Assembly (NCBI RefSeq): GCF_004792295.1
Contig: NZ_SRRY01000001.1
Location: 1,188,501-1,252,500, forward strand
Length of the DNA: 64,000 bases
From: Pseudoalteromonas sp. MEBiC 03607
Lineage (GTDB): Bacteria > Pseudomonadota > Gammaproteobacteria > Enterobacterales > Alteromonadaceae
Direction: 5' to 3'
In this document: one piece after another, positions 1-64,000 of the stretch
How positions within the stretch are numbered: position 1 is the stretch's first letter
How the letters are laid out: every line of letters starts with the position of its first letter
Translations under genes and position numbers: made by a program
The notes under the pieces: model-generated
What the model was told of the DNA's origin: nothing
Database searches by the model: none
Seen by the model: only the letters and a program-made list of their open reading frames with translations

Positions 1-935
1 GCAAAGCCTTTTAGCATGTCACGCGCTTTTTCTTCGCTTAAGATAATTGATGGCTTGATTAAAATGTGACGTGAGCGAACTTCTGTTGTTTCAACCACTT
101 GACGACCACGAACATCCTGAACTTTGATGATGTGGAAACCAGCACCTGAACGAAGCGGGCCAACAATATCGTCTTTCTTATGACCTTTCACTGCTTCAGC
201 AAACAACGATGGCATTTCATTGATGCTCATCCAACCTAGTTGACCACCTTCAAGGGCTTTTGAGCCACTTGATGATGAGATAGCAATACGTTTGAATTCT
301 TTACCTTCATTTAAAAATTCGATTACTTTGTCTGCACGTGTTTTTGCACTTGCGATTTCATCAGCTGTTGCATCGCTTGGGATATCAATCAGGATGTGAC
401 CAATGTCATACTCTTCGGCATTTTTACCTTGAGTTTCCATGATTTTTAATAAGTTATCGATTTCTTGTGGGCTAATGTAAATTCGACGATCGACATTGGC
501 GCGAGTCACTTGCTGAGTCGTTATTTCTTTACGGATCTCTTCACGATACGCGGTGTAACTTTCACCTGCAGCCTCAATCGTACGACGTAAATCTGCAATC
601 GTACCGCCTTGCTCACGGGCCATGTTTTCAAGTGTTTGGTCTAATTGAGAGTCTGAGATTTCTAGACCCATACGCTCTGCAAGTTGCATCATAAGCGTTT
701 GGTTTACTAAACGTTCAATCGCTTGAATACGTAGCGTGTCATCAGAAGGCAGTTGCTGGCCTTGCTCTGCTGCTTGAGTTTTAACACGGTTAATGATGGT
801 GTCAACTTCACTTTGTAAAATAACACCTTGGTTAACAACCCCGACGACTTTGTCGATTTCGACAGGTTTTGCGAAAACACTTTGGCATAGGCCAACTGTT
901 AATAATGCTGATGCAAATAGTTTTTTTAAATTCAT
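1..935 (-). CDS. surA: Periplasmic chaperone/peptidyl-prolyl isomerase SurA (3' end outside window)
   Basis: Periplasmic chaperone for unfolded outer-membrane proteins on the way to the BAM complex. About 311 N-terminal residues are visible, starting at the ATG at 935 (MNLKKLFASALL), with a signal peptide ending near VFAKP. The SurA N-domain follows (EIDKVVGVVNQGVILQSEVD), then a complete first parvulin domain (YDIGHILIDIP to GFHIIKVQDV), then the start of the second (SRHILIKPS). The C-terminus lies before position 1. It lies immediately downstream of lptD on the same strand with a 36-bp gap, the usual proteobacterial lptD-surA order; SurA is needed for LptD assembly. Confidence 0.95.
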   Translation of the reverse strand, partial: MNLKKLFASALLTVGLCQSVFAKPVEIDKVVGVVNQGVILQSEVDTIINRVKTQAAEQGQQLPSDDTLRIQAIERLVNQTLMMQLAERMGLEISDSQLDQTLENMAREQGGTIADLRRTIEAAGESYTAYREEIRKEITTQQVTRANVDRRIYISPQEIDNLLKIMETQGKNAEEYDIGHILIDIPSDATADEIASAKTRADKVIEFLNEGKEFKRIAISSSSGSKALEGGQLGWMSINEMPSLFAEAVKGHKKDDIVGPLRSGAGFHIIKVQDVRGRQVVETTEVRSRHILIKPSIILSEEKARDMLKGF

Positions 936-971
936 ACTTTTTCTAATACTCTTGCTAATAGTACTGCGGTA

Positions 972-3218
972 CTAGTTATTAAGAAAATACGGTCTACGAT
1001 AGCCAAAAATACCTTGTTGTAATAATTTTTGTGCATCATAACGGCTTTTACTTCCAAGCCCTTTTAATACGATATTGAAACCAATACTGGTATCAAAAGT
1101 AGCTTGCTCTTGACCAATCGCTTGATTCAAATCAGTTTCGATTTGACGACGGCCTGTGATTTGAAACGCCCAGCAGCAAGATTCATACTGAAGACCACTG
1201 AAAACCTCAATGCTACGACCACTTTCTAAATCGCGGTGGTAGCTACCAACAAACTGCCAATCTTGTGTTAGCGGAATGCTGGTGAATAGACCAACTTGCT
1301 CGATTGTATTGCCTGAGACATCATTTGCATAGCGATGGTTCAATTGTACGAGCTGTTTATCGTCACCTTTATAATCTAAGGTTATGTTTGATTGAATAAT
1401 TTCTTTACCGTCAGTGTCATATTGAATACCACCCGATAAATACCAGCGACGGTGCCAATGTAACATGGTTTGCGCTGCAAACAAGGCATTGTAGTTAGTA
1501 TCTGACTGAAGCCCTTGTGATGTTGGTTTAGCATCATTACTTAAATAAAATATTTGGCCGGCACTAAAATTAAACACTTCTTCGTTTTCATTACTGAATA
1601 AGCGAGTTGTGGCACCCAATGTGAATTGGTTTGCAGTGGCAATACGGTCGATACTTGAGAAACGACGGTCTCTAAATAAACCAAAAAAATCATCTTGTAA
1701 TTTAGCTGTATCGTAAAGGCCAATGTTCGATTGGTCTTTATTTGGCGTATACAAGTACTGAATTTGTGGCTCAAGCGTTTGAATGCCATCTTTAAAGAAA
1801 AAGGCAGTTTCTCGCTCGAAGTTTAACTGGCTATACAAGCGTACTTTAGGCATAGTACGTGTCACTCTTTCGTCGAAGTCGGTGCCTGTTAAATCACCAT
1901 GCTGGTTATACTCAGTGTGGAGTAAGCTGAATTCAGATAAAAACGACCAAGCATATTCTTGATAGCCAAAACTTGCTTTTGGTTCAATGTGAAGTCTACT
2001 CGCTTCATCAATAATGGCTTTATCATTGGTAAAATAACTGAGCTCACCGTCAAGCGTTAAATCGATACCGTAGAAATCATAGGCATCCATTTGTGAAAAA
2101 GTAATTTGTGGTAACGCTGCATAGGATTCTTTGTGATCACCAAGTACTTCAAAACTCTGTAGTTTAATGTTTGTATGCCAAGTATCTCCCAAGTAAGTCA
2201 GTGAACCAGTACGGTATAACTGAGTGTCTGTGCGAGTTGCATAATTAGAGTTTAAGTCTGTTAGGTAGTTATCATCACTAACGTTAGTAATATCGATATT
2301 GCCGCGCCAGCTCTCACCAAAGTAACTTTGCTGTTGCCAGTGAAATAAATAACGTGAGTCAACATTGGGTTCTTCGTCATCTTTATCAAGATACTCGACC
2401 GCAACGAGGCCATTGTTTTGCTCAGTTAAATAACGAAACTCACCAATCATTTGTAAGCCTCGTTTAGACATATAACGCGGCGTGATGGTGGCATCGTAAT
2501 TTGGTGCAATGTTCCAATAGTATGGCGTGATTGTTTCAATACCGTAACGACCAGAACTTGAGAAGTTAGGCGTTAATAAACCTGATTTACGGCGGTCGTC
2601 TAACGGAAACGTAAAATAGGGAATATAAAGAACCGGTGTGTCAAATACACGTAATACAGTATTGTGGGTTTCGCCCCAGCCATCTTCACTTGATAAGTCA
2701 ATTTCGTCAGCTTCGATTGCCCATACGGGGGTTTCGCCAGGGCAAGTAGTAAAGCTTGCGTTCATCAGGTTTAGGCCAGACTCGTTGACTGTTAGTTTTT
2801 CTGCGCCACCATGACCTAGTTGGTCGGTGAGCTTATAATCAGCACCAAGCAAGCTTAATTCAGAATTATTTAAATCCGCATTGAGCCCAGAACTGTTAAT
2901 TTGGCTTACTTTATCGCGATACACGATAGGGCCGGTTGCATTAAGTAACCCACGTTGTTTGTCAATCAGTGCACTTTGTGCGGACAAATTCATCGTTAGG
3001 GTGTTAATATCTACATTACCGGTAAATTCTGCGCTTTGGGTACCCAATAGTTCAATATCATCGGATTTGATATCGATCATATTAAGTTCAAGGCCAGGGA
3101 GCGGTTGCCAAGCTCTGGTTTGCATTGAAGTGCCACAAAAATTGTGTGCCAGTTCAGTTTCGGCGAACGATGGTGCGCTAAGTACGCTTAGCATCATTAT
3201 GCCCCAGGTTTTGCTCAT
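972..3218 (-). CDS. lptD: LPS-assembly outer membrane protein LptD
   Basis: Outer-membrane beta-barrel of the LptDE translocon, which inserts lipopolysaccharide into the outer leaflet. The 748-residue product is near the usual length of about 780. It has a signal peptide (ending PSFAET), an N-terminal jellyroll of the OstA/LptA type (roughly residues 45-170) and a long barrel. The Cys pattern needed for oxidative maturation is present: Cys near residue 28 (NFCGT), Cys near 158 (TTCPGE) and a Cys-Cys pair near the C-terminus (ESCCWAF). The start is the ATG at 3218. It is transcribed with surA and diverges from amgK. Confidence 0.95.
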   Translation of the reverse strand: MSKTWGIMMLSVLSAPSFAETELAHNFCGTSMQTRAWQPLPGLELNMIDIKSDDIELLGTQSAEFTGNVDINTLTMNLSAQSALIDKQRGLLNATGPIVYRDKVSQINSSGLNADLNNSELSLLGADYKLTDQLGHGGAEKLTVNESGLNLMNASFTTCPGETPVWAIEADEIDLSSEDGWGETHNTVLRVFDTPVLYIPYFTFPLDDRRKSGLLTPNFSSSGRYGIETITPYYWNIAPNYDATITPRYMSKRGLQMIGEFRYLTEQNNGLVAVEYLDKDDEEPNVDSRYLFHWQQQSYFGESWRGNIDITNVSDDNYLTDLNSNYATRTDTQLYRTGSLTYLGDTWHTNIKLQSFEVLGDHKESYAALPQITFSQMDAYDFYGIDLTLDGELSYFTNDKAIIDEASRLHIEPKASFGYQEYAWSFLSEFSLLHTEYNQHGDLTGTDFDERVTRTMPKVRLYSQLNFERETAFFFKDGIQTLEPQIQYLYTPNKDQSNIGLYDTAKLQDDFFGLFRDRRFSSIDRIATANQFTLGATTRLFSNENEEVFNFSAGQIFYLSNDAKPTSQGLQSDTNYNALFAAQTMLHWHRRWYLSGGIQYDTDGKEIIQSNITLDYKGDDKQLVQLNHRYANDVSGNTIEQVGLFTSIPLTQDWQFVGSYHRDLESGRSIEVFSGLQYESCCWAFQITGRRQIETDLNQAIGQEQATFDTSIGFNIVLKGLGSKSRYDAQKLLQQGIFGYRRPYFLNN

Positions 3219-3321
3219 TTAATGACCTTAATGCTCTTTGGTTGGATATAAGCTAGACATAATAAAGGAAAACAATGGCAAATACAGTAATTGACTTAGT
3301 GAAAAATAGATATCTTACTAA

Positions 3322-4323
3322 ATGAATCGTTATAAAAGTTTACAGCAGTTTTTAAATCCTCACTTTAAAGAGGATGAATATCAATTAGCCGCCATCACTG
3401 GAGATGCGAGCTTTCGCCGTTATTTCCGCGTAAATACAAGTGATCAGAGCTATATTGTCATGGACTCAGACCCCAACAAATTAGACAACACGCCTTACAT
3501 AGAGCTCAACAAGGTATTTTCTAAGCACGGTTTTAAATTACCTAAAATTCTTCAGGCTGATGAAAAACAAGGTTTCTTTTTACTCAGTGATTTAGGCAAT
3601 ACACACTTGGCTGATTTACTCGGCGATGAAGACCGCACTTTACACTACAAACACCTAATAAAGTTAAGTGCGCAGTGGGCACAAATACCGCCAGCTCAAT
3701 ACATGAAAGTATTTGATGGTGAGTTTTTACAGTTTGAACTGAGTATTTTTAAAGAGTGGTTAGTTGATAACTTTATTGGTGAGCAACTTTCTGTTGCTGA
3801 GCAGCAAATGTGGCAACAAGCTTGTGAGTTATTAGTTAACAATGCGCTTGAACAACCGATTGTGACGGTACACCGAGACTTCCATAGTCGCAATATAATG
3901 CGCACAGGGCAGCAATGGGCGATCATTGATTATCAAGATGCCGTACAAGGGCCTGTGTGTTATGACCTTGTTTCGTTATTAAGAGATTGCTACTTCAAGT
4001 TACCTGAGCAAGAGCTCGACTATCTTTTGCATTACGCATATGACGAGTTTAACCAGCAACAGTTATTGCAAGACACCTCATTTGCCATGTTTAAACGTTG
4101 GTTTGATTTGACCGGTGTACAGCGTCATTTAAAAGCAGCAGGCATATTTTGCCGCTTAAAACTTCGTGACGATAAGTCTGGTTATTTGAATAATGTACTG
4201 CCAACCCTTAAATACATTAGTAATGTAAGCAAAGAATACCCAGAGTTAACAGCACTTGGTCAGTGGATAGAACACACTGTTATTCCACGTACCAAGCTGC
4301 GCTTAACAAAAGAGATGAAATGA
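3322..4323 (+). CDS. amgK: Sugar kinase of the aminoglycoside phosphotransferase family, AmgK-like
   Basis: Anomeric kinase that phosphorylates N-acetylmuramate/N-acetylglucosamine in the peptidoglycan sugar salvage route. The 333-residue protein has the APH/choline-kinase fold: GDASFRRYFRV nucleotide-binding loop near residue 27, catalytic loop VHRDFHSRNIM near residue 190 and metal-binding IIDYQDA near 206. Its stop overlaps the start of the next gene (ATGA), and that gene is the nucleotidyltransferase that acts next in the same pathway, which supports the AmgK reading over a generic phosphotransferase. Substrate preference is inferred from family and context. Confidence 0.85.
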   Translation: MNRYKSLQQFLNPHFKEDEYQLAAITGDASFRRYFRVNTSDQSYIVMDSDPNKLDNTPYIELNKVFSKHGFKLPKILQADEKQGFFLLSDLGNTHLADLLGDEDRTLHYKHLIKLSAQWAQIPPAQYMKVFDGEFLQFELSIFKEWLVDNFIGEQLSVAEQQMWQQACELLVNNALEQPIVTVHRDFHSRNIMRTGQQWAIIDYQDAVQGPVCYDLVSLLRDCYFKLPEQELDYLLHYAYDEFNQQQLLQDTSFAMFKRWFDLTGVQRHLKAAGIFCRLKLRDDKSGYLNNVLPTLKYISNVSKEYPELTALGQWIEHTVIPRTKLRLTKEMK

Positions 4324-4979
4324 AAGCAATGATCCTAGCGGCTGGGCGCGGTAAGCGCATGATGCCGCTAACAGAAACAATGCCAAAGCCGATGCTTAGG
4401 ATTAATGGCAAGCCATTATTAGAGCATCATATTAATAATTTACGTCAAGCAGGTATTACCGACATTGTCATTAACCTTGCATGGCAGGGCGACAAAATAA
4501 CAGAGTATTTTGCTGATGGATCGCAGTTTGGTGTATCGATCACTTACAGTCAAGAACAGGCGGGGGGGCTTGAAACCGCAGGTGGTATCATTCAAGCATT
4601 GCCGTTATTGGGTGAGCAATTTATTGTCATAAATGGTGATGTGTATACTGATTACGATGTGACTTCGTTGATGCAGATTCATTTGCAAGCGGGAGAGGCG
4701 CACATCGTACTTGTTGAAAATCCTGCTCATAATCCTGATGGTGATTTTGCCCTTAGTCATTTAAGTCCTGATAGCCAAAAGTATACTTTTTCAGGTATAA
4801 GTCGTTACCACGTTGATTTTTTTAATGGTTTAACCGAAGGTGTTCGTCCACTTGGACCAATTTTGCGTGAAAAGCTCAGTGCACATCAAGTATCAACGGA
4901 GCTTTACTTAGGTCAGTGGGATGACATTGGCACACCAGCCAGATTAGACGAAATCAATCAGCGTTTCGCTTTGCAATAA
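4320..4979 (+). CDS. murU: N-acetylmuramate alpha-1-phosphate uridylyltransferase MurU
   Basis: Makes UDP-N-acetylmuramate from MurNAc-1-phosphate and UTP in cell-wall recycling. The 219-residue protein has the nucleotidyltransferase signature LAAGRGKRMMPLTETMPKPM at the N-terminus, a metal-binding NGDVYTD near residue 105, and a C-terminal WDDIGTPARL motif. The ATG at 4320 is chosen because it overlaps the amgK stop (ATGA) and places the signature at the N-terminus as in the family; a longer upstream reading would only extend into amgK. Confidence 0.88.
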   Translation: MKAMILAAGRGKRMMPLTETMPKPMLRINGKPLLEHHINNLRQAGITDIVINLAWQGDKITEYFADGSQFGVSITYSQEQAGGLETAGGIIQALPLLGEQFIVINGDVYTDYDVTSLMQIHLQAGEAHIVLVENPAHNPDGDFALSHLSPDSQKYTFSGISRYHVDFFNGLTEGVRPLGPILREKLSAHQVSTELYLGQWDDIGTPARLDEINQRFALQ

Positions 4980-4998
4980 CAACAGAGGTTTGCCAATT

Positions 4999-5871
4999 AT
5001 GTGGGGAAAAGTACTTGGTTTTTGTTTTGGCTTTATGTTTGGCAAGTTTATCGGTGCCTTACTAGGCTTATACTTAGGCCATATGTTCGATCGCAGCTTA
5101 AAACAAGACTTTGATAAAGCCGGTGGGTTTTCTGGTTTGTTTAAAGGCGATGATATTAACGAACGTCAAGCGCTTTTCTTTTCTAGTTGTTTTGCGGTGA
5201 TGGGGCATATTGCCAAATCAAATGGTCGTGTTAGTGAAACTCATATTCGAGCTGCCAGTGTCTTTATGGACGAAATGAGGCTGTCGGGTGATGAGCGTCG
5301 TGAAGCACAAGATGCCTTTCGTAGTGGTAAAGAAACAGATTTTTCATTAAAAGAAACCGTTCATGACTTTAAAGAGCGCTTTGCTCGACGCCATGATTTA
5401 TTGCAATTATTCCTCGAAATCCAAATTCAAATGGCCTTTTCTGATGGCCACCTTGCAGAGCAAGAAAAGCAGCTATTGCAAGAGGTGAGCAAGCAGTTAG
5501 GTATTTCGCGCACCCAGTTCGCATTTTTGTTAAAGCGCTACCAAGCCGAGTTTGCATTTCGCCAGCAACAACAGCGCTTTTATGAGCAGCAACGCCAACA
5601 AGGCCAGCAAAGTCGCAGCAGTTATAGTGAACAAAGAGGGCACAGTGTGCCACCTAATAATGGCATGAATCGCGCGCAGGCATTGGCTCTTTTAGGCTTA
5701 AACAGTGATGCATCGGCACGAGATATTAAAGTTGCCTATCGAAAGCTCATGGCTCAGCATCACCCCGATAAATTAGTATCGCAAGGTTTACCAAAACACA
5801 TGATGGAAGTAGCGGTAAAGAAAAGCCAAGATATTCAAGCGGCTTACGAGTATTTAAAAAAGGCGGCGTAA
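4999..5871 (+). CDS. djlA: Membrane-anchored DnaJ-like co-chaperone DjlA
   Basis: Inner-membrane J-domain protein that stimulates DnaK. Residues 1-30 form a Gly-rich transmembrane helix (WGKVLGFCFGFMFGKFIGA), followed by a TerB-like helical domain (about residues 50-180) and a C-terminal J domain with the HPD motif (MAQHHPDK near residue 255). Length is 290 residues. The ATG at 4999 is preferred over a TTG three codons upstream because AGAGG at 4983-4987 is correctly spaced for the ATG only. Its 3' end overlaps the convergent DUF3530 gene by 18 bp. Confidence 0.92.
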   Translation: MWGKVLGFCFGFMFGKFIGALLGLYLGHMFDRSLKQDFDKAGGFSGLFKGDDINERQALFFSSCFAVMGHIAKSNGRVSETHIRAASVFMDEMRLSGDERREAQDAFRSGKETDFSLKETVHDFKERFARRHDLLQLFLEIQIQMAFSDGHLAEQEKQLLQEVSKQLGISRTQFAFLLKRYQAEFAFRQQQQRFYEQQRQQGQQSRSSYSEQRGHSVPPNNGMNRAQALALLGLNSDASARDIKVAYRKLMAQHHPDKLVSQGLPKHMMEVAVKKSQDIQAAYEYLKKAA

Positions 5872-6777
5872 AAATCCATCAATTTCTTTGAGTAGCCTTT
5901 CGTGCTGCTCTGGCTCTGAAGGCACACCAAATAACTCTCTTTGTCGGTAGTCATATTTTGCGTGCTTTCTAACCCAACGTTTTCTATCTTTTACGCTTTG
6001 CAGTGTGTCAGGGTTACCTTCACTGTAAAAAATATCCAGTAATGGTGGGCTGATAGTTGAAAGCGTGGCATTAAGATGCTGGTTACGAATACTGTTAGGT
6101 AAATAGCTTCCTAAGCTAATAAAGGCATTTAGTTCGTTATTTGGAAAGCTAGCATAATGCTCAATCAAGAGCCCCGCACTGGCACCTTGCGCCACGACAA
6201 TAATATTGCCACCTTCATCCATGGCACTGTTATACAAGGCATTGAATCTAGCAATTAACTTTAGTTTGTAATCATCAAGCACTGCTTCGCTAATATTTGG
6301 TTCACCAGTTACAAAATGAGGTGCTTGTTGTGTTTTAGCTGGTGGAGCTGAGTCAGCTTGCTGGTCATTTTGTGTTGTTGACTCAGTTTCAGAATTCTCA
6401 GTGGGCTCTGGCATCGTTATATCAGCAGGGTGCCAGTCAATGTCAGGCATGGTCATGGCAAGGGTCGCATAGCCAATTTCATTTAACTGCTTACGTAAAA
6501 AGTTGATTCCGGCATTATTAGTTGGAACATGCTGCCAATCAGGAATAATGAGTACAATTCCGCGTTGACTCGCTGCCATAGATTGGCGATATAAACTAAT
6601 AAACTCATCTTCACCGGCAAGCAGAGTACGTACTTCATCACTTGGTAAAAAGCGTTGAATATCGTTAGTGACCAAACTTGACCAAGGGGTGGGTTTAATA
6701 AAATCGGCAGCATTCACATTACCCATCAACGCAAAACAGGCTGCGTAAACTAAGCAATGTGCGGGTTTTAACTTCAT
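5854..6777 (-). CDS. DUF3530 family secreted alpha/beta-hydrolase-like protein
   Basis: A 307-residue protein with a signal peptide (cleavage near NVNAAD). It resembles the DUF3530 family, predicted alpha/beta-hydrolase fold: GIVLIIPDW early beta strand, IIVVAQGASAGLLIEHYA in the nucleophile-elbow position (Gly-Ala-Ser-Ala-Gly rather than the strict GxSxG of many lipases) and a late His-containing helix. A low-complexity acidic/Gln stretch (about residues 125-150) interrupts the fold. It is common in Alteromonadales next to djlA or rluA; no substrate is known. Convergent with djlA. Confidence 0.75.
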   Translation of the reverse strand: MKLKPAHCLVYAACFALMGNVNAADFIKPTPWSSLVTNDIQRFLPSDEVRTLLAGEDEFISLYRQSMAASQRGIVLIIPDWQHVPTNNAGINFLRKQLNEIGYATLAMTMPDIDWHPADITMPEPTENSETESTTQNDQQADSAPPAKTQQAPHFVTGEPNISEAVLDDYKLKLIARFNALYNSAMDEGGNIIVVAQGASAGLLIEHYASFPNNELNAFISLGSYLPNSIRNQHLNATLSTISPPLLDIFYSEGNPDTLQSVKDRKRWVRKHAKYDYRQRELFGVPSEPEQHERLLKEIDGFLRRLF

Positions 6778-6858
6778 GCCGAAATTTCCTGAGTCTTAAA
6801 TTAAATCAGTGATTAAATTAACTATCGGCAGTGTTGGTAAAATATTTAGCTAATTGTC

Positions 6859-7512
6859 TTAAAACTCAGGAGCTGCCTCAAAAACAAGCGTTTCACCACT
6901 GGCAGGGTGAGCTAAGGTTAGCATTTCGGCATGCAGTTGTAAGCGAGAAGCCATGGCGAATGCTTCGGGGTGCGCATACAACTTATCGCCTAAAATAGGG
7001 TGACCTAAAGACAACATGTGCACACGTAGTTGGTGAGAGCGCCCTGTAATAGGGGTCAGCTCGACGCGAGTTGCATTCTGTTCATACTCAAGCACTTTAA
7101 AGTGGGTTAATGACGGTTTGCCATTGTCGTGATCAACCATTTGCTTTGGGCGGTTTGGCCAATCACAAATAAGTGGTAAATCTACCGAACCAGTTTCTTG
7201 CTCAAGCTTACCAAATACACGAGCAATGTAGCGTTTCGCGGTTTTTCTATCTTGAAATTGAATGCTTAAATTACGATGCGCCTCTTTGTGCATAGCTAAA
7301 CAAATAATGCCAGAGGTTGCCATATCAAGGCGATGAACAATTTTTGCCGTTGGAAAAACGCGATTAATGCGAGCAATAAGGCAGTCGGCGTGTTTTGGAT
7401 CTTTTCCCGGCACAGTAAGTAAACCACTTGGTTTATTTACAATAAGCAAGTCATCGTCTTGATAAACAATACTTAAATAAGGTGTCATTGGGGGATTATA
7501 ATTGAGTAACAC
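6859..7512 (-). CDS. rluA: Dual-specificity 23S rRNA/tRNA pseudouridine synthase RluA
   Basis: Isomerises uridine to pseudouridine in 23S rRNA (position 746 in E. coli numbering) and tRNA position 32. The 217-residue product (E. coli RluA 219) has the catalytic HRLDMATSG motif with the essential Asp, plus CDWPNRPKQ and ITGRSHQLRVHM, which are diagnostic of RluA rather than RluC/D. A GTG start at 7512 is preferred because it retains the NYNPP segment found in E. coli RluA; an ATG at 7488 is the alternative. Confidence 0.92.
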   Translation of the reverse strand: MLLNYNPPMTPYLSIVYQDDDLLIVNKPSGLLTVPGKDPKHADCLIARINRVFPTAKIVHRLDMATSGIICLAMHKEAHRNLSIQFQDRKTAKRYIARVFGKLEQETGSVDLPLICDWPNRPKQMVDHDNGKPSLTHFKVLEYEQNATRVELTPITGRSHQLRVHMLSLGHPILGDKLYAHPEAFAMASRLQLHAEMLTLAHPASGETLVFEAAPEF

Positions 7513-7641
7513 AGCCAGCCTCGATGATATGCAAGGGCGCTATTTTAAAGGAGTATGAGCGCATACACAATGGCAGTGCTGGTTTTCAAGTATATGCTAA
7601 CAAGTAGGACTCTGATTTTTTCCCCTTGTTTTGTTTGGCAT

Positions 7642-7672
7642 AAAAAACGCGATGTGAAAGCACATCGCGTTT
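7642..7672 (-). terminator. Rho-independent terminator of rapA
   Basis: A perfect 12-bp stem (7645-7656 with 7661-7672, loop AAAG) is followed on the minus strand by a run of T. It lies 26 bp past the rapA stop. Confidence 0.9.
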
Positions 7673-7697
7673 ATGGTTTTTGTTTAGCGCTTCAACG

Positions 7698-10592
7698 TTA
7701 GTGAGAAACCACAATTAAACGAATAGCATCCAGTTTAACTTGGGCTTTTTCGATGTAAGTAGTGAGTTCACTGCGTTGCTTATCATAGAAGCTAAGCTCT
7801 TCATCACGAATATTAGGGTTGATTTGCTTAAGTGCTGTTAAGCGAGCTTGTTCTTCACCAAGGGCTGTTTGCATTTTCTCTAGTGATTCCGCACGGAGTG
7901 TTTCAAGCTTAGTTTGTGCCATGCCTTGTGCACTGGTGATCATTGGGTGAATGGCACTTTGTAACGCACTGGCTAACTTACTTGCAGTTTGGCGACCAAC
8001 CGCAGACAGCTGCTGGTTGAAGGCATCAAAGGCAACATTGTCGGCTAAGTTATTGCTGCTCTTATCTAATAAGATACGAATTGGCGTTGGTGGCAAGAAG
8101 CGGCCAACCTGAAGTGCTTTTGGCGCCATCGCCTCAGCAATGAAAATGAGCTCAACAAAGAAGGTACCAGCAGGTAGCTTTTTGTTTTTCAGTAATGCCA
8201 CAGAGGCAGTACCAAAGTCATCATCACAAATCATATCTAAGCTGCCTTGCACCATAGGGTGGTCCCAGCTGATGAAATGCGCGTCTTCTTGCGAAAGCGA
8301 GGTGCTACGATCAAACGTTACTGTGATGCCATCATCTTTCAAGCATGGGAAAGATGGATTTAGCATGTGCTCAGTTGGCTTTAAGATGATGGTATTTTCA
8401 CCTTTATCCTCTTGGCTTACACCAAAGGTGTCGAACACATTGATCATATAACTTGGTAGCGTGAATTGATCATCTAACTCTTCGATATCAGCAACAAGAC
8501 TTTCAGCTCGTCCTTGGCCACTTGAGTGCAGCTCTAATAAACGGTCACGACCACTTTCCATTTGTTTACGAAGCTTAGCATTTTGGCTGGCAACTTGTTC
8601 TAGTAGTGGGTCTAGCTCTTCTTCGTCACAGTTGTGTGCACCAATAAACTCAAGTAGTTCTTCGCCATATTCTTTATACAGCATTTGTCCTGTTGTCGAT
8701 GTTGTTTCAAACGCATCTAAGCCTTCGTTGTACCAACGAAGTAACACTTCTTGTGCGGTGTTTTCGAAATACGGCACGTGGATGTTTACGTCTTGCGTTT
8801 GACCAATACGGTCAAGACGACCAATGCGTTGCTCGAGTAAGTCTGGATTAAGTGGTAAATCAAACAGTACTAGGTGATGCGAGAATTGGAAGTTACGACC
8901 TTCAGAACCAATTTCAGAACAAAGTAGAATTTGTGCGCTGTCGTACTCATCGGCAAAGTAAGCCGCTGCACGGTCACGTTCAACAATCGACATGCCTTCG
9001 TGGAACACCGAGGCTTTAATTGCTTCACGCTCACGTAAAATTTGTTCTAGGCTAAGTGCGGTTTCGGCTTTAGCACAAATAAGCAGTACTTTTTCGTGCT
9101 TAAGGGTTTTAAGTGTTTCAATTAACCAATCAACACGTGGGTCAAATGCACCCCAGCTGGCATTTTCACCTTCAAACTCTTGGAAGATTTTTTCAGGGAA
9201 TAAAGCACGAAGTGCTGTTAGCTCAGCATTTTGAATGCCGCCCATATTACCTAGTACCGACATTGCCGTTTTATATTGTTTAGGCATTGCCATTGGATAA
9301 GCATGAAGCTTACGGCTTGGGTAACCATCAATACCGCTGCGGCTATTTCTAAATAAAATACGGCCTGTACCATGGCGGTCTAACAGCATTGATAGAATTT
9401 CGTTACGCGCCGTTTCATCACCTTGCTCTGCGTTAGCTAAAAGGTCAGTGATGTCGGTTTCTTTTAATAGCTCTTTTAAAGTTGCTCTAGATGCATCATC
9501 AAGGCCTTTTTCACCCAGTAATTGGTTGGCTGCTTCGGCAACCTCTTTGTAGTTACTTTCTTCTTCTACAAACGCATCGTAGTCGTAGAAACGATCTGGG
9601 TCGAGTAATTGCAAACGTGCAAAGTGACTACGGTGACCAAGTTGATCTGGCGTTGCAGTTAATAAGATAAGGCCCGGAATGTCTAGGCTTAACTCCGCCA
9701 TACGTTGATATTCTGTGCTTGGCTTACCATTATTGATACTTAAATGGTGTGCTTCATCGACAACTAATAAATCCCAATCAGCCAGAGTTGCTTGCTCAAA
9801 CCAGCGTTTTTTCTTGCTTAAAAACTCAAGGCTAGTAAGTACTAACTGTTCTGTTTCGAATACGTTTGGTGAGTCTGCAAATGCTTCATCACAACGTTCT
9901 TCATCAAAAATAGAAAAACGTAAGTTAAAGCGGCGTAGCATTTCTACTAACCACTGATGCTGAAGATTTTCAGGCACAACAATCAATACGCGGCTAGCAC
10001 GGCCACTGATGATTTGTTGATGTAAAATCATACCCGCTTCAATGGTTTTACCTAAACCCACCTCATCAGAAAGTAATACGCGTGGCGCAAAACGTTTACC
10101 CACTTCTTGGGCGATATAAAGCTGATGCGGAATAAGGTTTGCACGCTGGCCAATTAAGCCTTTTAAAGGTGATTGTTGGCGCTCAAATTGATGCTGCCAA
10201 GTTTGGTAGCGAAGCGTATAGCGGTCAAAACGGTCTACTTGACCTGCAAATAAACGGTCTTGTGGTTTATTGAATTTGATAAAGTGATCTAAAAAGGTTT
10301 CTTTTAACTGGGCTTTTTCACCATTATCAACGCGAGTGCCGTGATAGCATAATAACTCGCCCTGCTGTTCAACAGACTCGACTTCTAATTCCCATTCTTC
10401 AACGCTGCGAATAATATCACCTGGATTAAATGCGACACGAGTAACAGGTGCTTCAGTTAAAGAATAAACTCTGTTTTCTCCACTGGCTGGAAATAAAATG
10501 CTGACCTGACGGCCTTCAAGGGCAACAACGGTGCCTAATCCTAAATCTGACTCTGTATCACTGATCCAACGCTGACCTAAGGAAAAATTCAT
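7698..10592 (-). CDS. rapA: RNA polymerase-associated SWI2/SNF2 ATPase RapA
   Basis: Recycles RNA polymerase after transcription under salt stress. The 964-residue protein (E. coli 968) has the tandem Tudor-like N-domain (LGLGTVVALEGRQVSILFP), helicase motifs I (DEVGLGKTIEAG near residue 178) and II (DEAHH near 280), and the C-terminal helicase lobe with GSEGRNFQFSHHLVLFDLP and QRIGRLDRIGQ. The ATG at 10592 matches the family N-terminus (MNFSLGQRWISDTES). It is divergent from the host phoH gene. Confidence 0.95.
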   Translation of the reverse strand: MNFSLGQRWISDTESDLGLGTVVALEGRQVSILFPASGENRVYSLTEAPVTRVAFNPGDIIRSVEEWELEVESVEQQGELLCYHGTRVDNGEKAQLKETFLDHFIKFNKPQDRLFAGQVDRFDRYTLRYQTWQHQFERQQSPLKGLIGQRANLIPHQLYIAQEVGKRFAPRVLLSDEVGLGKTIEAGMILHQQIISGRASRVLIVVPENLQHQWLVEMLRRFNLRFSIFDEERCDEAFADSPNVFETEQLVLTSLEFLSKKKRWFEQATLADWDLLVVDEAHHLSINNGKPSTEYQRMAELSLDIPGLILLTATPDQLGHRSHFARLQLLDPDRFYDYDAFVEEESNYKEVAEAANQLLGEKGLDDASRATLKELLKETDITDLLANAEQGDETARNEILSMLLDRHGTGRILFRNSRSGIDGYPSRKLHAYPMAMPKQYKTAMSVLGNMGGIQNAELTALRALFPEKIFQEFEGENASWGAFDPRVDWLIETLKTLKHEKVLLICAKAETALSLEQILREREAIKASVFHEGMSIVERDRAAAYFADEYDSAQILLCSEIGSEGRNFQFSHHLVLFDLPLNPDLLEQRIGRLDRIGQTQDVNIHVPYFENTAQEVLLRWYNEGLDAFETTSTTGQMLYKEYGEELLEFIGAHNCDEEELDPLLEQVASQNAKLRKQMESGRDRLLELHSSGQGRAESLVADIEELDDQFTLPSYMINVFDTFGVSQEDKGENTIILKPTEHMLNPSFPCLKDDGITVTFDRSTSLSQEDAHFISWDHPMVQGSLDMICDDDFGTASVALLKNKKLPAGTFFVELIFIAEAMAPKALQVGRFLPPTPIRILLDKSSNNLADNVAFDAFNQQLSAVGRQTASKLASALQSAIHPMITSAQGMAQTKLETLRAESLEKMQTALGEEQARLTALKQINPNIRDEELSFYDKQRSELTTYIEKAQVKLDAIRLIVVSH

Positions 10593-10903
10593 GTATGTCT
10601 CGTCTATGAAGAAAAAAGGCGGCTATGTTACCTGTAACGCCATGCTACTTCAAGGTAGTAAACTCGCCGCACACAATTAAATTTAGTCAACCTTTTTAAG
10701 TCACTTTTACTGGTGAAAATATTAGTGATATCTGTATATATTTTAACCAGTTAAATAATTGTATATTTGTTTGTCATAAAAAGGACTTTTGTCGTAAATA
10801 GACTAAACTGAGTATATACCTAACGAATAAATCATAGCTTCATCCGCCGCTTGTTTAGTTTATTGGGTATAGCATAAAAATCATAAAACGTAAGGAAAGT
10901 GCT
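10593..10903. other. Divergent intergenic region between rapA and host phoH
   Basis: 311 bp without a convincing gene. It must hold the rapA promoter (minus) and the host phoH promoter (plus). A possible sigma70-type pair reading towards phoH is TTGTCA (10771) or TTGTCG (about 10790) with AT-rich -10 candidates TAAATA/TATATA, but neither is strong. The phoH ribosome-binding site is AAGGAAAG just before 10904. This promoter would also drive the island phoH copy (see findings). Confidence 0.4.
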
Positions 10904-12268
10904 ATGGAAAAAGCTTCGAACCTTGATAGTAAAATGTATGTGCTCGATACCAATGTATTACTCCACGAACCCCTCGCTTATTTATCTTTCCAAGAGCATG
11001 ATGTTGTTATCCCCATGACAGTATTAGAAGAGCTTGACCATATTAAAGATAGAAAACACGATGTTAGTCGTGACGCCCGTGTTGCTATTCGTGGTTTAGA
11101 TGAAGTGTTAAAAGACGCGTCTCCTGAGCAGATGTTGCAAGGGGTGGCACTGCCGAGTAATAAAAAGGCGAAAACAGAGTCTCGTGGCCGCCTAATTATC
11201 GTGAATGATCACTTATTTGCAGACAGTATTTCGGGTTTACCAGGCAACGAAAATGACCATCGTATTATCAATTGTGCAGTGCATTTGCAAAAGCAGCACA
11301 GCGACAGCAAAGTGGTGCTTGTAACAAAAGACATCAATATGCGCCTCAAGGCGAAGGGAGCCGGCCTTAAATTTGTTGAAGACTACAGAACAGACCAATT
11401 AATTGACGACATAGCCTTACTGACCAGCGGCTATAAAAAAATTGACGGAGACTTTTGGCAACAGGTTGGTGAGTGTGAAACTGAGCAGCAAGGCCGAGAT
11501 ACTTATCACCACGTAGCAAAAAATACGATTAGTGATGTGTTCTGCAATGAATATATTTTAGATGATAGCGATCACTTTGCGGCTCGAGTAACAAGCTACG
11601 ATGATAAACAAATTACTTTAAAAGATATTAGTGTTGAGCGTTTGATGAGCCATACCGCTTGGGGTGTAAAACCTAAGAATGTGTATCAAGGGATGGCACT
11701 TGATGCGCTACTTGACCCAAGCATAGAACTAGTGATTTTAACGGGCCCAGCAGGCTGTGGTAAAACTCTGCTTGCTCTTGCCAGCGCCCTTGAAATGATC
11801 ATTGAAAAAGGCATTTACGACAAAGTTATAGTCACCCGTAACACGCCAGAAATTGCTGAATCAATTGGCTTTTTACCCGGTACTGAAGAAGAGAAAATGG
11901 CCCCTTGGTTAGCAGCAATTACCGATACTTTAGAAGTGTTGCATAAAGGAGATGAAAACCCGATTTCGAGCCGTAATTATATTATGGAAAAAGCCAACGT
12001 ACAGTTTAAATCGGTGAACTTTATGCGCGGCCGTAGCATTCAAAACGCCGTTGTTATTTTACAACCCCGAATTGGGGATATTTTAAAGTTTTTACCCCCT
12101 TGTTTTTATTGGCCTGTAGAAAAAGTAAAAAGAATTTCCAAAAAAATTGATTACCTTAGCTACTCTGAGCAGTCTCTCAACAATAAACCTTTACTCAAAA
12201 TTTGTAATTTACAAGAAAAGTACAACACAAAGCCTAGCAACGATTCAATCTTTTGGGAGGCTGCGTAA
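10904..12268 (+). pseudogene. phoH: Host phoH2 (PIN-PhoH ATPase), 5' part, truncated by island insertion and fused to an island-encoded tail
   Basis: PIN-PhoH proteins pair an RNase-type PIN domain with a PhoH RNA helicase/ATPase. Codons 1-386 are native: PIN domain (LDTNVLLHEP; later NDHRIINCAVHLQ and VTKDINMRLKAKG) and PhoH domain with Walker A (GPAGCGKT near residue 285) up to GRSIQNAVVIL. The sequence should then continue DE-Q (Walker B), but at 12061 it switches to island DNA and reads 68 unrelated residues to a TAA at 12266. The product lacks Walker B and the C-terminal 79 residues, so ATPase function is predicted lost; the PIN domain could still fold. The missing part is at 62658-62897. 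Confidence 0.9.
12053..12074. repeat. Left island end: imperfect direct repeat plus terminal inverted repeat arm
   Basis: GTTATTTTA (12053-12061) matches GTGATTTTG at the right end in 7 of 9 positions. After CAA, CCCCGAATTG (12065-12074) is the exact reverse complement of CAATTCGGGG at 62639-62648. The arm is itself part of a small local palindrome (CCCC-GAATT-GGGG). Confidence 0.85.
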
Positions 12269-13650
12269 TGAAAAGCTCTATTGATAATCGAAATCCTCGT
12301 GTACTAGACACATCTGCATTAGTACATGATCCAAAATCTATTTTTAGCTACAAAGATGATATTTACATCTGTCTAACTGTCCTTGAAGAGCTTGATAACC
12401 TGAAAGAAAGAACTAATAAATCGGTAAGTGCCGATGCCCGTATGTGCATTAGAATGCTTGAAGACATTATAAATGGACATACAGCCGAGGAAATGGAAAT
12501 AGGTATTCCTTTACCATCTACCGAAACAGCCCAGAGAGGAAAGCTTTTCATTGGAATTGACACTCAATTGGATCTGGCTAAGGAGTTAAAGCACGGGATA
12601 GGAAGTGATGCTGATAACAGAATAATTAATTATGCTTTATATCTTCAAAAAGAACTCAATAAAGACGTAATAATTGTTAGCCGTGACATTAATATGCGCT
12701 TGAAAGCTCGAACCGTAGGGGTCATGGCAGAAGACGTTGCCGTAGATAATCAAATATCAGATATTGATCTTTTATACACAGGGGTACAAGCCTTTAAAGG
12801 AGATCTTTTTGATCGAATTAAATCAGACAAAGACTTCAAGGTTTCAGGAGAAGTTTATACTTTCCCAATAAGTCTATTTAATGATGAAGTTCAGCCAAAC
12901 ATGTATTGGTACGATGAAGCTGGACACATTGGGCGAATTTCAGAAGTAACAGATACTGAGGTATTCACAAAGCTATTGCCTCGTAAACAAGAAAAAGTAT
13001 GGGGCATTTTGCCTAAAAATCAGCGTCAGTCGGTAGCTTTAAGCCAATTAACAGACCCTTACTATGATTTAAATATCATCCTTGGTCCTGCTGGCTCCGG
13101 AAAAACTTTTTTGGCAGTTGCTTCGGCGCTGCATCAAGTATTGGAGTTGAAAAAGTACAAAAAAATCGTTGTGGTGCGCTCCAGAGACTTTATGGACGAC
13201 GATCCGGGATTCTTACCGGGGGATTTAACTGAAAAATCAATGCCTCTTCTGGCAGGTATTACTGACGCATTAATTTCGATGCACTCGGATGATAATCATG
13301 AAGGAAATGTCTACGCTACAGTCGAGCATGTGATTGAAAAAGCCAATATAGAATTTACTAGCATGGCTTATTTTCGTGGCCGTTCAATAGACGATGCTGT
13401 TTTAATCATTGATGAAGCTCAAAACATGACTAGAGCGCAAATCAAGGGCATGTTAAGCCGTGGTGGGAAAAATTGTCGGACAATCGTATTGGGCAACCTA
13501 GCCCAGATTGACGATAAGTTTGTAACACCTGCTTCTTCTGGTGCAAGTGCGGCTGTTAATGTGTTTCGTCATTATGAAAAAGGATCAGTGCTGATTTTTG
13601 ATGAAGTAGAGCGTAGTAGCTTGGCTGAATTCTCTGAAAAGAATATGTAG
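12268..13650 (+). CDS. Island-encoded complete PhoH2-type protein (PIN domain plus PhoH ATPase)
   Basis: A 460-residue full-length counterpart of the interrupted host gene. The PIN domain begins LDTSALVHDPKS and contains ADNRIINYALYLQ and VSRDINMRLKART; the PhoH domain has Walker A GPAGSGKT (near residue 275), Walker B LIIDEAQNM (near 383) and the conserved end RSSLAEFSEKNM. It is clearly diverged from the host protein, so it is not a recent duplication. The ATG at 12268 is chosen because GGGAGG (12255-12260) precedes it; it overlaps the stop of the chimeric host frame (TAATG). A terminator follows. Inferred role: replaces the disrupted host function. Confidence 0.92.
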   Translation: MKSSIDNRNPRVLDTSALVHDPKSIFSYKDDIYICLTVLEELDNLKERTNKSVSADARMCIRMLEDIINGHTAEEMEIGIPLPSTETAQRGKLFIGIDTQLDLAKELKHGIGSDADNRIINYALYLQKELNKDVIIVSRDINMRLKARTVGVMAEDVAVDNQISDIDLLYTGVQAFKGDLFDRIKSDKDFKVSGEVYTFPISLFNDEVQPNMYWYDEAGHIGRISEVTDTEVFTKLLPRKQEKVWGILPKNQRQSVALSQLTDPYYDLNIILGPAGSGKTFLAVASALHQVLELKKYKKIVVVRSRDFMDDDPGFLPGDLTEKSMPLLAGITDALISMHSDDNHEGNVYATVEHVIEKANIEFTSMAYFRGRSIDDAVLIIDEAQNMTRAQIKGMLSRGGKNCRTIVLGNLAQIDDKFVTPASSGASAAVNVFRHYEKGSVLIFDEVERSSLAEFSEKNM

Positions 13651-13694
13651 GCATCAAACTACCATTCACATTTCCTTATAATATTGCGACAATG

Positions 13695-13719
13695 GCCACT
13701 GCTTTTTGCAGTGGCTTTT
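13695..13719 (+). terminator. Rho-independent terminator after island phoH2
   Basis: Stem GCCACTGC/GCAGTGGC (13695-13702, 13708-13715), loop of five T, followed by TTTT. It closes the phoH transcription unit 45 bp after the stop codon. Confidence 0.85.
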
Positions 13720-13844
13720 CAGAGAAGCCCGTTCCCACGAAAACAGGACGAAATGGATTTACTCTGAACTAAAAGATTAAATATTCACATAAAAACTGAG
13801 TGACATAGGTGCGTGGCCTAGCGTTGCCGTTTTTTGGTGTATTG

Positions 13845-14207
13845 ATGTCTTTTAATAAAGAAGACCTGCTAGTAAATATAAAAAGGCAGGCAAAACGATT
13901 ATCTAAATTATTAACTATTCCCCTTGGACAAGCCCAAGAAGGGGCAGCTATTTGTCTATATGGCTGTGACAGTTACAGCGATTTACTAGTAAAAATAAAA
14001 GCTGAATCCTTTGATAACCCATTGATAGCACTGTCTGCACTCTCACCAAACTCGGAAATATTTTTAGTAAAAATATTAGCTAGCCACCTAGATAGCATTA
14101 TTGGAAATTTTGAAAAAAAATTTCCCGGCTCCAATATAAATGAAGAGATGGTCGTATCCTTGTTTGGGCTTAGCTTTTCAGAGTTCAAACTCAAAATATC
14201 TACCTAA
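13845..14207 (+). CDS. Hypothetical protein with QAQ-type N-terminal helix motif
   Basis: 120 residues, start ATG at 13845 (MSFNKEDLL); a longer GTG-started reading at 13809 adds 12 unlikely residues. The N-terminal half, IKRQAKRLSKLL followed by GQAQEGAAICLYGC and YSDL, has the pattern of a small helical module seen at the N-terminus of many uncharacterised proteobacterial proteins (QA-rich helix, then an aromatic-Gly turn). The same pattern recurs in the 345-residue protein encoded next. The C-terminal half is helical with FEKKFPGSN. No signal peptide, no catalytic motif. First of four unknown genes. Function unknown. Confidence 0.6.
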   Translation: MSFNKEDLLVNIKRQAKRLSKLLTIPLGQAQEGAAICLYGCDSYSDLLVKIKAESFDNPLIALSALSPNSEIFLVKILASHLDSIIGNFEKKFPGSNINEEMVVSLFGLSFSEFKLKIST

Positions 14208-14414
14208 AGTTGTACAAATACGTAAGTTGTCATTTTGTTTTTTGGCGATATTATAATAAGAAGGCTGAACGGACAGCCTACGCCTACACATGTTTTTCGC
14301 CTTGAAAACGTGAACAGTGAAGCGGAGCATCCGTAAAAATTTGGTTATTTGAACAATAAATAAAGCAATGTGTTGGTAGGCCATTGTTTATTAAAAAGTT
14401 GTTTGGAGAACTAA

Positions 14415-15452
14415 ATGATCTCACTTTATCAATTAAAGAATAAACTCAATAAACAAGCAAAAGAGTTTGCTGAGTTATTAGAGTTTCCTGATCTTTACGC
14501 CCAAGGCCTGTGGGCTAGAGGTGTTTATAACTGCCCTCATTTTTCTGATACCCATAATAGCCTCACTGAAGCATTTGAACAGAAAAAACTGGATTCAATT
14601 CTAAAGCACGATTCCCTGAAATATTTAATGATCAACGAACACGATGATCAAGAAATTATTGAATCGCTTCATAAAGAAATTGAGTCAATGGCAAACCGTA
14701 TTGAAAGCCTGATGCTGGTAGATATTGAAACTTTAGATTTAGTTTCATTGATATACCAAGTTTTAGGGTTACCTGAAGATGCCAAGTTTATTGTTAATAC
14801 AGGCGCAGACTTCCGCTTAGAGTGGCGACCATACTTTGATGCCTTTGATGATCCGTTGATAGTTCAATATGCAGATTTAAAAGTTCATGGTTGTTATTTC
14901 AGGCTCATAGCTTCAAAGTTTCCGGTTGAAAAGCTTTCCTTGGATGACATTAAAAAATACATGTACATCAATCATGTAAACCATAATGGTGAGTTCGAAG
15001 GCTGTATTTCTGAAGGAAATACATTTTCTAAGCATGTGCACTGGCTGGTGTTGACACTTGAATTATTCAGTAGCGGCAAAGTAAATAAGGCTCAGTTCAA
15101 TCCAACAACCTTCAAAATCGAAGGTATGCGCTATTTGGTATACGGCTTCCCTCTGATTCCTTCCTTTGTATCTGATTGGCACAAACCTAATTTGTGTTTA
15201 CGTGTTAAAAATCTAGATGGCGATCAGAAGTTCATTGTTCGTATCGATCAGCAAGATCTTGTTTTTTATGCGAGGCGCGTTGATACCAATTTTTTTAACA
15301 CCATCGATTATGAAAAATACATTTCGTTGTATCAATCTAGTGTTCTGTCACATTTTGATGCTGACAACAATTTACTTAAAGTTGATGGGGTTAAATATCT
15401 AAGTTTCTTTCGTCCTTTTTCTGTAGAAGATATGAAAGGAGTTCAAGCATGA
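14415..15452 (+). CDS. Hypothetical protein, 345 residues
   Basis: Unrecognised soluble protein. The start ATG at 14415 is preceded by TTTGGAGAA. The N-terminal region (LNKQAKEFAELLEFPDLYAQ, then VYNC, then HFSDT) aligns with the N-terminus of the 120-residue protein upstream, suggesting a shared module. The rest is mixed alpha/beta with many aromatic residues (WRPYFDAFDD, HVHWLVLTLELF, RYLVYGFPLIPSF) and no nucleotide-binding or nuclease signature that I can see. Its stop overlaps the next start (ATGA at 15449), so it is translationally coupled to the following gene. The 207 bp upstream hold only a short AGGCTG/CAGCCT hairpin (14263-14280). Confidence 0.65.
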   Translation: MISLYQLKNKLNKQAKEFAELLEFPDLYAQGLWARGVYNCPHFSDTHNSLTEAFEQKKLDSILKHDSLKYLMINEHDDQEIIESLHKEIESMANRIESLMLVDIETLDLVSLIYQVLGLPEDAKFIVNTGADFRLEWRPYFDAFDDPLIVQYADLKVHGCYFRLIASKFPVEKLSLDDIKKYMYINHVNHNGEFEGCISEGNTFSKHVHWLVLTLELFSSGKVNKAQFNPTTFKIEGMRYLVYGFPLIPSFVSDWHKPNLCLRVKNLDGDQKFIVRIDQQDLVFYARRVDTNFFNTIDYEKYISLYQSSVLSHFDADNNLLKVDGVKYLSFFRPFSVEDMKGVQA

Positions 15453-15766
15453 GACCTAGAGTAAAACTAACCAACGCAAAACTTATCTCAATTCAATCTG
15501 ATACAGAGGAAAAAGTTGAACGGGTGCTTTACGGCACATTTGCTGACGAAAATGAAAATGGTAAAGAAGGAGATGCTTTATTCACGATAAAGGTTCTGGA
15601 AATCAATGGTCAAGAAAGTAAGTGCTTTGGTGTTGACTTTTATATCTTAGATGCTGTACCAAAAGAGTTTGATGTAAATGCATTTGAGTTTAATTTAATG
15701 CATGAGTGTATGTATTCTCCTAATAAGTTATTAGAGCTGCGAAATATGCTCCCGGCTAGTTATTAG
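15449..15766 (+). CDS. Small hypothetical protein, 105 residues (paralogue of the next gene)
   Basis: Coupled by a 4-bp overlap to the 345-residue gene. A beta-rich N-terminal half (VKLTNAKLISIQS, VERVLYGTFADE) is followed by VDFYILDAV and a C-terminal helix ending NKLLELRNMLPASY. The order of elements and spacing match the next protein: a VxLxxAxIxS start, an E-x-I/V-x-x-G-x-F strand, and a final LEMR/LELR helix. This suggests an old tandem duplication. No known family recognised. Confidence 0.6.
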   Translation: MRPRVKLTNAKLISIQSDTEEKVERVLYGTFADENENGKEGDALFTIKVLEINGQESKCFGVDFYILDAVPKEFDVNAFEFNLMHECMYSPNKLLELRNMLPASY

Positions 15767-15778
15767 TAAGGGAATACG

Positions 15779-16126
15779 TTGGATAGAATATATTTAAAGG
15801 ATGCCTACATAGTATCTGTTTACGACTATAAAGAATTTGAAAAAATATTTCTTGGCGAGTTTTTATCAGGGGTGGTTATTGAAGATGAAACATTCAGGTT
15901 CCGGCCATTTCAGCAAATCGTGACTTCAAAGGTTGTTAGCAAATCTGCTGATGAGGATAAGTTAGAAATATACACACATAGTGAGAGTTGTTATGTGATT
16001 GATGCTGACCATAAGTTAATTGATATTTCGTTTGTTGAACTGGTTGTTATGAGGGCGGGAGCTTATTCGGTAGATCGAGTTTTAGAAATGAGAGAGCAAC
16101 TTAAGTCTCAAAATAAAAGCCATTGA
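15779..16126 (+). CDS. Small hypothetical protein, 115 residues, probable TTG start
   Basis: The reading frame starts at TTG 15779 with AAGGG (15768-15773 region) upstream; there is no in-frame ATG near the N-terminus, so a TTG start is likely. IYLKDAYIVSVYD, then FEKIFLGEF, then SCYVIDADH, then VDRVLEMREQL parallels the preceding 105-residue protein. It is the last of the four unknown genes; the copper block begins 157 bp downstream. Function unknown. Confidence 0.55.
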   Translation: MDRIYLKDAYIVSVYDYKEFEKIFLGEFLSGVVIEDETFRFRPFQQIVTSKVVSKSADEDKLEIYTHSESCYVIDADHKLIDISFVELVVMRAGAYSVDRVLEMREQLKSQNKSH

Positions 16127-16283
16127 ATAACGAAGATAAAAAGTCTGATGAGATTATTATTTGTCACTTACCTCTTTGAAAAAATTGACGTTAGTCAAAT
16201 ATTCATAAATGTTTACATGACATCAATTTACTTATTCGAAAATTTGTATTAGCATAGACAATGTATATTTTTATGAGAATTTT

Positions 16284-16643
16284 ATGTCTAAAGCATTTTC
16301 AAAAGTCTTAGTAATAACGCTTATGCTGTTTGCCTTTGTAGGGCAAGCATTTGCGTATTCTGCTATGCCGTGCGAAATGTCATCAGGTTCTCACGAATCA
16401 CACATGAACATGAACATGAACATGGATCATGGTGATATGAATAAAAGCAGTAATGGTCAATCAGAAGATTGTTGTGACGTTGAATGTGTTTGTCCTGCAA
16501 ATGCTTGCTCATCTACGACAGTCCTAAATTCCAGTATTGATTCGACAGATATTCAAATATTGAGTGAATCTGTAGCTGCTCTGCAATCTAAACAACCTCA
16601 TTCAATTTCCACTTCCCTTTATCGTCCACCAATTTTTGCCTAA
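16284..16643 (+). CDS. Small periplasmic Met/His/Cys-rich metal-binding protein heading the cus operon
   Basis: 119 residues with a signal peptide (ending FAYS), an HMNMNMNMDHGDM metal-binding stretch near residue 40, a Cys cluster CCDVECVCPANAC near residues 62-74 and a conserved end SLYRPPIFA. It is related to the protein encoded at 31216-31638, which ends LLYRPPIIG, and to small periplasmic proteins found at the head of heavy-metal efflux operons (CzcI/CopL-like). It probably buffers or senses Cu in the periplasm. A palindrome TTGAC-GTTA-GTCAA at 16185-16198 lies upstream and could be a regulator site. Confidence 0.7.
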   Translation: MSKAFSKVLVITLMLFAFVGQAFAYSAMPCEMSSGSHESHMNMNMNMDHGDMNKSSNGQSEDCCDVECVCPANACSSTTVLNSSIDSTDIQILSESVAALQSKQPHSISTSLYRPPIFA

Positions 16644-16750
16644 TACAGGATTAGTGCGTCTAAATTTCGCGCACATGTAATTAATTTTTCTGTTAGTCAA
16701 TATAGCGTCGTAGCGCTATAGCTATTTTCCAGCGATGTCTGGGGGCAAAA

Positions 16751-17248
16751 ATGATCAATAAGTATTTAAAAATAGCAGTTGTAATGCTGCTTTCACCTGC
16801 GTTTGCAAACGCCAATGAACATAAGCATGCACACAATAACGACGTAACACCTTTGGAGTTAATCGTTTATAAAACCCCTACTTGTGGGTGTTGTAAAAAA
16901 TGGATAACTCATATTGAAGACAAAGGGATCGTTGCGCATTCCAAAGATTTCCGAAACATCGGCAATATCAAAACTAAGTATGGTATTAAACCTAATTACC
17001 GTTCATGCCACACGGCAGTGAGTAGAAATGGATTTGCCTTTGAAGGCCATGTACCCGCTAAGTTTATTCAGCAGTTCTTGTCAGAAGAGCACCCCAATGC
17101 GATTGGATTATCTGTCCCAGCAATGCCTGTTGGCTCTCCGGGTATGGAAGTCGGCGACCGCTTTATGTCATATAACGTATTAATTTTATTTAAAGATGGA
17201 ACGAGTAAAGTATATGCAGAAGTTAAGGCTTATGAGGAGCAATTCTAA
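16751..17248 (+). CDS. DUF411 periplasmic metal-binding protein
   Basis: 165 residues with a signal peptide (ending FANANE). DUF411 hallmarks are all present: YKTPTCGCCKKW near residue 40 (CGCC metal-binding motif), RSCHTAV near 93, EGHVPAKFI near 104 and GLSVPAMPVGSPGME near 125. DUF411 proteins are small periplasmic copper-binding proteins commonly found with Cus/Cop systems. It overlaps the next gene (TAATG) and is co-transcribed with cusCBA. Confidence 0.85.
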   Translation: MINKYLKIAVVMLLSPAFANANEHKHAHNNDVTPLELIVYKTPTCGCCKKWITHIEDKGIVAHSKDFRNIGNIKTKYGIKPNYRSCHTAVSRNGFAFEGHVPAKFIQQFLSEEHPNAIGLSVPAMPVGSPGMEVGDRFMSYNVLILFKDGTSKVYAEVKAYEEQF

Positions 17249-18675
17249 TGAGATTAAATGTTTCAAGCCTTACTCTACTTTCAACTTCGCTAATGCTCGG
17301 CTTGTCTGTATTCTCAGCTCAAGCTGAGAAAGTAGTGTCACTTGAACAAGCTATCACCTTGGCTCAGCAAAATGATCCTTGGCTTCATGGGAGTCGGTTA
17401 AAACAAAGCGCGGTTGAAAATAGAAGTATCGCTTCAGGTACTTTGCCTGACCCCAAAGTATCACTAGGGATAATGAATTTACCAACAGATACTTGGGACT
17501 TAGATCAGGAAGGAATGACTCAACTAAAGGTTGGTGTTTCTCAAATGTTTCCTAGAGGTGATAGTTTAAAGATTAAACAAGAGCAATTAAAAATTGAGTC
17601 AACGAAATTTCCACTGCTACGAGAGGATCGTAAGGCTAAACTGATAAGCCAAGTATCACAGTTATGGTTAGATGCTTACTTAGCCCAACAAACCATTAAA
17701 TTGATTGAAGCGGATTGGGCGCTCTTTGAGCAGATGGCGGAAGTTACTAAAGCTAGCTACTCAAATGTTGTTGGTAAAACCAGACAACAAGATGTTATTC
17801 GTGCTCAATTGGAAATCGTGCAGTTAGATGACCGATTAACTTCGCAAAAGCAGAAACTAGAAACAACAATCGCTCGCCTTAATGAGTGGCTTCATATCTA
17901 CGATGCTGCTGGCTTGAATGAATCATTCAACTTTGATACGCAACCATTAGAGTTTAGGGTTTCTAAAAAGTTGCCTACAATTCATTTGAACAATTCAACA
18001 GTCCTAAAAGCATCTAATTACTCAAGAAATCTATTGGCTCAGGAGCTTTCGAATCACCCAGCCATACTTGCAATTGATATAAAACGCAAAGCTTCAGAAA
18101 AAGCAGTTGAGTTAGCTAAACAGCAATATGAGCCGCAATGGGGTGTTAATGCTAGTTATGCCTATCGTGACAATATGCCCTCTGGTGATAGCCGAGCTGA
18201 TTTATTTTCTGTTGGAGTAACGTTTGATTTACCCTTGTTCACCGAGAACAGACAAGATAAGCAAGTTGCAGCTTCTATTGCAGATTCAGAGACTATTAAA
18301 ACCGAGAAACTATTACTGACAAAGCAAATGATCAGTATGGTGGAAAAGGAGCTTAGACAGCTTAAGCGTTTATCTGATAGGCAATCTATCTATCAAGAAC
18401 AACTCCTTAAACAAACTCATGACCAAGCAGAAGCGTCATTGACAGCTTACACAAATGATGATGGCGATTTTGCCGAAGTTGTTCGAGCAAGAATCGCAGA
18501 ATTAAATGCCAGAATATCAGCCTTAAGAATTGATGTTGACGCACTTAAAACAGTTGCTCGTATCAACTATTTCTTTGCGCGTTCTCAATCTAACTCAAAT
18601 GCTGAACATAAGTCGATGCAAACTTCACACAAAACTAATCAGCACTTATCCAATCAGCAATTTGGAGAAAAATAA
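17248..18675 (+). CDS. cusC: Outer-membrane efflux channel of TolC/CusC type
   Basis: Outer-membrane exit duct of the Cus tripartite pump. 475 residues, signal peptide ending SAQAEK, then two OEP repeats of the TolC fold (VSLEQAITLAQQNDPWL start; second repeat from about residue 265, HPAILAIDIKRKASEKAVELAKQQYEPQWGV). It has no lipoprotein Cys. Start and stop overlap the neighbouring genes (TAATG on both sides), giving a tight operon with DUF411 and cusB. Confidence 0.88.
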   Translation: MRLNVSSLTLLSTSLMLGLSVFSAQAEKVVSLEQAITLAQQNDPWLHGSRLKQSAVENRSIASGTLPDPKVSLGIMNLPTDTWDLDQEGMTQLKVGVSQMFPRGDSLKIKQEQLKIESTKFPLLREDRKAKLISQVSQLWLDAYLAQQTIKLIEADWALFEQMAEVTKASYSNVVGKTRQQDVIRAQLEIVQLDDRLTSQKQKLETTIARLNEWLHIYDAAGLNESFNFDTQPLEFRVSKKLPTIHLNNSTVLKASNYSRNLLAQELSNHPAILAIDIKRKASEKAVELAKQQYEPQWGVNASYAYRDNMPSGDSRADLFSVGVTFDLPLFTENRQDKQVAASIADSETIKTEKLLLTKQMISMVEKELRQLKRLSDRQSIYQEQLLKQTHDQAEASLTAYTNDDGDFAEVVRARIAELNARISALRIDVDALKTVARINYFFARSQSNSNAEHKSMQTSHKTNQHLSNQQFGEK

Positions 18676-20432
18676 TGTCAACGAATACTAAAACAATTAT
18701 TGCCATCATCATTGGTGCTGCACTAGGCGCAGGAGTATTGAGCTTATATCAAGGTGCAGGTTCAAACAGTAATAGAGATGAAACAACATCAGCAGAGAAA
18801 AAGCCTCTGTATTGGGTTGCACCGATGGATTCTAATTACCGCCGGGACAAGCCCGGTAAGTCGCCTATGGGGATGGATTTAATTCCTGTGTATGAGGAAG
18901 AATCATCTGGTGATGATTTTGGTCCCGGAGCAGTAAAAATTGCGCCTCATGTAGTGAATAACCTAGGGGTTCGCACTGCACCTGTTGAGCTGAAAAATAT
19001 GCATACTGAAATATCAACGGTTGGTTACGTTCAATATGATGAAGATAAGCTAATTCATATCCACCCACGTGTTGATGGTTGGATTGAAAAACTCTATGTC
19101 AAAGCGGCAGGTAACCCTGTAGAGAAAGGGCAGCCTCTTTATACACTGTATTCTCCTCAGTTAGTTAACGCGCAAGAAGAACTTTTAATAGCTTTAAAGC
19201 GCGACAATAGTTCCTTAATTTCGGCGGCGAAAGATCGCCTTAAAGCGTTACAGCTTTCAGCAGATTTCATTCAAAAGCTAGAAAAGACTAGAAAAGTTCA
19301 GCAAACCATCACCTTTTATTCACCACAAGCAGGTGTTGTTGACGGTTTGAAGATTAGAGAAGGCTTTTATGTCAAGCCGGGAAACACCTTATTAAGCATT
19401 GGTCAACTAGAGCAAGTTTGGGTTGAAGCAGAAGTGTTTGAACGTGACGCAGCCTTAATTAAAGAAGGACTGCCTGTATCAATCACACTTGACTATTTAC
19501 CCGGTGAGGACTGGGCTGGTGTCGTTGATTATGTTTATCCAACATTGAATAGTAAAACACGCACACTCAGAGTGAGACTGAAGTTTGACAACCCAGACTA
19601 TCAATTAAAACCAAACATGTTTGCACAAGTCTCTATTCACGCTAATCAAGCTGATAGCACGATACTCGTACCTAAAGAAGCCGTCATTCGCACAGGTAAA
19701 CAAGACAGAGTTGTACTTGCCTTGGGGGATGGGCAATTTAAGTCTATCGAAGTGACAATTGGCCGGGTTGATATCGATAGTATCGAAATCTTAGAGGGTC
19801 TTAATGAAGATGATGTTGTGGTGACATCTGCTCAATTCTTGATTGATTCTGAATCAAGTAAAAACTCTGATTTTAAACGAATGACTCATGACGAAGTGCC
19901 TAGCTCTGTTTGGATGGAAGGCGAAATCAACAGCGTCATGGCGGGACATCGTATGGTTAATATTACTCATGGGCCTGCTGAGGCTTGGGATTGGCCTGAA
20001 ATGACAATGGACTTCGATGTGGGTGCAAAGGTAGATATTGATTCACTGAAGTCTGGTCAATCTTTGCACTTTGAAGTGAGCAAAACCGAAGACGGTGGAT
20101 ATGAAGTTACTGGAATTCATATCATGAGTGAGCCTGCTGATATGAGTGAAGAAGTATCATCAGCAACAGTATCAGGTTTAATTAATGCGATTGATATTGA
20201 TACACGGATTCTAAATATTAGTAGAGGCCCAATAGATAAATGGGATAGGCCTGCTGCGACGATGGATTTTATCGTCGCGGACAATATAGAAATGGTTGAT
20301 TTCAATGTCGGTGATAATCTCACTTTCACCTTTGAGGTAAGAGATGACTTAGTGATAACTGAAATTTCCCTTGAATCTGATGATCAACACGAGCATGAAC
20401 AAAAAAGTGCTGTTGACCATTCGAATCATTAA
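18675..20432 (+). CDS. cusB: CusB-type periplasmic adaptor with two C-terminal CusF-like domains
   Basis: Membrane-fusion protein linking the RND pump to the outer channel. 585 residues: N-terminal membrane helix, heavy-metal-binding segment (YWVAPMDS to SPMGMDLIPVY, about residues 46-75), then hairpin, barrel and membrane-proximal domains. Fused at the C-terminus are two CusF-like barrels. The first (about 410-485) keeps the Cu/Ag ligands: His in NITHGP and Trp, Met, Met in WPEMTM. The second (about 494-565) has ISRGP and RPAATM at the same places, so His, Trp and the first Met are lost. Duplicate CusF fusion with one degenerate copy is unusual. Confidence 0.9.
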   Translation: MSTNTKTIIAIIIGAALGAGVLSLYQGAGSNSNRDETTSAEKKPLYWVAPMDSNYRRDKPGKSPMGMDLIPVYEEESSGDDFGPGAVKIAPHVVNNLGVRTAPVELKNMHTEISTVGYVQYDEDKLIHIHPRVDGWIEKLYVKAAGNPVEKGQPLYTLYSPQLVNAQEELLIALKRDNSSLISAAKDRLKALQLSADFIQKLEKTRKVQQTITFYSPQAGVVDGLKIREGFYVKPGNTLLSIGQLEQVWVEAEVFERDAALIKEGLPVSITLDYLPGEDWAGVVDYVYPTLNSKTRTLRVRLKFDNPDYQLKPNMFAQVSIHANQADSTILVPKEAVIRTGKQDRVVLALGDGQFKSIEVTIGRVDIDSIEILEGLNEDDVVVTSAQFLIDSESSKNSDFKRMTHDEVPSSVWMEGEINSVMAGHRMVNITHGPAEAWDWPEMTMDFDVGAKVDIDSLKSGQSLHFEVSKTEDGGYEVTGIHIMSEPADMSEEVSSATVSGLINAIDIDTRILNISRGPIDKWDRPAATMDFIVADNIEMVDFNVGDNLTFTFEVRDDLVITEISLESDDQHEHEQKSAVDHSNH

Positions 20433-20446
20433 GTGGGAGAAAAATA

Positions 20447-23400
20447 ATGATTGAATCAATTATTAGGTGGTCTATCGGCAATCGTTTCTTTGTTTTGTTG
20501 ATTACCTTAATTATCGCGTTTGGTGGTTTGTATTCATTACAAAAAACGCCAGTAGATGCACTCCCAGATCTTTCTGATGTGCAGGTGATAATTAAGACGA
20601 GTTATCCGGGACAGGCACCACAAGTTGTGCAGGATCAAGTGACATTTCCTCTTACTACAGCGATGTTATCAGTGCCGGGGGCGCAAACTGTTCGTGGTTA
20701 CTCATTCTTTGGTGATTCCTACGTCTACATTATTTTTGATGATGATACTGATTTGTATTGGGCTAGAAGCAGAGTACTTGAATACTTAAGCCAAGTAGCA
20801 TCAAGCCTGCCTGATTCGGCAAAACCTCAATTAGGACCTGATGCAACAGGTGTGGGTTGGGTATACATTTACGCTTTAACAGATAAGTCTGGAAACCATG
20901 ATCTAAGCCAATTAAGAAGCATTCAAGACTGGTTCTTAAAGTATGAACTACAAACTGTTCCGGGCGTGTCCGAAGTTGCCGCCGTTGGTGGTATGGTTAA
21001 GCAGTATCAAGTGCAAGTAGATCCTGACAAATTGAGAGCTTACGATATTCCTCTAAGTTTAATACAAATAGCCTTACAAAAAGGGAACAAAGAAACTGGC
21101 GCATCCGTTGTGGAAATGGCTGAAGCTGAATATATGGTTACCGCAACGGGGTATATTCAATCAGTTAGTGATATAGAGAAAATTCCACTTGGTATTAACG
21201 AACAAGGCACGCCGTTGCGTATTGGTGATGTTGCCAACGTTAACCTTGGTCCTCAAATGCGCCGTGGTATCGCAGAACTTAATGGCGAAGGCGAAGTTGT
21301 TGGTGGCGTTGTCGTTATGCGCTTTGGTGAAAACGCTCAACAAACCATAAATGGGGTAAAAGAAAAGCTTGAGTCGCTCAAATCTTCTTTACCAGAGGGG
21401 GTGGAGGTTGTCCCTGTCTATGACAGATCGAAGTTAATAGATCGTGCTGTTGATAACCTTTGGAGCAAGTTGCTAGAGGAGCTTGCAGTCGTGGCTATTG
21501 TCTGTGTTGCTTTCCTATTTCATCTTCGCTCATCAATTGTGGCAGTTGTTACTCTACCATTAGGTATATTGGTGTCATTCATCATCATGTATATGCAAGG
21601 CATCAATGCCAATATTATGTCTTTAGGCGGTATCGCTATTGCTATTGGTGCGATGACTGATGGTGCAATAGTGATGATTGAAAATATGCATAAACATATG
21701 GAGAAAACACCACTAACAGATGAAAACCGTTGGCAAATTGTAGCTAAGGCTGCGAGTGAGGTAGGCCCTGCATTATTTTTTAGCTTGCTGATCATAACTG
21801 TCTCATTCTTACCTGTGTTTATCTTAGAAGCGCAAGAAGGAAGAATGTTTTCACCGCTCGCCTATACAAAAACCTATGCAATGGCTGCATCAGCAGGCTT
21901 GGCAATAACATTGGTGCCTGTTTTGATGGGCTACTTTATTCGAGGCAAAGTCGTCTCTGAAAAGAAAAACCCGTTAAACCGATTATTGATTGCTATCTAC
22001 ATGCCTGTTTTAAAGCAAGTCATGAAGTTTCCAAAATCGACAATAGTCGCAGCAGTATTAGTGACTATCGTTGGTTTTTGGCCTGTCGATAAAATTGGTA
22101 GTGAATTCATTCCGCCATTGGATGAAGGCGACCTTATGTATATGCCTACTACATATCCCGGCATTTCAATCGGTAAAGCAAGAGAGTTATTGCAGCAAAC
22201 GGACAAGCTTATTCGCACTGTGCCAGAAGTTGAAAATGTATTCGGTAAAGTAGGACGAGCTGAAACCGCAACTGACCCTGCGCCTCTAACCATGATTGAA
22301 ACCTTTATTCAATTGAAGCCACGGGAGGAGTGGCGAGAAGGCGTGACAACTGAGTCGTTAAAAGCTGAGTTTGATAAGTTGGTTAAATTTCCGGGCTTAA
22401 CCAATGCTTGGGTCATGCCAATCAAGACCCGCATTGACATGTTAGCTACAGGTATAAAAACGCCTGTCGGTATTAAAGTCGCCGGACCAGAACTTGATGT
22501 AATTCAGGATATCGGCCAACAAATAGAACAACTCTTGCCAGAAGTGACAGGCACAGCGTCAGTTTACTCTGAACGAGTTGCAGGTGGACGATATATCAAG
22601 GTTGATATTTCACGAGATAAATCAAGTCGCTTTGGGTTAAATATCGAAGATGTCCAACAAGTAGTTTCTACTGCGATTGGCGGTATGAATGTGACACAAA
22701 CGATAGAAGGTCAAGAGCGTTACCCTGTTAATCTGCGCTATCCGCAAGATTATCGAGATTCTCCTGAGCAGCTAGCACGATTACCTGTTGTAACACCAAG
22801 TGGTCAACGCATTGCACTAGGTGATGTTGCTGATATTCGAATAGAGAATGGCCCACCGGGTATTAAAAGTGAGAATGCCAGAATCAATGGTTGGACTTTC
22901 ATTGATATTGATAGCGTTGATGTAGGTACTTATGTTGAAAATGCTAAAGAACACTTAGCAAATAACCTGACATTACCAGCAGGCTATTCAATTACTTGGG
23001 CCGGACAATACGAATATATGGAAAGAGCGAAAGAAAAGCTCACCTATGTATTGCCTTTAACACTCGCCATTATTGTTATTCTGCTTTACCTGAATTTCAG
23101 AGCGTTTAGTGAAGTGGCTATCATTATCGTTACCTTGCCGATGGCAATGATCGGTGGCTTATGGTTGATGTATCTAGAAGGGTTTAATTTCTCAGTAGCT
23201 GTTGGTGTGGGCTTTATCGCTCTAGCTGGTGTTGCGGTTGAGATTGGCGTGATAATGCTGGTTTATCTTAATCAAGCACTTGCTGAGCTTAAGGAAAAAG
23301 CGGTGGAGCGAGCAGAACTCATCTCAGATGATGCATATCAAGATGCATTATTGCACGGTGCTGGCTTACGAGTTCGTCCAGTAATGATGACGGTAGCTAC

Positions 23401-23611
23401 AATCATTATAGGTTTAATGCCTATTTTATATGGTACTGGTACAGGTTCTGAGGTCATGAGCCGCATTGCTGCTCCTATGGTAGGCGGAATGACAAGTGCT
23501 GTGCTGCTCACGCTTATTGTACTCCCTGCAATTTACTCAATCATTAAAAAGCCTGAAGTAAATGCCTTTAACAAAGAGCTTTCTAACGTGGAGCCTGAGA
23601 ATAATGCTTAG
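20447..23611 (+). CDS. cusA: CusA-type heavy-metal RND efflux pump (Cu/Ag)
   Basis: Inner-membrane proton-driven pump of the HME-RND family. 1054 residues with 12 predicted helices in the usual 1+5+1+5 plan. TM4 reads IAIAIGAMTDGAIVMIEN, the CusA-type proton-relay sequence (compare the CzcA type at 39828-42938, which has an extra Asp). Periplasmic regions match the Cu/Ag subgroup (ENVFGKVGRAETATDPAPL and METFIQLKPREEW-like segment). A Met-rich export path is expected but not fully verified by eye. It follows cusB by 14 bp with GGGAG before the ATG. Confidence 0.92.
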   Translation: MIESIIRWSIGNRFFVLLITLIIAFGGLYSLQKTPVDALPDLSDVQVIIKTSYPGQAPQVVQDQVTFPLTTAMLSVPGAQTVRGYSFFGDSYVYIIFDDDTDLYWARSRVLEYLSQVASSLPDSAKPQLGPDATGVGWVYIYALTDKSGNHDLSQLRSIQDWFLKYELQTVPGVSEVAAVGGMVKQYQVQVDPDKLRAYDIPLSLIQIALQKGNKETGASVVEMAEAEYMVTATGYIQSVSDIEKIPLGINEQGTPLRIGDVANVNLGPQMRRGIAELNGEGEVVGGVVVMRFGENAQQTINGVKEKLESLKSSLPEGVEVVPVYDRSKLIDRAVDNLWSKLLEELAVVAIVCVAFLFHLRSSIVAVVTLPLGILVSFIIMYMQGINANIMSLGGIAIAIGAMTDGAIVMIENMHKHMEKTPLTDENRWQIVAKAASEVGPALFFSLLIITVSFLPVFILEAQEGRMFSPLAYTKTYAMAASAGLAITLVPVLMGYFIRGKVVSEKKNPLNRLLIAIYMPVLKQVMKFPKSTIVAAVLVTIVGFWPVDKIGSEFIPPLDEGDLMYMPTTYPGISIGKARELLQQTDKLIRTVPEVENVFGKVGRAETATDPAPLTMIETFIQLKPREEWREGVTTESLKAEFDKLVKFPGLTNAWVMPIKTRIDMLATGIKTPVGIKVAGPELDVIQDIGQQIEQLLPEVTGTASVYSERVAGGRYIKVDISRDKSSRFGLNIEDVQQVVSTAIGGMNVTQTIEGQERYPVNLRYPQDYRDSPEQLARLPVVTPSGQRIALGDVADIRIENGPPGIKSENARINGWTFIDIDSVDVGTYVENAKEHLANNLTLPAGYSITWAGQYEYMERAKEKLTYVLPLTLAIIVILLYLNFRAFSEVAIIIVTLPMAMIGGLWLMYLEGFNFSVAVGVGFIALAGVAVEIGVIMLVYLNQALAELKEKAVERAELISDDAYQDALLHGAGLRVRPVMMTVATIIIGLMPILYGTGTGSEVMSRIAAPMVGGMTSAVLLTLIVLPAIYSIIKKPEVNAFNKELSNVEPENNA

Positions 23612-24311
23612 CACGGCTAGAAAATATCACAAATGGCTAATGGCATTTGTCGGAATACAATTCCTCTTCTGGTCTATTACAGGCGTGTATATGGTGACTA
23701 TGGATATTCACTATATACACGGCGAAACCTTGGCTAAGAGTGAGGAACCCAAAATAGATTTAGCAAGTATGGATTACTCCATTGTAAAGCTAGCTGCGGA
23801 TTATCCTAAAGCTAGCCAAGTTACACTTACTCAAAGTATGGGCCGCCCTTTGTATTCTTTTATTAATGGAGAAAATGGAAAAGTAGCAATAGATGCTAAA
23901 ACTGGAGCTGTTCAGGCCCTTGTAGATGAAACCAAGGCTAAAGAAATCGCACAATACCATTATGCGCTGAATCATCAAATCGACAGCATAAGGTTGATTA
24001 AGTCAGCGACAAACTTGCCTGCTGAGTTGTCCCCAAGGCATTTACCTGTTTGGAGAGTGACGTTTGAGCAATTCTCCACACCGACATTTTATATAAGTCA
24101 ACAAACAGGATCACTTGTTGCCAAGCGTCATGATTACTGGCGATTGTTTGATTGGATGTGGCGGTTCCACATTATGGATTACTATGATGGAGAAAACGTA
24201 TCTAACTGGTTTTTGTTCTTGGTCGCAACTCTAGGTCTAATGGGAGCAATTACTGGCGCAGTATTGACTTATTACCGAGTGCTTTCCCCAAATAAAAAGG
24301 GAGTCATTTGA
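23604..24311 (+). CDS. PepSY-domain inner-membrane protein
   Basis: 235 residues; the ATG at 23604 overlaps the end of cusA by 8 bp. There is an N-terminal helix (YHKWLMAFVGIQFLFWSITGVYMV), a periplasmic PepSY-like region (TGAVQALVDETKAKEIAQ and PVWRVTFEQFSTPTFYISQQTGSLV) and a C-terminal helix (WFLFLVATLGLMGAITGAVLTYY). The RLFDWMWRFHIMDYYDG stretch is typical of PepSY_TM proteins paired with iron/copper reductases. It overlaps the next gene (TGATG), a PepSY-reductase fusion, so both likely form one membrane redox unit. Confidence 0.8.
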   Translation: MLSTARKYHKWLMAFVGIQFLFWSITGVYMVTMDIHYIHGETLAKSEEPKIDLASMDYSIVKLAADYPKASQVTLTQSMGRPLYSFINGENGKVAIDAKTGAVQALVDETKAKEIAQYHYALNHQIDSIRLIKSATNLPAELSPRHLPVWRVTFEQFSTPTFYISQQTGSLVAKRHDYWRLFDWMWRFHIMDYYDGENVSNWFLFLVATLGLMGAITGAVLTYYRVLSPNKKGVI

Positions 24312-26143
24312 TGCGACTATTTAAGTTAAATACAACGATACACAAGTGGCTTTCTTTATTTGTTGGTTTACAACTGCTTATTTGGTTGGGAACGGGCCTT
24401 TACTTCAATTTGATGGATCACAGTAAAGCCAGTGGTAATGAACTTAGAGTTCATTCTCATCATGAAGGTAGCATTACAGGCTTTGACCTATTCCCTATTA
24501 AAGACATTACTAGTAATGCTCCGCAGGAAGTAAACCTTATATGGGTTTTACATCAGCCTTACTATCATTTTGTGTTCGATAAGGGGCAGCATAGCTATCA
24601 AGAACGCCACTCAAAGCTATTTGATGCTGTAACAGGAAAGCCATTTAATTTGTCTGAAGAACAAGTACTAACTTTGGCAAAAAACTCCTACTCAGGACAG
24701 GGTAAGTTAACTACTCCAGTGTTATCTCAACCTCCGTTTTCTGATCACGTAAGGCAGCAAAATCCTATGTGGCAAGTTGCCGTTGAGGATGAGAACAATA
24801 CAACTATTTATTTAGATAGTATTACAGGCCAAGTACTTCGCCATGCCAATGATGATTTCAGATTGAAAGATCTGATGATGAAGCTTCACTTTATGGACTA
24901 TGGCAATTCTGGAGGATTTAACCATTGGTTGATCATTGCATTTGCTTTTGCAACGCTATTCCTTTCAATTACTGGTGTTACTTGGCTGATACAACAGTAT
25001 CGAAGTGGTTTACTGAAGCTAGGTTGGGGCACTAACAGGCAAAAAGTGGCAGTGACGTTTTCCAATGAAAATACTATTACTGACATCTCAGCAGTTGGTC
25101 GCTCAACTGTATTAGAAGGGCTAGCTAGTTCACATGTATACCTTCCTTCAGGTTGCGGTGGTGGCGGTACTTGTGGCAAATGCGTGTTCTTAAGTTCAAC
25201 TAAATTACCTATCACACTATCTGAACAGGAACATTTATCTCAGGAGCAACTTAAGGAAGGTTATCGGCTTGGATGTCAGCATAGGTTCTCTGAAATTAGT
25301 TCGATTGAAGTTAATACTGATCGCAATATTGAAAATCATGAGCTAGTTGTGGTTGCGACTAACTTCATTACTCCTTTTATCAAGGAAGTGAAGTTTAAGG
25401 TGAAATCAGGCAAACAGTTGGCATTTAAAGCTGGTGCATATATGCAATTTGATGTGCCAGCAGGGATGAATAGCTTACGTCCAGATGATATGCCAGAGTG
25501 CTATGAAAAATACTGGGATAGCTACTATCATGGAAAATTTTCTCATAACGGTGTAACTCGCCACTACTCATTAGTTAACTTTGACGAGGAGTCTGATGAG
25601 TTAATGTTTAATATCCGTTGGCAGACCGCAAAGAATGGTTTTAAAGCAGGAATAGGTTCAAGTTATTTAGGTTCACTCCAAGTAGGTGAAACGATAACTG
25701 CAAGAGGCCCTTTTTCTGATTTTTATGCCACTTCAAATAAAAAAGTTAGTCGCGTGTTTATAGGTGCGGGTTCAGGACTTGCACCACTGAGGTCTATTAT
25801 TTTTGAACAGTTGAAAAAGCATAAAGATAAAAGTGGTTTGACTCTTATCTATGGTGCGCGAACTGAAGATGACTTGCTATACCATAATGAATTGAAGTCA
25901 CTGAGTGAGAAGCATAAAAACTTCTCTTATATTCCTACTCTTTCTAATCCTTCAGAAGAATGGCAAGGGCACTCAGGCTATGTTCAAAAAGTACTTCTGC
26001 CGTATATGAACCAAAAATCAGAACTGCATTTGGCTGAGTTTTACTTGTGCGGTCCAGAAGCAATGATGAGTGAAGTGGAAAAAATAATTACAAATGCTGG
26101 GATTCCAAGTAATCAAATTTTCAAAGATAAATTTAGTCGTTAA
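24311..26143 (+). CDS. PepSY membrane domain fused to 2Fe-2S ferredoxin and FAD/NAD(P)H reductase
   Basis: 610 residues, ATG 24311. The N-terminal third repeats the PepSY membrane architecture (HKWLSLFVGLQLLIWLGTGLYF; LMMKLHFMDYG; C-terminal helix near residue 220). A plant-type ferredoxin domain follows (SGCGGGGTCGKCVF near residue 281, later RLGCQHRF), then an FAD-binding barrel (RHYSLVNF) and an NAD(P) domain (GAGSGLAPLRSI, YLCGPEAMM). The C-terminal two thirds resemble the NqrF/phenol-hydroxylase reductase family. Inference: passes electrons from cytosolic NAD(P)H through the membrane to a periplasmic acceptor, perhaps Cu(II) or Fe(III). Encoded within the copper operon. Confidence 0.82.
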   Translation: MRLFKLNTTIHKWLSLFVGLQLLIWLGTGLYFNLMDHSKASGNELRVHSHHEGSITGFDLFPIKDITSNAPQEVNLIWVLHQPYYHFVFDKGQHSYQERHSKLFDAVTGKPFNLSEEQVLTLAKNSYSGQGKLTTPVLSQPPFSDHVRQQNPMWQVAVEDENNTTIYLDSITGQVLRHANDDFRLKDLMMKLHFMDYGNSGGFNHWLIIAFAFATLFLSITGVTWLIQQYRSGLLKLGWGTNRQKVAVTFSNENTITDISAVGRSTVLEGLASSHVYLPSGCGGGGTCGKCVFLSSTKLPITLSEQEHLSQEQLKEGYRLGCQHRFSEISSIEVNTDRNIENHELVVVATNFITPFIKEVKFKVKSGKQLAFKAGAYMQFDVPAGMNSLRPDDMPECYEKYWDSYYHGKFSHNGVTRHYSLVNFDEESDELMFNIRWQTAKNGFKAGIGSSYLGSLQVGETITARGPFSDFYATSNKKVSRVFIGAGSGLAPLRSIIFEQLKKHKDKSGLTLIYGARTEDDLLYHNELKSLSEKHKNFSYIPTLSNPSEEWQGHSGYVQKVLLPYMNQKSELHLAEFYLCGPEAMMSEVEKIITNAGIPSNQIFKDKFSR

Positions 26144-26167
26144 TCCATTAAATAAATAGAGGTATAT

Positions 26168-26515
26168 ATGAAAACATTAATTAAACTTTTAACCATAATC
26201 AGTGTTGTTTTTAGTAGTGCAGTATTTGCACATGTGCATCTTGAAAAAAGCGTGCCTGCTGATAATGCAATGCTAATGAATACTCCAGAAAAATTGACAT
26301 TGGGATTTAGCAAAGAGGTACGTGTAGTTAAAGTTACGTTGAAAAATAAAAAAGGTGAAAATATTAAATTTGACTTTAAACCATCAAAAGAAGCTTCCAG
26401 AGAGTTTTCATGGGAACTACCTAAATTAGCTCCAACAAACTATATCGTTGATGTGACCTATTTAGGTAAAGATGGACATAAAATGAAAGATAGCTTCGGC
26501 TTTATGGTTCATTAG
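26168..26515 (+). CDS. copC: Periplasmic copper-binding protein CopC
   Basis: 115 residues, signal peptide ending VFAH, so mature His-1 is the classic N-terminal Cu(II) ligand (HVHLEKSVPADNAM). Further CopC features are TPEKLTLGFSKEV and the C-terminal DGHKMKDSFGFMV with a conserved His. It is followed within 10 bp by copD. Confidence 0.9.
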   Translation: MKTLIKLLTIISVVFSSAVFAHVHLEKSVPADNAMLMNTPEKLTLGFSKEVRVVKVTLKNKKGENIKFDFKPSKEASREFSWELPKLAPTNYIVDVTYLGKDGHKMKDSFGFMVH

Positions 26516-26524
26516 TAAGGCTGT

Positions 26525-27421
26525 GTGATTGATATGGAAATGTATATCTGGAATACAGTCATTGTACTGTCAAAAATTGTATTTTACGTCGGCTTTGCCT
26601 GTATTGCCGGCTATACATTTTTCAGACAAATTTTTGAGCATAATGAATCTCATAGTAATGCTGTAATAGCGAATTTAACGTGGACAAGAACTTATATAGT
26701 TATGGCTTTGATCGCTAATATTACTTGGTTCTTTGCCAGTACTGGTGCAATGGCAGAAGAGGGAATTCAGGGGGCGATAGACGCTGATATATTGGCTATT
26801 ATGTGGGACTCCTCTGTCGGCACTGGAGCTTTGCTTCGAGCGCTTGGGCTAGTTACCGCAATAATCGCTTTAGCTTTAAGGTTCAAACTCGCTGTGAACT
26901 CGTACTTAAAACAAAGCGCTTTAATGTTGAGTTTATTAATCCTTGCATACTCATTCACGTTACTGGGTCATATTTCTGAGTTAGGCACAATTGAAAAAGG
27001 CTTGCTTATTTTGCATGTGCTCGTTATGGCATGGTGGTTTGGGGCGTTATTGCCACTAAAACAGGCTTGCCATCAGCTAAGTTATGCAGAACTTCATTTG
27101 CTGATGGAAAGCTTTGGCAAACAAGCAAGTTTTACATTGAGCCTATTGTTGGTAGCAGGCCTCTGGCTCGTGATTCAATTGGTCGGAAGTCTTGATGCAC
27201 TAATAAGCTCAAGTTACGGACAAACAATGTTGTTTAAATTGGCCCTTGTAGTGTCTATTTTGGCACTTGCTGCTAAACATAAACTAATACTCGTTCCACA
27301 ACTTAAAAATAGTCAAGGCAGAGAGGCTTTATCTAAATCTATCTCGATAGAAATGGTAGTAGCTTTTGCCATTTTATCTGTAACGGCTGGGCTTACTAGT
27401 GTTGTTGGCCCTGCAAATTAA
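26525..27421 (+). CDS. copD: CopD family copper-transport membrane protein
   Basis: About 298 residues with eight predicted membrane helices; conserved features include LLILHVLVMAWWFGALLPL near residue 160 and FKLALVVSILALAAKHK near the C-terminus. CopD works with CopC in copper import or handling across the inner membrane. The start is uncertain: GTG 26525 lies only 4 bp from AAGG (26517-26520), and ATG 26534 or 26540 give better spacing and lose 3-5 residues. Confidence 0.87.
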   Translation: MIDMEMYIWNTVIVLSKIVFYVGFACIAGYTFFRQIFEHNESHSNAVIANLTWTRTYIVMALIANITWFFASTGAMAEEGIQGAIDADILAIMWDSSVGTGALLRALGLVTAIIALALRFKLAVNSYLKQSALMLSLLILAYSFTLLGHISELGTIEKGLLILHVLVMAWWFGALLPLKQACHQLSYAELHLLMESFGKQASFTLSLLLVAGLWLVIQLVGSLDALISSSYGQTMLFKLALVVSILALAAKHKLILVPQLKNSQGREALSKSISIEMVVAFAILSVTAGLTSVVGPAN

Positions 27422-27436
27422 AACCTAAAAGAGAGA

Positions 27437-27907
27437 ATGAAAATGAAAACAATAAATATATTACTCGTTTTATTAATGACGTTTAGTTTCGCAGCAAACG
27501 CTCATGGTGATAAGAACAAAGACAAAGGTTTGTTTAAAGGTATAGATACCCCAGCCGCAAAAGTTGTTTTGGCATTTCATCAAGCACTTGAAACTGGCAA
27601 TCAAAAACAGGCTAGAGCGCAGTTAGCGGATGATGTCACCATCTTCGAGGGAGGCCGCGTTGAAAGGAGCGCTGATGAATATGCTCATCATCATATGTTG
27701 TCGGATATGAAGTATTTAGCAGCGATGAAGAGCGACACACTTGAACATCAAGTGACGATACTTGGAAATACCGCTATCTCTGCGTCGCGCAGTCAAACTA
27801 CAGGTACTCATAAAGGTGTTGAACGCGATTATCAAGGCATGGAAACGATGGTGCTGGAAAAACAAAATGGTGAATGGAAGATTAAGCACATTCATTGGTC
27901 ACATTAA
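27437..27907 (+). CDS. Secreted SnoaL/DUF4440-like (NTF2-fold) protein
   Basis: 156 residues with signal peptide (ending AANAHG). The mature part has an NTF2-like cone-fold pattern: AAKVVLAFHQALETGNQKQARAQLADDVTIFEGG at the start and MVLEKQNGEWKIKHIHWSH at the end. Such proteins occur in copper-resistance clusters. His-rich ends (HHH near residue 80, HIHWSH at the C-terminus) suggest a metal-linked role but this is inference. ATG 27437 and 27443 are both possible. It lies between copD and copA. Confidence 0.75.
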   Translation: MKMKTINILLVLLMTFSFAANAHGDKNKDKGLFKGIDTPAAKVVLAFHQALETGNQKQARAQLADDVTIFEGGRVERSADEYAHHHMLSDMKYLAAMKSDTLEHQVTILGNTAISASRSQTTGTHKGVERDYQGMETMVLEKQNGEWKIKHIHWSH

Positions 27908-27934
27908 TTTATTGGTCAAACAACGGAGAGTAAA

Positions 27935-29758
27935 ATGAGAAATAACAATCCATTACATCAAGTTTCTACGCCACGTAGACGCTTTGTACAAGGATTAGCT
28001 GCTGGCGGTGTATTAGCTGCTTTTCCAAGTGTTCTTCATGCAGCTTCATCTTTGCTTGCTGGAACTTCAACAGGTACTGCGCCCGAACTAAGTGGGGAAG
28101 TCATAGATCTGGTGATAGATGAGTCACCAGTAAACTTCACAGGTGTTGTAAGAATGGCTACAACAATCAATGGCTCAATACCAGCTCCTACCTTGCGCCT
28201 CAGAGAAGGTGATGACGTTACTATCAGGGTAACGAATAAATTATCAGTGCCGAGTTCAATTCATTGGCATGGGATCATTCTTCCGTATCAAATGGATGGC
28301 GTACCGGGTATTAGCTTTAAAGGTATAATGCCGGGTGAAACCTTTGTTTATAAATTTAAGCTGCAACAAAGCGGCACATATTGGTATCACTCACACAGTG
28401 GTTTTCAAGAAATGACAGGTATGTACGGCGCATTAATTATTGAGCCAAGAGAAAAGGATATTATTAGTGCTGACAATGAGCATGTCATCCAATTGTCTGA
28501 TTGGACTGATGATGACCCAATGGATTTGTTTCGCAAGTTAAAAGTACAGAGCGATGTATTTAACTTTAATCAACCTACTGTTCCAGAGTTTTTTGATGAC
28601 ATTTCAAATAGCAGCGTTTCAAATGCGCTACAACGCCGGGAAATGTGGAATAAAATGAGAATGAACCCTACAGATCTTGCAGACTTATCAGCATCTGCAA
28701 TGACTTTTTTAATGAATGGTTGTGCGCCTTTGACAAATTGGCGTGGAATGTTTAAAGCTGGCGAAAAGGTTAGGCTTAGATTTATTAACGGTTCTAGCAA
28801 TACGTTTTTTGATGTAAGAATACCTGAGCTGAAGTTAACAGTTGTACAAGCTGATGGACAAAATGTTGAACCTGTGACAGTAGATGAATTTAGATTTGGT
28901 CCCGGTGAAACTTATGATGTACTTGTCGAGCCAAAAAATGATGCATATACGATTTTTGCACAAAGCATGGATCGCTCAGGTTATGCTAAAGGTACTTTAT
29001 CAATGGCACCTAACGTTGATGCACCAGTACCTTCTTTAGACCCCGTTGAGTGGTTAACGATGACAGATATGATGGGCAATATGACCCATGATAGTGTGCA
29101 TTCTACAATGGCTGATACGGCAGGTATGTCGGGCATGAATTCTAATAAAATGGATCATAGTGCAATGGGTCATGGAGCGATGGCAATGGATCATAGTAAA
29201 CATGGAATGACTAAAAACCCATTAGCTGTTGCTAGCACTAAAGTGCGTCATGCAAAAACAGAGTATGGAGCTTCTGTTGATATGCGTGTTGATATGCCTA
29301 GAACAAACCTTGATGATCCCGGTATAGGTTTACGTAAAAATGGACGCCGTGTTTTAACACTTGCAGATTTACATTCTCTTGAGGGAATTACAAACCAGCA
29401 AGAGCCAGAGGCTGAAATTGAATTACATTTAACTGGAAACATGGAGCGTTATAGCTGGTCATTTGATGGTTTGGAATTTGGAAAAAGCACGCCAGTTCAC
29501 ATGAAGCATAATCAACGTTTAAGAGTTATTTTACAAAACGATACAATGATGACACATCCAATGCACCTGCATGGTATGTGGAGCGATTTGGAGAATGAAA
29601 AAGGTGATGTACAGGTTCGTCGCCATACTATCCCTGTACAACCAGCGCAAAGAATTAGTTTTTTAACAACACCTCATGACGTAGGTCGCTGGGCATGGCA
29701 TTGCCATTTATTATTCCACATGGATGCAGGTATGTTTAGAGAGGTAGTTGTATCATGA
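27935..29758 (+). CDS. copA: Periplasmic multicopper oxidase CopA (copper resistance)
   Basis: 607 residues. Twin-arginine signal (PRRRFVQGLAAGG) for export as a folded protein. The four copper-binding blocks are present: HWHGIILP, WYHSHSG, HPMHLHGMW and HCHLLFHMDAGM, so type 1, 2 and 3 sites look complete. A Met/His-rich insert (about residues 375-430: MDHSAMGHGAMAMDHSKHGM) is typical of PcoA/CopA and likely binds extra copper. It oxidises Cu(I) in the periplasm. Its stop overlaps the copB start (ATGA). Confidence 0.95.
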   Translation: MRNNNPLHQVSTPRRRFVQGLAAGGVLAAFPSVLHAASSLLAGTSTGTAPELSGEVIDLVIDESPVNFTGVVRMATTINGSIPAPTLRLREGDDVTIRVTNKLSVPSSIHWHGIILPYQMDGVPGISFKGIMPGETFVYKFKLQQSGTYWYHSHSGFQEMTGMYGALIIEPREKDIISADNEHVIQLSDWTDDDPMDLFRKLKVQSDVFNFNQPTVPEFFDDISNSSVSNALQRREMWNKMRMNPTDLADLSASAMTFLMNGCAPLTNWRGMFKAGEKVRLRFINGSSNTFFDVRIPELKLTVVQADGQNVEPVTVDEFRFGPGETYDVLVEPKNDAYTIFAQSMDRSGYAKGTLSMAPNVDAPVPSLDPVEWLTMTDMMGNMTHDSVHSTMADTAGMSGMNSNKMDHSAMGHGAMAMDHSKHGMTKNPLAVASTKVRHAKTEYGASVDMRVDMPRTNLDDPGIGLRKNGRRVLTLADLHSLEGITNQQEPEAEIELHLTGNMERYSWSFDGLEFGKSTPVHMKHNQRLRVILQNDTMMTHPMHLHGMWSDLENEKGDVQVRRHTIPVQPAQRISFLTTPHDVGRWAWHCHLLFHMDAGMFREVVVS

Positions 29759-30606
29759 GAAAATTAATACTAACCAATACGTTAAAACTATTATTAATAG
29801 GTTTGCCCCTTATAAGTGTATCTGTATCTGCAAAAGATGAGATGGCTGATTCTAAAATGCAAGCACAAGGTGGAGATGCACCTAAAGATGCTAGAGACCC
29901 TCATGCTTATGCCGCAGGTACAACATTGACTGAAGGTCCTTATGCACTCAATAGCGACAAACGACTGACTTTGGCAGATGAGCATTCATTTTACGCGCTA
30001 CTAGGGGATCGTCTTGAATATAATGAGCAAACAAACGCAGGTGTTTTTGACTTTCAGGCATGGTATGGCACTACTTTTGATAGATTAGTCATCAAAACTG
30101 AGGGAGATTTTAGCGAAGGTAATTTAGAGGAGAACCAAACAGATTTTCTATGGGGCCACGCAATATCTGCTTATTGGGATACACAAGTCGGTATTCGACT
30201 TGATTACAATAACGAAGGTGAAAACCGCAAATGGCTAGCTTTTGGTTTACAAGGTCTAGCCCCCTACTGGTTTGAAATTGATATGACTGCGTATTTAGGA
30301 GAGCAAGGTAATAGTGCATTTTCGATCGAAGCTGAGTATGAGCTATTACTTACTCAAAAGTTAATTGTTCAACCACGAGCAGAGTTGACGCTTTACGGTA
30401 AGGATGACGTCCAAAATAACCTTGGTAGTGGCTTATCTAGCAGTGCTATTGGTTTTCGGGTTCGTTATGAGTTTACCCGCCAGTTTGCTCCCTATGTTGG
30501 CGTTGAGTGGACAAATAAATTTGGTAATACAGCCGACTTTGCGAAGTTAAATGGGCAAAGTACTCGTGATACTGCTTTTGTTGCAGGTATCAAGTTCTGG
30601 CTCTGA
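29755..30606 (+). CDS. copB: Outer-membrane copper resistance protein CopB
   Basis: 283 residues with signal peptide (ending VSAKDE) and a CopB/PcoB beta-barrel domain (LLGDRLEYNEQTNAGVFDFQAWYGTTFDRL; FAPYVGVEWTNKFGNTADFA; final KFWL). The Met/His-rich N-terminal region found in many CopB proteins is short here. It is the last gene of the cus-cop run and is followed by a terminator. Confidence 0.92.
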   Translation: MRKLILTNTLKLLLIGLPLISVSVSAKDEMADSKMQAQGGDAPKDARDPHAYAAGTTLTEGPYALNSDKRLTLADEHSFYALLGDRLEYNEQTNAGVFDFQAWYGTTFDRLVIKTEGDFSEGNLEENQTDFLWGHAISAYWDTQVGIRLDYNNEGENRKWLAFGLQGLAPYWFEIDMTAYLGEQGNSAFSIEAEYELLLTQKLIVQPRAELTLYGKDDVQNNLGSGLSSSAIGFRVRYEFTRQFAPYVGVEWTNKFGNTADFAKLNGQSTRDTAFVAGIKFWL

Positions 30607-30636
30607 TGTGAAGAAATACTATATTGACTTGATGAG

Positions 30637-30675
30637 AGCTACCGCAACTATATTGATGGTAGCTTTTGTTTTTTT
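30637..30675 (+). terminator. Terminator of the cus-cop operon
   Basis: AGCTACC (30637-30643) pairs with GGTAGCT (30658-30664) across a 14-nt loop; a T-rich run follows (30664-30675). It lies 31 bp after the copB stop. Confidence 0.75.
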
Positions 30676-31215
30676 GGGATTTAAACCATTTTAGTTATGT
30701 TAGGAAAGGCCTAGCTAATAGTTTTTTGGAAAGAACTAAGAGCAGTAATAGTAAGCTACTTCTTGTTTTCAGTCGGTGCCAGTCTGGTGTATACCTATCA
30801 AGGTGGAATATCAGCTAAGAAGTAAAGTTGGCGAATGGTTAAGGTTAAAGAGTCAAGCCAAAAAACATCGCCATTGAAAGACGTACAATAGGCCATTTTA
30901 TCACTTTTGATGAACGGGAATTGGGTGTGCTCGGGATAGAACCGATTGTTGCAAAGTACTGCGCTTAAAGCTGAACAATTGGAAAAATGATCCCTTACTC
31001 AATACCTAGTTATGAGCGTAGGGTTTTTATTTTTTTTATGGTGCTCATGCTTGGCTTCAATCTCATGAGTATAAATCAGACACCCCTTTTATACTTGTTA
31101 AGTTTAAGCTGTTTAAAAAAGTAAAAAGTTTAGGTTTTAGTTCAAAGGTTGATCAAGATCATAAAATTATTTTTATAAAGTGGCTAATATTGTAGGAGCT
31201 AAAGAAGGAATGATA
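30676..31215. other. Gene-poor stretch between the two copper blocks
   Basis: About 540 bp without a supported gene. One short open stretch (about 30864-30967) reads IAIERRTIGHFITFDEREL and then GVLGIEPIVAKYCA to a stop; it looks protein-like but has no start and no homologue I recognise, so it may be a gene remnant. AT-rich sequence upstream of 31216 probably holds the promoter for the next gene; the small palindrome TTGATCAA lies at 31149-31156. Confidence 0.35.
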
Positions 31216-31638
31216 ATGTTTGGACTTTTCAGGTGGTTTAAAATAGTGATAATAACTGTGTTGCTTACGCAGCATAGTTTTGCTACAGCTAAGCCAATGA
31301 ATTGTGAAGAACATCAAAATGGATCTTCCGACACGCATATTATGCAACGAAGCAAAAATATTCACCATCAATCAATGAATGACAATAGTCACTATCACAC
31401 TGTAAACTCGCAAGACTCTAAACACCGTCATGGTGATGAAGTCTGTGAAAAATGTAAAGCTAGTGATTGTGTTTGTTGTGAGGGGGGATTTTGTTCAAGC
31501 TTTCATTTAAATGCCTATCTTGTGCAAGCGCAAGAGGAAGGTATTTGCAATATTTACTCTGAGCTATTTCTACAGCGTACACCTCTACCAAAATCTGGTA
31601 TCCATCTCTTACTTTATCGTCCACCAATTATTGGCTAA
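31216..31638 (+). CDS. Small periplasmic His/Cys-rich metal-binding protein (paralogue of the one at 16284)
   Basis: 140 residues from ATG 31216 (GAAGGA 6 bp upstream). Signal peptide (ending FATAKP), His-rich middle (HIMQRSKNIHHQSMNDNSHYH; KHRHGDE) and Cys cluster CEKCKASDCVCC. The C-terminus LLLYRPPIIG matches the end of the 16284-16643 product. The DNA just after both stop codons is also alike (GGAT-AGTGCGTCT), so this is a duplicated unit. Likely a periplasmic Cu-binding or sensing protein. Confidence 0.7.
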   Translation: MFGLFRWFKIVIITVLLTQHSFATAKPMNCEEHQNGSSDTHIMQRSKNIHHQSMNDNSHYHTVNSQDSKHRHGDEVCEKCKASDCVCCEGGFCSSFHLNAYLVQAQEEGICNIYSELFLQRTPLPKSGIHLLLYRPPIIG

Positions 31639-31861
31639 TCACGGGATCAGTGCGTCTTTTTTTCGCCACTCCCATCAAAAATAGAATGACTTATTCATTG
31701 ATTTAAATAATCAATTGTTTTGAACGATTAGTACGATATTTTGAAGGCACTATGAAAATTCTCAAACTATTGCCATTTACAGTACTTAATGCTGTCGATT
31801 TTGGCCGAGATTTCTCTTTTACCAAAAAATTAGTTTTTAGCTTATTCACTAGAATTAGTAC

Positions 31862-31892
31862 TTGACCTGTGTCTTAGACACAGGTCTAAGCT
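31862..31892 (+). promoter_or_regulatory. MerR-type promoter and operator of the second copper operon
   Basis: -35 TTGACC (31862-31867), 19-bp spacer, -10 TAAGCT (31887-31892). A perfect dyad, arms GACCTGTGTCT and AGACACAGGTC around one base (31864-31886), fills the spacer. Overlong spacer plus dyad is the hallmark of promoters activated by DNA-distorting MerR-family regulators. It reads into the MerR-type gene at 31935 and the Cu ATPase after it, so the regulator is probably autoregulated. Confidence 0.9.
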
Positions 31893-31934
31893 GAAGATGA
31901 GAGTACAAACTTATCTAAAAACTGAGGAGTGAAT

Positions 31935-32348
31935 ATGAAAGTTGCGGAGCTGGCAAAAAGCCTTGGAACGACTGCTGATACGGTGCGCTATTACACCAGA
32001 TTAGGATTGTTAAAACCTGCTAAGTCAGTGAACGGCTACAAGTCATACTCGAATAAAGAAGTATCGAGACTTAAATTCATTTTAAGTGCCAGAAACCTTG
32101 GTTTTTCCGTTGCAGATATCAAGGAAATTATTAATGAATCTGAAGATGGTAAAAGTGCGTGCCCATTAGTCAGAAGCCTGATCAAAGAGCGGCTTGAAGA
32201 AACAGAAAAACAGTTTCAAGCAATGTTGGCACTTCGAGGAAAAATGTCTTCAGCTCTTTCTCAATGGGAAGAGATGGAAGACAAAGCACCGACTGCAAAC
32301 ATGGTTTGTCATCTCATCGAAAACTTTGAACAAATTAAAAAGGCATAG
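31935..32348 (+). CDS. MerR-family metal-responsive regulator of the copper ATPase operon
   Basis: 137 residues. N-terminal winged helix ([29 protein letters not shown]), dimerisation helix, and two Cys in the effector region (SACPLVRS near residue 75 and MVCHLIENF near 126). The Cys pattern differs from classical CueR (CxxxxxxxC near the C-terminus), so it is a CueR-like functional analogue by context rather than by motif. ATG 31935 has GAGG 7 bp upstream; a GTG at 31929 is less likely. Directly downstream of its MerR-type promoter and 9 bp before the ATPase gene. Confidence 0.85.
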
Positions 32349-32356
32349 GAGGAAAA

Positions 32357-34693
32357 ATGGTGACTACTAATACAAATATAGAAACCGAATCAGGCTGTTG
32401 CTGTCAGGCAAAAACTCAATCCTCTTCGTGTAAAAGTAAGGAGAATACGTTGGAAAAAACATCACAAAGCCAACAGCTCATCATTGAAGGCGCTGGGTGT
32501 GCTAGCTGTGTAGGCAAAATTGAAGGGGCGTTAAAGGCAACTCATGGAGTCGTCAGTGCAGAAATGAATTTTGCTGATAGGACTGTAACAGTTTCTGGGA
32601 CAGCTAAGACAGAAGAATTGATCAAAGCTGTTGAGTCAGTGGGGTATAACGCGAAGCCAATTGATGATAGCTCAGCAACAGATGCGCTTGACGAGAAAGA
32701 GGCGGCGGATTGGGCATATTACAAAAAGCTAATGCGCGATACGTTTATTGCCCTTTCACTCGGCGTTCCTTTGATGATCTACAGCATTGTAGTTGGAGAA
32801 ATGACAGTTGAAACAAACCTTGAACGCATGTCTTGGCTGGTTGTCGGTATTTTAACTTTTGGTGTTATGTATTTTTCAGGTAAGCATTTTTATGTTGGCG
32901 CTTGGAAAAGCTTTAAAAACCACTCCGCTAATATGGACACACTAATAGCTTTGGGAACAGGTACAGCTTGGGTGTACTCAATGGTTGTTGTGTTTGCACC
33001 TGACGCCGTTCCATTGATGGCACGACATGTCTATTTTGAAGCTACCGCCATGATCATTGGCTTAATTGATTTAGGTCTAGCATTAGAAATAAAAGCCAGA
33101 GGTAAAACCTCTGAGGCCATTAAACGTCTTATCGGCTTGCAGGCCAAAACGGCAACTGTAGTTCGTGATAATAAAGAGGTTCAGATAGGTATCGAACAGG
33201 TTTTGCTTCATGATGTTGTGAAAGTAAAGCCGGGTGAAAAAATTCCCGTAGATGGCGTTGTATTGGAAGGACACACCTCTATTGATGAGTCCATGCTGAC
33301 AGGCGAACCTATGCCTGTTGAAAAAGCCGAAGAAGATGAGGTTGTCGCTGGTACTTTGAACAAATCAGGCATGATTTTATTTAGAGCGACACGCGTTGGT
33401 AAAGACACGGCGCTTGCACAGATCATCAATATGGTGAAACGAGCGCAAAATTCAAAACCGCCGATTGGCCGCTTGGCCGATGTTATTTCCGCCTATTTCG
33501 TTCCTGTAGTCATGATCATCTCGGTGTTAAGTGCGTTAGCATGGCTTAACTTTGGCCCTGAGCCAGCAATTGCTTTTGCTATCGTATCAGCAACTACTGT
33601 GCTTATTATTGCCTGCCCGTGTGCTTTAGGCTTGGCAACGCCTATGTCTGTCATGGTGGGAGTAGGAAAAGCAGCAGAAGCCGGAGTACTTATTCGCAAC
33701 GGTGAGGCACTGCAAACCGCCTCTAAAATCACTGCCATGATTTTAGATAAAACGGGCACTATTACTGAAGGGGCACCTAAGGTAACCGATATTGTTTTAG
33801 CAAAAGCTACTGACGAAAAAGACGTACTACAGCTTGCAGCAAGTTTAGAAAGCGGCTCAGAGCACCCTTTAGCGCAAGCGATTGTTGAAAGTGCTTTAGA
33901 TAAGGATATTGAGTTACTAAAAATTGAATCGTTTAATGCTATTACGGGTTTTGGTGTAGAAGCAAACTGTAACAATAAAGTCCTGCTTTTTGGTAACGAT
34001 AAACTAATGAAGTTAAAAGGCATAGACCTCACAGGCTTTGTTGGAAAAGCCCAGTCTTTAGCCAAAGAAGCCAAAACACCTATGTACTTTGCTGTAGATG
34101 GTGAACTTGCCGCAATCATTGCTGTCGCAGATCCCATTAAGTCAGACTCAATCTCTGCTATCAAACGGCTTCAGGCTAATGGTATACGCGTCATCATGTT
34201 AACAGGTGATAACAAGGAAACCGCTGCCGCTGTTGCCAAAAAAGCAGGTATTAGCGAATTTCTTGCTGAGGTGCTGCCAGAAGATAAAGCCAACAAGGTG
34301 AAAGAGCTACAAGGCAGTGGCGAAATTGTTGGTATGACAGGAGATGGCATCAACGATGCTCCTGCGCTAGCGTTAGCCGATGTTGGCTTCGCCATAGGCA
34401 CAGGGACTGATGTAGCTATCGAAAGTGCTGACATTACCCTAATGCGTGGTTCACTTCATGGCCTTGCCGATGCCATAGCGGTAAGCAAAGCTACTTTACG
34501 AAATATCAAACAAAACTTGTTTGGCGCGTTTGTCTATAACGTAGCTGGGATTCCTTTTGCTGCGGGGGTTCTATATCCCTTCTTTGGCATTCTGCTTAGC
34601 CCTGTAATTGCAGGTGCTGCAATGGCGTTTTCGTCATTGACTGTGGTGTCAAATGCAAATCGACTTCGCTTTTTTAAAGCAAAAGAGCATTAA
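32357..34693 (+). CDS. P1B-type Cu(I)-exporting ATPase
   Basis: Pumps cytoplasmic Cu(I) to the periplasm. 778 residues. A Cys-rich N-terminal tail ([16 protein letters not shown]) precedes one HMA domain with GCASC (about residues 46-112). Eight membrane helices; intramembrane CPC in [12 protein letters not shown], phosphorylation DKTGT, hinge [10 protein letters not shown], plus FVYN and MAFSS in the last two helices, the P1B-1 (Cu/Ag) pattern. AGGAGG precedes the ATG. Usually called copA/ctpA; the symbol is left blank to avoid confusion with the multicopper oxidase copA upstream. Confidence 0.95.
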
Positions 34694-34704
34694 GGAGAAG
34701 AGCG

Positions 34705-35058
34705 ATGATGTTAATTAACTTATTAGGCTTAATGTTAATCGCGCTGATTGTTTGGTGGTTTTGGCTATATAAACCCAATAAAACAATCGTTCAAGGTAAT
34801 GAAGTACTCATTGAAGTGAGGGATGGCGTGTATTCCCCATCCTCAATTCAGGTGTCTGCTAGCCAACCTGTTACCTTGAAGTTTATACGCAAAGATCAAT
34901 CCCCCTGCGCTGAAACAATGCTTATTCCTTCATTGGATATAAGCGAACAGCTTAAGTTAAATGAAATTACTCAAATTACCTTATTAAACTTGTCACCGGG
35001 AGAGCATGAGTTTCACTGTCAGATGCAAATGTATCGCGGTGTCTTAAAAGTCGTTTAG
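34705..35058 (+). CDS. Membrane-anchored cupredoxin-like protein
   Basis: 117 residues: one N-terminal helix (LLGLMLIALIVWWFWLY) then a cupredoxin domain. Likely ligands are Cys in SPCAETM, His and Cys in EFHCQMQMYRG, and one of the Met residues. Binding of Cu in the periplasm next to the ATPase is inferred. The last 55 codons are duplicated almost base for base at 39566-39736. Confidence 0.82.
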   Translation: MMLINLLGLMLIALIVWWFWLYKPNKTIVQGNEVLIEVRDGVYSPSSIQVSASQPVTLKFIRKDQSPCAETMLIPSLDISEQLKLNEITQITLLNLSPGEHEFHCQMQMYRGVLKVV

Positions 35059-35067
35059 GAGGGCAAT

Positions 35068-35403
35068 ATGAAAAATCAACACCCTAATTTTTGGTCAACA
35101 CCTACAGGCTGGGCTGCACTGGCACTTATTGCCGCAGTGACCTACTTCTTAGTGCTTGAGCATGGTCAACATACGCTGCAATTTCTTCCCTACTTGATTT
35201 TATTGCTATGCCCCTTGATGCACGTATTTATGCATGGCAGTCATGGTAAACATGGTCACGATCATTCACATGCGCCTGATGAAAAAAAGGAAGAGAGCTT
35301 TCAAGAACTCACGGATAAAAATGCAGCCTATCGCGATGGCTACATACAAGGCTTAGAAAAGGCACGTAAGGAATCACATAAAAAGGAGAGCAGTGATGAA
35401 TGA
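35068..35403 (+). CDS. DUF2933 family membrane protein
   Basis: 111 residues, two close helices (WAALALIAAVTYFLVLEHG; LPYLILLLCPLMHVFMHG) then a His-rich tail (HGSHGKHGHDHSHAPDE) and a charged helical C-terminus. DUF2933 proteins are typical companions of Cu/heavy-metal ATPase clusters. It overlaps the next gene by 8 bp. Confidence 0.8.
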   Translation: MKNQHPNFWSTPTGWAALALIAAVTYFLVLEHGQHTLQFLPYLILLLCPLMHVFMHGSHGKHGHDHSHAPDEKKEESFQELTDKNAAYRDGYIQGLEKARKESHKKESSDE

Positions 35404-36061
35404 AACATATGATTATGGCTTATGGTCAATGGTGATACTGAACTCAGCAATTTTTATCTTTTTTGCCTTTAGTTTTGTCAAACCAAAAACATCAACTGAT
35501 TGGAGAAGTCTAAGCGCGTTCTCTGCCTTTATTGTTGCCCTATTTACTGAAATGTATGGCTTTCCTTTAACTATCTATTTTCTGTCGGGGTGGCTGACGG
35601 AGACCTATCCAGAAGTAAATTTCTTTGCGCATGAAAATGGGCATTTATTACATACTTTCTTTGGATTTCAAGGTGATGCCCATTGGGACCCATTTCATAT
35701 AGTGAGTATGGTGTTTATTGTTGCAGGTTTCTTTATGTTGTCTTCAGCATGGAATGTATTGCATCACGCGCAAAAACATCATCAATTGGCTACAACTGGA
35801 TGGTATGCAAGATGTCGCCACCCACAGTATGTAGCTTTCATTCTAATCATGTTCGGCTTTTTATTGCAGTGGCCGACAATCCCAACACTTGCGATGTTTC
35901 CGATCTTAGTCGTTGTTTACGTCAAGCTAGCGAAACGCGAAGAAGCACAGGCGATTGCTGAATTTGGTTCGGAGTACCACAGGTATATGGAATCGACACC
36001 AAGTTGGATCCCAAGTTTTAATAAAAGTGTAGAAGGTAAAAATCATGAAAACGTTAACTAA
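35396..36061 (+). CDS. ICMT/PEMT-like integral membrane methyltransferase family protein
   Basis: 221 residues, about six helices. The C-terminal part carries the family signature: GWYARCRHPQYVAFILIMFG near residue 140 and KREEAQAIAEFGSEYHRYMESTPSWIPSF at the end (the RHP and E-Y pairing typical of isoprenylcysteine methyltransferase-like and phospholipid methyltransferase proteins). Substrate unknown; such genes are often found in metal-resistance clusters beside DUF2933. ATG 35396 chosen for spacing to AAGGAG. Confidence 0.78.
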   Translation: MNETYDYGLWSMVILNSAIFIFFAFSFVKPKTSTDWRSLSAFSAFIVALFTEMYGFPLTIYFLSGWLTETYPEVNFFAHENGHLLHTFFGFQGDAHWDPFHIVSMVFIVAGFFMLSSAWNVLHHAQKHHQLATTGWYARCRHPQYVAFILIMFGFLLQWPTIPTLAMFPILVVVYVKLAKREEAQAIAEFGSEYHRYMESTPSWIPSFNKSVEGKNHENVN

Positions 36062-36467
36062 ATCAATTTTATTTATTAGTTCACTACTGATAACCACTAG
36101 CTCATTTGCCCAAAACAATGAGCATAAACATGAAGGTGCGAACAAAGCTGATATGCATCAAGGCATGACAATACCACATGAGAACATGGGAGAAATGCAT
36201 AAAAAAATGATGGAAATGAAAAAGGAAGTCCATGCCATTAAAACTGAAAAAGATCCTGACAAGCAACAGCAGATGATGGTTGAACATCACCGTTCAATGA
36301 TGAAGATGATGCAATCCATGCACAAAAATATGGAAGAAATGCCAATGCATCAACAAATCAAGATGACTGAACATCATTTAGAAATGATGGAGAACATGAT
36401 GCCGCAGATGAACCGGAAAATGGAAGAAATGAAAGATAGCAATCAACAGCATTCACACAAACATTAG
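36045..36467 (+). CDS. Periplasmic Met/His-rich copper-binding protein
   Basis: 140 residues with signal peptide (ending SSFAQN). The mature part is one long amphipathic helix region dense in Met and His (MGEMHKKMMEMKKEVHAIK; HHRSMMKMMQSMHKNMEEM; HHLEMMENMMPQMNRKMEEM). The composition resembles copper-storage/PcoE-like proteins. Starts 17 bp inside the end of the methyltransferase gene. Confidence 0.75.
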   Translation: MKTLTKSILFISSLLITTSSFAQNNEHKHEGANKADMHQGMTIPHENMGEMHKKMMEMKKEVHAIKTEKDPDKQQQMMVEHHRSMMKMMQSMHKNMEEMPMHQQIKMTEHHLEMMENMMPQMNRKMEEMKDSNQQHSHKH

Positions 36468-36477
36468 GAGAAAAATT

Positions 36478-36849
36478 ATGAGCGATTTAGATCATAGAGT
36501 TGGCGTTAGAGAGCAAAATTTAGTTGTTCGAAATCTAAAGCTTAGCAATGTCACAGAAGAAAGCTGTGACGAGTTAGTAAAAGAAATAGATCAGCTTTTT
36601 GGTATAGATGAAGTTAGTTACAACATCAAAGAAGGTGAAATACACCTTGCCTATGATGCCGCAAACGTAAGCCTTGATGGGATTGAGGAGGTAATCCGTA
36701 AGTATGGCGCAGATGTTCATGATGATTGGTGGACACATACTAAAGAAAGTTACTATAAATTTGTTGATCAGAACATCAAAGATAACTCTGTTCATAAGCC
36801 TTGGAGTTGTCATCAAGCACCTTCGGGGGCTGGCCGGAAAAACAAATGA
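36478..36849 (+). CDS. Small cytosolic protein resembling a heavy-metal-associated (HMA) fold without CxxC
   Basis: 123 residues, no signal peptide. LVVRNLKLSNVTEESCDELVKEIDQLFGIDEVSYNIKEGEIHLAYD has the beta-alpha-beta spacing of an HMA/ferredoxin-like domain, but the usual GMxCxxC loop is replaced by LSNVTEESC with one Cys. The Trp/His-containing C-terminus (DDWWTHTKESYY; KPWSCHQAP) may add ligands. Follows in the same operon as the Cu ATPase. Function unknown. Confidence 0.65.
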   Translation: MSDLDHRVGVREQNLVVRNLKLSNVTEESCDELVKEIDQLFGIDEVSYNIKEGEIHLAYDAANVSLDGIEEVIRKYGADVHDDWWTHTKESYYKFVDQNIKDNSVHKPWSCHQAPSGAGRKNK

Positions 36850-36899
36850 ATTCATAAAAAAGTGTATAGATAATTAGTTAGTCAAATGAGGTAACAGTG

Positions 36900-37250
36900 A
36901 TGAAAACACCCTATATAAAAACTCTTTTATTGCTTACATTCGGTTTATATTTAGTGGGTTGTTCTAATACCACTTTTTATCATAAATACATGATGAGAGG
37001 TCAGGTAGTAGAAAGTTCTGATAATCGAACTCTAATCTGTATTGGTGCTAAGCATGGCGCAGAGGTTGGGCAAAAATACAGTGTTATTAGATTCCATGAA
37101 AGAATAGTATTGAGTGAAGGTGACGATCCCTACACTATCGAAAAGGTAGGAACGGTACAAATTACTAAAATTGTGAATGATCATTTCGCAACTGTAAAGC
37201 TAGTGTCTGGTGACATTGCAGCGAAAGATATGGTGGAACTTGAAAACTAA
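36900..37250 (+). CDS. Small outer-membrane or periplasmic lipoprotein
   Basis: 116 residues, ATG 36900 with GAGG 7 bp upstream. The lipobox LVGC near residue 21 predicts a lipoprotein. The mature part is a small beta-rich domain (MRGQVVESSDNRTLICIGAKHGAEVGQKYSVIRF; VGTVQITKIVNDHFATVKLVSG) of the type seen in flagellar/secretion-associated beta-barrels, here with no clear family. Last gene of the copper block. Confidence 0.68.
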   Translation: MKTPYIKTLLLLTFGLYLVGCSNTTFYHKYMMRGQVVESSDNRTLICIGAKHGAEVGQKYSVIRFHERIVLSEGDDPYTIEKVGTVQITKIVNDHFATVKLVSGDIAAKDMVELEN

Positions 37251-37254
37251 TAAA

Positions 37255-37274
37255 GTGGTGGCGAAAGCCACCAC
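37255..37274. other. Strong hairpin after the lipoprotein gene
   Basis: GTGGTGGC-GAAA-GCCACCAC, 8-bp stem with a GNRA-like loop, 5 bp after the stop. No T-run on the plus side, so it may stabilise mRNA ends rather than terminate by itself. The 216 bp from here to 37466 hold no supported gene. Confidence 0.5.
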
Positions 37275-37466
37275 AAGAGCATAACAATAAAACTTAATGA
37301 AAAAGCTTTAGTGTTATTTTGTACAACCTTTGAGATTGTTTGCTCAGTTCTGGTTATCTTGATGCCAGTACGACAGAAAAAATGTTACATATGGATTAGA
37401 AAGGTGTGGGCTGGCATCCTAGGTCTAATCTTAACAGTTAAGGAGCCGCCGAATAGAGCTATACCT

Positions 37467-38198
37467 TTACATCAGCAGCATAATCAATGCTCCCGCGATC
37501 ATAAATAAGTTTTCAGATAGCGATACAAATCCAAGTGGCACACTACTATCGCCGCCTACACAGGCACACTTTAACTGGCGTTTGTCAATGTAAACGGCTT
37601 TGAAAACTGAAATTGCTCCAACTGTGCCGATAAACAATGAAAATGGTGCCACTGCGAGAGGCTGTAGTTGGGCAACCATACCAATACCTGCATATGCTTC
37701 AATGAAGGGATAAATATAACCATATCTTATCCATCTCATCGCTAGTAAATCATAAGTAATAAACGAATTTGTGAAACTGTATAGGTCTTTCAGTTTTTGC
37801 ACCGCTAAGAGCGTCATTGAAAAAGCTATAAATAGCATCAGTGTTCTGATGGAGATAAATGAGCCGGAAGCAAAATGTTGAGATGCGACAGCAAGAAGTG
37901 CAGCTATCGAGAAAATGGCTACAACTGGCGTGTAGGTTGTGCCAGTTTGACCTGCTTCATCTTTACCAAAATACTCTCTTAAGTCATCGTATCCTCCGAC
38001 ACGCTTTCCTTCAATAAAGGTTTGTGGCGTAGTTTTGACATCATGCTTATCTTTGAAGTCATCAGCTTGTTGTCTTGACGTGAGCTTATGATCTTCTACA
38101 TCATACCCTTGCCTCTCCAGCAAATCTTTCGACCTTAAACCATAGGGGCAGATATGTTCGTCAGTGACCATTCTGTACAGGGTAGCTGTCTTAGTCAT
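37467..38198 (-). CDS. Glutaredoxin domain fused to MauE/DoxX-like membrane domain
   Basis: 243 residues. Residues 1-80 are glutaredoxin-like, with active site EHICPYGLRSKDLL and the cis-Pro loop TTPQTFIEG; residues 90-243 have four to five membrane helices in the MauE pattern, including CACVGGDSSVPLGFVSLSENLFM with a Cys pair. Such fusions are found in metal-resistance islands and probably move reducing power across the membrane. AAGGAG precedes the ATG; one base separates it from the DUF305 gene upstream. Confidence 0.82.
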   Translation of the reverse strand: MTKTATLYRMVTDEHICPYGLRSKDLLERQGYDVEDHKLTSRQQADDFKDKHDVKTTPQTFIEGKRVGGYDDLREYFGKDEAGQTGTTYTPVVAIFSIAALLAVASQHFASGSFISIRTLMLFIAFSMTLLAVQKLKDLYSFTNSFITYDLLAMRWIRYGYIYPFIEAYAGIGMVAQLQPLAVAPFSLFIGTVGAISVFKAVYIDKRQLKCACVGGDSSVPLGFVSLSENLFMIAGALIMLLM

Positions 38199-38199
38199 C

Positions 38200-38721
38200 T
38201 TAGTCTCCTTTGTTCAGTGTGCCTTCAAACTTTGGGAGCGGTCGTTGCTCAGCCTGAGCTTGTGAGCTGACCTTTCCATTTTCAGAAATATCCTTAATCA
38301 GCCATTCCATTTCTTTTATTTCTTTTCGTTGGGCTTTAATAATACCATTTGCCAATTCACGCACGCGTACATCCTCCAAAGTTGAATGCTCACTAGTAAG
38401 AATAGCAATGGAGTGATGAGGAATCATCGCTTTCATGTAGGCAGTGTCAGAAATTGTGCTTTGAGAGCGAACAAGATAAAGACATATGGCGAACAGTATT
38501 GTCGCCAATAGAAAAATAGCCATGTTGAGCTTCTTGTTACTGTACATGCCAAGCATAAAGGCCAGCATGATCATTGCCATACCTGCTCCCATATACAACG
38601 CCATATAGATACGCGTTTCACTAAACCATATATGTGATACTGCGTAAGTGTTGAGATACATCATGACAAACATAGCAATGGTTGAGGTGATGATCATTGC
38701 AGCAAATCTTGAGTATTTCAT
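38200..38721 (-). CDS. DUF305 family membrane-anchored protein
   Basis: 173 residues. Three N-terminal helices (about residues 8-90), then a short DUF305 domain facing the periplasm, with the signature YMKAMIPHHSIAILTSEHS (His-His metal site) and AQRKEIKEMEWLIKDI. DUF305 proteins are ferritin-like helical proteins common in copper and silver resistance loci. Co-transcribed with the glutaredoxin-MauE gene. Confidence 0.85.
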   Translation of the reverse strand: MKYSRFAAMIITSTIAMFVMMYLNTYAVSHIWFSETRIYMALYMGAGMAMIMLAFMLGMYSNKKLNMAIFLLATILFAICLYLVRSQSTISDTAYMKAMIPHHSIAILTSEHSTLEDVRVRELANGIIKAQRKEIKEMEWLIKDISENGKVSSQAQAEQRPLPKFEGTLNKGD

Positions 38722-38993
38722 AAGTAATCCTTACATTGATAGTGTAAATATTTCCCACTGTTAGCCTATTATTCTCTACATGTGGTCATGTTCTCGAAAA
38801 ATTGCAAGTAATGAGCCAGTATCAATAAGAGTATTTGTAATACGATTGACTCAATTTCAGCGCAATTATTGTGAATCAGTACTAATCTACACATTTCGGT
38901 GTAAGAGTTTATGGGCAAAAAATCTTCTTTGAAGGAGATCAAATCAGCTTATATTTAGAGTTTGAGTTTTGAACTTGTGATAGACACAGGCGG
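38722..38993. other. AT-rich intergenic stretch upstream of the DUF305 gene
   Basis: No gene supported. Contains the expected minus-strand promoter region of the DUF305 operon and sequence of unknown origin leading into the decayed duplication that starts at 38994. Confidence 0.3.
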
Positions 38994-39535
38994 AATTGGC
39001 TTTAGTTAACAATCTAATGTGGGAACTCAAAGTACTACAAGCTGAGCTTCAACAAATGTAAGCTCGTGTACAAGTGAAGACACAGTTAAAGCATGTGGAA
39101 GAATTAATCTTGATAGTTAGAGTTGTCATTTATTTCACTTTTTAAATGAACGAATATTGATCTTTTATCTCGTTCATGTCCGAAAGCTAAAAGTTTCCTA
39201 CACATGAAAGTGGTTTTGCAAGAGTATCTACTAGAGAACAAGATTTGAATGCTCAACTGTTCAGTTGGGCTATTATGGTTGTAAAAAAATATTATAAGGC
39301 AATGTGTCTGGTACTTCGGTTAGAAATGAAAAAAGTTAAAGAAGCTAATCGATTTCATCAGGTAGGGTGATGAGGTAATAGTTACTCGCCTTGATCGGCT
39401 AGGCCGATCATTAAAGTCTATTCTTGAGGACATTGAAAGTACTCACAAACGGGGCGATTGTTCAAAGATTATTAATGGTTCTGTCAGTACAAAAAATGAT
39501 AATCCGTTTACCAGTTTCATTCATAATCTGCGCAA
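38994..39535 (+). pseudogene. Decayed copy of the merR-type 3' end, res site and resolvase 5' part
   Basis: Closely similar, with many substitutions and small indels, to the sequence starting at 48344 and running to about 48920: the last third of the PbrR/CadR-like gene, the intergenic res region (a res subsite dyad is still visible, TGTCCGAAA at 39177-39185 and TTTCCTACA at 39194-39202), and about the first 105 codons of the resolvase. The resolvase copy has lost one G after ATGAAAGT (frameshift) and has internal stops. The segment with the LDRLGRS motif (39385-39420) is nearly identical. Similarity ends about 39535. Confidence 0.85.
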
Positions 39536-39565
39536 TTAGCAATAATGACGTGCGTTCATAACGGT

Positions 39566-39736
39566 CATAAAGAGCAATCCCCCTGCGCTGAAATAATGCT
39601 TATTCCTTCATTGGATATAAGCGAACAGCTTAAGTTAAATGAAATTACTCAAATTACCTTATTAAACTTGTCACAGGGAGAGCATGAGTTTCATTGTCAG
39701 ATACAAATCTATCGCGGCGTCTTAAAAGTAATTTAG
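39566..39736 (+). pseudogene. Duplicated 3' part of the cupredoxin-like gene
   Basis: Codons matching SPCAETMLIPSLD to RGVLKVV of the 34705-35058 gene, nearly base-identical, including EHEFHC, but without the N-terminal helix and the first half of the domain. Met ligands are changed (CQIQIYRG instead of CQMQMYRG). It has no start of its own and follows the decayed resolvase copy, so it is a translocated fragment. Confidence 0.85.
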
Positions 39737-39784
39737 TTTTAAATAGGTCTTTTTACACACCTGAACGAGCAAAAGTAACTTAAC

Positions 39785-39816
39785 AAAAGGCTTCTCGAAA
39801 ACATTACGAGAAGCCT
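39785..39816 (-). terminator. Terminator of the czc operon
   Basis: AGGCTTCTCG (39788-39797) pairs with CGAGAAGCCT (39807-39816). On the minus strand it follows the czcA stop at 39828 and is followed by TTTTG. Confidence 0.8.
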
Positions 39817-39827
39817 CTAAATTAAAG

Positions 39828-42800
39828 TTAAGATTTGTATTTACTGTAAACAATTCTATATAGAACAGGCAAAACAACTAAAGTAAGTAAAGTAGAGGAA
39901 ATAATCCCTCCAATTACCACCGTTGCTAATGGCCTCTGAACTTCAGCCCCAGTTCCGACGTTTAATGCCATAGGAATGAAACCTAAGCTAGCAACCAAAG
40001 CGGTCATTAATACAGGGCGAAGCCTGATAGTTGCACCTTCGATAATTGAGTTTATTAGCTCTCCTGTTTCAAGTAATCGCTGTTTAATGAATGACAGCAT
40101 CACCAGTCCATTTAATACAGCTATCCCTGAAAGAGCGATAAATCCAACAGCAGCAGAAATTGAAAGAGGCATGTCTCTTAACCACAAAGCCAATACGCCG
40201 CCTGTAAGTGCTAAAGGCACACCACTAAATATGATCAGGGCATCTTTTATTGAACTAAATGCTATGACAAGCAGTGTCAAAATTACAAACAATGTGGCAG
40301 GTACTACGATGGATAATCTTTGCGTTGCACTCTCAAGTTGCTCAAATGTTCCGCCGTACTCAAGCCAATAACCAGCAGGCAATTCAACATTTTGTTGAAT
40401 TTTTTGCTGTGCCTCTTGTACGAATGAGCCTAGATCTCGGTTTCTAACATTTGCTGTAATTACAATTCGTCGCTTACCATTTTCTCGGCTTATTTGACTT
40501 GGAACTGTCGTATAATTTAACTCTGCAACTTCGCTTACAGGTACAAACTCACCACTTTCTGTCGCGATTGGCAAATTACCTAGCTGATCAAGGTTGGCTC
40601 TCAACAGCTCAGGATATCTAACTACAATTTCAAATCGACGATCACCTTCGAATATTAACCCTGCGCCTTCACCTGACACGACTGTTTTTAACCAAGACTG
40701 TAAGTCGCTTGCATCCAACCCGTATAGCGCTAATGCTTCAGGCTTGGGGTTAACGGTAAAGATAGGCACGTCATCAACTTGTTCGAGCCGCGCATCAGCA
40801 ACACCTGAAATTGTATTGAGTGTAGCCAAAACTTCTTGTGCAGAAATGACAAGTTGGGATAGATCATCACCGTAGAGCTTAATCCCTAAATCAGCTCTTA
40901 CTCCGCTAATTAATTCGTTAAATCGCATCTGAATTGGTTGAGTAAACTCATAATTATTGCCGGGAATAGAGCTGAGATCTTTTTCCAGCCTTTCAACAAA
41001 ATCCTCTTTCGTTAAATTAGGGTCGGGCCATTGCTCTCTCGGCTTTAATATCAGAAAAGTATCAGTCACATTTGGCGGCATCGCGTCTGTCGCAACTTCT
41101 GCTGTGCCCGTTTTTGAAAACACCGTAACAACTTCATCATATTTCATAATTTGTTGTTCAAGTACCTTCTGCATTTCTACAGCTTGGTCAATACCCGTGC
41201 CCGGAATACGCATCGCGTGCAGTGCAATGTCACCTTCATTAAGTTGAGGAACAAATTCAGATCCTAATTTACTACCAAGTAATATGCTAAATGTCACAAG
41301 TAAAGCAGCGCCGCAAACAACTAGCCAACGTAGTTTTAAAGCCCACTTCAAAACAGGACTATAAACTGACTTAGCGCCGACAATTACTGGACTTTCTTTT
41401 TCGCTGATTTTGCCTTTCAAGAATAAAGCAACCGCAGCGGGGACTAGCGTGAAGGTAAATACCATTGCAGACAATAGAGCGATTATCACCGTTGCGGCCA
41501 TCGGATGAAACATTTTGCCCTCGACACCCGATAAGGTAAACAAAGGTAAATAGACAATCGTTATGATCAATACGCCAAAAACACTAGGTCGTATAACCTC
41601 ATTGGTAGCAGAATAAACAATGTCTAGGCGTTCTTTCAGGGAAATGACAGAACTATTTCGTTTTTGGCTTTCTGCTAACCGCCTAATGCAGTTCTCAACG
41701 ATTATTACCGCGCCATCGACAATCAATCCAAAATCTAAGGCTCCCAGACTCATTAAATTCGCAGAGACTTTGCTTTGAACCATGCCCGTGATTGTTGCCA
41801 ACATTGCCAAAGGAATTACTGCGGCGGTAATCAAAGCGGCGCGTATGTTACCCAGTAATAGGAACAATACGAAGATAACCAGTAATGCACCTTCAATAAG
41901 ATTTTTCTGTACGGTGCTAATTGCTTTATCAACCAGAGTTGTCCTGTCATATAAGGGAACTATGGACACGCCTTGAGGTAAACTGTTTTGGATTTCACTA
42001 AGCTTGTCACCAACAGCCAATGCCACCGAGCGTGAATTTTCTCCTACCAGCATCATTGCGGTGCCAATCACACTTTCCTTGCCTTCCAGTGATGCAGCTC
42101 CTGTCCTTAGCTCTTTTCCTATCGCAACTTCGGCGACATCTTTAACTTTTACAAGTGTGCCGTCGTCGCTTTTTATAATGACGTTTTGGATGTCTTGAAT
42201 AGATTGCAACTGAGCTTGTGAACGAACAAGAATTTGCTGTCCGCTTCTTTCGATGAATCCAGCCCCTTGATTTGCATTATTTCGCATTATTGCATTTGAT
42301 AGTGCTTCACTGGTAATACCGAAGTGCAACATCCTTAACGGATCGGGATTGATATGGTATTGCTTTTTATAGCCACCAATTGCATTGATTTCCGTAATCC
42401 CTTTAACCAATGCAAGTTGTGGTTTCACTACCCAGTCATGGATCTCCCTTAACGCCATCGCATCATAGGGTAAGCCATTATTCTGCTTTGCACTTTCGTC
42501 GGCAGTTATACTGTACATGTATATTTCACCGAGGCCCGTAGCAATTGGTCCCATTTCTGGTTCAATGCCAAACGGTAGTTGCTCCTTAATTGCGCTAAGT
42601 CGCTCATTGATTAGGTTTCTGGCAAAATACAAATCTGTGCCTTCTTCAAACACAACAGTCACTTGCGACAGGCCATATCGAGAAAGTGAACGGGTATAAT
42701 CCAGCTTAGGTAAACCTGCCAAGCCCGTTTCGACGATAAACGTAATCCGTTGCTCTGTTTCCAAAGGTGAATAACCTTGAGCCTGCGTGTTTATTTGTAC

Positions 42801-42938
42801 CTGTACATTGGTTATATCTGGCACAGCGTCAATAGGTAGCTTCTGATAGTTCCATATTCCTAAAGCGATGATAAACAAGGCCATAAGCAACATAGTACCA
42901 CGTCTACGGATAGATAATTCTAGTATCCAAGCGATCAT
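39828..42938 (-). CDS. czcA: CzcA-type heavy-metal RND efflux pump (Co/Zn/Cd)
   Basis: 1036 residues from ATG 42938 (GAGGTG upstream); an extension to 42980 is possible but lacks a good site. TM4 reads GALDFGLIVDGAVIIVEN, carrying the Asp-Asp-Glu set that marks CzcA-type divalent cation pumps, unlike the CusA on this island. Other family features: QLNEGDIALHAMRIPGTG, FSKTGTAEVATDAMPPNVTDTF. It pumps divalent cations from periplasm to outside together with CzcBC. End of a minus-strand operon. Confidence 0.92.
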   Translation of the reverse strand: MIAWILELSIRRRGTMLLMALFIIALGIWNYQKLPIDAVPDITNVQVQINTQAQGYSPLETEQRITFIVETGLAGLPKLDYTRSLSRYGLSQVTVVFEEGTDLYFARNLINERLSAIKEQLPFGIEPEMGPIATGLGEIYMYSITADESAKQNNGLPYDAMALREIHDWVVKPQLALVKGITEINAIGGYKKQYHINPDPLRMLHFGITSEALSNAIMRNNANQGAGFIERSGQQILVRSQAQLQSIQDIQNVIIKSDDGTLVKVKDVAEVAIGKELRTGAASLEGKESVIGTAMMLVGENSRSVALAVGDKLSEIQNSLPQGVSIVPLYDRTTLVDKAISTVQKNLIEGALLVIFVLFLLLGNIRAALITAAVIPLAMLATITGMVQSKVSANLMSLGALDFGLIVDGAVIIVENCIRRLAESQKRNSSVISLKERLDIVYSATNEVIRPSVFGVLIITIVYLPLFTLSGVEGKMFHPMAATVIIALLSAMVFTFTLVPAAVALFLKGKISEKESPVIVGAKSVYSPVLKWALKLRWLVVCGAALLVTFSILLGSKLGSEFVPQLNEGDIALHAMRIPGTGIDQAVEMQKVLEQQIMKYDEVVTVFSKTGTAEVATDAMPPNVTDTFLILKPREQWPDPNLTKEDFVERLEKDLSSIPGNNYEFTQPIQMRFNELISGVRADLGIKLYGDDLSQLVISAQEVLATLNTISGVADARLEQVDDVPIFTVNPKPEALALYGLDASDLQSWLKTVVSGEGAGLIFEGDRRFEIVVRYPELLRANLDQLGNLPIATESGEFVPVSEVAELNYTTVPSQISRENGKRRIVITANVRNRDLGSFVQEAQQKIQQNVELPAGYWLEYGGTFEQLESATQRLSIVVPATLFVILTLLVIAFSSIKDALIIFSGVPLALTGGVLALWLRDMPLSISAAVGFIALSGIAVLNGLVMLSFIKQRLLETGELINSIIEGATIRLRPVLMTALVASLGFIPMALNVGTGAEVQRPLATVVIGGIISSTLLTLVVLPVLYRIVYSKYKS

Positions 42939-42992
42939 ATTTTCACCTCGATAATACTGAAGCCAATATGTAGAGGACAAAAAGGTCGGAGA

Positions 42993-43907
42993 TTAGTGTT
43001 CATGTCCAGCCTCCGATTTTTTTAGATCAGCAACTAGCAGATAACTGTTCTTTACAACCACACTTTCGCCGACGTTCAAACCGTCGATGATAGCAATATT
43101 GATAGCGTCTGAAGCGCCAGTTTTTACGGCGCTAGGGTGGTATTCATTGCCTTCTTTAATAAAAACAACATCTTTGCCTTCAAACTCTTGAATGGCTCCT
43201 TTTGGCACAACAACTGGAGCAGAGTGTTGACTGGTCGTAACCGCACCTTTAATTACAGTGCCAAGCGGCCACTTGTTGGTTTTGTTATCCAATTTTACAA
43301 ATGCCAATGAGTATGGCTTGTCGTTTAGTGATGGTGTTAAATAGCTAATTTGCGCACTTTGATTAAATTCAGTGCTATGAATTAGCACCTGCTGGTTAGC
43401 GTTAACCTTACTTAGCTGAGTAGGAAACACTGATAGTTGTGCCCAAACCACGTCAAAATTGGCTATTGTCAGCAAGTTTTCACCATTTGTAAGCTCGCCA
43501 ATATTGGCTTGCCTAGCGACTATACGCCCAGACATTGGTGCTTTTATCGAATATTGATTTAAGCTCTCATTGGATTCAATCACTACCAACGTTTCACCTT
43601 TTTTGACCTCTTCGCCGAGATTGACTTTTACTTCCTTAATAACACCATCGAATCTAGCGTTAACGTGCGCAAGTGAGGCAGGATCGGCAACGATTTTTCC
43701 ATATACAACTTCTTCGTTATGAATAACACCGCTAGTTGCTGCTACTGTTTCAATGCTGTTTTGTTTAGCCATCTCAACAGACATAGAGACTATTTCATCT
43801 TTGTGTTCTTCACTGGCTGAGGTCGTGATGGAGGTGAAACCAATTACAGCAACAAGCATTAATTTGAAAAGGCTGATTGGTGAATTTAATATATTTTTCT
43901 TTTTCAT
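42993..43907 (-). CDS. czcB: CzcB-type periplasmic adaptor of the RND pump
   Basis: 304 residues: signal or anchor helix, short linker, barrel-sandwich (biotinyl-lipoyl-like, VIKEVKVNLGEEVKKGETLVVIES, and APMSGRIVARQANIGELTNGENLLTIAN), beta-barrel and a C-terminal membrane-proximal domain. It is shorter than CzcB of Cupriavidus because the long coiled hairpin is nearly absent. Ends with a His tail (AGHEH). Its stop lies 54 bp before the czcA start; czcC is 2 bp upstream. Confidence 0.85.
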   Translation of the reverse strand: MKKKNILNSPISLFKLMLVAVIGFTSITTSASEEHKDEIVSMSVEMAKQNSIETVAATSGVIHNEEVVYGKIVADPASLAHVNARFDGVIKEVKVNLGEEVKKGETLVVIESNESLNQYSIKAPMSGRIVARQANIGELTNGENLLTIANFDVVWAQLSVFPTQLSKVNANQQVLIHSTEFNQSAQISYLTPSLNDKPYSLAFVKLDNKTNKWPLGTVIKGAVTTSQHSAPVVVPKGAIQEFEGKDVVFIKEGNEYHPSAVKTGASDAINIAIIDGLNVGESVVVKNSYLLVADLKKSEAGHEH

Positions 43908-43909
43908 GA

Positions 43910-45238
43910 TTAATTCTCAATAAAGCTTGAAAGTTGGCTTTCTGTATTGCCGGAAGAAATTAATGGAATGCCTGATAAGGACTCAATGGAGGCGCTTTGT
44001 TTGTGAACCTCACTTGCGGCAAAAATAAGCGCATATTGCATCTCAATAAGCTCTTTTTGAACTGAAACTAGCTCTAAATAACTAAAGCGCCCGTCCGAAT
44101 AGGCTTTTTGCACTAATGACAAAGCACTTTCTTGAGGCGGAATAATACTGGTTTGTAAGGTTTCAACCGTAAGGCGAGCCTCTTCCTGAGCCGCATAAAA
44201 TGTCGCTAATTGGCTGTAAATTGCTCGCTCACTGGCTTTCCGTTGCTGCTCAACTTCATCGAGTTTTGCTTTTTGAGATTGATAGCTGCCTCTATTTCTA
44301 TCACTCGTAAACAGAGGGACGCTAATTCCTGCAACCAACGCAGTCTCATTGCTACCTTCAAGTCTTTTCACACCTGCGCTCCACGTTATATTAGCGTGGC
44401 TTTGTGCGTTGATTGATTGTAATTGAGCTTGCTGAATTCTCGATTGCTCTGCATAAGCTAATATATGAGGACTTTGAGAAAGTTGAGCCATGATGTATTC
44501 GAGTGATATTGTTTTGGGAAGTGCAAATAAATCGCCTGATACACGAGAGAATTGCGGTGATTGTTCTCCCCACATAATAGCTAACTTACGAACACTGGCC
44601 TCTAACTGCTTGGAAATGGTTAGCGTCTTTAGTCGAGCTGTTGCTAAAGCTGCATCAGCTCGTTTTTGCTCTGATGACGGTGCCGAACCAACACGAACTT
44701 TTTTGGAGACAGTTTGATAGGTTTCTCGTGCTAGCTTTTCTGCATTTTCATTGACGAGCATGATTTGCTGTAACGTCAAAACATCGATATAGCGAGCTGC
44801 TACTTCACCCAAAATATCGAGTGTTTGTATTCTTTTTTCAACAGCTATTGCTTGCTGTTGGGCATTAACATAAAGCTTTCTGCTATTTACCTTATCTCCC
44901 AATTCCACCACGGAAGATATTGATAAGGTAAGTTCAGCGTCGCTGAATCCAGATACATCACCTGTACCTGCAAAGTTTTCCAATTCAGCGCTGACGTTAT
45001 ATTCAGGTTTTAACCCTGCGGTAGCTAACTCGCCGTCTAAACGCTTTTGTTTGTATTTAAAAGCTGTTAGCTGTGGGTTGTTTGCAAGTGTTCGTTGTAT
45101 TGCCTCTGACAATGAAACTGAATCAACAGTTAAGTCATTTGCAAATACATTATTAGTTGTCACTAAAAACGACAACAGAAGCAACCGTTTTACTTTCTTC
45201 CAAGCAAGTACGGGGGCCTTAAAATAAGACATATTCAT
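43910..45238 (-). CDS. czcC: CzcC-type outer-membrane efflux channel
   Basis: 442 residues, signal peptide (ending NVFAND), two OEP repeats (SVSLSEAIQRTLANNPQLTAFKYKQKRLDG; second from about residue 245). No lipoprotein Cys. First of the czcCBA set; ATG 45238 with AGGAC upstream, or ATG 45232. Confidence 0.85.
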   Translation of the reverse strand: MNMSYFKAPVLAWKKVKRLLLLSFLVTTNNVFANDLTVDSVSLSEAIQRTLANNPQLTAFKYKQKRLDGELATAGLKPEYNVSAELENFAGTGDVSGFSDAELTLSISSVVELGDKVNSRKLYVNAQQQAIAVEKRIQTLDILGEVAARYIDVLTLQQIMLVNENAEKLARETYQTVSKKVRVGSAPSSEQKRADAALATARLKTLTISKQLEASVRKLAIMWGEQSPQFSRVSGDLFALPKTISLEYIMAQLSQSPHILAYAEQSRIQQAQLQSINAQSHANITWSAGVKRLEGSNETALVAGISVPLFTSDRNRGSYQSQKAKLDEVEQQRKASERAIYSQLATFYAAQEEARLTVETLQTSIIPPQESALSLVQKAYSDGRFSYLELVSVQKELIEMQYALIFAASEVHKQSASIESLSGIPLISSGNTESQLSSFIEN

Positions 45239-45307
45239 ATTTTGTCCTGTTTATTTTATGAAACGAGCGTTGGCTTCACCGCCTAACGCGCCAATTAAAT
45301 AAAAGGA

Positions 45308-45670
45308 CTAACTTTTGGGAGGTCGAAGTAATCTGGAAGGGGGAGCTTCAATGACTACTTTTAAATAATCAAATACCTGACTTGATTTGAAATCAATGTC
45401 TCTACTGATGTAAACATGCGTAGCAAACTGTACATGCGAGCCATTGCAGTGTCCGCAATGATGACAATCAGCGGGGTTGTGTTGGTCATTATCTGCTGAT
45501 GATTGTATTAATTTTTCAGAAGAAATGTGGTCATCTAAAGCATGAACATGCTCGGTTTTTATATGCTCGGAATCAACAATATGAACATCAGCAACTTTTG
45601 CCACAGCAGAAAATGACTGAAGTAATATCAGCACTATCATGATGTATGCAGGGAATTGTTTAATATTCAT
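45308..45670 (-). CDS. CzcI-like small periplasmic metal-binding protein
   Basis: 120 residues with signal peptide (ending SAVAKV), His-rich region (HIVDSEHIKTEHVHALDDH) and CHHCGHCNGSH near residue 70. The C-terminus EAPPSRLLRPPKS is typical of the small proteins preceding czcCBA (CzcI type). 69 bp upstream of czcC. Probably modulates or buffers Zn/Cd/Co in the periplasm. Confidence 0.75.
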   Translation of the reverse strand: MNIKQFPAYIMIVLILLQSFSAVAKVADVHIVDSEHIKTEHVHALDDHISSEKLIQSSADNDQHNPADCHHCGHCNGSHVQFATHVYISRDIDFKSSQVFDYLKVVIEAPPSRLLRPPKS

Positions 45671-45715
45671 TTCGTTTCAACTATCTCTTAGTTATGCCAA
45701 TGTTAACACTATCGT

Positions 45716-46615
45716 TTAGCTTGCGTCACGACATTGCTCGTCTATGAACTCTATTTCAATTGTTGTATGAGCAAAATCAAACTCTTTAAGCTCCTGTCGC
45801 AACTCTAGCTTGTACGATTTCAGCTCTTCGTTAGATATTTCAGTGTTTAAAACAATATGGGCGGTTAAAACGTTGTGTTCACCATCAAGTGACCAGATGT
45901 GTAAGTGATGTACTTCACCCACAATGGCTTTAGAAACTATTTTCGATTTAATATTTTCAATAAGATCAATATCTGGTGTCGCTTGCAAGAAGAGCATAAG
46001 TGTCGTTTTCAGTGTTCTTACAACATTAAATAAAATAAAAAGGGTAAACCCAATTGATAAAATAGGATCGAGTATGGGCCATTCAACAAACATCAATACG
46101 ATTGATACAATAAATATAGCTATCCAACCTAAAACGTCTTCAAGCAAGTGCCAGTTTAAAACTCGTTCATTTAAGGTCTTTCCATGACTTAGCTTATAGG
46201 CAGCGTAACCGTTTACCACCATGCCAAAAATAGCTAATAAAAGCATTCCTTCGACTTGAGGCATTTCGGGGTTAGCTAATCTTGGTATGGCCTCAATTAG
46301 TATAAAAACAGAACCAACAGTTAATACCAAACCGTTAATCAATGCGCCAAGCAATGAAAAGCGCTTGTAACCATATGAAAACTGGCTAGAGGCAGGCTTG
46401 TTACTGAGCTTATTTAATCCCCATGCGGTGCCTATGGAGATGCTATCTCCTAAATCATGGATAGCATCTGCCATGATTGCCGTACTATTGGTTAACCAAC
46501 CTCCGATAAATTCGATGATGGTAAACGTGAGGTTTAGAAAAAAAGCCCAGCCAATGCGTCTCGAAGCGTCCTCATCATTGTGAGGGTGATCATGACCGTG
46601 AGAGTGGTTATGCAT
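45716..46615 (-). CDS. CDF family divalent cation exporter (CzcD-like)
   Basis: 299 residues, six helices, N-terminal His-rich tail (HNHSHGHDHPHND), and the HxxxD sites of CDF proteins (AIMADAIHDLGDSISIG in TM2 and NWHLLEDVLGW in TM5). A cytoplasmic C-domain follows (VHHLHIWSLDGEHNVLTAHIVL). Exports Zn/Cd/Co from cytoplasm to periplasm using protons. It overlaps the end of the transglutaminase-like gene by 8 bp. Confidence 0.9.
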   Translation of the reverse strand: MHNHSHGHDHPHNDEDASRRIGWAFFLNLTFTIIEFIGGWLTNSTAIMADAIHDLGDSISIGTAWGLNKLSNKPASSQFSYGYKRFSLLGALINGLVLTVGSVFILIEAIPRLANPEMPQVEGMLLLAIFGMVVNGYAAYKLSHGKTLNERVLNWHLLEDVLGWIAIFIVSIVLMFVEWPILDPILSIGFTLFILFNVVRTLKTTLMLFLQATPDIDLIENIKSKIVSKAIVGEVHHLHIWSLDGEHNVLTAHIVLNTEISNEELKSYKLELRQELKEFDFAHTTIEIEFIDEQCRDAS

Positions 46616-47336
46616 GTTGAGCCTCGGCGGTTACATTTTTTCTTCTAAGCCTTTGTACATTCCAATTAATGATATGACGGATAAAGTTTTGGTACGCCCA
46701 ACGTTTAATACCCGTTAGATTGGTTCCCTGCTCAGCATAGAATTCATCGGGTGAGTCATAAAAGCCAAAGTCGTCGTGTATGCCTTCTTTTTGAATATAA
46801 GTATCTTTACCAACCCAGTTCGTCTCTGGGTTACTTATGCAGGTAGTAGCTATTCCATAACCACAAAAATTATCTTTAGCTTGACTGAATTTGGATTGAA
46901 TTGAACTTAGGTAAGCTTCGTCGAGAATGAAGCCTTCTAAATTGATCCACTTACCTTCATAGAGCACTTCTACCCAGCTATGGATAATGGATTTTGGGGC
47001 AAGCCAAAATACATAAGAAGGAATAGCGCCTTTCTGAAGCTGTTGGTCAATCGTGAAACCATGAAATCGGCACTGAATACCAAGCGCTCGGAATAGAGCC
47101 ATTAACAAGTTTCCCTTGGTATTGCACTGTCCATAGCCATCCGCTAAAACTTCACTCGCAGATATATCATCGCTGCGGTTGTAACCAAACTGAATCTCAT
47201 CTTTAACAAAGGTGTAAGCAGCTCCTATTGTGTTGTATTCATCCATTGTATTCCAATTCCGATCTGCTATTAGAGATTGGATGCTGTGATCATCTAAGTC
47301 TAATATTTGTGTTTTCTCTAAATAATTAGCACTCAT
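46608..47336 (-). CDS. Transglutaminase-like cysteine protease-fold protein
   Basis: 242 residues, no signal peptide. Transglutaminase-core motifs: Cys in GYGQCNTKGNLLMALFRALGI, His in IHSWVEVLYEGKWINLEGF and a following Glu/Asp. Catalytic residues look intact. Its role between two cation exporters is unknown; it could process a peptide or protein in the cytoplasm. Same operon: 12 bp after the upstream CDF gene and overlapping the next one. Confidence 0.8.
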   Translation of the reverse strand: MSANYLEKTQILDLDDHSIQSLIADRNWNTMDEYNTIGAAYTFVKDEIQFGYNRSDDISASEVLADGYGQCNTKGNLLMALFRALGIQCRFHGFTIDQQLQKGAIPSYVFWLAPKSIIHSWVEVLYEGKWINLEGFILDEAYLSSIQSKFSQAKDNFCGYGIATTCISNPETNWVGKDTYIQKEGIHDDFGFYDSPDEFYAEQGTNLTGIKRWAYQNFIRHIINWNVQRLRRKNVTAEAQHA

Positions 47337-47348
47337 TATCCATCTCCT

Positions 47349-48002
47349 TTAAGAACATGATTTTGATTTACTTCCACTACAGCTATTGTTTTCGCTTGTT
47401 AACTCTGCGTTGCTCAGCTCTTTCTTCGCATCAGTAATAATCAGGTAAGCCCCTCTTAAAATTAGGGTTGCAATCACACTACCAATCACAATGTCAGGCC
47501 AGCGAGAATCAAGTAGCATCACTAAAACACCAGCAGCAATGACCCCCAAGTTTGCGATCACATCGTTGGCTGAAAATATCCAGCTTGCACGCATATGGAC
47601 TTCACCATTGCTTTGCATTCTGATTAAAACTAAACAAATGACGTTTGCTATTAATGCTACAAAACCAAAGCCGATCATGAACCAAGAGTGAGGCTCACCT
47701 TCTCCGAGTCTTCTTACTATGTCAAAGATTACCAGTATTCCGAGTGTCAGCTGAAAGTAACCGCTGATAAGGGCTGCATTGGCTTTATGCTTTAAAGATC
47801 GGCTCACGGCATATAGAGCAATACCATAGACAATTGCGTCAGCCAGCATATCCATTGAATCTGCTATCAAAGCCGTTGAGTTTGCATATAGGCCCACAGT
47901 AATCTCAACGCAGAACATAACCGCATTAATACCTAGCAACCAATACAGCACATGTTTTTGTTTCGCATCTTTTAGTTCGACTTCGCAACCACAACCACTC
48001 AT
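47349..48002 (-). CDS. Short CDF-type cation transporter (membrane domain only)
   Basis: 217 residues with six helices and CDF sites STALIADSMDMLADAIVYG (TM2) and SANDVIANLG (TM5), where the usual His is Asn/Ser. It lacks the C-terminal cytoplasmic domain and instead has a Cys/Ser tail (NNSCSGSKSKSCS); the N-terminus is also Cys-rich (MSGCGCEVE). Directly downstream of the PbrR/CadR-type promoter, so the main induced gene. Likely a Cd/Zn/Pb exporter. Confidence 0.82.
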   Translation of the reverse strand: MSGCGCEVELKDAKQKHVLYWLLGINAVMFCVEITVGLYANSTALIADSMDMLADAIVYGIALYAVSRSLKHKANAALISGYFQLTLGILVIFDIVRRLGEGEPHSWFMIGFGFVALIANVICLVLIRMQSNGEVHMRASWIFSANDVIANLGVIAAGVLVMLLDSRWPDIVIGSVIATLILRGAYLIITDAKKELSNAELTSENNSCSGSKSKSCS

Positions 48003-48034
48003 TGCACGGCCTTAGTTATTTGCTTGATAACTTA

Positions 48035-48065
48035 ACTATAAAGTCTATAGTGACTATAGAGTCAA
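48035..48065 (-). promoter_or_regulatory. MerR-type promoter/operator of the CDF-czc operon
   Basis: On the minus strand: -35 TTGACT (48065-48060), 19-bp spacer, -10 TATAGT (48040-48035). The spacer holds the dyad AGTCTATAG-TGA-CTATAGAGT (48042-48062, plus strand), one mismatch, close to the known PbrR/CadR operator type. It reads into the CDF gene at 48002; the regulator gene starts divergently at 48085. Confidence 0.9.
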
Positions 48066-48084
48066 GATTTAGGACTAAAGTTTT

Positions 48085-48474
48085 ATGAAGATAGGTGAAC
48101 TTTCAAAAACGACAGGGTGTTCGATACAAACAATTCGGTATTACGAGAAAGAAGGGTTGCTTTCAACTCCTGAACGTACTGAAGGGAATTACAGGTTATA
48201 CGGTGAACGGGCTTTAAAAGAATTAGAGTTTATAAAGCATTGCCGAAGTTTGGATATCCCTCTAACAGATGTTAAACGCCTTATGGAACTGAAAAATAAG
48301 CCAGAAGAAAGCTGTGCAAGTGTTAATAAGCTCATTGCTCAACAATTGGCCTTAGTTAACAATCGAATGAGAGAACTCAAAGCACTAAAAGCTGAGCTTC
48401 AACAAATGGCAAGTTTGTGTACAACTGAAAACACCATTGAAGCGTGTGGAATAATTAAGTCACTTGATAGTTAG
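48085..48474 (+). CDS. PbrR/CadR-like MerR-family regulator (Cd/Pb/Zn)
   Basis: 129 residues: winged helix (MKIGELSKTTGCSIQTIRYYEKEGLLSTPERTEGNYRLY), dimer helix, and three Cys at the positions used by PbrR/CadR: EESCASVNK near residue 78, and C-x8-C in SLCTTENTIEACGI near the C-terminus; a further Cys at residue 12. Divergent from the operon it probably controls. The 3' third is duplicated and decayed at 38994 onward. Confidence 0.87.
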   Translation: MKIGELSKTTGCSIQTIRYYEKEGLLSTPERTEGNYRLYGERALKELEFIKHCRSLDIPLTDVKRLMELKNKPEESCASVNKLIAQQLALVNNRMRELKALKAELQQMASLCTTENTIEACGIIKSLDS

Positions 48475-48502
48475 AATTGTCATTCATTTTCTATCCGTGT
48501 TG

Positions 48503-48604
48503 TGTACGAATAACTATATTTTATTACGTTCATGTACGAAATTTATTTAATGTACTTTCGTTCACTTGATTGTTAAGATGTACGAAAGTTACAGGTTTCG
48601 TACA
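48503..48604 (+). repeat. Three-part res site next to the resolvase gene
   Basis: Three dyads of the half-site TGTACGAAA or its complement: 48503-48532 (30 bp), 48533-48564 (32 bp) and 48579-48604 (26 bp, perfect 9-bp arms with an 8-bp spacer). Number, sizes and the position just before the gene match the res sites of Tn3-type resolvases. The third subsite abuts the resolvase ATG, which would allow autorepression. Confidence 0.8.
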
Positions 48605-48605
48605 T

Positions 48606-49229
48606 ATGAAAGTTGGTTTTGCAAGAGTCTCAACTAAAGAGCAAGATTTAAATATTCAACTGTCCAAGTTGGACGCTCATGGCTGTGAAAAAATATTTCA
48701 AGGAAAACAGTCAGGTGCTTCCATTAGAAATGAAGAAAAGCTAAAGGAACTCATCGATTTTATCAGGGAGGGTGATGAGGTAATTGTTACTCGCCTTGAT
48801 CGGCTAGGCCGATCATTAAAGTCTATTCTTGAGGCTATTGAAAGTATCCACAAAAAGGGGGCTTGTTTAAATATTATCGACGGCTCTCTCAATACTAAAA
48901 ATGATAATCCGTTTGCCACCGCCATGATCAACCTATGTGGAGTATTCGCTCAACTTGAGCGGGATCTTATAAAAGCCAGAACCGCAGAAGGTCGCGAAGA
49001 AGCGAAGGCTAAAGGCAAACATATGGGTAGGTTGCCTGCTTTATCAGACAAACAAGCGAAAGAATTATATAAAGATAAATTAAATGGTGAATCGATCTCT
49101 GCATTAGCGAAGAAATATTCTGTTAGCCGCCCGACGGTTCATCGAACTATTGAAAGAATGGAACAAAAAAATAATAAACAAAAGGAGATGTTATGTGGTC
49201 TGATAAAGAGTCAAAAATTGACTTCTTAA
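48606..49229 (+). CDS. Serine recombinase of the resolvase/invertase family
   Basis: 207 residues from ATG 48606. Catalytic Ser in VGFARVSTKEQD (residue 9 region), the LDRLGRSLKS motif, GVFAQLERDLIKART and a C-terminal helix-turn-helix (ISALAKKYSVSRPTVHRTIER). It resembles Tn3-family resolvases. No matching Tn3 transposase is present. The last 13 residues overlap the start of qatA by 37 bp, suggesting that the Qat cassette joined here and replaced the original 3' end. A decayed second copy lies at 39204-39535. Confidence 0.9.
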   Translation: MKVGFARVSTKEQDLNIQLSKLDAHGCEKIFQGKQSGASIRNEEKLKELIDFIREGDEVIVTRLDRLGRSLKSILEAIESIHKKGACLNIIDGSLNTKNDNPFATAMINLCGVFAQLERDLIKARTAEGREEAKAKGKHMGRLPALSDKQAKELYKDKLNGESISALAKKYSVSRPTVHRTIERMEQKNNKQKEMLCGLIKSQKLTS

Positions 49230-50953
49230 ACTTTAATGAAACGGCTGAGTCGATTAAAGATCTTATCACTGAAAAGGAATTAATGCCTATTAGTATAGGT
49301 GTCTTTGGTGATTGGGGCGCTGGAAAATCCACGATTCTTGAACTTACCAAAGCATCTTTGGAAACTGATGAACAAGAATATATCCAAGTGCATTTCGATG
49401 CATGGACTTTCCAAGGATACGATGACGCTAAAGCAGCGCTATTAGAAACAATTGCATCTACTTTAGTAAAAAAAGCAGCAGACGATAAAAATCTAAGTGC
49501 AAAAGCAATAGAGTTTGCTGGACGAATAGATAAGATCAGACTGATGGGACTGCTAATGAATGGTGGTGCAGCATTAGCTGGTATACCGACTATGGGTGGT
49601 ATACAGAAGATCATGGGACTATTCAGTGGTGGTGACGATGGTGAACTTGATGTTGATGATGTAAAAGGTGCTGTCGATGGCGCTAAGGATGTTGCGAAGA
49701 AAAACAAAGGTTTGATCAAAGATAAGAAATCATTCTCACCTCCTAAAGAAATTAAAGAATTCCGAAAAGCATATTCTGATCTGTTAAAGGAGTTTGATAA
49801 GCCACTTATTGTCTATGTCGATAATTTAGATCGCTGCTCTCCATTTAATGCCATTTCAACACTTGAGGCGATCAGATTATTTCTATTTTTACCAAATACC
49901 GCATTTGTCATTGCCGCCGATGAAGACATGATCCGTTTGGCAGTACCTGAATATCACAAAGGTGCATCTCAACGACATCAAACTGATTATTTAGACAAGC
50001 TTATTCAAATTCCTGTGCATGTACCAAGGCCCGGTGTTCTTGAGATAAGGGCATATTTAATGATGCTCACCGCTCAAGACCACGGAGTGACAGATGCTCA
50101 GTTAGAAGCGATAAGATGTGCCCTTGAAGAATCATTAAGGCTTTCTTGGAAACAACCACAAATTACCGTTGATGAGCTTCTTCAGGATCACGATATCGAA
50201 AAGCATTCAGGACTCAGAAGCAAATTTGTAGTTGCTGAACAGTTAGCTCCACTATTAGCTGAATCCACAAACATTAACGGTAACCCTCGCATAGTTAAGC
50301 GATTACTCAATCAAGTTAAGATGAGAAAGAAAACGGCTCACCGTCGAGGAATGCAGCTTGACGAGAAAACTATCACTAAGCTGGTAATTTTTGAGAGGTG
50401 CTTAGGCACTCAGGCTACTAACAAGCTTTATGAATTAATTGATAAGGAAAACGGATATCCAAAAGTTTTAGCGGATCTCGAAAATTCAGAAGTTGAATTT
50501 GATGAAATAAAGTTACCTGAAGAGTGGAAACTCGACCTAGCTTTTATTGATAAATGGTCAAAATTACCTCCAATGTTTACTGAGATGGATTTGACCCCAG
50601 CGGCATACCTTAGCCGAGAAAGCATTCCAATGGGTGCTGTTAATGCGGTAATGTCGGGAGCTGCTCAAAAACTTGTAGAAGAATTAATGAAGCAAAAGGT
50701 AAGGGTCAGTGGCGTTAACTCTACTGCGATTACCACAACTCCGAAGGAAGAGTACATGTCAGTCATGGATGGTTTGATTGAAAACTTTAAGTTGATTGGT
50801 GATTGGACCGAAAAACCAACAGGCATCTATGGAGCCGTGTTACTTGCCAAGCAGGATGATAAATGTTGCTTAAGTCTTCTTACATTCTTAAAAAGCTTGC
50901 CTCGTCAAAGGTGGCTCAATCCAATCTTAAAAGAACTAGAGGGAATTAAGTAA
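49193..50953 (+). CDS. qatA: QatA: KAP-family P-loop ATPase of the Qat anti-phage system
   Basis: 586 residues. Walker A GDWGAGKST (residues 39-47), FDAWTFQGYDDAKAALLE, Walker B LIVYVDNLDRC (about 204-214) and IAADEDMIRLAV are KAP NTPase features. A Gly/Ala-rich helical insert (about 115-185) interrupts the ATPase domain, as KAP proteins often show. ATG 49193 has AAAGGAG 5 bp upstream. It heads a four-gene operon whose other members identify the QatABCD system. Confidence 0.92.
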   Translation: MWSDKESKIDFLNFNETAESIKDLITEKELMPISIGVFGDWGAGKSTILELTKASLETDEQEYIQVHFDAWTFQGYDDAKAALLETIASTLVKKAADDKNLSAKAIEFAGRIDKIRLMGLLMNGGAALAGIPTMGGIQKIMGLFSGGDDGELDVDDVKGAVDGAKDVAKKNKGLIKDKKSFSPPKEIKEFRKAYSDLLKEFDKPLIVYVDNLDRCSPFNAISTLEAIRLFLFLPNTAFVIAADEDMIRLAVPEYHKGASQRHQTDYLDKLIQIPVHVPRPGVLEIRAYLMMLTAQDHGVTDAQLEAIRCALEESLRLSWKQPQITVDELLQDHDIEKHSGLRSKFVVAEQLAPLLAESTNINGNPRIVKRLLNQVKMRKKTAHRRGMQLDEKTITKLVIFERCLGTQATNKLYELIDKENGYPKVLADLENSEVEFDEIKLPEEWKLDLAFIDKWSKLPPMFTEMDLTPAAYLSRESIPMGAVNAVMSGAAQKLVEELMKQKVRVSGVNSTAITTTPKEEYMSVMDGLIENFKLIGDWTEKPTGIYGAVLLAKQDDKCCLSLLTFLKSLPRQRWLNPILKELEGIK

Positions 50954-50954
50954 T

Positions 50955-51842
50955 ATGGGTACGTCCGCATCGTCTACAGGACCGAATAACAAGAGTCCGC
51001 TAATTCCATCTTGGGCAGAGCAAGGAGATCCCGTCACAATAGAGCCTGCATCAGGTACTGATGGGGATGATCAAACTGGTTCTGATAACAATCAATCTGA
51101 TGATCAGAATGACCATACCAACGATATTGACAATGACAAGGTTCAACAAGAAATCGGTGGTTCGCCAACAGCAACGCCACCTCCAAATAGGTTTGCCAGC
51201 GCCAGAAGAGCATTTGGTAAATATGCACAAACAGGTGGCTCAACCTCAGATCTAAGGCGTTCATTAAAAAGTTACTCTAGAAAAGGCTCTGGCGGAGGTA
51301 AAAGCACAAGCCGGAGACTAGCAAGCGGTATAACGGCTGGTTCTGGATTGCTTGGTGTCATGCGTGGCGACACCGTAACGGTTAATAATCAAAGCTTATC
51401 ATTAGGTGATCTAACTGGGTTATCGACTGACCAAGCAATTGACAAAATTGCTAGTCATTTGGCACCTGATAATGCCGATTCGGATGCTGTAAGAGTTGCG
51501 TTGGATTACGCACTAGAAGAAGCACTCCCCGATACAGAAGAATTTGACCCAAACAGTTTTACTGACGAAGTTATTCAAGAAGCCATAGGCTGTTATTTAA
51601 CAGATCTTATTTTTCAGGATGTGGTTGAAGGCATGGGCAGAGCTTGGTTTCATGTTGAGCCTGCAAGTAAGCATCATCAAATGGAAGTAGAATTAAGGGA
51701 ATTAATAAAAGTGATCACACAAGAGCAGTTAGACAAAGTAACTAATGGCAACCCTAGTACTATTAGCAAGGAAAATATTACTAAAATTCAAGCTGATGCA
51801 ATTGCAATGACAGTGGATGAATGGGAGAGTTTTGATGACTAA
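50955..51842 (+). CDS. qatB: QatB: Qat system component
   Basis: 295 residues. A long low-complexity acidic and Gly/Ser-rich N-terminus (about residues 1-115, including DNDKVQQEIGG and GGSTSDLRR) is followed by a compact helical C-terminal domain (DQAIDKIASHLAPDNAD; FTDEVIQEAIGCYLTDLIFQDVVEGMGRAWF). No catalytic motif. Family known only from Qat loci. Start follows the qatA stop by one base; its end overlaps qatC. Confidence 0.85.
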   Translation: MGTSASSTGPNNKSPLIPSWAEQGDPVTIEPASGTDGDDQTGSDNNQSDDQNDHTNDIDNDKVQQEIGGSPTATPPPNRFASARRAFGKYAQTGGSTSDLRRSLKSYSRKGSGGGKSTSRRLASGITAGSGLLGVMRGDTVTVNNQSLSLGDLTGLSTDQAIDKIASHLAPDNADSDAVRVALDYALEEALPDTEEFDPNSFTDEVIQEAIGCYLTDLIFQDVVEGMGRAWFHVEPASKHHQMEVELRELIKVITQEQLDKVTNGNPSTISKENITKIQADAIAMTVDEWESFDD

Positions 51843-53169
51843 TTTTTATTTTAACCATGACCCAGCTAACTTGCCTGATTTTTCTGAAGACTGTCATCCT
51901 GTCCAAATGTTTCACACGCATCAAAATGACATCACTAAGCACAGCTTGGTGTCAAAACAACTACTACAAACAGTTCGTGATTTAGGATTGCATGTAGATG
52001 CTGATGCAATAGATCTGATAACAATTGCAACCGCCGTTACCGCCGCTGATACATTTGAATTGAGGGATAATGCAGAAAATGCATGGGCTAGAAAAATGCA
52101 TTTACATGTTCCTGTTACCGATGAGGATATGTGGAATACTGTTGAGCCTGAACTAAGTTCTTTGCTCAACTTTCTAACGGGCGATCAATGGCAGTTTACT
52201 TTTGAAAAAACAACTATGCCGATGCCGACTCCTAAAACAAGTGAGCAAGCGAAAGCAAAAGCAAAATCATTAATTGGACTCAACTCAGTCTGCCTTTTTT
52301 CAGGAGGTCTTGACAGCGCAGTTGGTGCAATTGACATTTTAAACGGAGAGTCAGCCTTAAAACCGCTTTTGGTTAGTCACGCTTATCGTGGTGATGGCGC
52401 AAAACAGGAAGATATTAAGCATTTATTATCCCCGCCATTCGGCGAATTGTCCTATTCAATGTCTCCTCATATTATCAAGCATTTAGAAGGTAAAACTGAC
52501 ATTAGCATGAGGGGAAGAAGCTTCAACTTCCTAGCTATGGCGGTACTTGGTATATCAGCCTTAAGAAATGCTAATTGCGATAGCAGTATTGAAACTATTG
52601 TCGTCCCTGAGAATGGCTATATTTCTATAAATCCACCGCTTACCAGAAGACGGATTGGTAGCCATAGTACTAGAACTACTCATCCTAATTTTCTAAGCAG
52701 GCTTGAATCTTTGCTTAGAGACACTGGGTTTCATGTCAAATTTGTAAACCCCTATCAATTCAAAACTAAAGGTGAAATGTTAGCGGAATGTGTTGATCAA
52801 GACGCAATTAGAAAAGCAGTTCCTCTGAGTGTTTCTTGTAGTCATTGGCACAGAGAGCATAAACAGTGTGGGCATTGTGTACCTTGCCTTATTCGAAGAG
52901 CGTCAGTTTTTCATGCTGGTTTTACACAAGATGCGCCATACAAGACAAAGCGGTTGAGAGGTCTTATTAAAGAAAAAGATACTCGCGATGATCTCCAAGC
53001 GGTTCAAACTGCCATTATCCGGTTGAAACAGACTGACAATTATCGTTCTTGGCTTCGAAAGTCAGGACCAATACCACAAGATAAAGATATACGAGAAAAA
53101 CTAGAATCAACTATTAAGCGAGGATTAGCAGAGGTTGAATTATTTCTCCAAGCGGATAAATCATCATGA
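51835..53169 (+). CDS. qatC: QatC: QueC-like protein of the Qat system
   Basis: 444 residues from ATG 51835 (GGGAGAG upstream). PP-loop ATPase motif FSGGLDSAVGA near residue 160, and a C-terminal Cys set (SVSCSHWHREHKQCGHCVPCLIRR, near 335-360) like the zinc site of QueC. QueC makes 7-cyano-7-deazaguanine; in Qat the protein is adapted for defence, and QatB was reported elsewhere to be modified by QatC. The start overlaps the qatB stop; the stop overlaps the qatD start (ATGA). Confidence 0.9.
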   Translation: MTNFYFNHDPANLPDFSEDCHPVQMFHTHQNDITKHSLVSKQLLQTVRDLGLHVDADAIDLITIATAVTAADTFELRDNAENAWARKMHLHVPVTDEDMWNTVEPELSSLLNFLTGDQWQFTFEKTTMPMPTPKTSEQAKAKAKSLIGLNSVCLFSGGLDSAVGAIDILNGESALKPLLVSHAYRGDGAKQEDIKHLLSPPFGELSYSMSPHIIKHLEGKTDISMRGRSFNFLAMAVLGISALRNANCDSSIETIVVPENGYISINPPLTRRRIGSHSTRTTHPNFLSRLESLLRDTGFHVKFVNPYQFKTKGEMLAECVDQDAIRKAVPLSVSCSHWHREHKQCGHCVPCLIRRASVFHAGFTQDAPYKTKRLRGLIKEKDTRDDLQAVQTAIIRLKQTDNYRSWLRKSGPIPQDKDIREKLESTIKRGLAEVELFLQADKSS

Positions 53170-53897
53170 TGGATCTTCATTGCCATGTTGATTTATATCC
53201 AGATCATAAAGAGGTATTGAACGACATAAAAAGCAGTAATTATTACGTGCTATCAGTAACTACGGTGCCTTCAGCTTTTGAAGGTACTGTTCAGTTAACA
53301 AGTGGCATAAAACACTGTAAAACGGCTTTGGGGCTTCACCCTCAACTTGCTCATTTAAGGAAAAATGAACTACCTCTATTCGATAAGCTAGTTGATAGAA
53401 CTAGATATATTGGAGAAATTGGGCTGGATGGCTCAAAAGGTTATGCTGATTACTTTGATGATCAATTAGAGGTTTTTACGCATATTTTGAAAAAATGTGA
53501 AGGCTTTGATAACAAAATATTAACTATCCATAGTCTTAATGCGACAGGTGAAGTACTTGAACAACTTAAGTTATACCCCGATGCTGGTACTTCTATTCTT
53601 CATTGGTTTTTAGGTACTAAGAAGCAAGTTCTAGAAGCCGTCGAGCTAGGCTGTTTCTTTTCTATTGGGCCAGCCATGCTTACTTCAGCCAGAGCTAAAA
53701 AAGTAATATCGTGGATACCTCAAGATAGGATTTTACTCGAAACTGATGGCCCTTTCGCCAAAGTGGCGGGGAATATTCTGTTTCCTTCAAGTGTTGGCAC
53801 TGTTACTGAATATCTGGCTGAAATTTGGTGTAAAAATAAGGCTTCGATAATTGAGCAACTGTCAGCAAACCTTAGGTGTTTAACATCAGTCAAGTAA
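53166..53897 (+). CDS. qatD: QatD: TatD-like metal-dependent hydrolase of the Qat system
   Basis: 243 residues. TatD metal site: DLHCHVD at the N-terminus, Glu in YIGEIGLDG near residue 80, His in LTIHSLN and ILHWF, Asp in LLETDGP near residue 200. All expected ligands are present, so nuclease activity is plausible. Last gene of the Qat operon. Confidence 0.92.
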   Translation: MMDLHCHVDLYPDHKEVLNDIKSSNYYVLSVTTVPSAFEGTVQLTSGIKHCKTALGLHPQLAHLRKNELPLFDKLVDRTRYIGEIGLDGSKGYADYFDDQLEVFTHILKKCEGFDNKILTIHSLNATGEVLEQLKLYPDAGTSILHWFLGTKKQVLEAVELGCFFSIGPAMLTSARAKKVISWIPQDRILLETDGPFAKVAGNILFPSSVGTVTEYLAEIWCKNKASIIEQLSANLRCLTSVK

Positions 53898-53948
53898 CTA
53901 ATTATACGTCACGTAATCTTATAACAATTTTATTCAGGTTTAATCGAT

Positions 53949-54488
53949 TTGTTTGAAGTATTTGTATTAGCTATAGCACTCAGTATGGACGTGTTTGCAG
54001 TATCCATAGGCTTAGGTTCTAAAAAAGTAGCAAATGCTGAAAAACTCTTTATTAAAGCCGTTGCTTATTTTGGATTTTTCCAAGGCTTTATGCCTCTTTT
54101 AGGCTATTACAGCGGTAAAGGTTTATCATCTTGGATTGAAGATTATGCACCTTGGATAGCTTTTATTTTGCTAGTATTTATCGGTGGCAAAATGATTTAT
54201 GAGTCCCAATCTGAAGGAATTGAAGAAGATATTGCTAATGTTACTCATCGTGTGCTATTTGTTCTTGCTATTGCCACCAGTATTGATGCAATGGCGGCAG
54301 GTTATGCAATCACATTGCTTGAGGTAGATATAGCCGTAGCTTGCTTGATAATAGGCGTCACGACGTTTGCCTTTAGCTGGATTGGTGTGAATATCGGCGA
54401 AAGAAGTGGCGTATGGCTGGAATCTAAAGCTGAACTATTTGGTGGTTTAGTGTTAATCGCAATCGCATTTAAGATATTACTTGGTTGA
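53949..54488 (+). CDS. mntP: MntP-type manganese exporter
   Basis: 179 residues, six helices in two repeats: [19 protein letters not shown] in TM1 and [18 protein letters not shown] in TM4, with the conserved Asp of MntP in each. The start is a TTG at 53949 with AGG 10 bp upstream; no suitable ATG exists near it. No Mn riboswitch fits in the 51-bp gap. Not part of Qat as known; a separate cargo gene. Confidence 0.82.
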
Positions 54489-54510
54489 CACAGAACCACC
54501 GAATACTAGG

Positions 54511-54729
54511 CTACTTACCTGAGCAACATGCATTGCCTTCTTGAATAGGAGGACACTTAACTGTTCCATAAGAGCAATAAACGCAACAATCACCTTTTAA
54601 CGGTTTAAGTAGTGCTTTACAGCTTTCGCATTCGTAATACCATTGGCAAGCGTTTGTAGGCATGGTTTCAACTTTGCTAAATCCACATTCAGGGCAAGTG
54701 ATTTTAGATTCTAGTTCTATACCTTGCAT
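54511..54729 (-). CDS. Small GDCC-motif Cys-rich protein associated with merC
   Basis: 72 residues with 12 Cys: an N-terminal zinc-ribbon pattern (CPECGF then CESC), then the motif GDCCVYCSYGTVKCPPIQ and a final CC. The GDCC-x2-CSYG-x4-CPP pattern is a known hypothetical family found beside mercury genes. Overlaps merC by 13 bp. Likely an Hg-binding helper; not proven. Confidence 0.78.
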   Translation of the reverse strand: MQGIELESKITCPECGFSKVETMPTNACQWYYECESCKALLKPLKGDCCVYCSYGTVKCPPIQEGNACCSGK

Positions 54730-55106
54730 ACTGGTTCCTTAATGGGCTTAACAATATCTAAAATAGACATTACGACCATCCAAATGATCCCAAAGTAAAA
54801 TAAGTAAGTGCTCCAGTCGTATTGCCATAAAGGATAAAGGGTCAGCAATACTGCAATTGGGCCAATGACACTTAAAACGCCTCTCAATGAATCTCGATGT
54901 TGATACCAATTATAGAAATTAACTAACAACGCTAGTGAAGCAAATAATGGCAATAAGGTGTTCACCGCTATCCCTTCAAAATGTGAAAGAAAACCTAACC
55001 CAAGAGCAGATGCCAATGAGCCGAGTGCAGGAAAACATGCTGTGCAGCTAAGGGCGGCTAGCCAAACGCCACCAGAACCTACTTTATCTAGAATTTTATT
55101 GATCAT
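54717..55106 (-). CDS. merC: Mercury transporter MerC
   Basis: 129 residues, four helices. TM1 has the Hg-binding pair in SCTACFPALGSLASALGLGFLSHFEG, which is the MerC signature (rather than MerT/MerF). MerC imports Hg(II) to the cytoplasm for MerA, but no merA exists in the island. Directly downstream of the MerR operator. Confidence 0.9.
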   Translation of the reverse strand: MINKILDKVGSGGVWLAALSCTACFPALGSLASALGLGFLSHFEGIAVNTLLPLFASLALLVNFYNWYQHRDSLRGVLSVIGPIAVLLTLYPLWQYDWSTYLFYFGIIWMVVMSILDIVKPIKEPVCKV

Positions 55107-55132
55107 AACTATCTACCTCAATTTTTAAGGTA

Positions 55133-55163
55133 GTATAAACTCCGTACATAAGTACGGGGTCAA
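55133..55163 (-). promoter_or_regulatory. MerR operator/promoter of the mercury module
   Basis: Minus strand: -35 TTGACC (55163-55158); the operator dyad CCGTAC-ATAA-GTACGG (55142-55157, plus strand) is the classical mer operator; -10 is TTATAC with a 19-bp spacer or TATACT with 20 bp. It lies between merR and merC and reads towards merC, so merR is upstream and co-directional instead of divergent. Confidence 0.9.
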
Positions 55164-55166
55164 TAG

Positions 55167-55544
55167 CTATTTAAGTGAATTTATTACCGGGCAGGATTGA
55201 GGGTCTTGATTGGCCTTGCAAGAATCTGTCATATCTTGAATTACTTTCTCTAATCGCTGTAAATCAGCAATTTTATTACGAATGAGATTAAGTTTTTGCA
55301 ACCCCATCGACTCAATATCAGCGCAACTGTCACTTAGTGACATAAGCGATTCAATTTCTTTCAGCGTAAACCCTAATGCTTTAGCTTTCAGAATAAATTT
55401 GAGTTGACTGGTAAGGGCATCGCCATACATTCTGTAACCAGACTCTGGTTTTAAAGGTTGCTCTATCAGACCTTGGCGCTCATAGAAACGGATTGTTTCA
55501 ACATTGATATCTAAATCTTTTGCCAGTTTTCCAATGGTTCTCAT
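55167..55544 (-). CDS. merR: Mercury-responsive regulator MerR
   Basis: 125 residues from ATG 55544 (MRTIGKLAKDLDINVETIRFYERQGL); a longer start at 55574 adds 10 unusual residues. The Hg-binding Cys set is conserved: DSCADIES near residue 75 and C-x8-C in DSCKANQDPQSCPVI near the C-terminus, exactly the Cys82/117/126 spacing of MerR. The regulator of the operator just downstream. Confidence 0.88.
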   Translation of the reverse strand: MRTIGKLAKDLDINVETIRFYERQGLIEQPLKPESGYRMYGDALTSQLKFILKAKALGFTLKEIESLMSLSDSCADIESMGLQKLNLIRNKIADLQRLEKVIQDMTDSCKANQDPQSCPVINSLK

Positions 55545-55766
55545 AAACATACTCTTTAGAAGCAGAAATATCATTATACAATTAATGCGGATTGCCTAAA
55601 CTCAATTTTATTGCATGAACGGGGTCGCTAAGCGTCCTCTTTGTAGAATTAAGTTCACATATCCAGATCACTCTGACCGTCTCTTGTTCGCTCTTGCTGC
55701 CTGTCAGGTGAAGTCTAAGCCTAATCAACAAAACTGTAAGTTGAGATATGAGCTACTACATCTAAT

Positions 55767-56231
55767 CTATTGTTTCGTTGAAACTAATTCAATAATTTCA
55801 CCAGTAGACGTATCCACTCTTATTTCTGTATGTTGCCCTGAATGCTGAAGTTGATTTTGTAAATCGGCATTAATCAGTTTGAGCTTATCTATTTCTGCGT
55901 ACATTTCACTCAACAACACTAATAACTTTGTATCTTTATTATCGATTTCCTTAGTGCCGATATTATTTTTTTGCTTTTCTTTAGCAAGCTTGCTTTTTAG
56001 TTCGGCTACCTTTGTTCTGAGTTGTTTTATTAAATTATCTTTATTTTTTTCTTCCCAAGTTAATTGAGCTTTTTCAATACTTTCTCGTAACTTTACCCAT
56101 TTTTCTTCTTCTTTAGATAGATTCGCAATATTTCTTTTAGCTCTCGTTGCTACTGCATTTTTGGTTATCTTGCTGCCATCAGATTTCATCTCTTCAAAAG
56201 CACGTTTTATATCATCATATGCGCTACTCAT
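55767..56231 (-). CDS. ginD: GinD-like small coiled-coil protein of the GInt recombination operon
   Basis: 154 residues. An N-terminal helical domain (YDDIKRAFEEMKSDGSKITKNAVATRAKRN) with helix-loop-helix or HTH character is followed by a long coiled coil (residues 45-125, LRTKVAELKSKLAKEKQKN) and a short tail. Size, position after three recombinases and 4-bp overlap with the gene upstream match GinD (a small helix-loop-helix protein essential for GInt recombination); TnpC of Tn554 is a similar accessory. Probably binds att DNA or bridges the recombinases. Confidence 0.72.
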   Translation of the reverse strand: MSSAYDDIKRAFEEMKSDGSKITKNAVATRAKRNIANLSKEEEKWVKLRESIEKAQLTWEEKNKDNLIKQLRTKVAELKSKLAKEKQKNNIGTKEIDNKDTKLLVLLSEMYAEIDKLKLINADLQNQLQHSGQHTEIRVDTSTGEIIELVSTKQ

Positions 56232-58312
56232 GCTTGTTCTCCTTGGTTTGTATGCGCTTTGCCTTCATCTAATACATAGTCAGCTGCTGCTATATTATTT
56301 TTCCAGTGAATAGCAAATAGCTCGTAATCTTCTTGCTCTTCTGTGGTTGATGCTGCATATGCCTCTAGTTTCTGGGTCGCATCTTTTTTTATCACTTGCC
56401 AATTGACCTTGTGGCGTTTGGTAATGATTTTACTACCACAATACACACAGCCACTAGGGATTCCTGCTCCTTTTATCTTGCAAGCTTCTCCCGCAGTGCA
56501 GTACCCCGTAGGCAAGCCACGTATGTTTTTAATATTTTTGACGAGAAATTTTTTCAGTTCTTCAATTGAACTGAAATGGATCTGCTTAATCACAGTCGAA
56601 TCTTTACTTTGACTATCAGTAATACCTATTATCAGATCTTTAGATGTTTTATTAATTTGCTCACCAGCACCACCTTTAAGTGATTGTGACTCGGCTTCAT
56701 CTATTAACTCTTCTGCAACACGGTCAATTAAAATCTCATTAAACTCTTCAGTAGTTTTAATTAAAGTTGTTGAGGCCAAAAATGCTCTTCGAGTATAAAC
56801 AAACGTCATTAGGCTGGTTAAATGTTTAAATTGATATCTAATATCATCAAGCTCACCTAATTTATTGGCAATGACAAAGTAGGCCAACGTATGTCGAAAC
56901 ATGTGAGCGGTTAATCTAAACGTATCGCCTTCTTCGTATGGGACACCTCTATTCTCTCCTCTAACTTCTTTGTAGTTAGATTCAAGGCGTTCAAGCTCTG
57001 CTATATCATCATCGTCTAGAGTTAAGTCAAAAAGCTCAATGTTTTCACTGTTTTTAACCTCAAATTTTGTGAATCGCCCAGCATCGCTAAAACTAACACT
57101 ACAGCTACTATGTGAAACCCCGAAAAGACGGTTTCTTTCTAACCCTTCTTTCAAGTTGTGTGCTTGACTACTTGTTATATTGGCTCTGCATGAAGAAAGT
57201 ACAGCTTTTGCCCTTTCTTGCATACCGAACACATATTTTTCGTAAATACCAACACACTCATGTACTTCAGCGTTTGAAAACCATTCCATCTCAACCTTAC
57301 TGTTGTCGGTTTTGGTCATGATTGCCGTAATGTAATAAATATCATCTTTGTAATTGGCACAGCCAACCTTGCATGTAAGTACTTCGTTATATCTCATGCC
57401 TGTATAGGCCAAGATATTAATGTATGTGGCTAATTTTAAATCTTCTAATTCTTCGGATAATTGAATGAATTCCACTTCATCGGGTAAGTTTCTTACATGT
57501 TTTGCTATTAGCTCACCTGTACTAATTTTGGGCGGTGGTTCAACGGAGCCTTCATTTAAACTATCTATTAAGCGTGCATTTAATTCTAGCCATCGTTCTA
57601 TCTTATCCTTAGAGTTTTCAACTATTTTTTCTGCAAACTTCAGAATTTTTTTCATTACTTTAGTAGGAATGACAGGGTGCGAATAAGTGACTGGTCTCGG
57701 ATGGTGTAACTCGTTTAGTTGGTTAAGTACATCAATAAAAACACTACACACCTTAGGGCCAAAAAGACGAAAGCTGCGCTGCACGTCAAATAGTTTAGTA
57801 AATGAGTGTGATTGTCTGTAAATAGCTATTTTCCTGACTTCATATAAATAGTCTTTTATGAGATTCCTAATAACTAAGTCAGATTTGAACTCCAACTCAT
57901 GAAATGAGTGATAACCTCTTTGTCTTAAGAAGGCTGCAAATAAATTTAGATACGTTACATCATTTTGAAGTGTAGAGATTTTTAGAGGTTTACCGCCTAC
58001 AACATCACCATGTGTGAGTTTAATTAGTGAATAAATTCGAATTTGATATGCTAATTCATCAACACCTTTAAAATTCACATTTCTTTGCGTTTCTTCATAG
58101 CTTATCCAAGTGTCATCGCCAAAGTGAATAGTGCCATGTTTAGCAATATTCAATGCTCTGTTTTCCCACAAAGCAATCGAATTAAAAGCGCTAGTATCAT
58201 CAACTTTAAAATCTTCTAACACCTGAACCAAAGGTTTTATAGTGATTTGACCTGTATGTGTTTTTACAACAGCGATATCAAGTAGTTTTGTTTTAGTTAT
58301 CTCTTTGGTCAT
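56228..58312 (-). CDS. ginC: GinC-like large tyrosine recombinase
   Basis: 694 residues from ATG 58312, overlapping the upstream stop (ATGA). Catalytic boxes are all recognisable: Arg in ILAYTGMRYNEVLTCKVG near residue 310, HMFRHTLAYF near 475, and a His...Tyr end (FKHLTSLMTFVYTRRAFL). The C-terminal region after the catalytic domain has GYCTAGEACK and GCVYCGSK, a possible zinc knuckle. It is about twice the size of ordinary phage integrases. Confidence 0.82.
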   Translation of the reverse strand: MTKEITKTKLLDIAVVKTHTGQITIKPLVQVLEDFKVDDTSAFNSIALWENRALNIAKHGTIHFGDDTWISYEETQRNVNFKGVDELAYQIRIYSLIKLTHGDVVGGKPLKISTLQNDVTYLNLFAAFLRQRGYHSFHELEFKSDLVIRNLIKDYLYEVRKIAIYRQSHSFTKLFDVQRSFRLFGPKVCSVFIDVLNQLNELHHPRPVTYSHPVIPTKVMKKILKFAEKIVENSKDKIERWLELNARLIDSLNEGSVEPPPKISTGELIAKHVRNLPDEVEFIQLSEELEDLKLATYINILAYTGMRYNEVLTCKVGCANYKDDIYYITAIMTKTDNSKVEMEWFSNAEVHECVGIYEKYVFGMQERAKAVLSSCRANITSSQAHNLKEGLERNRLFGVSHSSCSVSFSDAGRFTKFEVKNSENIELFDLTLDDDDIAELERLESNYKEVRGENRGVPYEEGDTFRLTAHMFRHTLAYFVIANKLGELDDIRYQFKHLTSLMTFVYTRRAFLASTTLIKTTEEFNEILIDRVAEELIDEAESQSLKGGAGEQINKTSKDLIIGITDSQSKDSTVIKQIHFSSIEELKKFLVKNIKNIRGLPTGYCTAGEACKIKGAGIPSGCVYCGSKIITKRHKVNWQVIKKDATQKLEAYAASTTEEQEDYELFAIHWKNNIAAADYVLDEGKAHTNQGEQA

Positions 58313-61080
58313 AGCAAACCTGTGTTTTTCCAATGAGGATGAATACCCTCTGTTCTCAATAGTTCTTTTCCATCAGTCACAGCTTGAGCATTAAGCTTGG
58401 CAATATCAGCTAATATTTCGTTAACCCTATTTTTCAACTGCTCTATGTTTTCCAGTTGCTCTGTTATAGAGTCAAATGTTGCGGCTGAGTTTTCCATATC
58501 AGCAACAACAAAATCCCGGTATGACAAAAGTTTCCAAACATGCAATGCGTCAGCAACACAGCGATAGAACGGACACCACAAGCATGCGTTAAAGTCGGCA
58601 CATGCATGCTCGTTTGTATCTCGCTGGTCTAATAATTTCCTGTTTTGTGATTCGAATGCCACTACTGCGGATTTATCTTTTGAGTTAATGCATGTGCCAT
58701 TCGGGACTTTTTTACCGTCTTCTGGTGGAGTCTGCAAAATGATTACTTTGTCGGTAACATCGCGAACAAAATAGTCTGCCATTGTTTTTGTCGCTCTGTT
58801 GATTGTCATTGCAACATCTTTGTTATCTTGCATTAAATAATGACGCAAGAACGTTTCATAAGAGTGCTTGCCAGCTTTTTGATACCACTTAAATTCTTTG
58901 GCAACTTTTCGGTAAATGTAGTTAAGCCCTGATTTTCTGATCTTTTGCGAATTAAATACGATATCACACCCAAGCTCAGTCAATATCCTATCTATAGTGG
59001 TCTTGAAACGTGATGCTGTTAATAATTGAATCTTTACTTCTCCAATACTATTTACTTTGGGAAAAACAAAAATTCTTTTTGATAGGTTCTCAATAGAAGG
59101 GCGGTAAATAGACGTAAGTTTAGTCGCAGCCTTAATATCAAATATTACTGGTTCGACAACGTCGCCGTATAAGACGCCTTCTTTTTCTAGATCTTCGGCT
59201 TGAATTTCAAATTTATGCCATTGTGTTTGATAATTAGCTCGGCGTTTAAATAAACGAAGAGCAGGAGTTTTACTTGAATGTAATGGCGTGTTAAAGAAAA
59301 ATAAGTCGTCAGTATCAAGCTCTAGCGTAGGAGTTGAATTCCAACCAGTTTTCAATATGACTTTTGCTGCATAAAGTGTAACTTTGTCTTTAATTGTGAG
59401 TAAGGTCTCAGAAAGCCCTTTTTCTATGTAATATGCTAATTCTACTACTTCTCTATATGAGTAGAGCTTATCTTGATTCTGAGAGAGTTGCTCTTGATGT
59501 TGTGCAGTTAATTCGGTGTTGACCGGAAAGCTTTTAATAGTATCTAGACCATAAAACGATAGTAATTTGTCGATAGCGCTCTGATATTGATTACCAACAA
59601 AAACCGACAAGTCGCCTTGTTTTGATTTTAGTTGAATTGCCTCTCTTATAGCCTTTAGTATCTCACAGTTATTTTCAACAAAAGCATGAACCCCATGACT
59701 GGCAATAAGCTTCATTTGTTCATCTGTTAATGATGATGCATTTTCTTTCAATGCTCTAGCCATACTACCTATGTAACCTTTGAGAGTGACGATACCTATG
59801 CTCTCGCCATCAATTCGCTTTGTAAAAACTTTATGGTATTCGACTAGGTTTTGATAAAATTTATAGGCATTGTCATATACCCACTCATGCTTCTGCCATT
59901 CGGTAGTGTCACTTTCTTTAAGGTAATAGCCCAATGAGTAGGGTAATAAACTTTCCTTTGCGATTTTTTCACCCGTAACAAAGTGGTAAAGGTCCAATGC
60001 AGCGTTTAGTAGCAGTAAAAACTGCTGGTTATTTTGAGTTTCTTCTTGGTAATGCTTATAAAGGTATTTAAATCCCTGAAGGCCATTTTCTGCAAACCCT
60101 TGAATTCCACGCTCACTAAGCAGCTTAATTATTGGTGATGCTACGCTACCAGCACTATTCAACCACCTTGGAAATGATAAAGTTGAGGATCTAACTCTTG
60201 TTGTATTAGCTTCCGAAGCGCTTGCTATCTGATTTTTCAAAAAAGCATCAACTTCATTGCCAAATTTGGATGATATGCTTTGTGCATACCCTATTACTTC
60301 GGCTTCAGTTTTAAATTGATTGACTCTAGCTTTACCCCACACATCGGGTAGTATAAATTTTAAAAAAGTACGGAAGTTGTGATTGCATATAAATGATGAA
60401 ACGAATTCCCTATCCTGTAATGTTGCCAATAATGGCAGTTTGACGCGTTCAGTATTCTTAAAAGTATCATGTAGACAAAGATTTATAATAGCTGTCGCAG
60501 TTTTGAGGATATTGTCCCTAATAGAAGAATCTTTGAGGCTTAATTCTGGAAGGACGAGATAGTCCAGATATTTATTTAGTAATTTACGAATCTCTTTTAC
60601 TTGATGGAATTCAAGTTCGAATAATTTAGTTATGTCGATTGAAGTAGCCCCATTTACTAGTCTAAAAGGAGCGTTGATAGCGTTATCATAAAAATGAAAC
60701 TTAGCTAAGTTTTCTAAGGCTTCTTCTATACGAGTAGCATAACTAGGTAGCTTGACATCATTTATTTCATTAATGCAAAAGTATTCCAGTTCTTGCCAAA
60801 TTTCAAAGTCTGATAGAGCATTTAATCCCGAAGTTTGAATTGATGTCGCAGTATCTGTACTAACCTTATTAAGGGCTAGAGGAAGAGTGTGTTGTAAACT
60901 GACACAAGCATTCCGCAAGCGACTCATTGAAATAGCAGTGTCGTCATCTGCGCTAATATTGTTTTCTTTGTCATATGCCCTGTTAAATAAAACGTCTAAC
61001 TGTTTGGCTAGAACAATTGAATGAGGTTTAAATCTAGCAGGAATACGATTGGACTTCCGCGTTTTAACTTGCTGCTGCAT
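58309..61080 (-). CDS. ginB: GinB-like very large tyrosine-recombinase family protein
   Basis: 923 residues, ATG 61080 (GAGG 6 bp upstream; GTG 61092 is the alternative), 17-bp overlap with ginA. Only the C-terminal third resembles a recombinase: SQKIRKSGLNYIYRK stands where active enzymes have HxLR, so the first His is Gln, then GKHSYETFLRHYL could be the last His/Tyr box. The N-terminal 500 residues are unrecognised helices. Near the C-terminus is a Cys cluster, CADFNACLWCPFYRC. Looks like a partly degenerate, possibly structural partner. Confidence 0.75.
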   Translation of the reverse strand: MQQQVKTRKSNRIPARFKPHSIVLAKQLDVLFNRAYDKENNISADDDTAISMSRLRNACVSLQHTLPLALNKVSTDTATSIQTSGLNALSDFEIWQELEYFCINEINDVKLPSYATRIEEALENLAKFHFYDNAINAPFRLVNGATSIDITKLFELEFHQVKEIRKLLNKYLDYLVLPELSLKDSSIRDNILKTATAIINLCLHDTFKNTERVKLPLLATLQDREFVSSFICNHNFRTFLKFILPDVWGKARVNQFKTEAEVIGYAQSISSKFGNEVDAFLKNQIASASEANTTRVRSSTLSFPRWLNSAGSVASPIIKLLSERGIQGFAENGLQGFKYLYKHYQEETQNNQQFLLLLNAALDLYHFVTGEKIAKESLLPYSLGYYLKESDTTEWQKHEWVYDNAYKFYQNLVEYHKVFTKRIDGESIGIVTLKGYIGSMARALKENASSLTDEQMKLIASHGVHAFVENNCEILKAIREAIQLKSKQGDLSVFVGNQYQSAIDKLLSFYGLDTIKSFPVNTELTAQHQEQLSQNQDKLYSYREVVELAYYIEKGLSETLLTIKDKVTLYAAKVILKTGWNSTPTLELDTDDLFFFNTPLHSSKTPALRLFKRRANYQTQWHKFEIQAEDLEKEGVLYGDVVEPVIFDIKAATKLTSIYRPSIENLSKRIFVFPKVNSIGEVKIQLLTASRFKTTIDRILTELGCDIVFNSQKIRKSGLNYIYRKVAKEFKWYQKAGKHSYETFLRHYLMQDNKDVAMTINRATKTMADYFVRDVTDKVIILQTPPEDGKKVPNGTCINSKDKSAVVAFESQNRKLLDQRDTNEHACADFNACLWCPFYRCVADALHVWKLLSYRDFVVADMENSAATFDSITEQLENIEQLKNRVNEILADIAKLNAQAVTDGKELLRTEGIHPHWKNTGLL

Positions 61081-62554
61081 CTTCAGCCTCACGCATCAGT
61101 AATTCGTCAACATCACCGTAGATATCTTTCACCCACTCTGACATTGCTCCGTATGCATCCACTGCTACACTTTTGGCAAAGTCGATGTAACGTTTGGTTG
61201 TTTTAAAACTTTCGTGACTCATCAAGGTCATTAGTGTCTGTCTGATGGAACTCTCCGATTCACCTTTGTCAATTAGGTATTTAGCGACATAAGTAGCAAA
61301 GGTAGCGCGTAAGTCATGGAATGTGCGTAATAGTATTTCTAATCCCTGCTTCCTTTGTTCTTTTCTAACTATGGAAATAGTATTCCCCGGTGTATCTTCG
61401 CTTATCCGCGATCCTGAACTATTCATAAACAAAGGAAGCGGATGTTCACTATTGTCCATACCATGATTAGTCTCATGTTTGGTACGTCGCTTCATATTTT
61501 GAATTGTCAAAGTGTGATTGTACAAAAGCTTCATTAGAACTCGCGCTATTGTTAATCTCACTGGCTTATGTCCTTTTCGTACAATGTTCAATTTTGGAAT
61601 ACGTTTCTCGTTTTCTTTTTCATCAGGATCAAAAAGGTCTTTCTGGTCGATGGCTGAAATCTCAAAAGAACGAAGTCCACCTAGCAAAGCACATTGCAAA
61701 TAAAGTTTATAAGTCTCTTTTTGAGCTGTATTCGTCTCCAGTAACTGTTTAAGTTCTTTTGGAGAATATGGTTGTAGACCTTTGTCTGGTGAGTCTTCTT
61801 TTTGTTTCAATGTATTTGGAATGCTCAAATTACTGACCCATTTCCATAAGCCCCCAGAACGATTGTTGCTGGTAGGTAATTGAAACAACGAACTGACACC
61901 TGATTTAGCTTTTGTTTTAATACGTACCTGTTTATATTCGAGCGAAAAAGGGAGGCTATCTATAGCCCCGCGTTTATGACTCCATATATAGAATGCTTTA
62001 ACCGCTCTAATTCGTTCTTGAGCACTGTTAAAGCTTATGCGTTTAGACTTATCTTTGGTTTCGATTCTTTCACACAAATGCTCGTGATATCTCCACACAG
62101 GTAACCTAGAAATCTCATCATCTACAGACTGTTTCGAAAGTGGCGCGGCTATTACTTCAAAATAGGATGCACCATCTTTATCCAACCAATCTAAGAAAGC
62201 TTTTAAGTGCTTAGCTATACTGCGAACAGACTTAACATCTAATGGCTTTCCCGGTTGGCTGGCATGATAAGCGTCACTAAAAGCCTCATTGTCTATTTGA
62301 TTCTTTTTGAGACTGAAATGACCTTCAAAGCGGTGCATTAAAAATAAGTTCATTTCTTGGCATTCTGTGAAGCGAGTCGGGTGATATAGCACTGGAAAAT
62401 TAGGTTCTATTTTATCGTGCCTATATGAGTGAGTTCTGATGCCTTTTTCAGTCTTAATAGGTTGCCCTGATTTATCGAGGTGAAAAGACATTCCTTTTCC
62501 AAAGTTGACTGATGTTTTAATTATTTTAGTTTTTGTTGTATTTCGAAGTATCAT
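61064..62554 (-). CDS. ginA: GinA-like tyrosine recombinase
   Basis: 496 residues, first gene of the gin operon, starting 84 bp inside the right island end. Catalytic residues: Arg in ALLGGLRSFEISAID near residue 295, HDLRATFATYVAKYL near 415, His and Tyr in LMSHESFKTTKRYIDFA near 447-460. N-terminal SAM-like region (FLDWLDKDG). Canonical set complete, so probably the main catalytic subunit. GTG/ATG ambiguity is absent; ATG 62554 has AAGGTG upstream. Confidence 0.85.
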   Translation of the reverse strand: MILRNTTKTKIIKTSVNFGKGMSFHLDKSGQPIKTEKGIRTHSYRHDKIEPNFPVLYHPTRFTECQEMNLFLMHRFEGHFSLKKNQIDNEAFSDAYHASQPGKPLDVKSVRSIAKHLKAFLDWLDKDGASYFEVIAAPLSKQSVDDEISRLPVWRYHEHLCERIETKDKSKRISFNSAQERIRAVKAFYIWSHKRGAIDSLPFSLEYKQVRIKTKAKSGVSSLFQLPTSNNRSGGLWKWVSNLSIPNTLKQKEDSPDKGLQPYSPKELKQLLETNTAQKETYKLYLQCALLGGLRSFEISAIDQKDLFDPDEKENEKRIPKLNIVRKGHKPVRLTIARVLMKLLYNHTLTIQNMKRRTKHETNHGMDNSEHPLPLFMNSSGSRISEDTPGNTISIVRKEQRKQGLEILLRTFHDLRATFATYVAKYLIDKGESESSIRQTLMTLMSHESFKTTKRYIDFAKSVAVDAYGAMSEWVKDIYGDVDELLMREAEDAAAS

Positions 62555-62638
62555 TTTCGTTCACCTTTGATTCTTAGCTAGAGTATGTGTGTAAAAACTT
62601 TTTTGTTCAAGTTTATTAAGGGTATGATAGTATTATAT

Positions 62639-62657
62639 CAATTCGGGGGTGATTTTG
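62639..62657. repeat. Right island end: inverted repeat arm plus direct repeat
   Basis: CAATTCGGGG (62639-62648) is the exact reverse complement of the left arm (12065-12074) and abuts GTGATTTTG (62649-62657), the partner of the left direct repeat. Host phoH coding resumes with the last G of this repeat. Confidence 0.85.
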
Positions 62658-62897
62658 GATGAGAGTCAAAACTTAACGGCATCACAGCTTAAAACCATTA
62701 TTACCCGCTGCGGTGAAGGCACGAAACTAATTTGCTCAGGTAACTTGGCGCAAATAGATAGCAACTACTTAACCCCCGTAACTTCAGGGCTTACCTATAT
62801 TGTTGAACGCTTTAAAGATTTTGAAGGCAGCGCCACTGTTAACTTAAATGGCGTCGTACGCAGCCGTTTAGCCAGCTTCGCTGAAGAAAATTTATAA
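62658..62897 (+). pseudogene. phoH: Host phoH2, 3' part (separated from its 5' part by the island)
   Basis: Reads DESQNLTASQLKTIITRCGEGT to RSRLASFAEENL, the Walker B aspartate-glutamate and the C-terminal ATPase segment of a PhoH protein. It continues exactly in frame from codon 386 of the 5' part. It has no promoter or start of its own (a GTG at 62649 in the att site is not a plausible start), so it is probably not expressed as protein. The island phoH end (RSSLAEFSEKNM) aligns with it. Confidence 0.9.
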
Positions 62898-62915
62898 CTT
62901 GCTAGTACTTCTATG

Positions 62916-62941
62916 CCTCGTTAACCTAACCGTTAACGAGG
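62916..62941. other. Perfect 10-bp hairpin after phoH
   Basis: CCTCGTTAAC-CTAACC-GTTAACGAGG, 19 bp past the phoH stop. No T-run, and it partly covers the ribosome-binding region of the next gene, so it could regulate that gene or act with other signals. Function open. Confidence 0.5.
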
Positions 62942-62958
62942 TAAGGTACTTATAACCA

Positions 62959-64000
62959 GTGAATTTTTTACCATTAAAGCATTATTATCGCTCTTTATCA
63001 GTGGCACTTATTGTGCCACTGATGGTGGCGTTTTTTTTGTGTTTGCATCTTTATAATTTAAAGCTCGAACGTGCTATTGAAAGCAGGCAAAACGGTTTTA
63101 ATAATATCTCTGCACAGCTTAGCCATGCAATGAATGCTGCCAATGGCTTAATAGATACTATGTTCAAGCTCTACGAGCAGCCACTTTCTTATGATTATGC
63201 GCCTAGCTTGGCGCGCAATGTTAATCAGTTTGACCATTATTATTACCAATTGGTAGGTGAGGGGATCGGAGAAGTTGTGGGGCAAGGTCGATTTGCTTCA
63301 ACGCAATTTGCAGTTAATCAATGGCGACAAGTTATAGCCTTAGGTCCATCGTTCAATACCGCACTTTCTTTAATTCAATCACTTGAAGCAGTTGCCTATG
63401 TAAACCAGCAGGGTTTTGTTTTTATTAAACGACGTAATACAACGAAAAGTGAGTTGCTTACGAGTGTTTTAGATAACAAGTTTCGTCCATTGCAACTGAA
63501 TGAAGAGCGGCTTGCTTCAAGCTCTGTTTTGACCATAAACGGTCATGCCTATTTTGCGATTGGTAAACAAAGAGCTGCTGATAGTCAAGATTATATCGTT
63601 TTGATCTATGACCTAGAGGCTATTTCATTGTGGCTTAAGAAGATAGCACCTAGTGATGGTGAGTTTATCTTTATTAATCAAGACAACCAAGTGATTGCTA
63701 GCTCTAAAGAGATATTAAAGAGCGCCATTAATGCGACAGGATATTGGCCAGATATCGTTGAAAGTTCAGGCTCGCGCTATCAAAGTCATTTTGTACAAGA
63801 TACTACCAACTTACCTATTCATACGCGTTTTCACGAATCACTTAGGGCATTGAGTAAGCCTATTGGCTATGACATTTTTTTAGAGTTTATGTTTTTAAGC
63901 GTCTTTTTAGTAATGATGTTTAGTGCCGTGTTTTGGTTAAGCCAACGTATTTTTGTAAAACCCATGACGCATTTGATGAATTATTTAGAGCAGCATGATG
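62959..64000 (+). CDS. Membrane sensor protein, N-terminal part (runs off the window)
   Basis: Open from GTG 62959 (GAGGTAAGG upstream) to the window edge, 347 codons. Helix near residues 12-33, a periplasmic region of about 260 residues, a second helix (FLEFMFLSVFLVMMFSAVFWLS, near 315-335) and then RIFVKPMTHLMNYLEQHD, the start of a HAMP-like linker. The periplasmic part looks like a dCache-type sensor (EFIFINQDNQVIASS). The output domain (GGDEF, EAL or histidine kinase) lies outside. GGDEF or kinase is the likely continuation. Confidence 0.7.
   Translation, partial: MNFLPLKHYYRSLSVALIVPLMVAFFLCLHLYNLKLERAIESRQNGFNNISAQLSHAMNAANGLIDTMFKLYEQPLSYDYAPSLARNVNQFDHYYYQLVGEGIGEVVGQGRFASTQFAVNQWRQVIALGPSFNTALSLIQSLEAVAYVNQQGFVFIKRRNTTKSELLTSVLDNKFRPLQLNEERLASSSVLTINGHAYFAIGKQRAADSQDYIVLIYDLEAISLWLKKIAPSDGEFIFINQDNQVIASSKEILKSAINATGYWPDIVESSGSRYQSHFVQDTTNLPIHTRFHESLRALSKPIGYDIFLEFMFLSVFLVMMFSAVFWLSQRIFVKPMTHLMNYLEQHD

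Follow-up and report, generated by a model that had tools for sequence, protein, structure and literature searches.

The DNA analysed here, a stretch of 64,000 nt from Pseudoalteromonas sp. MEBiC 03607 (the window), carries an island of 50.6 kb (12062-62651) that splits a resident phoH2 gene at the Walker B motif (Table 1). The gene is uninterrupted in sister genomes (L017 and others), where it encodes 465 aa. In the window, island DNA keeps the resident frame open up to a stop codon that shares a single base, the last A of TAA, with the ATG of a second, complete phoH2 belonging to the island. The preliminary description of this junction, in which a cut phoH is followed by 68 open codons, a TAA lying over an ATG and a GGGAGG within the tail, is confirmed to the base.

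Table 1. Positions of the resident phoH2 pieces, the island and its component features within the window
Feature	Position	Strand	Remarks
Resident phoH2 ORF including bridge	10904-12268	+	direct reading
Resident phoH2, 5' part	10904..12061	+	PIN_4 and ATPase up to Walker B, ~386 of 465 aa
Spacer ATTTTA, 6 bp, phoH2-proximal end	12056..12061	+	last native sequence
Terminal inverted repeat CAACCCCGAATTG, island left end	12062..12074	+	12/13 match to right end
Coding-frame bridge	12062..12268	+	68 codons in the resident frame, then TAA
GGGAGG, Shine-Dalgarno-like, within bridge	12255..12260	+	seven bases 5' of ATG
TAATG overlap	12266..12270	+	bridge stop TAA 12266-12268, island phoH2 ATG 12268-12270
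Island phoH2 (replacement)	12268..13650	+	460 aa, PIN_4 and PhoH
Cargo	13651..55574	.	copper resistance genes, resolvase, Qat-type genes, others
Small fourth module protein (srap/ginD position)	55767..56231	-	154 aa, no family match
IntB-like tyrosine recombinase	56228..58333	-	701 aa, RHRY present
Tfp-like protein	58309..61092	-	927 aa, lacks box-I Arg and HxxR
IntA-like tyrosine recombinase	61064..62554	-	496 aa, RHRY present
Terminal inverted repeat CAATTCGGGGGTG, island right end	62639..62651	+	k-mer matching and by eye
Spacer ATTTTG, 6 bp	62652..62657	+	IntA end; identical to empty site of sister L017
Resident phoH2, orphan 3' part, LDESQNLT...	62652..62897	+	aa ~384-465, adjoins recombinase end

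In gene order and catalytic motifs, the island is similar to the strand-biased circularizing integrative elements (SEs), which have the order IntA-Tfp-IntB-Srap (PMC10214605). Alignments of IntA and IntB with their relatives, read by eye, keep R, HxxR, H and Y throughout, and the position of the small fourth protein is likewise kept in relatives. A search for repeats within either end region reported no inverted repeats, a search with the right-end motif returned no match at four loci, and for L013, L029 and L058 the end-motif search matched the Walker A region of the island gene rather than that of the resident.

The resident frame of the bridge is open in 0.75% of 2000 dinucleotide shuffles, while the other two frames hold three and six stop codons; the open bridge of the window thus exceeds chance expectation. 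Scanning of 10600-13900 gave 8 promoter-like sites against 8.5 in shuffles, with none on the + strand of 12061-12268, and since the promoter and terminator scan is no richer than its own shuffles, it says little about where transcription starts or ends. The Shine-Dalgarno region is paired in the lowest-energy structure of the junction RNA, with a z-score of -0.76 and 51 of 200 shuffles folding as stably, and we therefore do not claim an attenuator at this position.

The island PhoH2 retains intact Walker A (GPAGSGKT) and Walker B (LIIDEAQN) motifs and is 38% identical to the resident protein across 380 aa. PF13638 and PF02562 score above their gathering cut-offs in resident and island copies alike, which gives both the domain composition of PhoH2. 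The NCBIfam equivalog NF053827 gives 152.7 bits for the island copy and 163.6 bits for the resident piece, well short of its cut-off of 680 bits, and is nonetheless the best match of both in the NCBIfam library; for the island PhoH2, PADLOC reported nothing beyond weak ATPase matches. Apart from a canonical PhoH, the PhoH-family matches in the genome of the window are confined to the two pieces of the resident and the island phoH2, so that no complete phoH2 other than the island copy was found there. Among 72,556 plasmid records, none carries an island-type phoH2 at an identity of at least 60%, and 617 weaker matches are present.

The island phoH2 is under strong purifying selection. For pairs with a dS of 0.5-2.8, dN/dS is 0.033-0.069, and comparison of the window copy with those of L011, L013, L015, L030 and L048 gives 0.056-0.069; L011 against L015 and L030 gives 0.25 at a dS of 0.07, and the other pairs are saturated or identical. 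In a protein tree with rows for 33 of the 48 loci described below (seven were not entered, and a motif filter dropped L039, L041, L043, L047, L059, L060, L061 and L069), a long branch with support of 100/100 separates the island type from the residents. The island rows without Ferrimonas are supported at 98/99, and a single island clade that includes Ferrimonas reaches only 77/0.

To find the arrangement elsewhere, an alignment of island-type PhoH2 was used as query against one genome per species, which yielded 48 loci and showed that the arrangement occurs in many marine bacteria. At 34 of the 48, the island-type gene is preceded, on the same strand, by the 5' piece of an interrupted resident phoH2; the cut falls at Walker A in 17 of them, at Walker B in 10, in the C-terminal region in 5 and near residue 328 in 2. 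The two loci of the last group, L038 and L055, have the recombinase operon of the element between the resident piece and phoH2, and L032 and L033 have an ORF of 66 codons in that position. L050 places the island phoH2 behind a cut, older island copy, and L052 holds a cut resident together with a cut island copy, from which we conclude that replacement happens in series. A further 7 of the 48 loci lie at the rapA-phoH2 locus and retain only a remnant or a short leader of the resident, recognised by BLAST (L037, L053 and L064), by eye (L040 and L046) or as a short leader ORF (L054 and L057). No resident is seen at four loci (L061, L067, L068 and L069), of which L068 is arranged differently and the other three lack rapA nearby; two more, L028 at a contig edge and L072, a fragment, were not judged.

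Resident 3' pieces occur in the same genomes, often beginning where the 5' piece ends, and many of them adjoin a recombinase module. Those that start later (G112, G113, G114, G124, G125, G132, G151, G256, G280 and G300) suggest that the gene underwent a further insertion or a deletion. Relatives of the window's IntA are present in the genomes of 12 of the 15 Walker B and C-terminal loci and adjoin the resident 3' piece in all except L035, where the element is nested; none was found in L048 or L056, and L052 was not part of this comparison. The Walker A loci have another module, with proteins of 1090-1585, 772-789, 234-251, 144-160 and 742-749 aa. Of seven right ends with a 3' piece beginning at residue 286-301, six show this module, L076 being the exception, as does the nested L089. 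The 742-aa protein of L073 matches the RecD2 helicase, and the VPA1267 family, presumably linked to the Gamma-mobile-trio, scores 17.3 bits in L073 and 21.7 bits in L074 against a cut-off of 90, with no match in L075 or L077. A third module, in L038/L055, encodes proteins of 777/778, 760/766, 183/187 and 480/468 aa. Tyrosine-recombinase motifs are readable in the 785- and 760-aa proteins. Profile comparison among the three modules gives probabilities of 11%, 72% and 1%, and in view of these weak or absent links we regard them as separate families within a single superfamily. In all, the loci involve four cut sites and three or more distinct tyrosine-recombinase modules.

Because the recurrence scan was queried with the island type, a second search was run with the resident protein. 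Among 108 genomes of the genus, 94 contain an intact resident only, 12 an interrupted resident together with the island type, and two gave no match, so that the replacement accompanies 12/12 interrupted residents and 0/94 intact ones. Among 395 genomes of the family, 38 have at least two matches, and all 35 clear interruptions are paired with a downstream island-type phoH2; five of these were placed through genus or sister data, eight by reading the locus in the family sample and 22 through E-values equal to those of known loci. The remainder of the 38 are G343, G465, which has an additional partial copy on a different contig, and the frameshifted G357. In six of the 395, the island type is present and the resident gives no match at E<=1e-60; these six are tied to loci of the first scan by equal E-values. 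At the same threshold, 17 of 369 high-quality family genomes give no match at all, which indicates that phoH2 is widely kept but not essential. The proposal of the preliminary description that the island breaks its target and replaces it thereby gains strong support, and its question whether other phoH-inserted elements also carry phoH is answered in the affirmative, with some genomes unclear or contrary.

Those genomes are of several kinds. G089 has no phoH2 and retains a scrap of the resident beside a copper pump gene. G343 has no island type; it holds an intact resident-type gene and, 55 kb away, an orphan 3' piece that matches the final 400 nt of that gene at 99.5% identity, which we read as a resident probably restored by recombination. 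In Ferrimonas marina (G147), the resident is intact, and a separate contig carries an island-type copy of 66% identity. An intact replacement is missing from six genomes that are fragmentary, rearranged or frameshifted: G238 and G369 stop at contig edges, the former with broken island-type pieces, G509 and G440 contain a 3' piece only, G207 is rearranged, and G357 is the frameshifted genome mentioned above.

The Walker B group of the window is nested inside Walker A-type rows of the protein tree (15 rows, 100/97), where L011 takes no settled position. The phoH2 of L011 is separated by a dS of 0.07 from the Walker A-type L015 and L030 and by 0.59 from the window copy, and its bridge is of the window type; the gene has therefore been exchanged between element types. 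In addition, a junction stretch of 481 bp is 98-99% identical in resident genes that differ from one another at a dS of 0.3-2.2 (with rows pairing L012 or L024 with others left out as being out of register), which argues that the element moves.

The preliminary description had further asked about an open bridge frame at other phoH insertions; such a frame is present in one class of loci and absent from most of another. At 13 of the 15 Walker B and C-terminal loci, four of which (L025-L027 and L065) are near copies of the window, the frame is open and its stop lies within 2 nt of the ATG; L035 is linked instead by a mini-ORF of 41 codons, and the nested L052 is not linked. Carriers of the island include P. 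gelatinilytica and P. lipolytica (L025/L065). The overlap takes the form TAATG in the window and in L048, and ATGA in L011. Each of the 13 open tails, tested singly, is open in 0.05-3.7% of shuffles, values that apply to each tail and not jointly, as the tails were chosen for being open and partly share descent. Outside the window group, tails share 50-67% identity among themselves and with that group. Even where most of the resident has been lost, in L037, L040 and L057, the frame remains open into a TAATG overlap. Among the 17 Walker A loci, by contrast, an overlap is found in L058 and a mini-ORF link in L042, L044, L045 and L051, whereas the other 12 have a gap of 61-292 nt with neither; the mini-ORFs of these four and of L035 comprise 25-41 codons. 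Thus, the bridge is a rule for SE-like elements and not for all. The bridge itself shows a dN/dS of 0.40-0.99 in eight pairs, and of 0.94-0.99 in four, and its peptide drifts in sequence while the frame stays open.

We consider it likely that dedicated replacement of the target, coupled to the message of the resident, accounts for the arrangement as a whole. The recombinases of the SE-like island would insert at a fixed site within the resident phoH2, at Walker B, where the position of the cut predicts inactivation of the resident ATPase. The first gene at the recombinase-distal end, a complete and distant phoH2, would take over the function. As this gene follows the cut gene on the same strand and with no gap, it seems placed for reading from the resident promoter. 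Ribosomes on the truncated resident message would continue in frame through island DNA as far as GGGAGG..TAATG, and such translation would protect the message and allow re-initiation on the replacement. The same type of replacement gene would serve elements with other recombinases that cut phoH2 elsewhere, and with time the resident would erode, leaving the island copy as the only phoH2. The anatomy, its recurrence, the purifying selection, the loss of the resident and the exchange of the gene between element types are observed, and transcription, coupling and functional equivalence are what we infer; coupling to the resident transcript would be frequent among replacements, to judge from the loci compared. 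Of the translational coupling put forward in the preliminary description, the anatomical and evolutionary part stands, with the frame open and the overlap of stop and start kept while the peptide is not, and coupled translation itself may follow from it. The available passages on SEs report that these elements leave no regenerated empty site (PMC10214605), so that insertion into a gene would be permanent and the carriage of a substitute reasonable.

Three other readings deserve consideration. It could be that phoH2 is ordinary cargo at an insertion hotspot, caught by recombination and without a role in target repair, as might be suggested by its exchange between element types and by the nesting of elements in L050 and L052. 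This, however, would leave unexplained why phoH2 is the first sizeable same-strand gene in 12/12 genus and 35/35 clear family interruptions, an order from which L038/L055, with the recombinase operon first, depart, and why the island type is absent from all 94 genus genomes with an intact resident. Moreover, the island type is old and distinct, with the branch support given above both for its separation from residents and for its rows without Ferrimonas, and was therefore not picked up from a local resident. We regard ordinary cargo as very improbable. A takeover, in which the island deliberately eliminates the resident and supplies a PhoH2 whose altered RNA targets work to the island's own benefit (against host defence, for instance), appears improbable as well, if less so: the domain layout and motifs are alike in both copies, and G343 again has an intact resident-type gene beside the remains of an element, points that outweigh for us the 38% identity and long branch to the residents, the strong selection on the island copy and the Qat-type defence genes in the cargo.

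The replacement might also be real and the open bridge a by-product of terminal DNA that binds recombinase, with phoH2 using a leader of its own. Better conservation of the first 26 codons in the window-L011 pair and the gaps before phoH2 at most Walker A loci are what this reading predicts. Beyond these 26 codons, however, the tail diverges freely in most pairs with the frame kept, the overlap is TAATG in the window but ATGA in L011, and tails at other sites share the layout at 50-67% identity to the window group; L035, L042, L044, L045 and L051, furthermore, regain a link through their mini-ORFs of 25-41 codons. A by-product is in our judgement unlikely, with more to be said for it than for the two preceding readings, and dedicated replacement with coupling to the resident message is the explanation that we prefer.

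On a wider scale, we lean towards a reading in which phoH2 is a landing pad shared by at least three classes of tyrosine-recombinase elements of Alteromonadales and relatives, which would use different cut sites, an exchangeable replacement, a frame splice in the SE-like class and serial displacement. As part of the same reading, a host gene would lose its place permanently to a lineage of mobile elements through repeated rounds, including insertion into earlier replacements. Provided that copy-out of the SE type leaves no empty site, insertion would be irreversible and carriage of the target gene would make landing tolerable. This would account for the insertion and persistence of large islands in a gene that is widely kept, at its catalytic core, and would clearly exemplify the displacement of a gene by mobile elements, with selection acting on the reading frame and not on the peptide. 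Such natural gene swaps make the function of PhoH2 testable, and they suggest a search rule, namely to inspect the DNA immediately within the end of an element for a complete homologue of the gene that it interrupts. As to whether other SE-like elements bring copies of their own targets, relatives of intA number 19 in the 395 family genomes, including that of the window, and 16 of them are at phoH2, with the resident 3' piece beside intA in 15 and a nested position in L121 (the element of L035). By eye, the other three adjoin hsdS/hsdM-like (L127 and L128) or comM-like (L130) genes; no copy of comM was found in the captured part of the L130 element, which stops at a contig edge.

The preliminary description had taken the element for a GInt, an assignment that does not hold: the catalytically defective member of the GInt module is GinC, the third protein, whereas here the third has RHRY and the second lacks it (PMC5385486, available passages). 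The same passages describe likenesses: GInts, too, are large islands, insert specifically into genes and have a small fourth gene in addition to three that resemble recombinase genes. Their Discussion anticipates an altered C terminus or a promoter that reads outwards, and no replacement gene, and the main text as available contains no 'phoh' (PMC5385486). The resemblance to SEs, as far as the available passages describe these, includes the order of the four-gene module, with RHRY in the first and third proteins and none in the second (PMC10214605). SEs have imperfect terminal inverted repeats of 13-19 bp, and the island has CAATTCGGGGTTG / CAATTCGGGGGTG, matching at 12/13. The 6-bp spacer of SEs is native at the intA end with a donor footprint opposite; here, ATTTTG is the sequence of the empty site in L017 and the phoH2-proximal ATTTTA is one base off it. 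SE hosts are described as Gammaproteobacteria only, whereas relatives of Tfp and IntB of about 30% identity occur here on betaproteobacterial plasmids, from Azonexus, Azospira and Caballeronia. The SE paper also differs in that its main text is without 'phoh' and its available passages are without target-gene cargo (PMC10214605).

In the open-licence literature, no paper was found that describes phoH as a target of such elements, one unrelated match aside. For recurrence over recombinase types, serial replacement, erosion of the resident and a maintained coding bridge, we found no precedent in the passages available to us. For the idea of target replacement, the one precedent found there is Tn552-II of Staphylococcus aureus, which is site-specific, has a tnpABC module and a biased circular intermediate, and carries tgl, a homologue of the gene that it interrupts (PMC12486829). 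Its authors suggest that this target-gene-like tgl may rescue the function of the target (PMC12486829, 2025). Tn552-II differs in being a single element with a single target family (CDS40, YolD-like), and the available passages are without a coding-frame bridge, recurrence over several recombinases, erosion of the resident or a test of selection (PMC12486829). IMEs and other elements that enter the ends of genes likewise avoid loss of the target gene, according to the available passages of PMC5704250. They do so, however, by keeping the gene end through an att repeat, whereas here a catalytic motif is cut and a whole, diverged gene is supplied.

Remains of resident phoH2, the host copy, also occur in genomes that lack the island-type replacement. 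In genome G343 (loci L093 and L094), the resident-type phoH2 is intact and a nearly identical orphan 3' piece lies 55 kb downstream, beside copper cargo, an arrangement that looks like an element minus its left part, with the resident phoH2 restored. In G089 (L106), a copper RND pump-like gene adjoins the end of resident phoH2, and phoH2 was not found elsewhere in that genome; this locus is probably an island remnant without the replacement phoH2.

Ferrimonas marina carries both an island-type phoH2 and an intact resident copy, on separate contigs (L067/L103). Its island-type phoH2 (66%) is the most distant full-length one among the loci and may lie close to where the replacement lineage originated.

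Within the cargo of the window island, QatC and QatD of a Qat-type set scored above the NCBIfam cut-offs, and QatA and QatB below them. By eye, a 63-aa ORF is close to a copy of the end of a 117-aa ORF, a duplicated remnant inside the copper cargo. At another locus, L056, a pair of helicase-like and ATPase/nuclease-like genes resembles Gabija, as judged by eye.

Coordinates of features in the window and at L056
Feature	Location	Strand	Remark
Island end palindrome CCCCGAATTGGGG	window 12065-12077	+	inside bridge; terminator-like site in scan
Qat-type anti-phage set, four genes	window 49193-53897		QatC and QatD above NCBIfam cut-offs
117-aa ORF	window 34705-35058		
63-aa ORF	window 39545-39736		duplicated remnant, by eye
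Gabija-like gene pair	L056 12135-15697		judged by eye

SE-like modules also adjoin other genes. The 5' part of a comM/yifB-looking gene adjoins one in L130/L131, where the contig stops short of the far end. In L127, L128, L132, L133 and L135, the module stands next to hsdS/hsdM genes or fragments of them (known from annotation in L135, identified by eye in the other four), and more hsdM/hsdS genes lie across it on the far side; these loci are a possible second case of target replacement.
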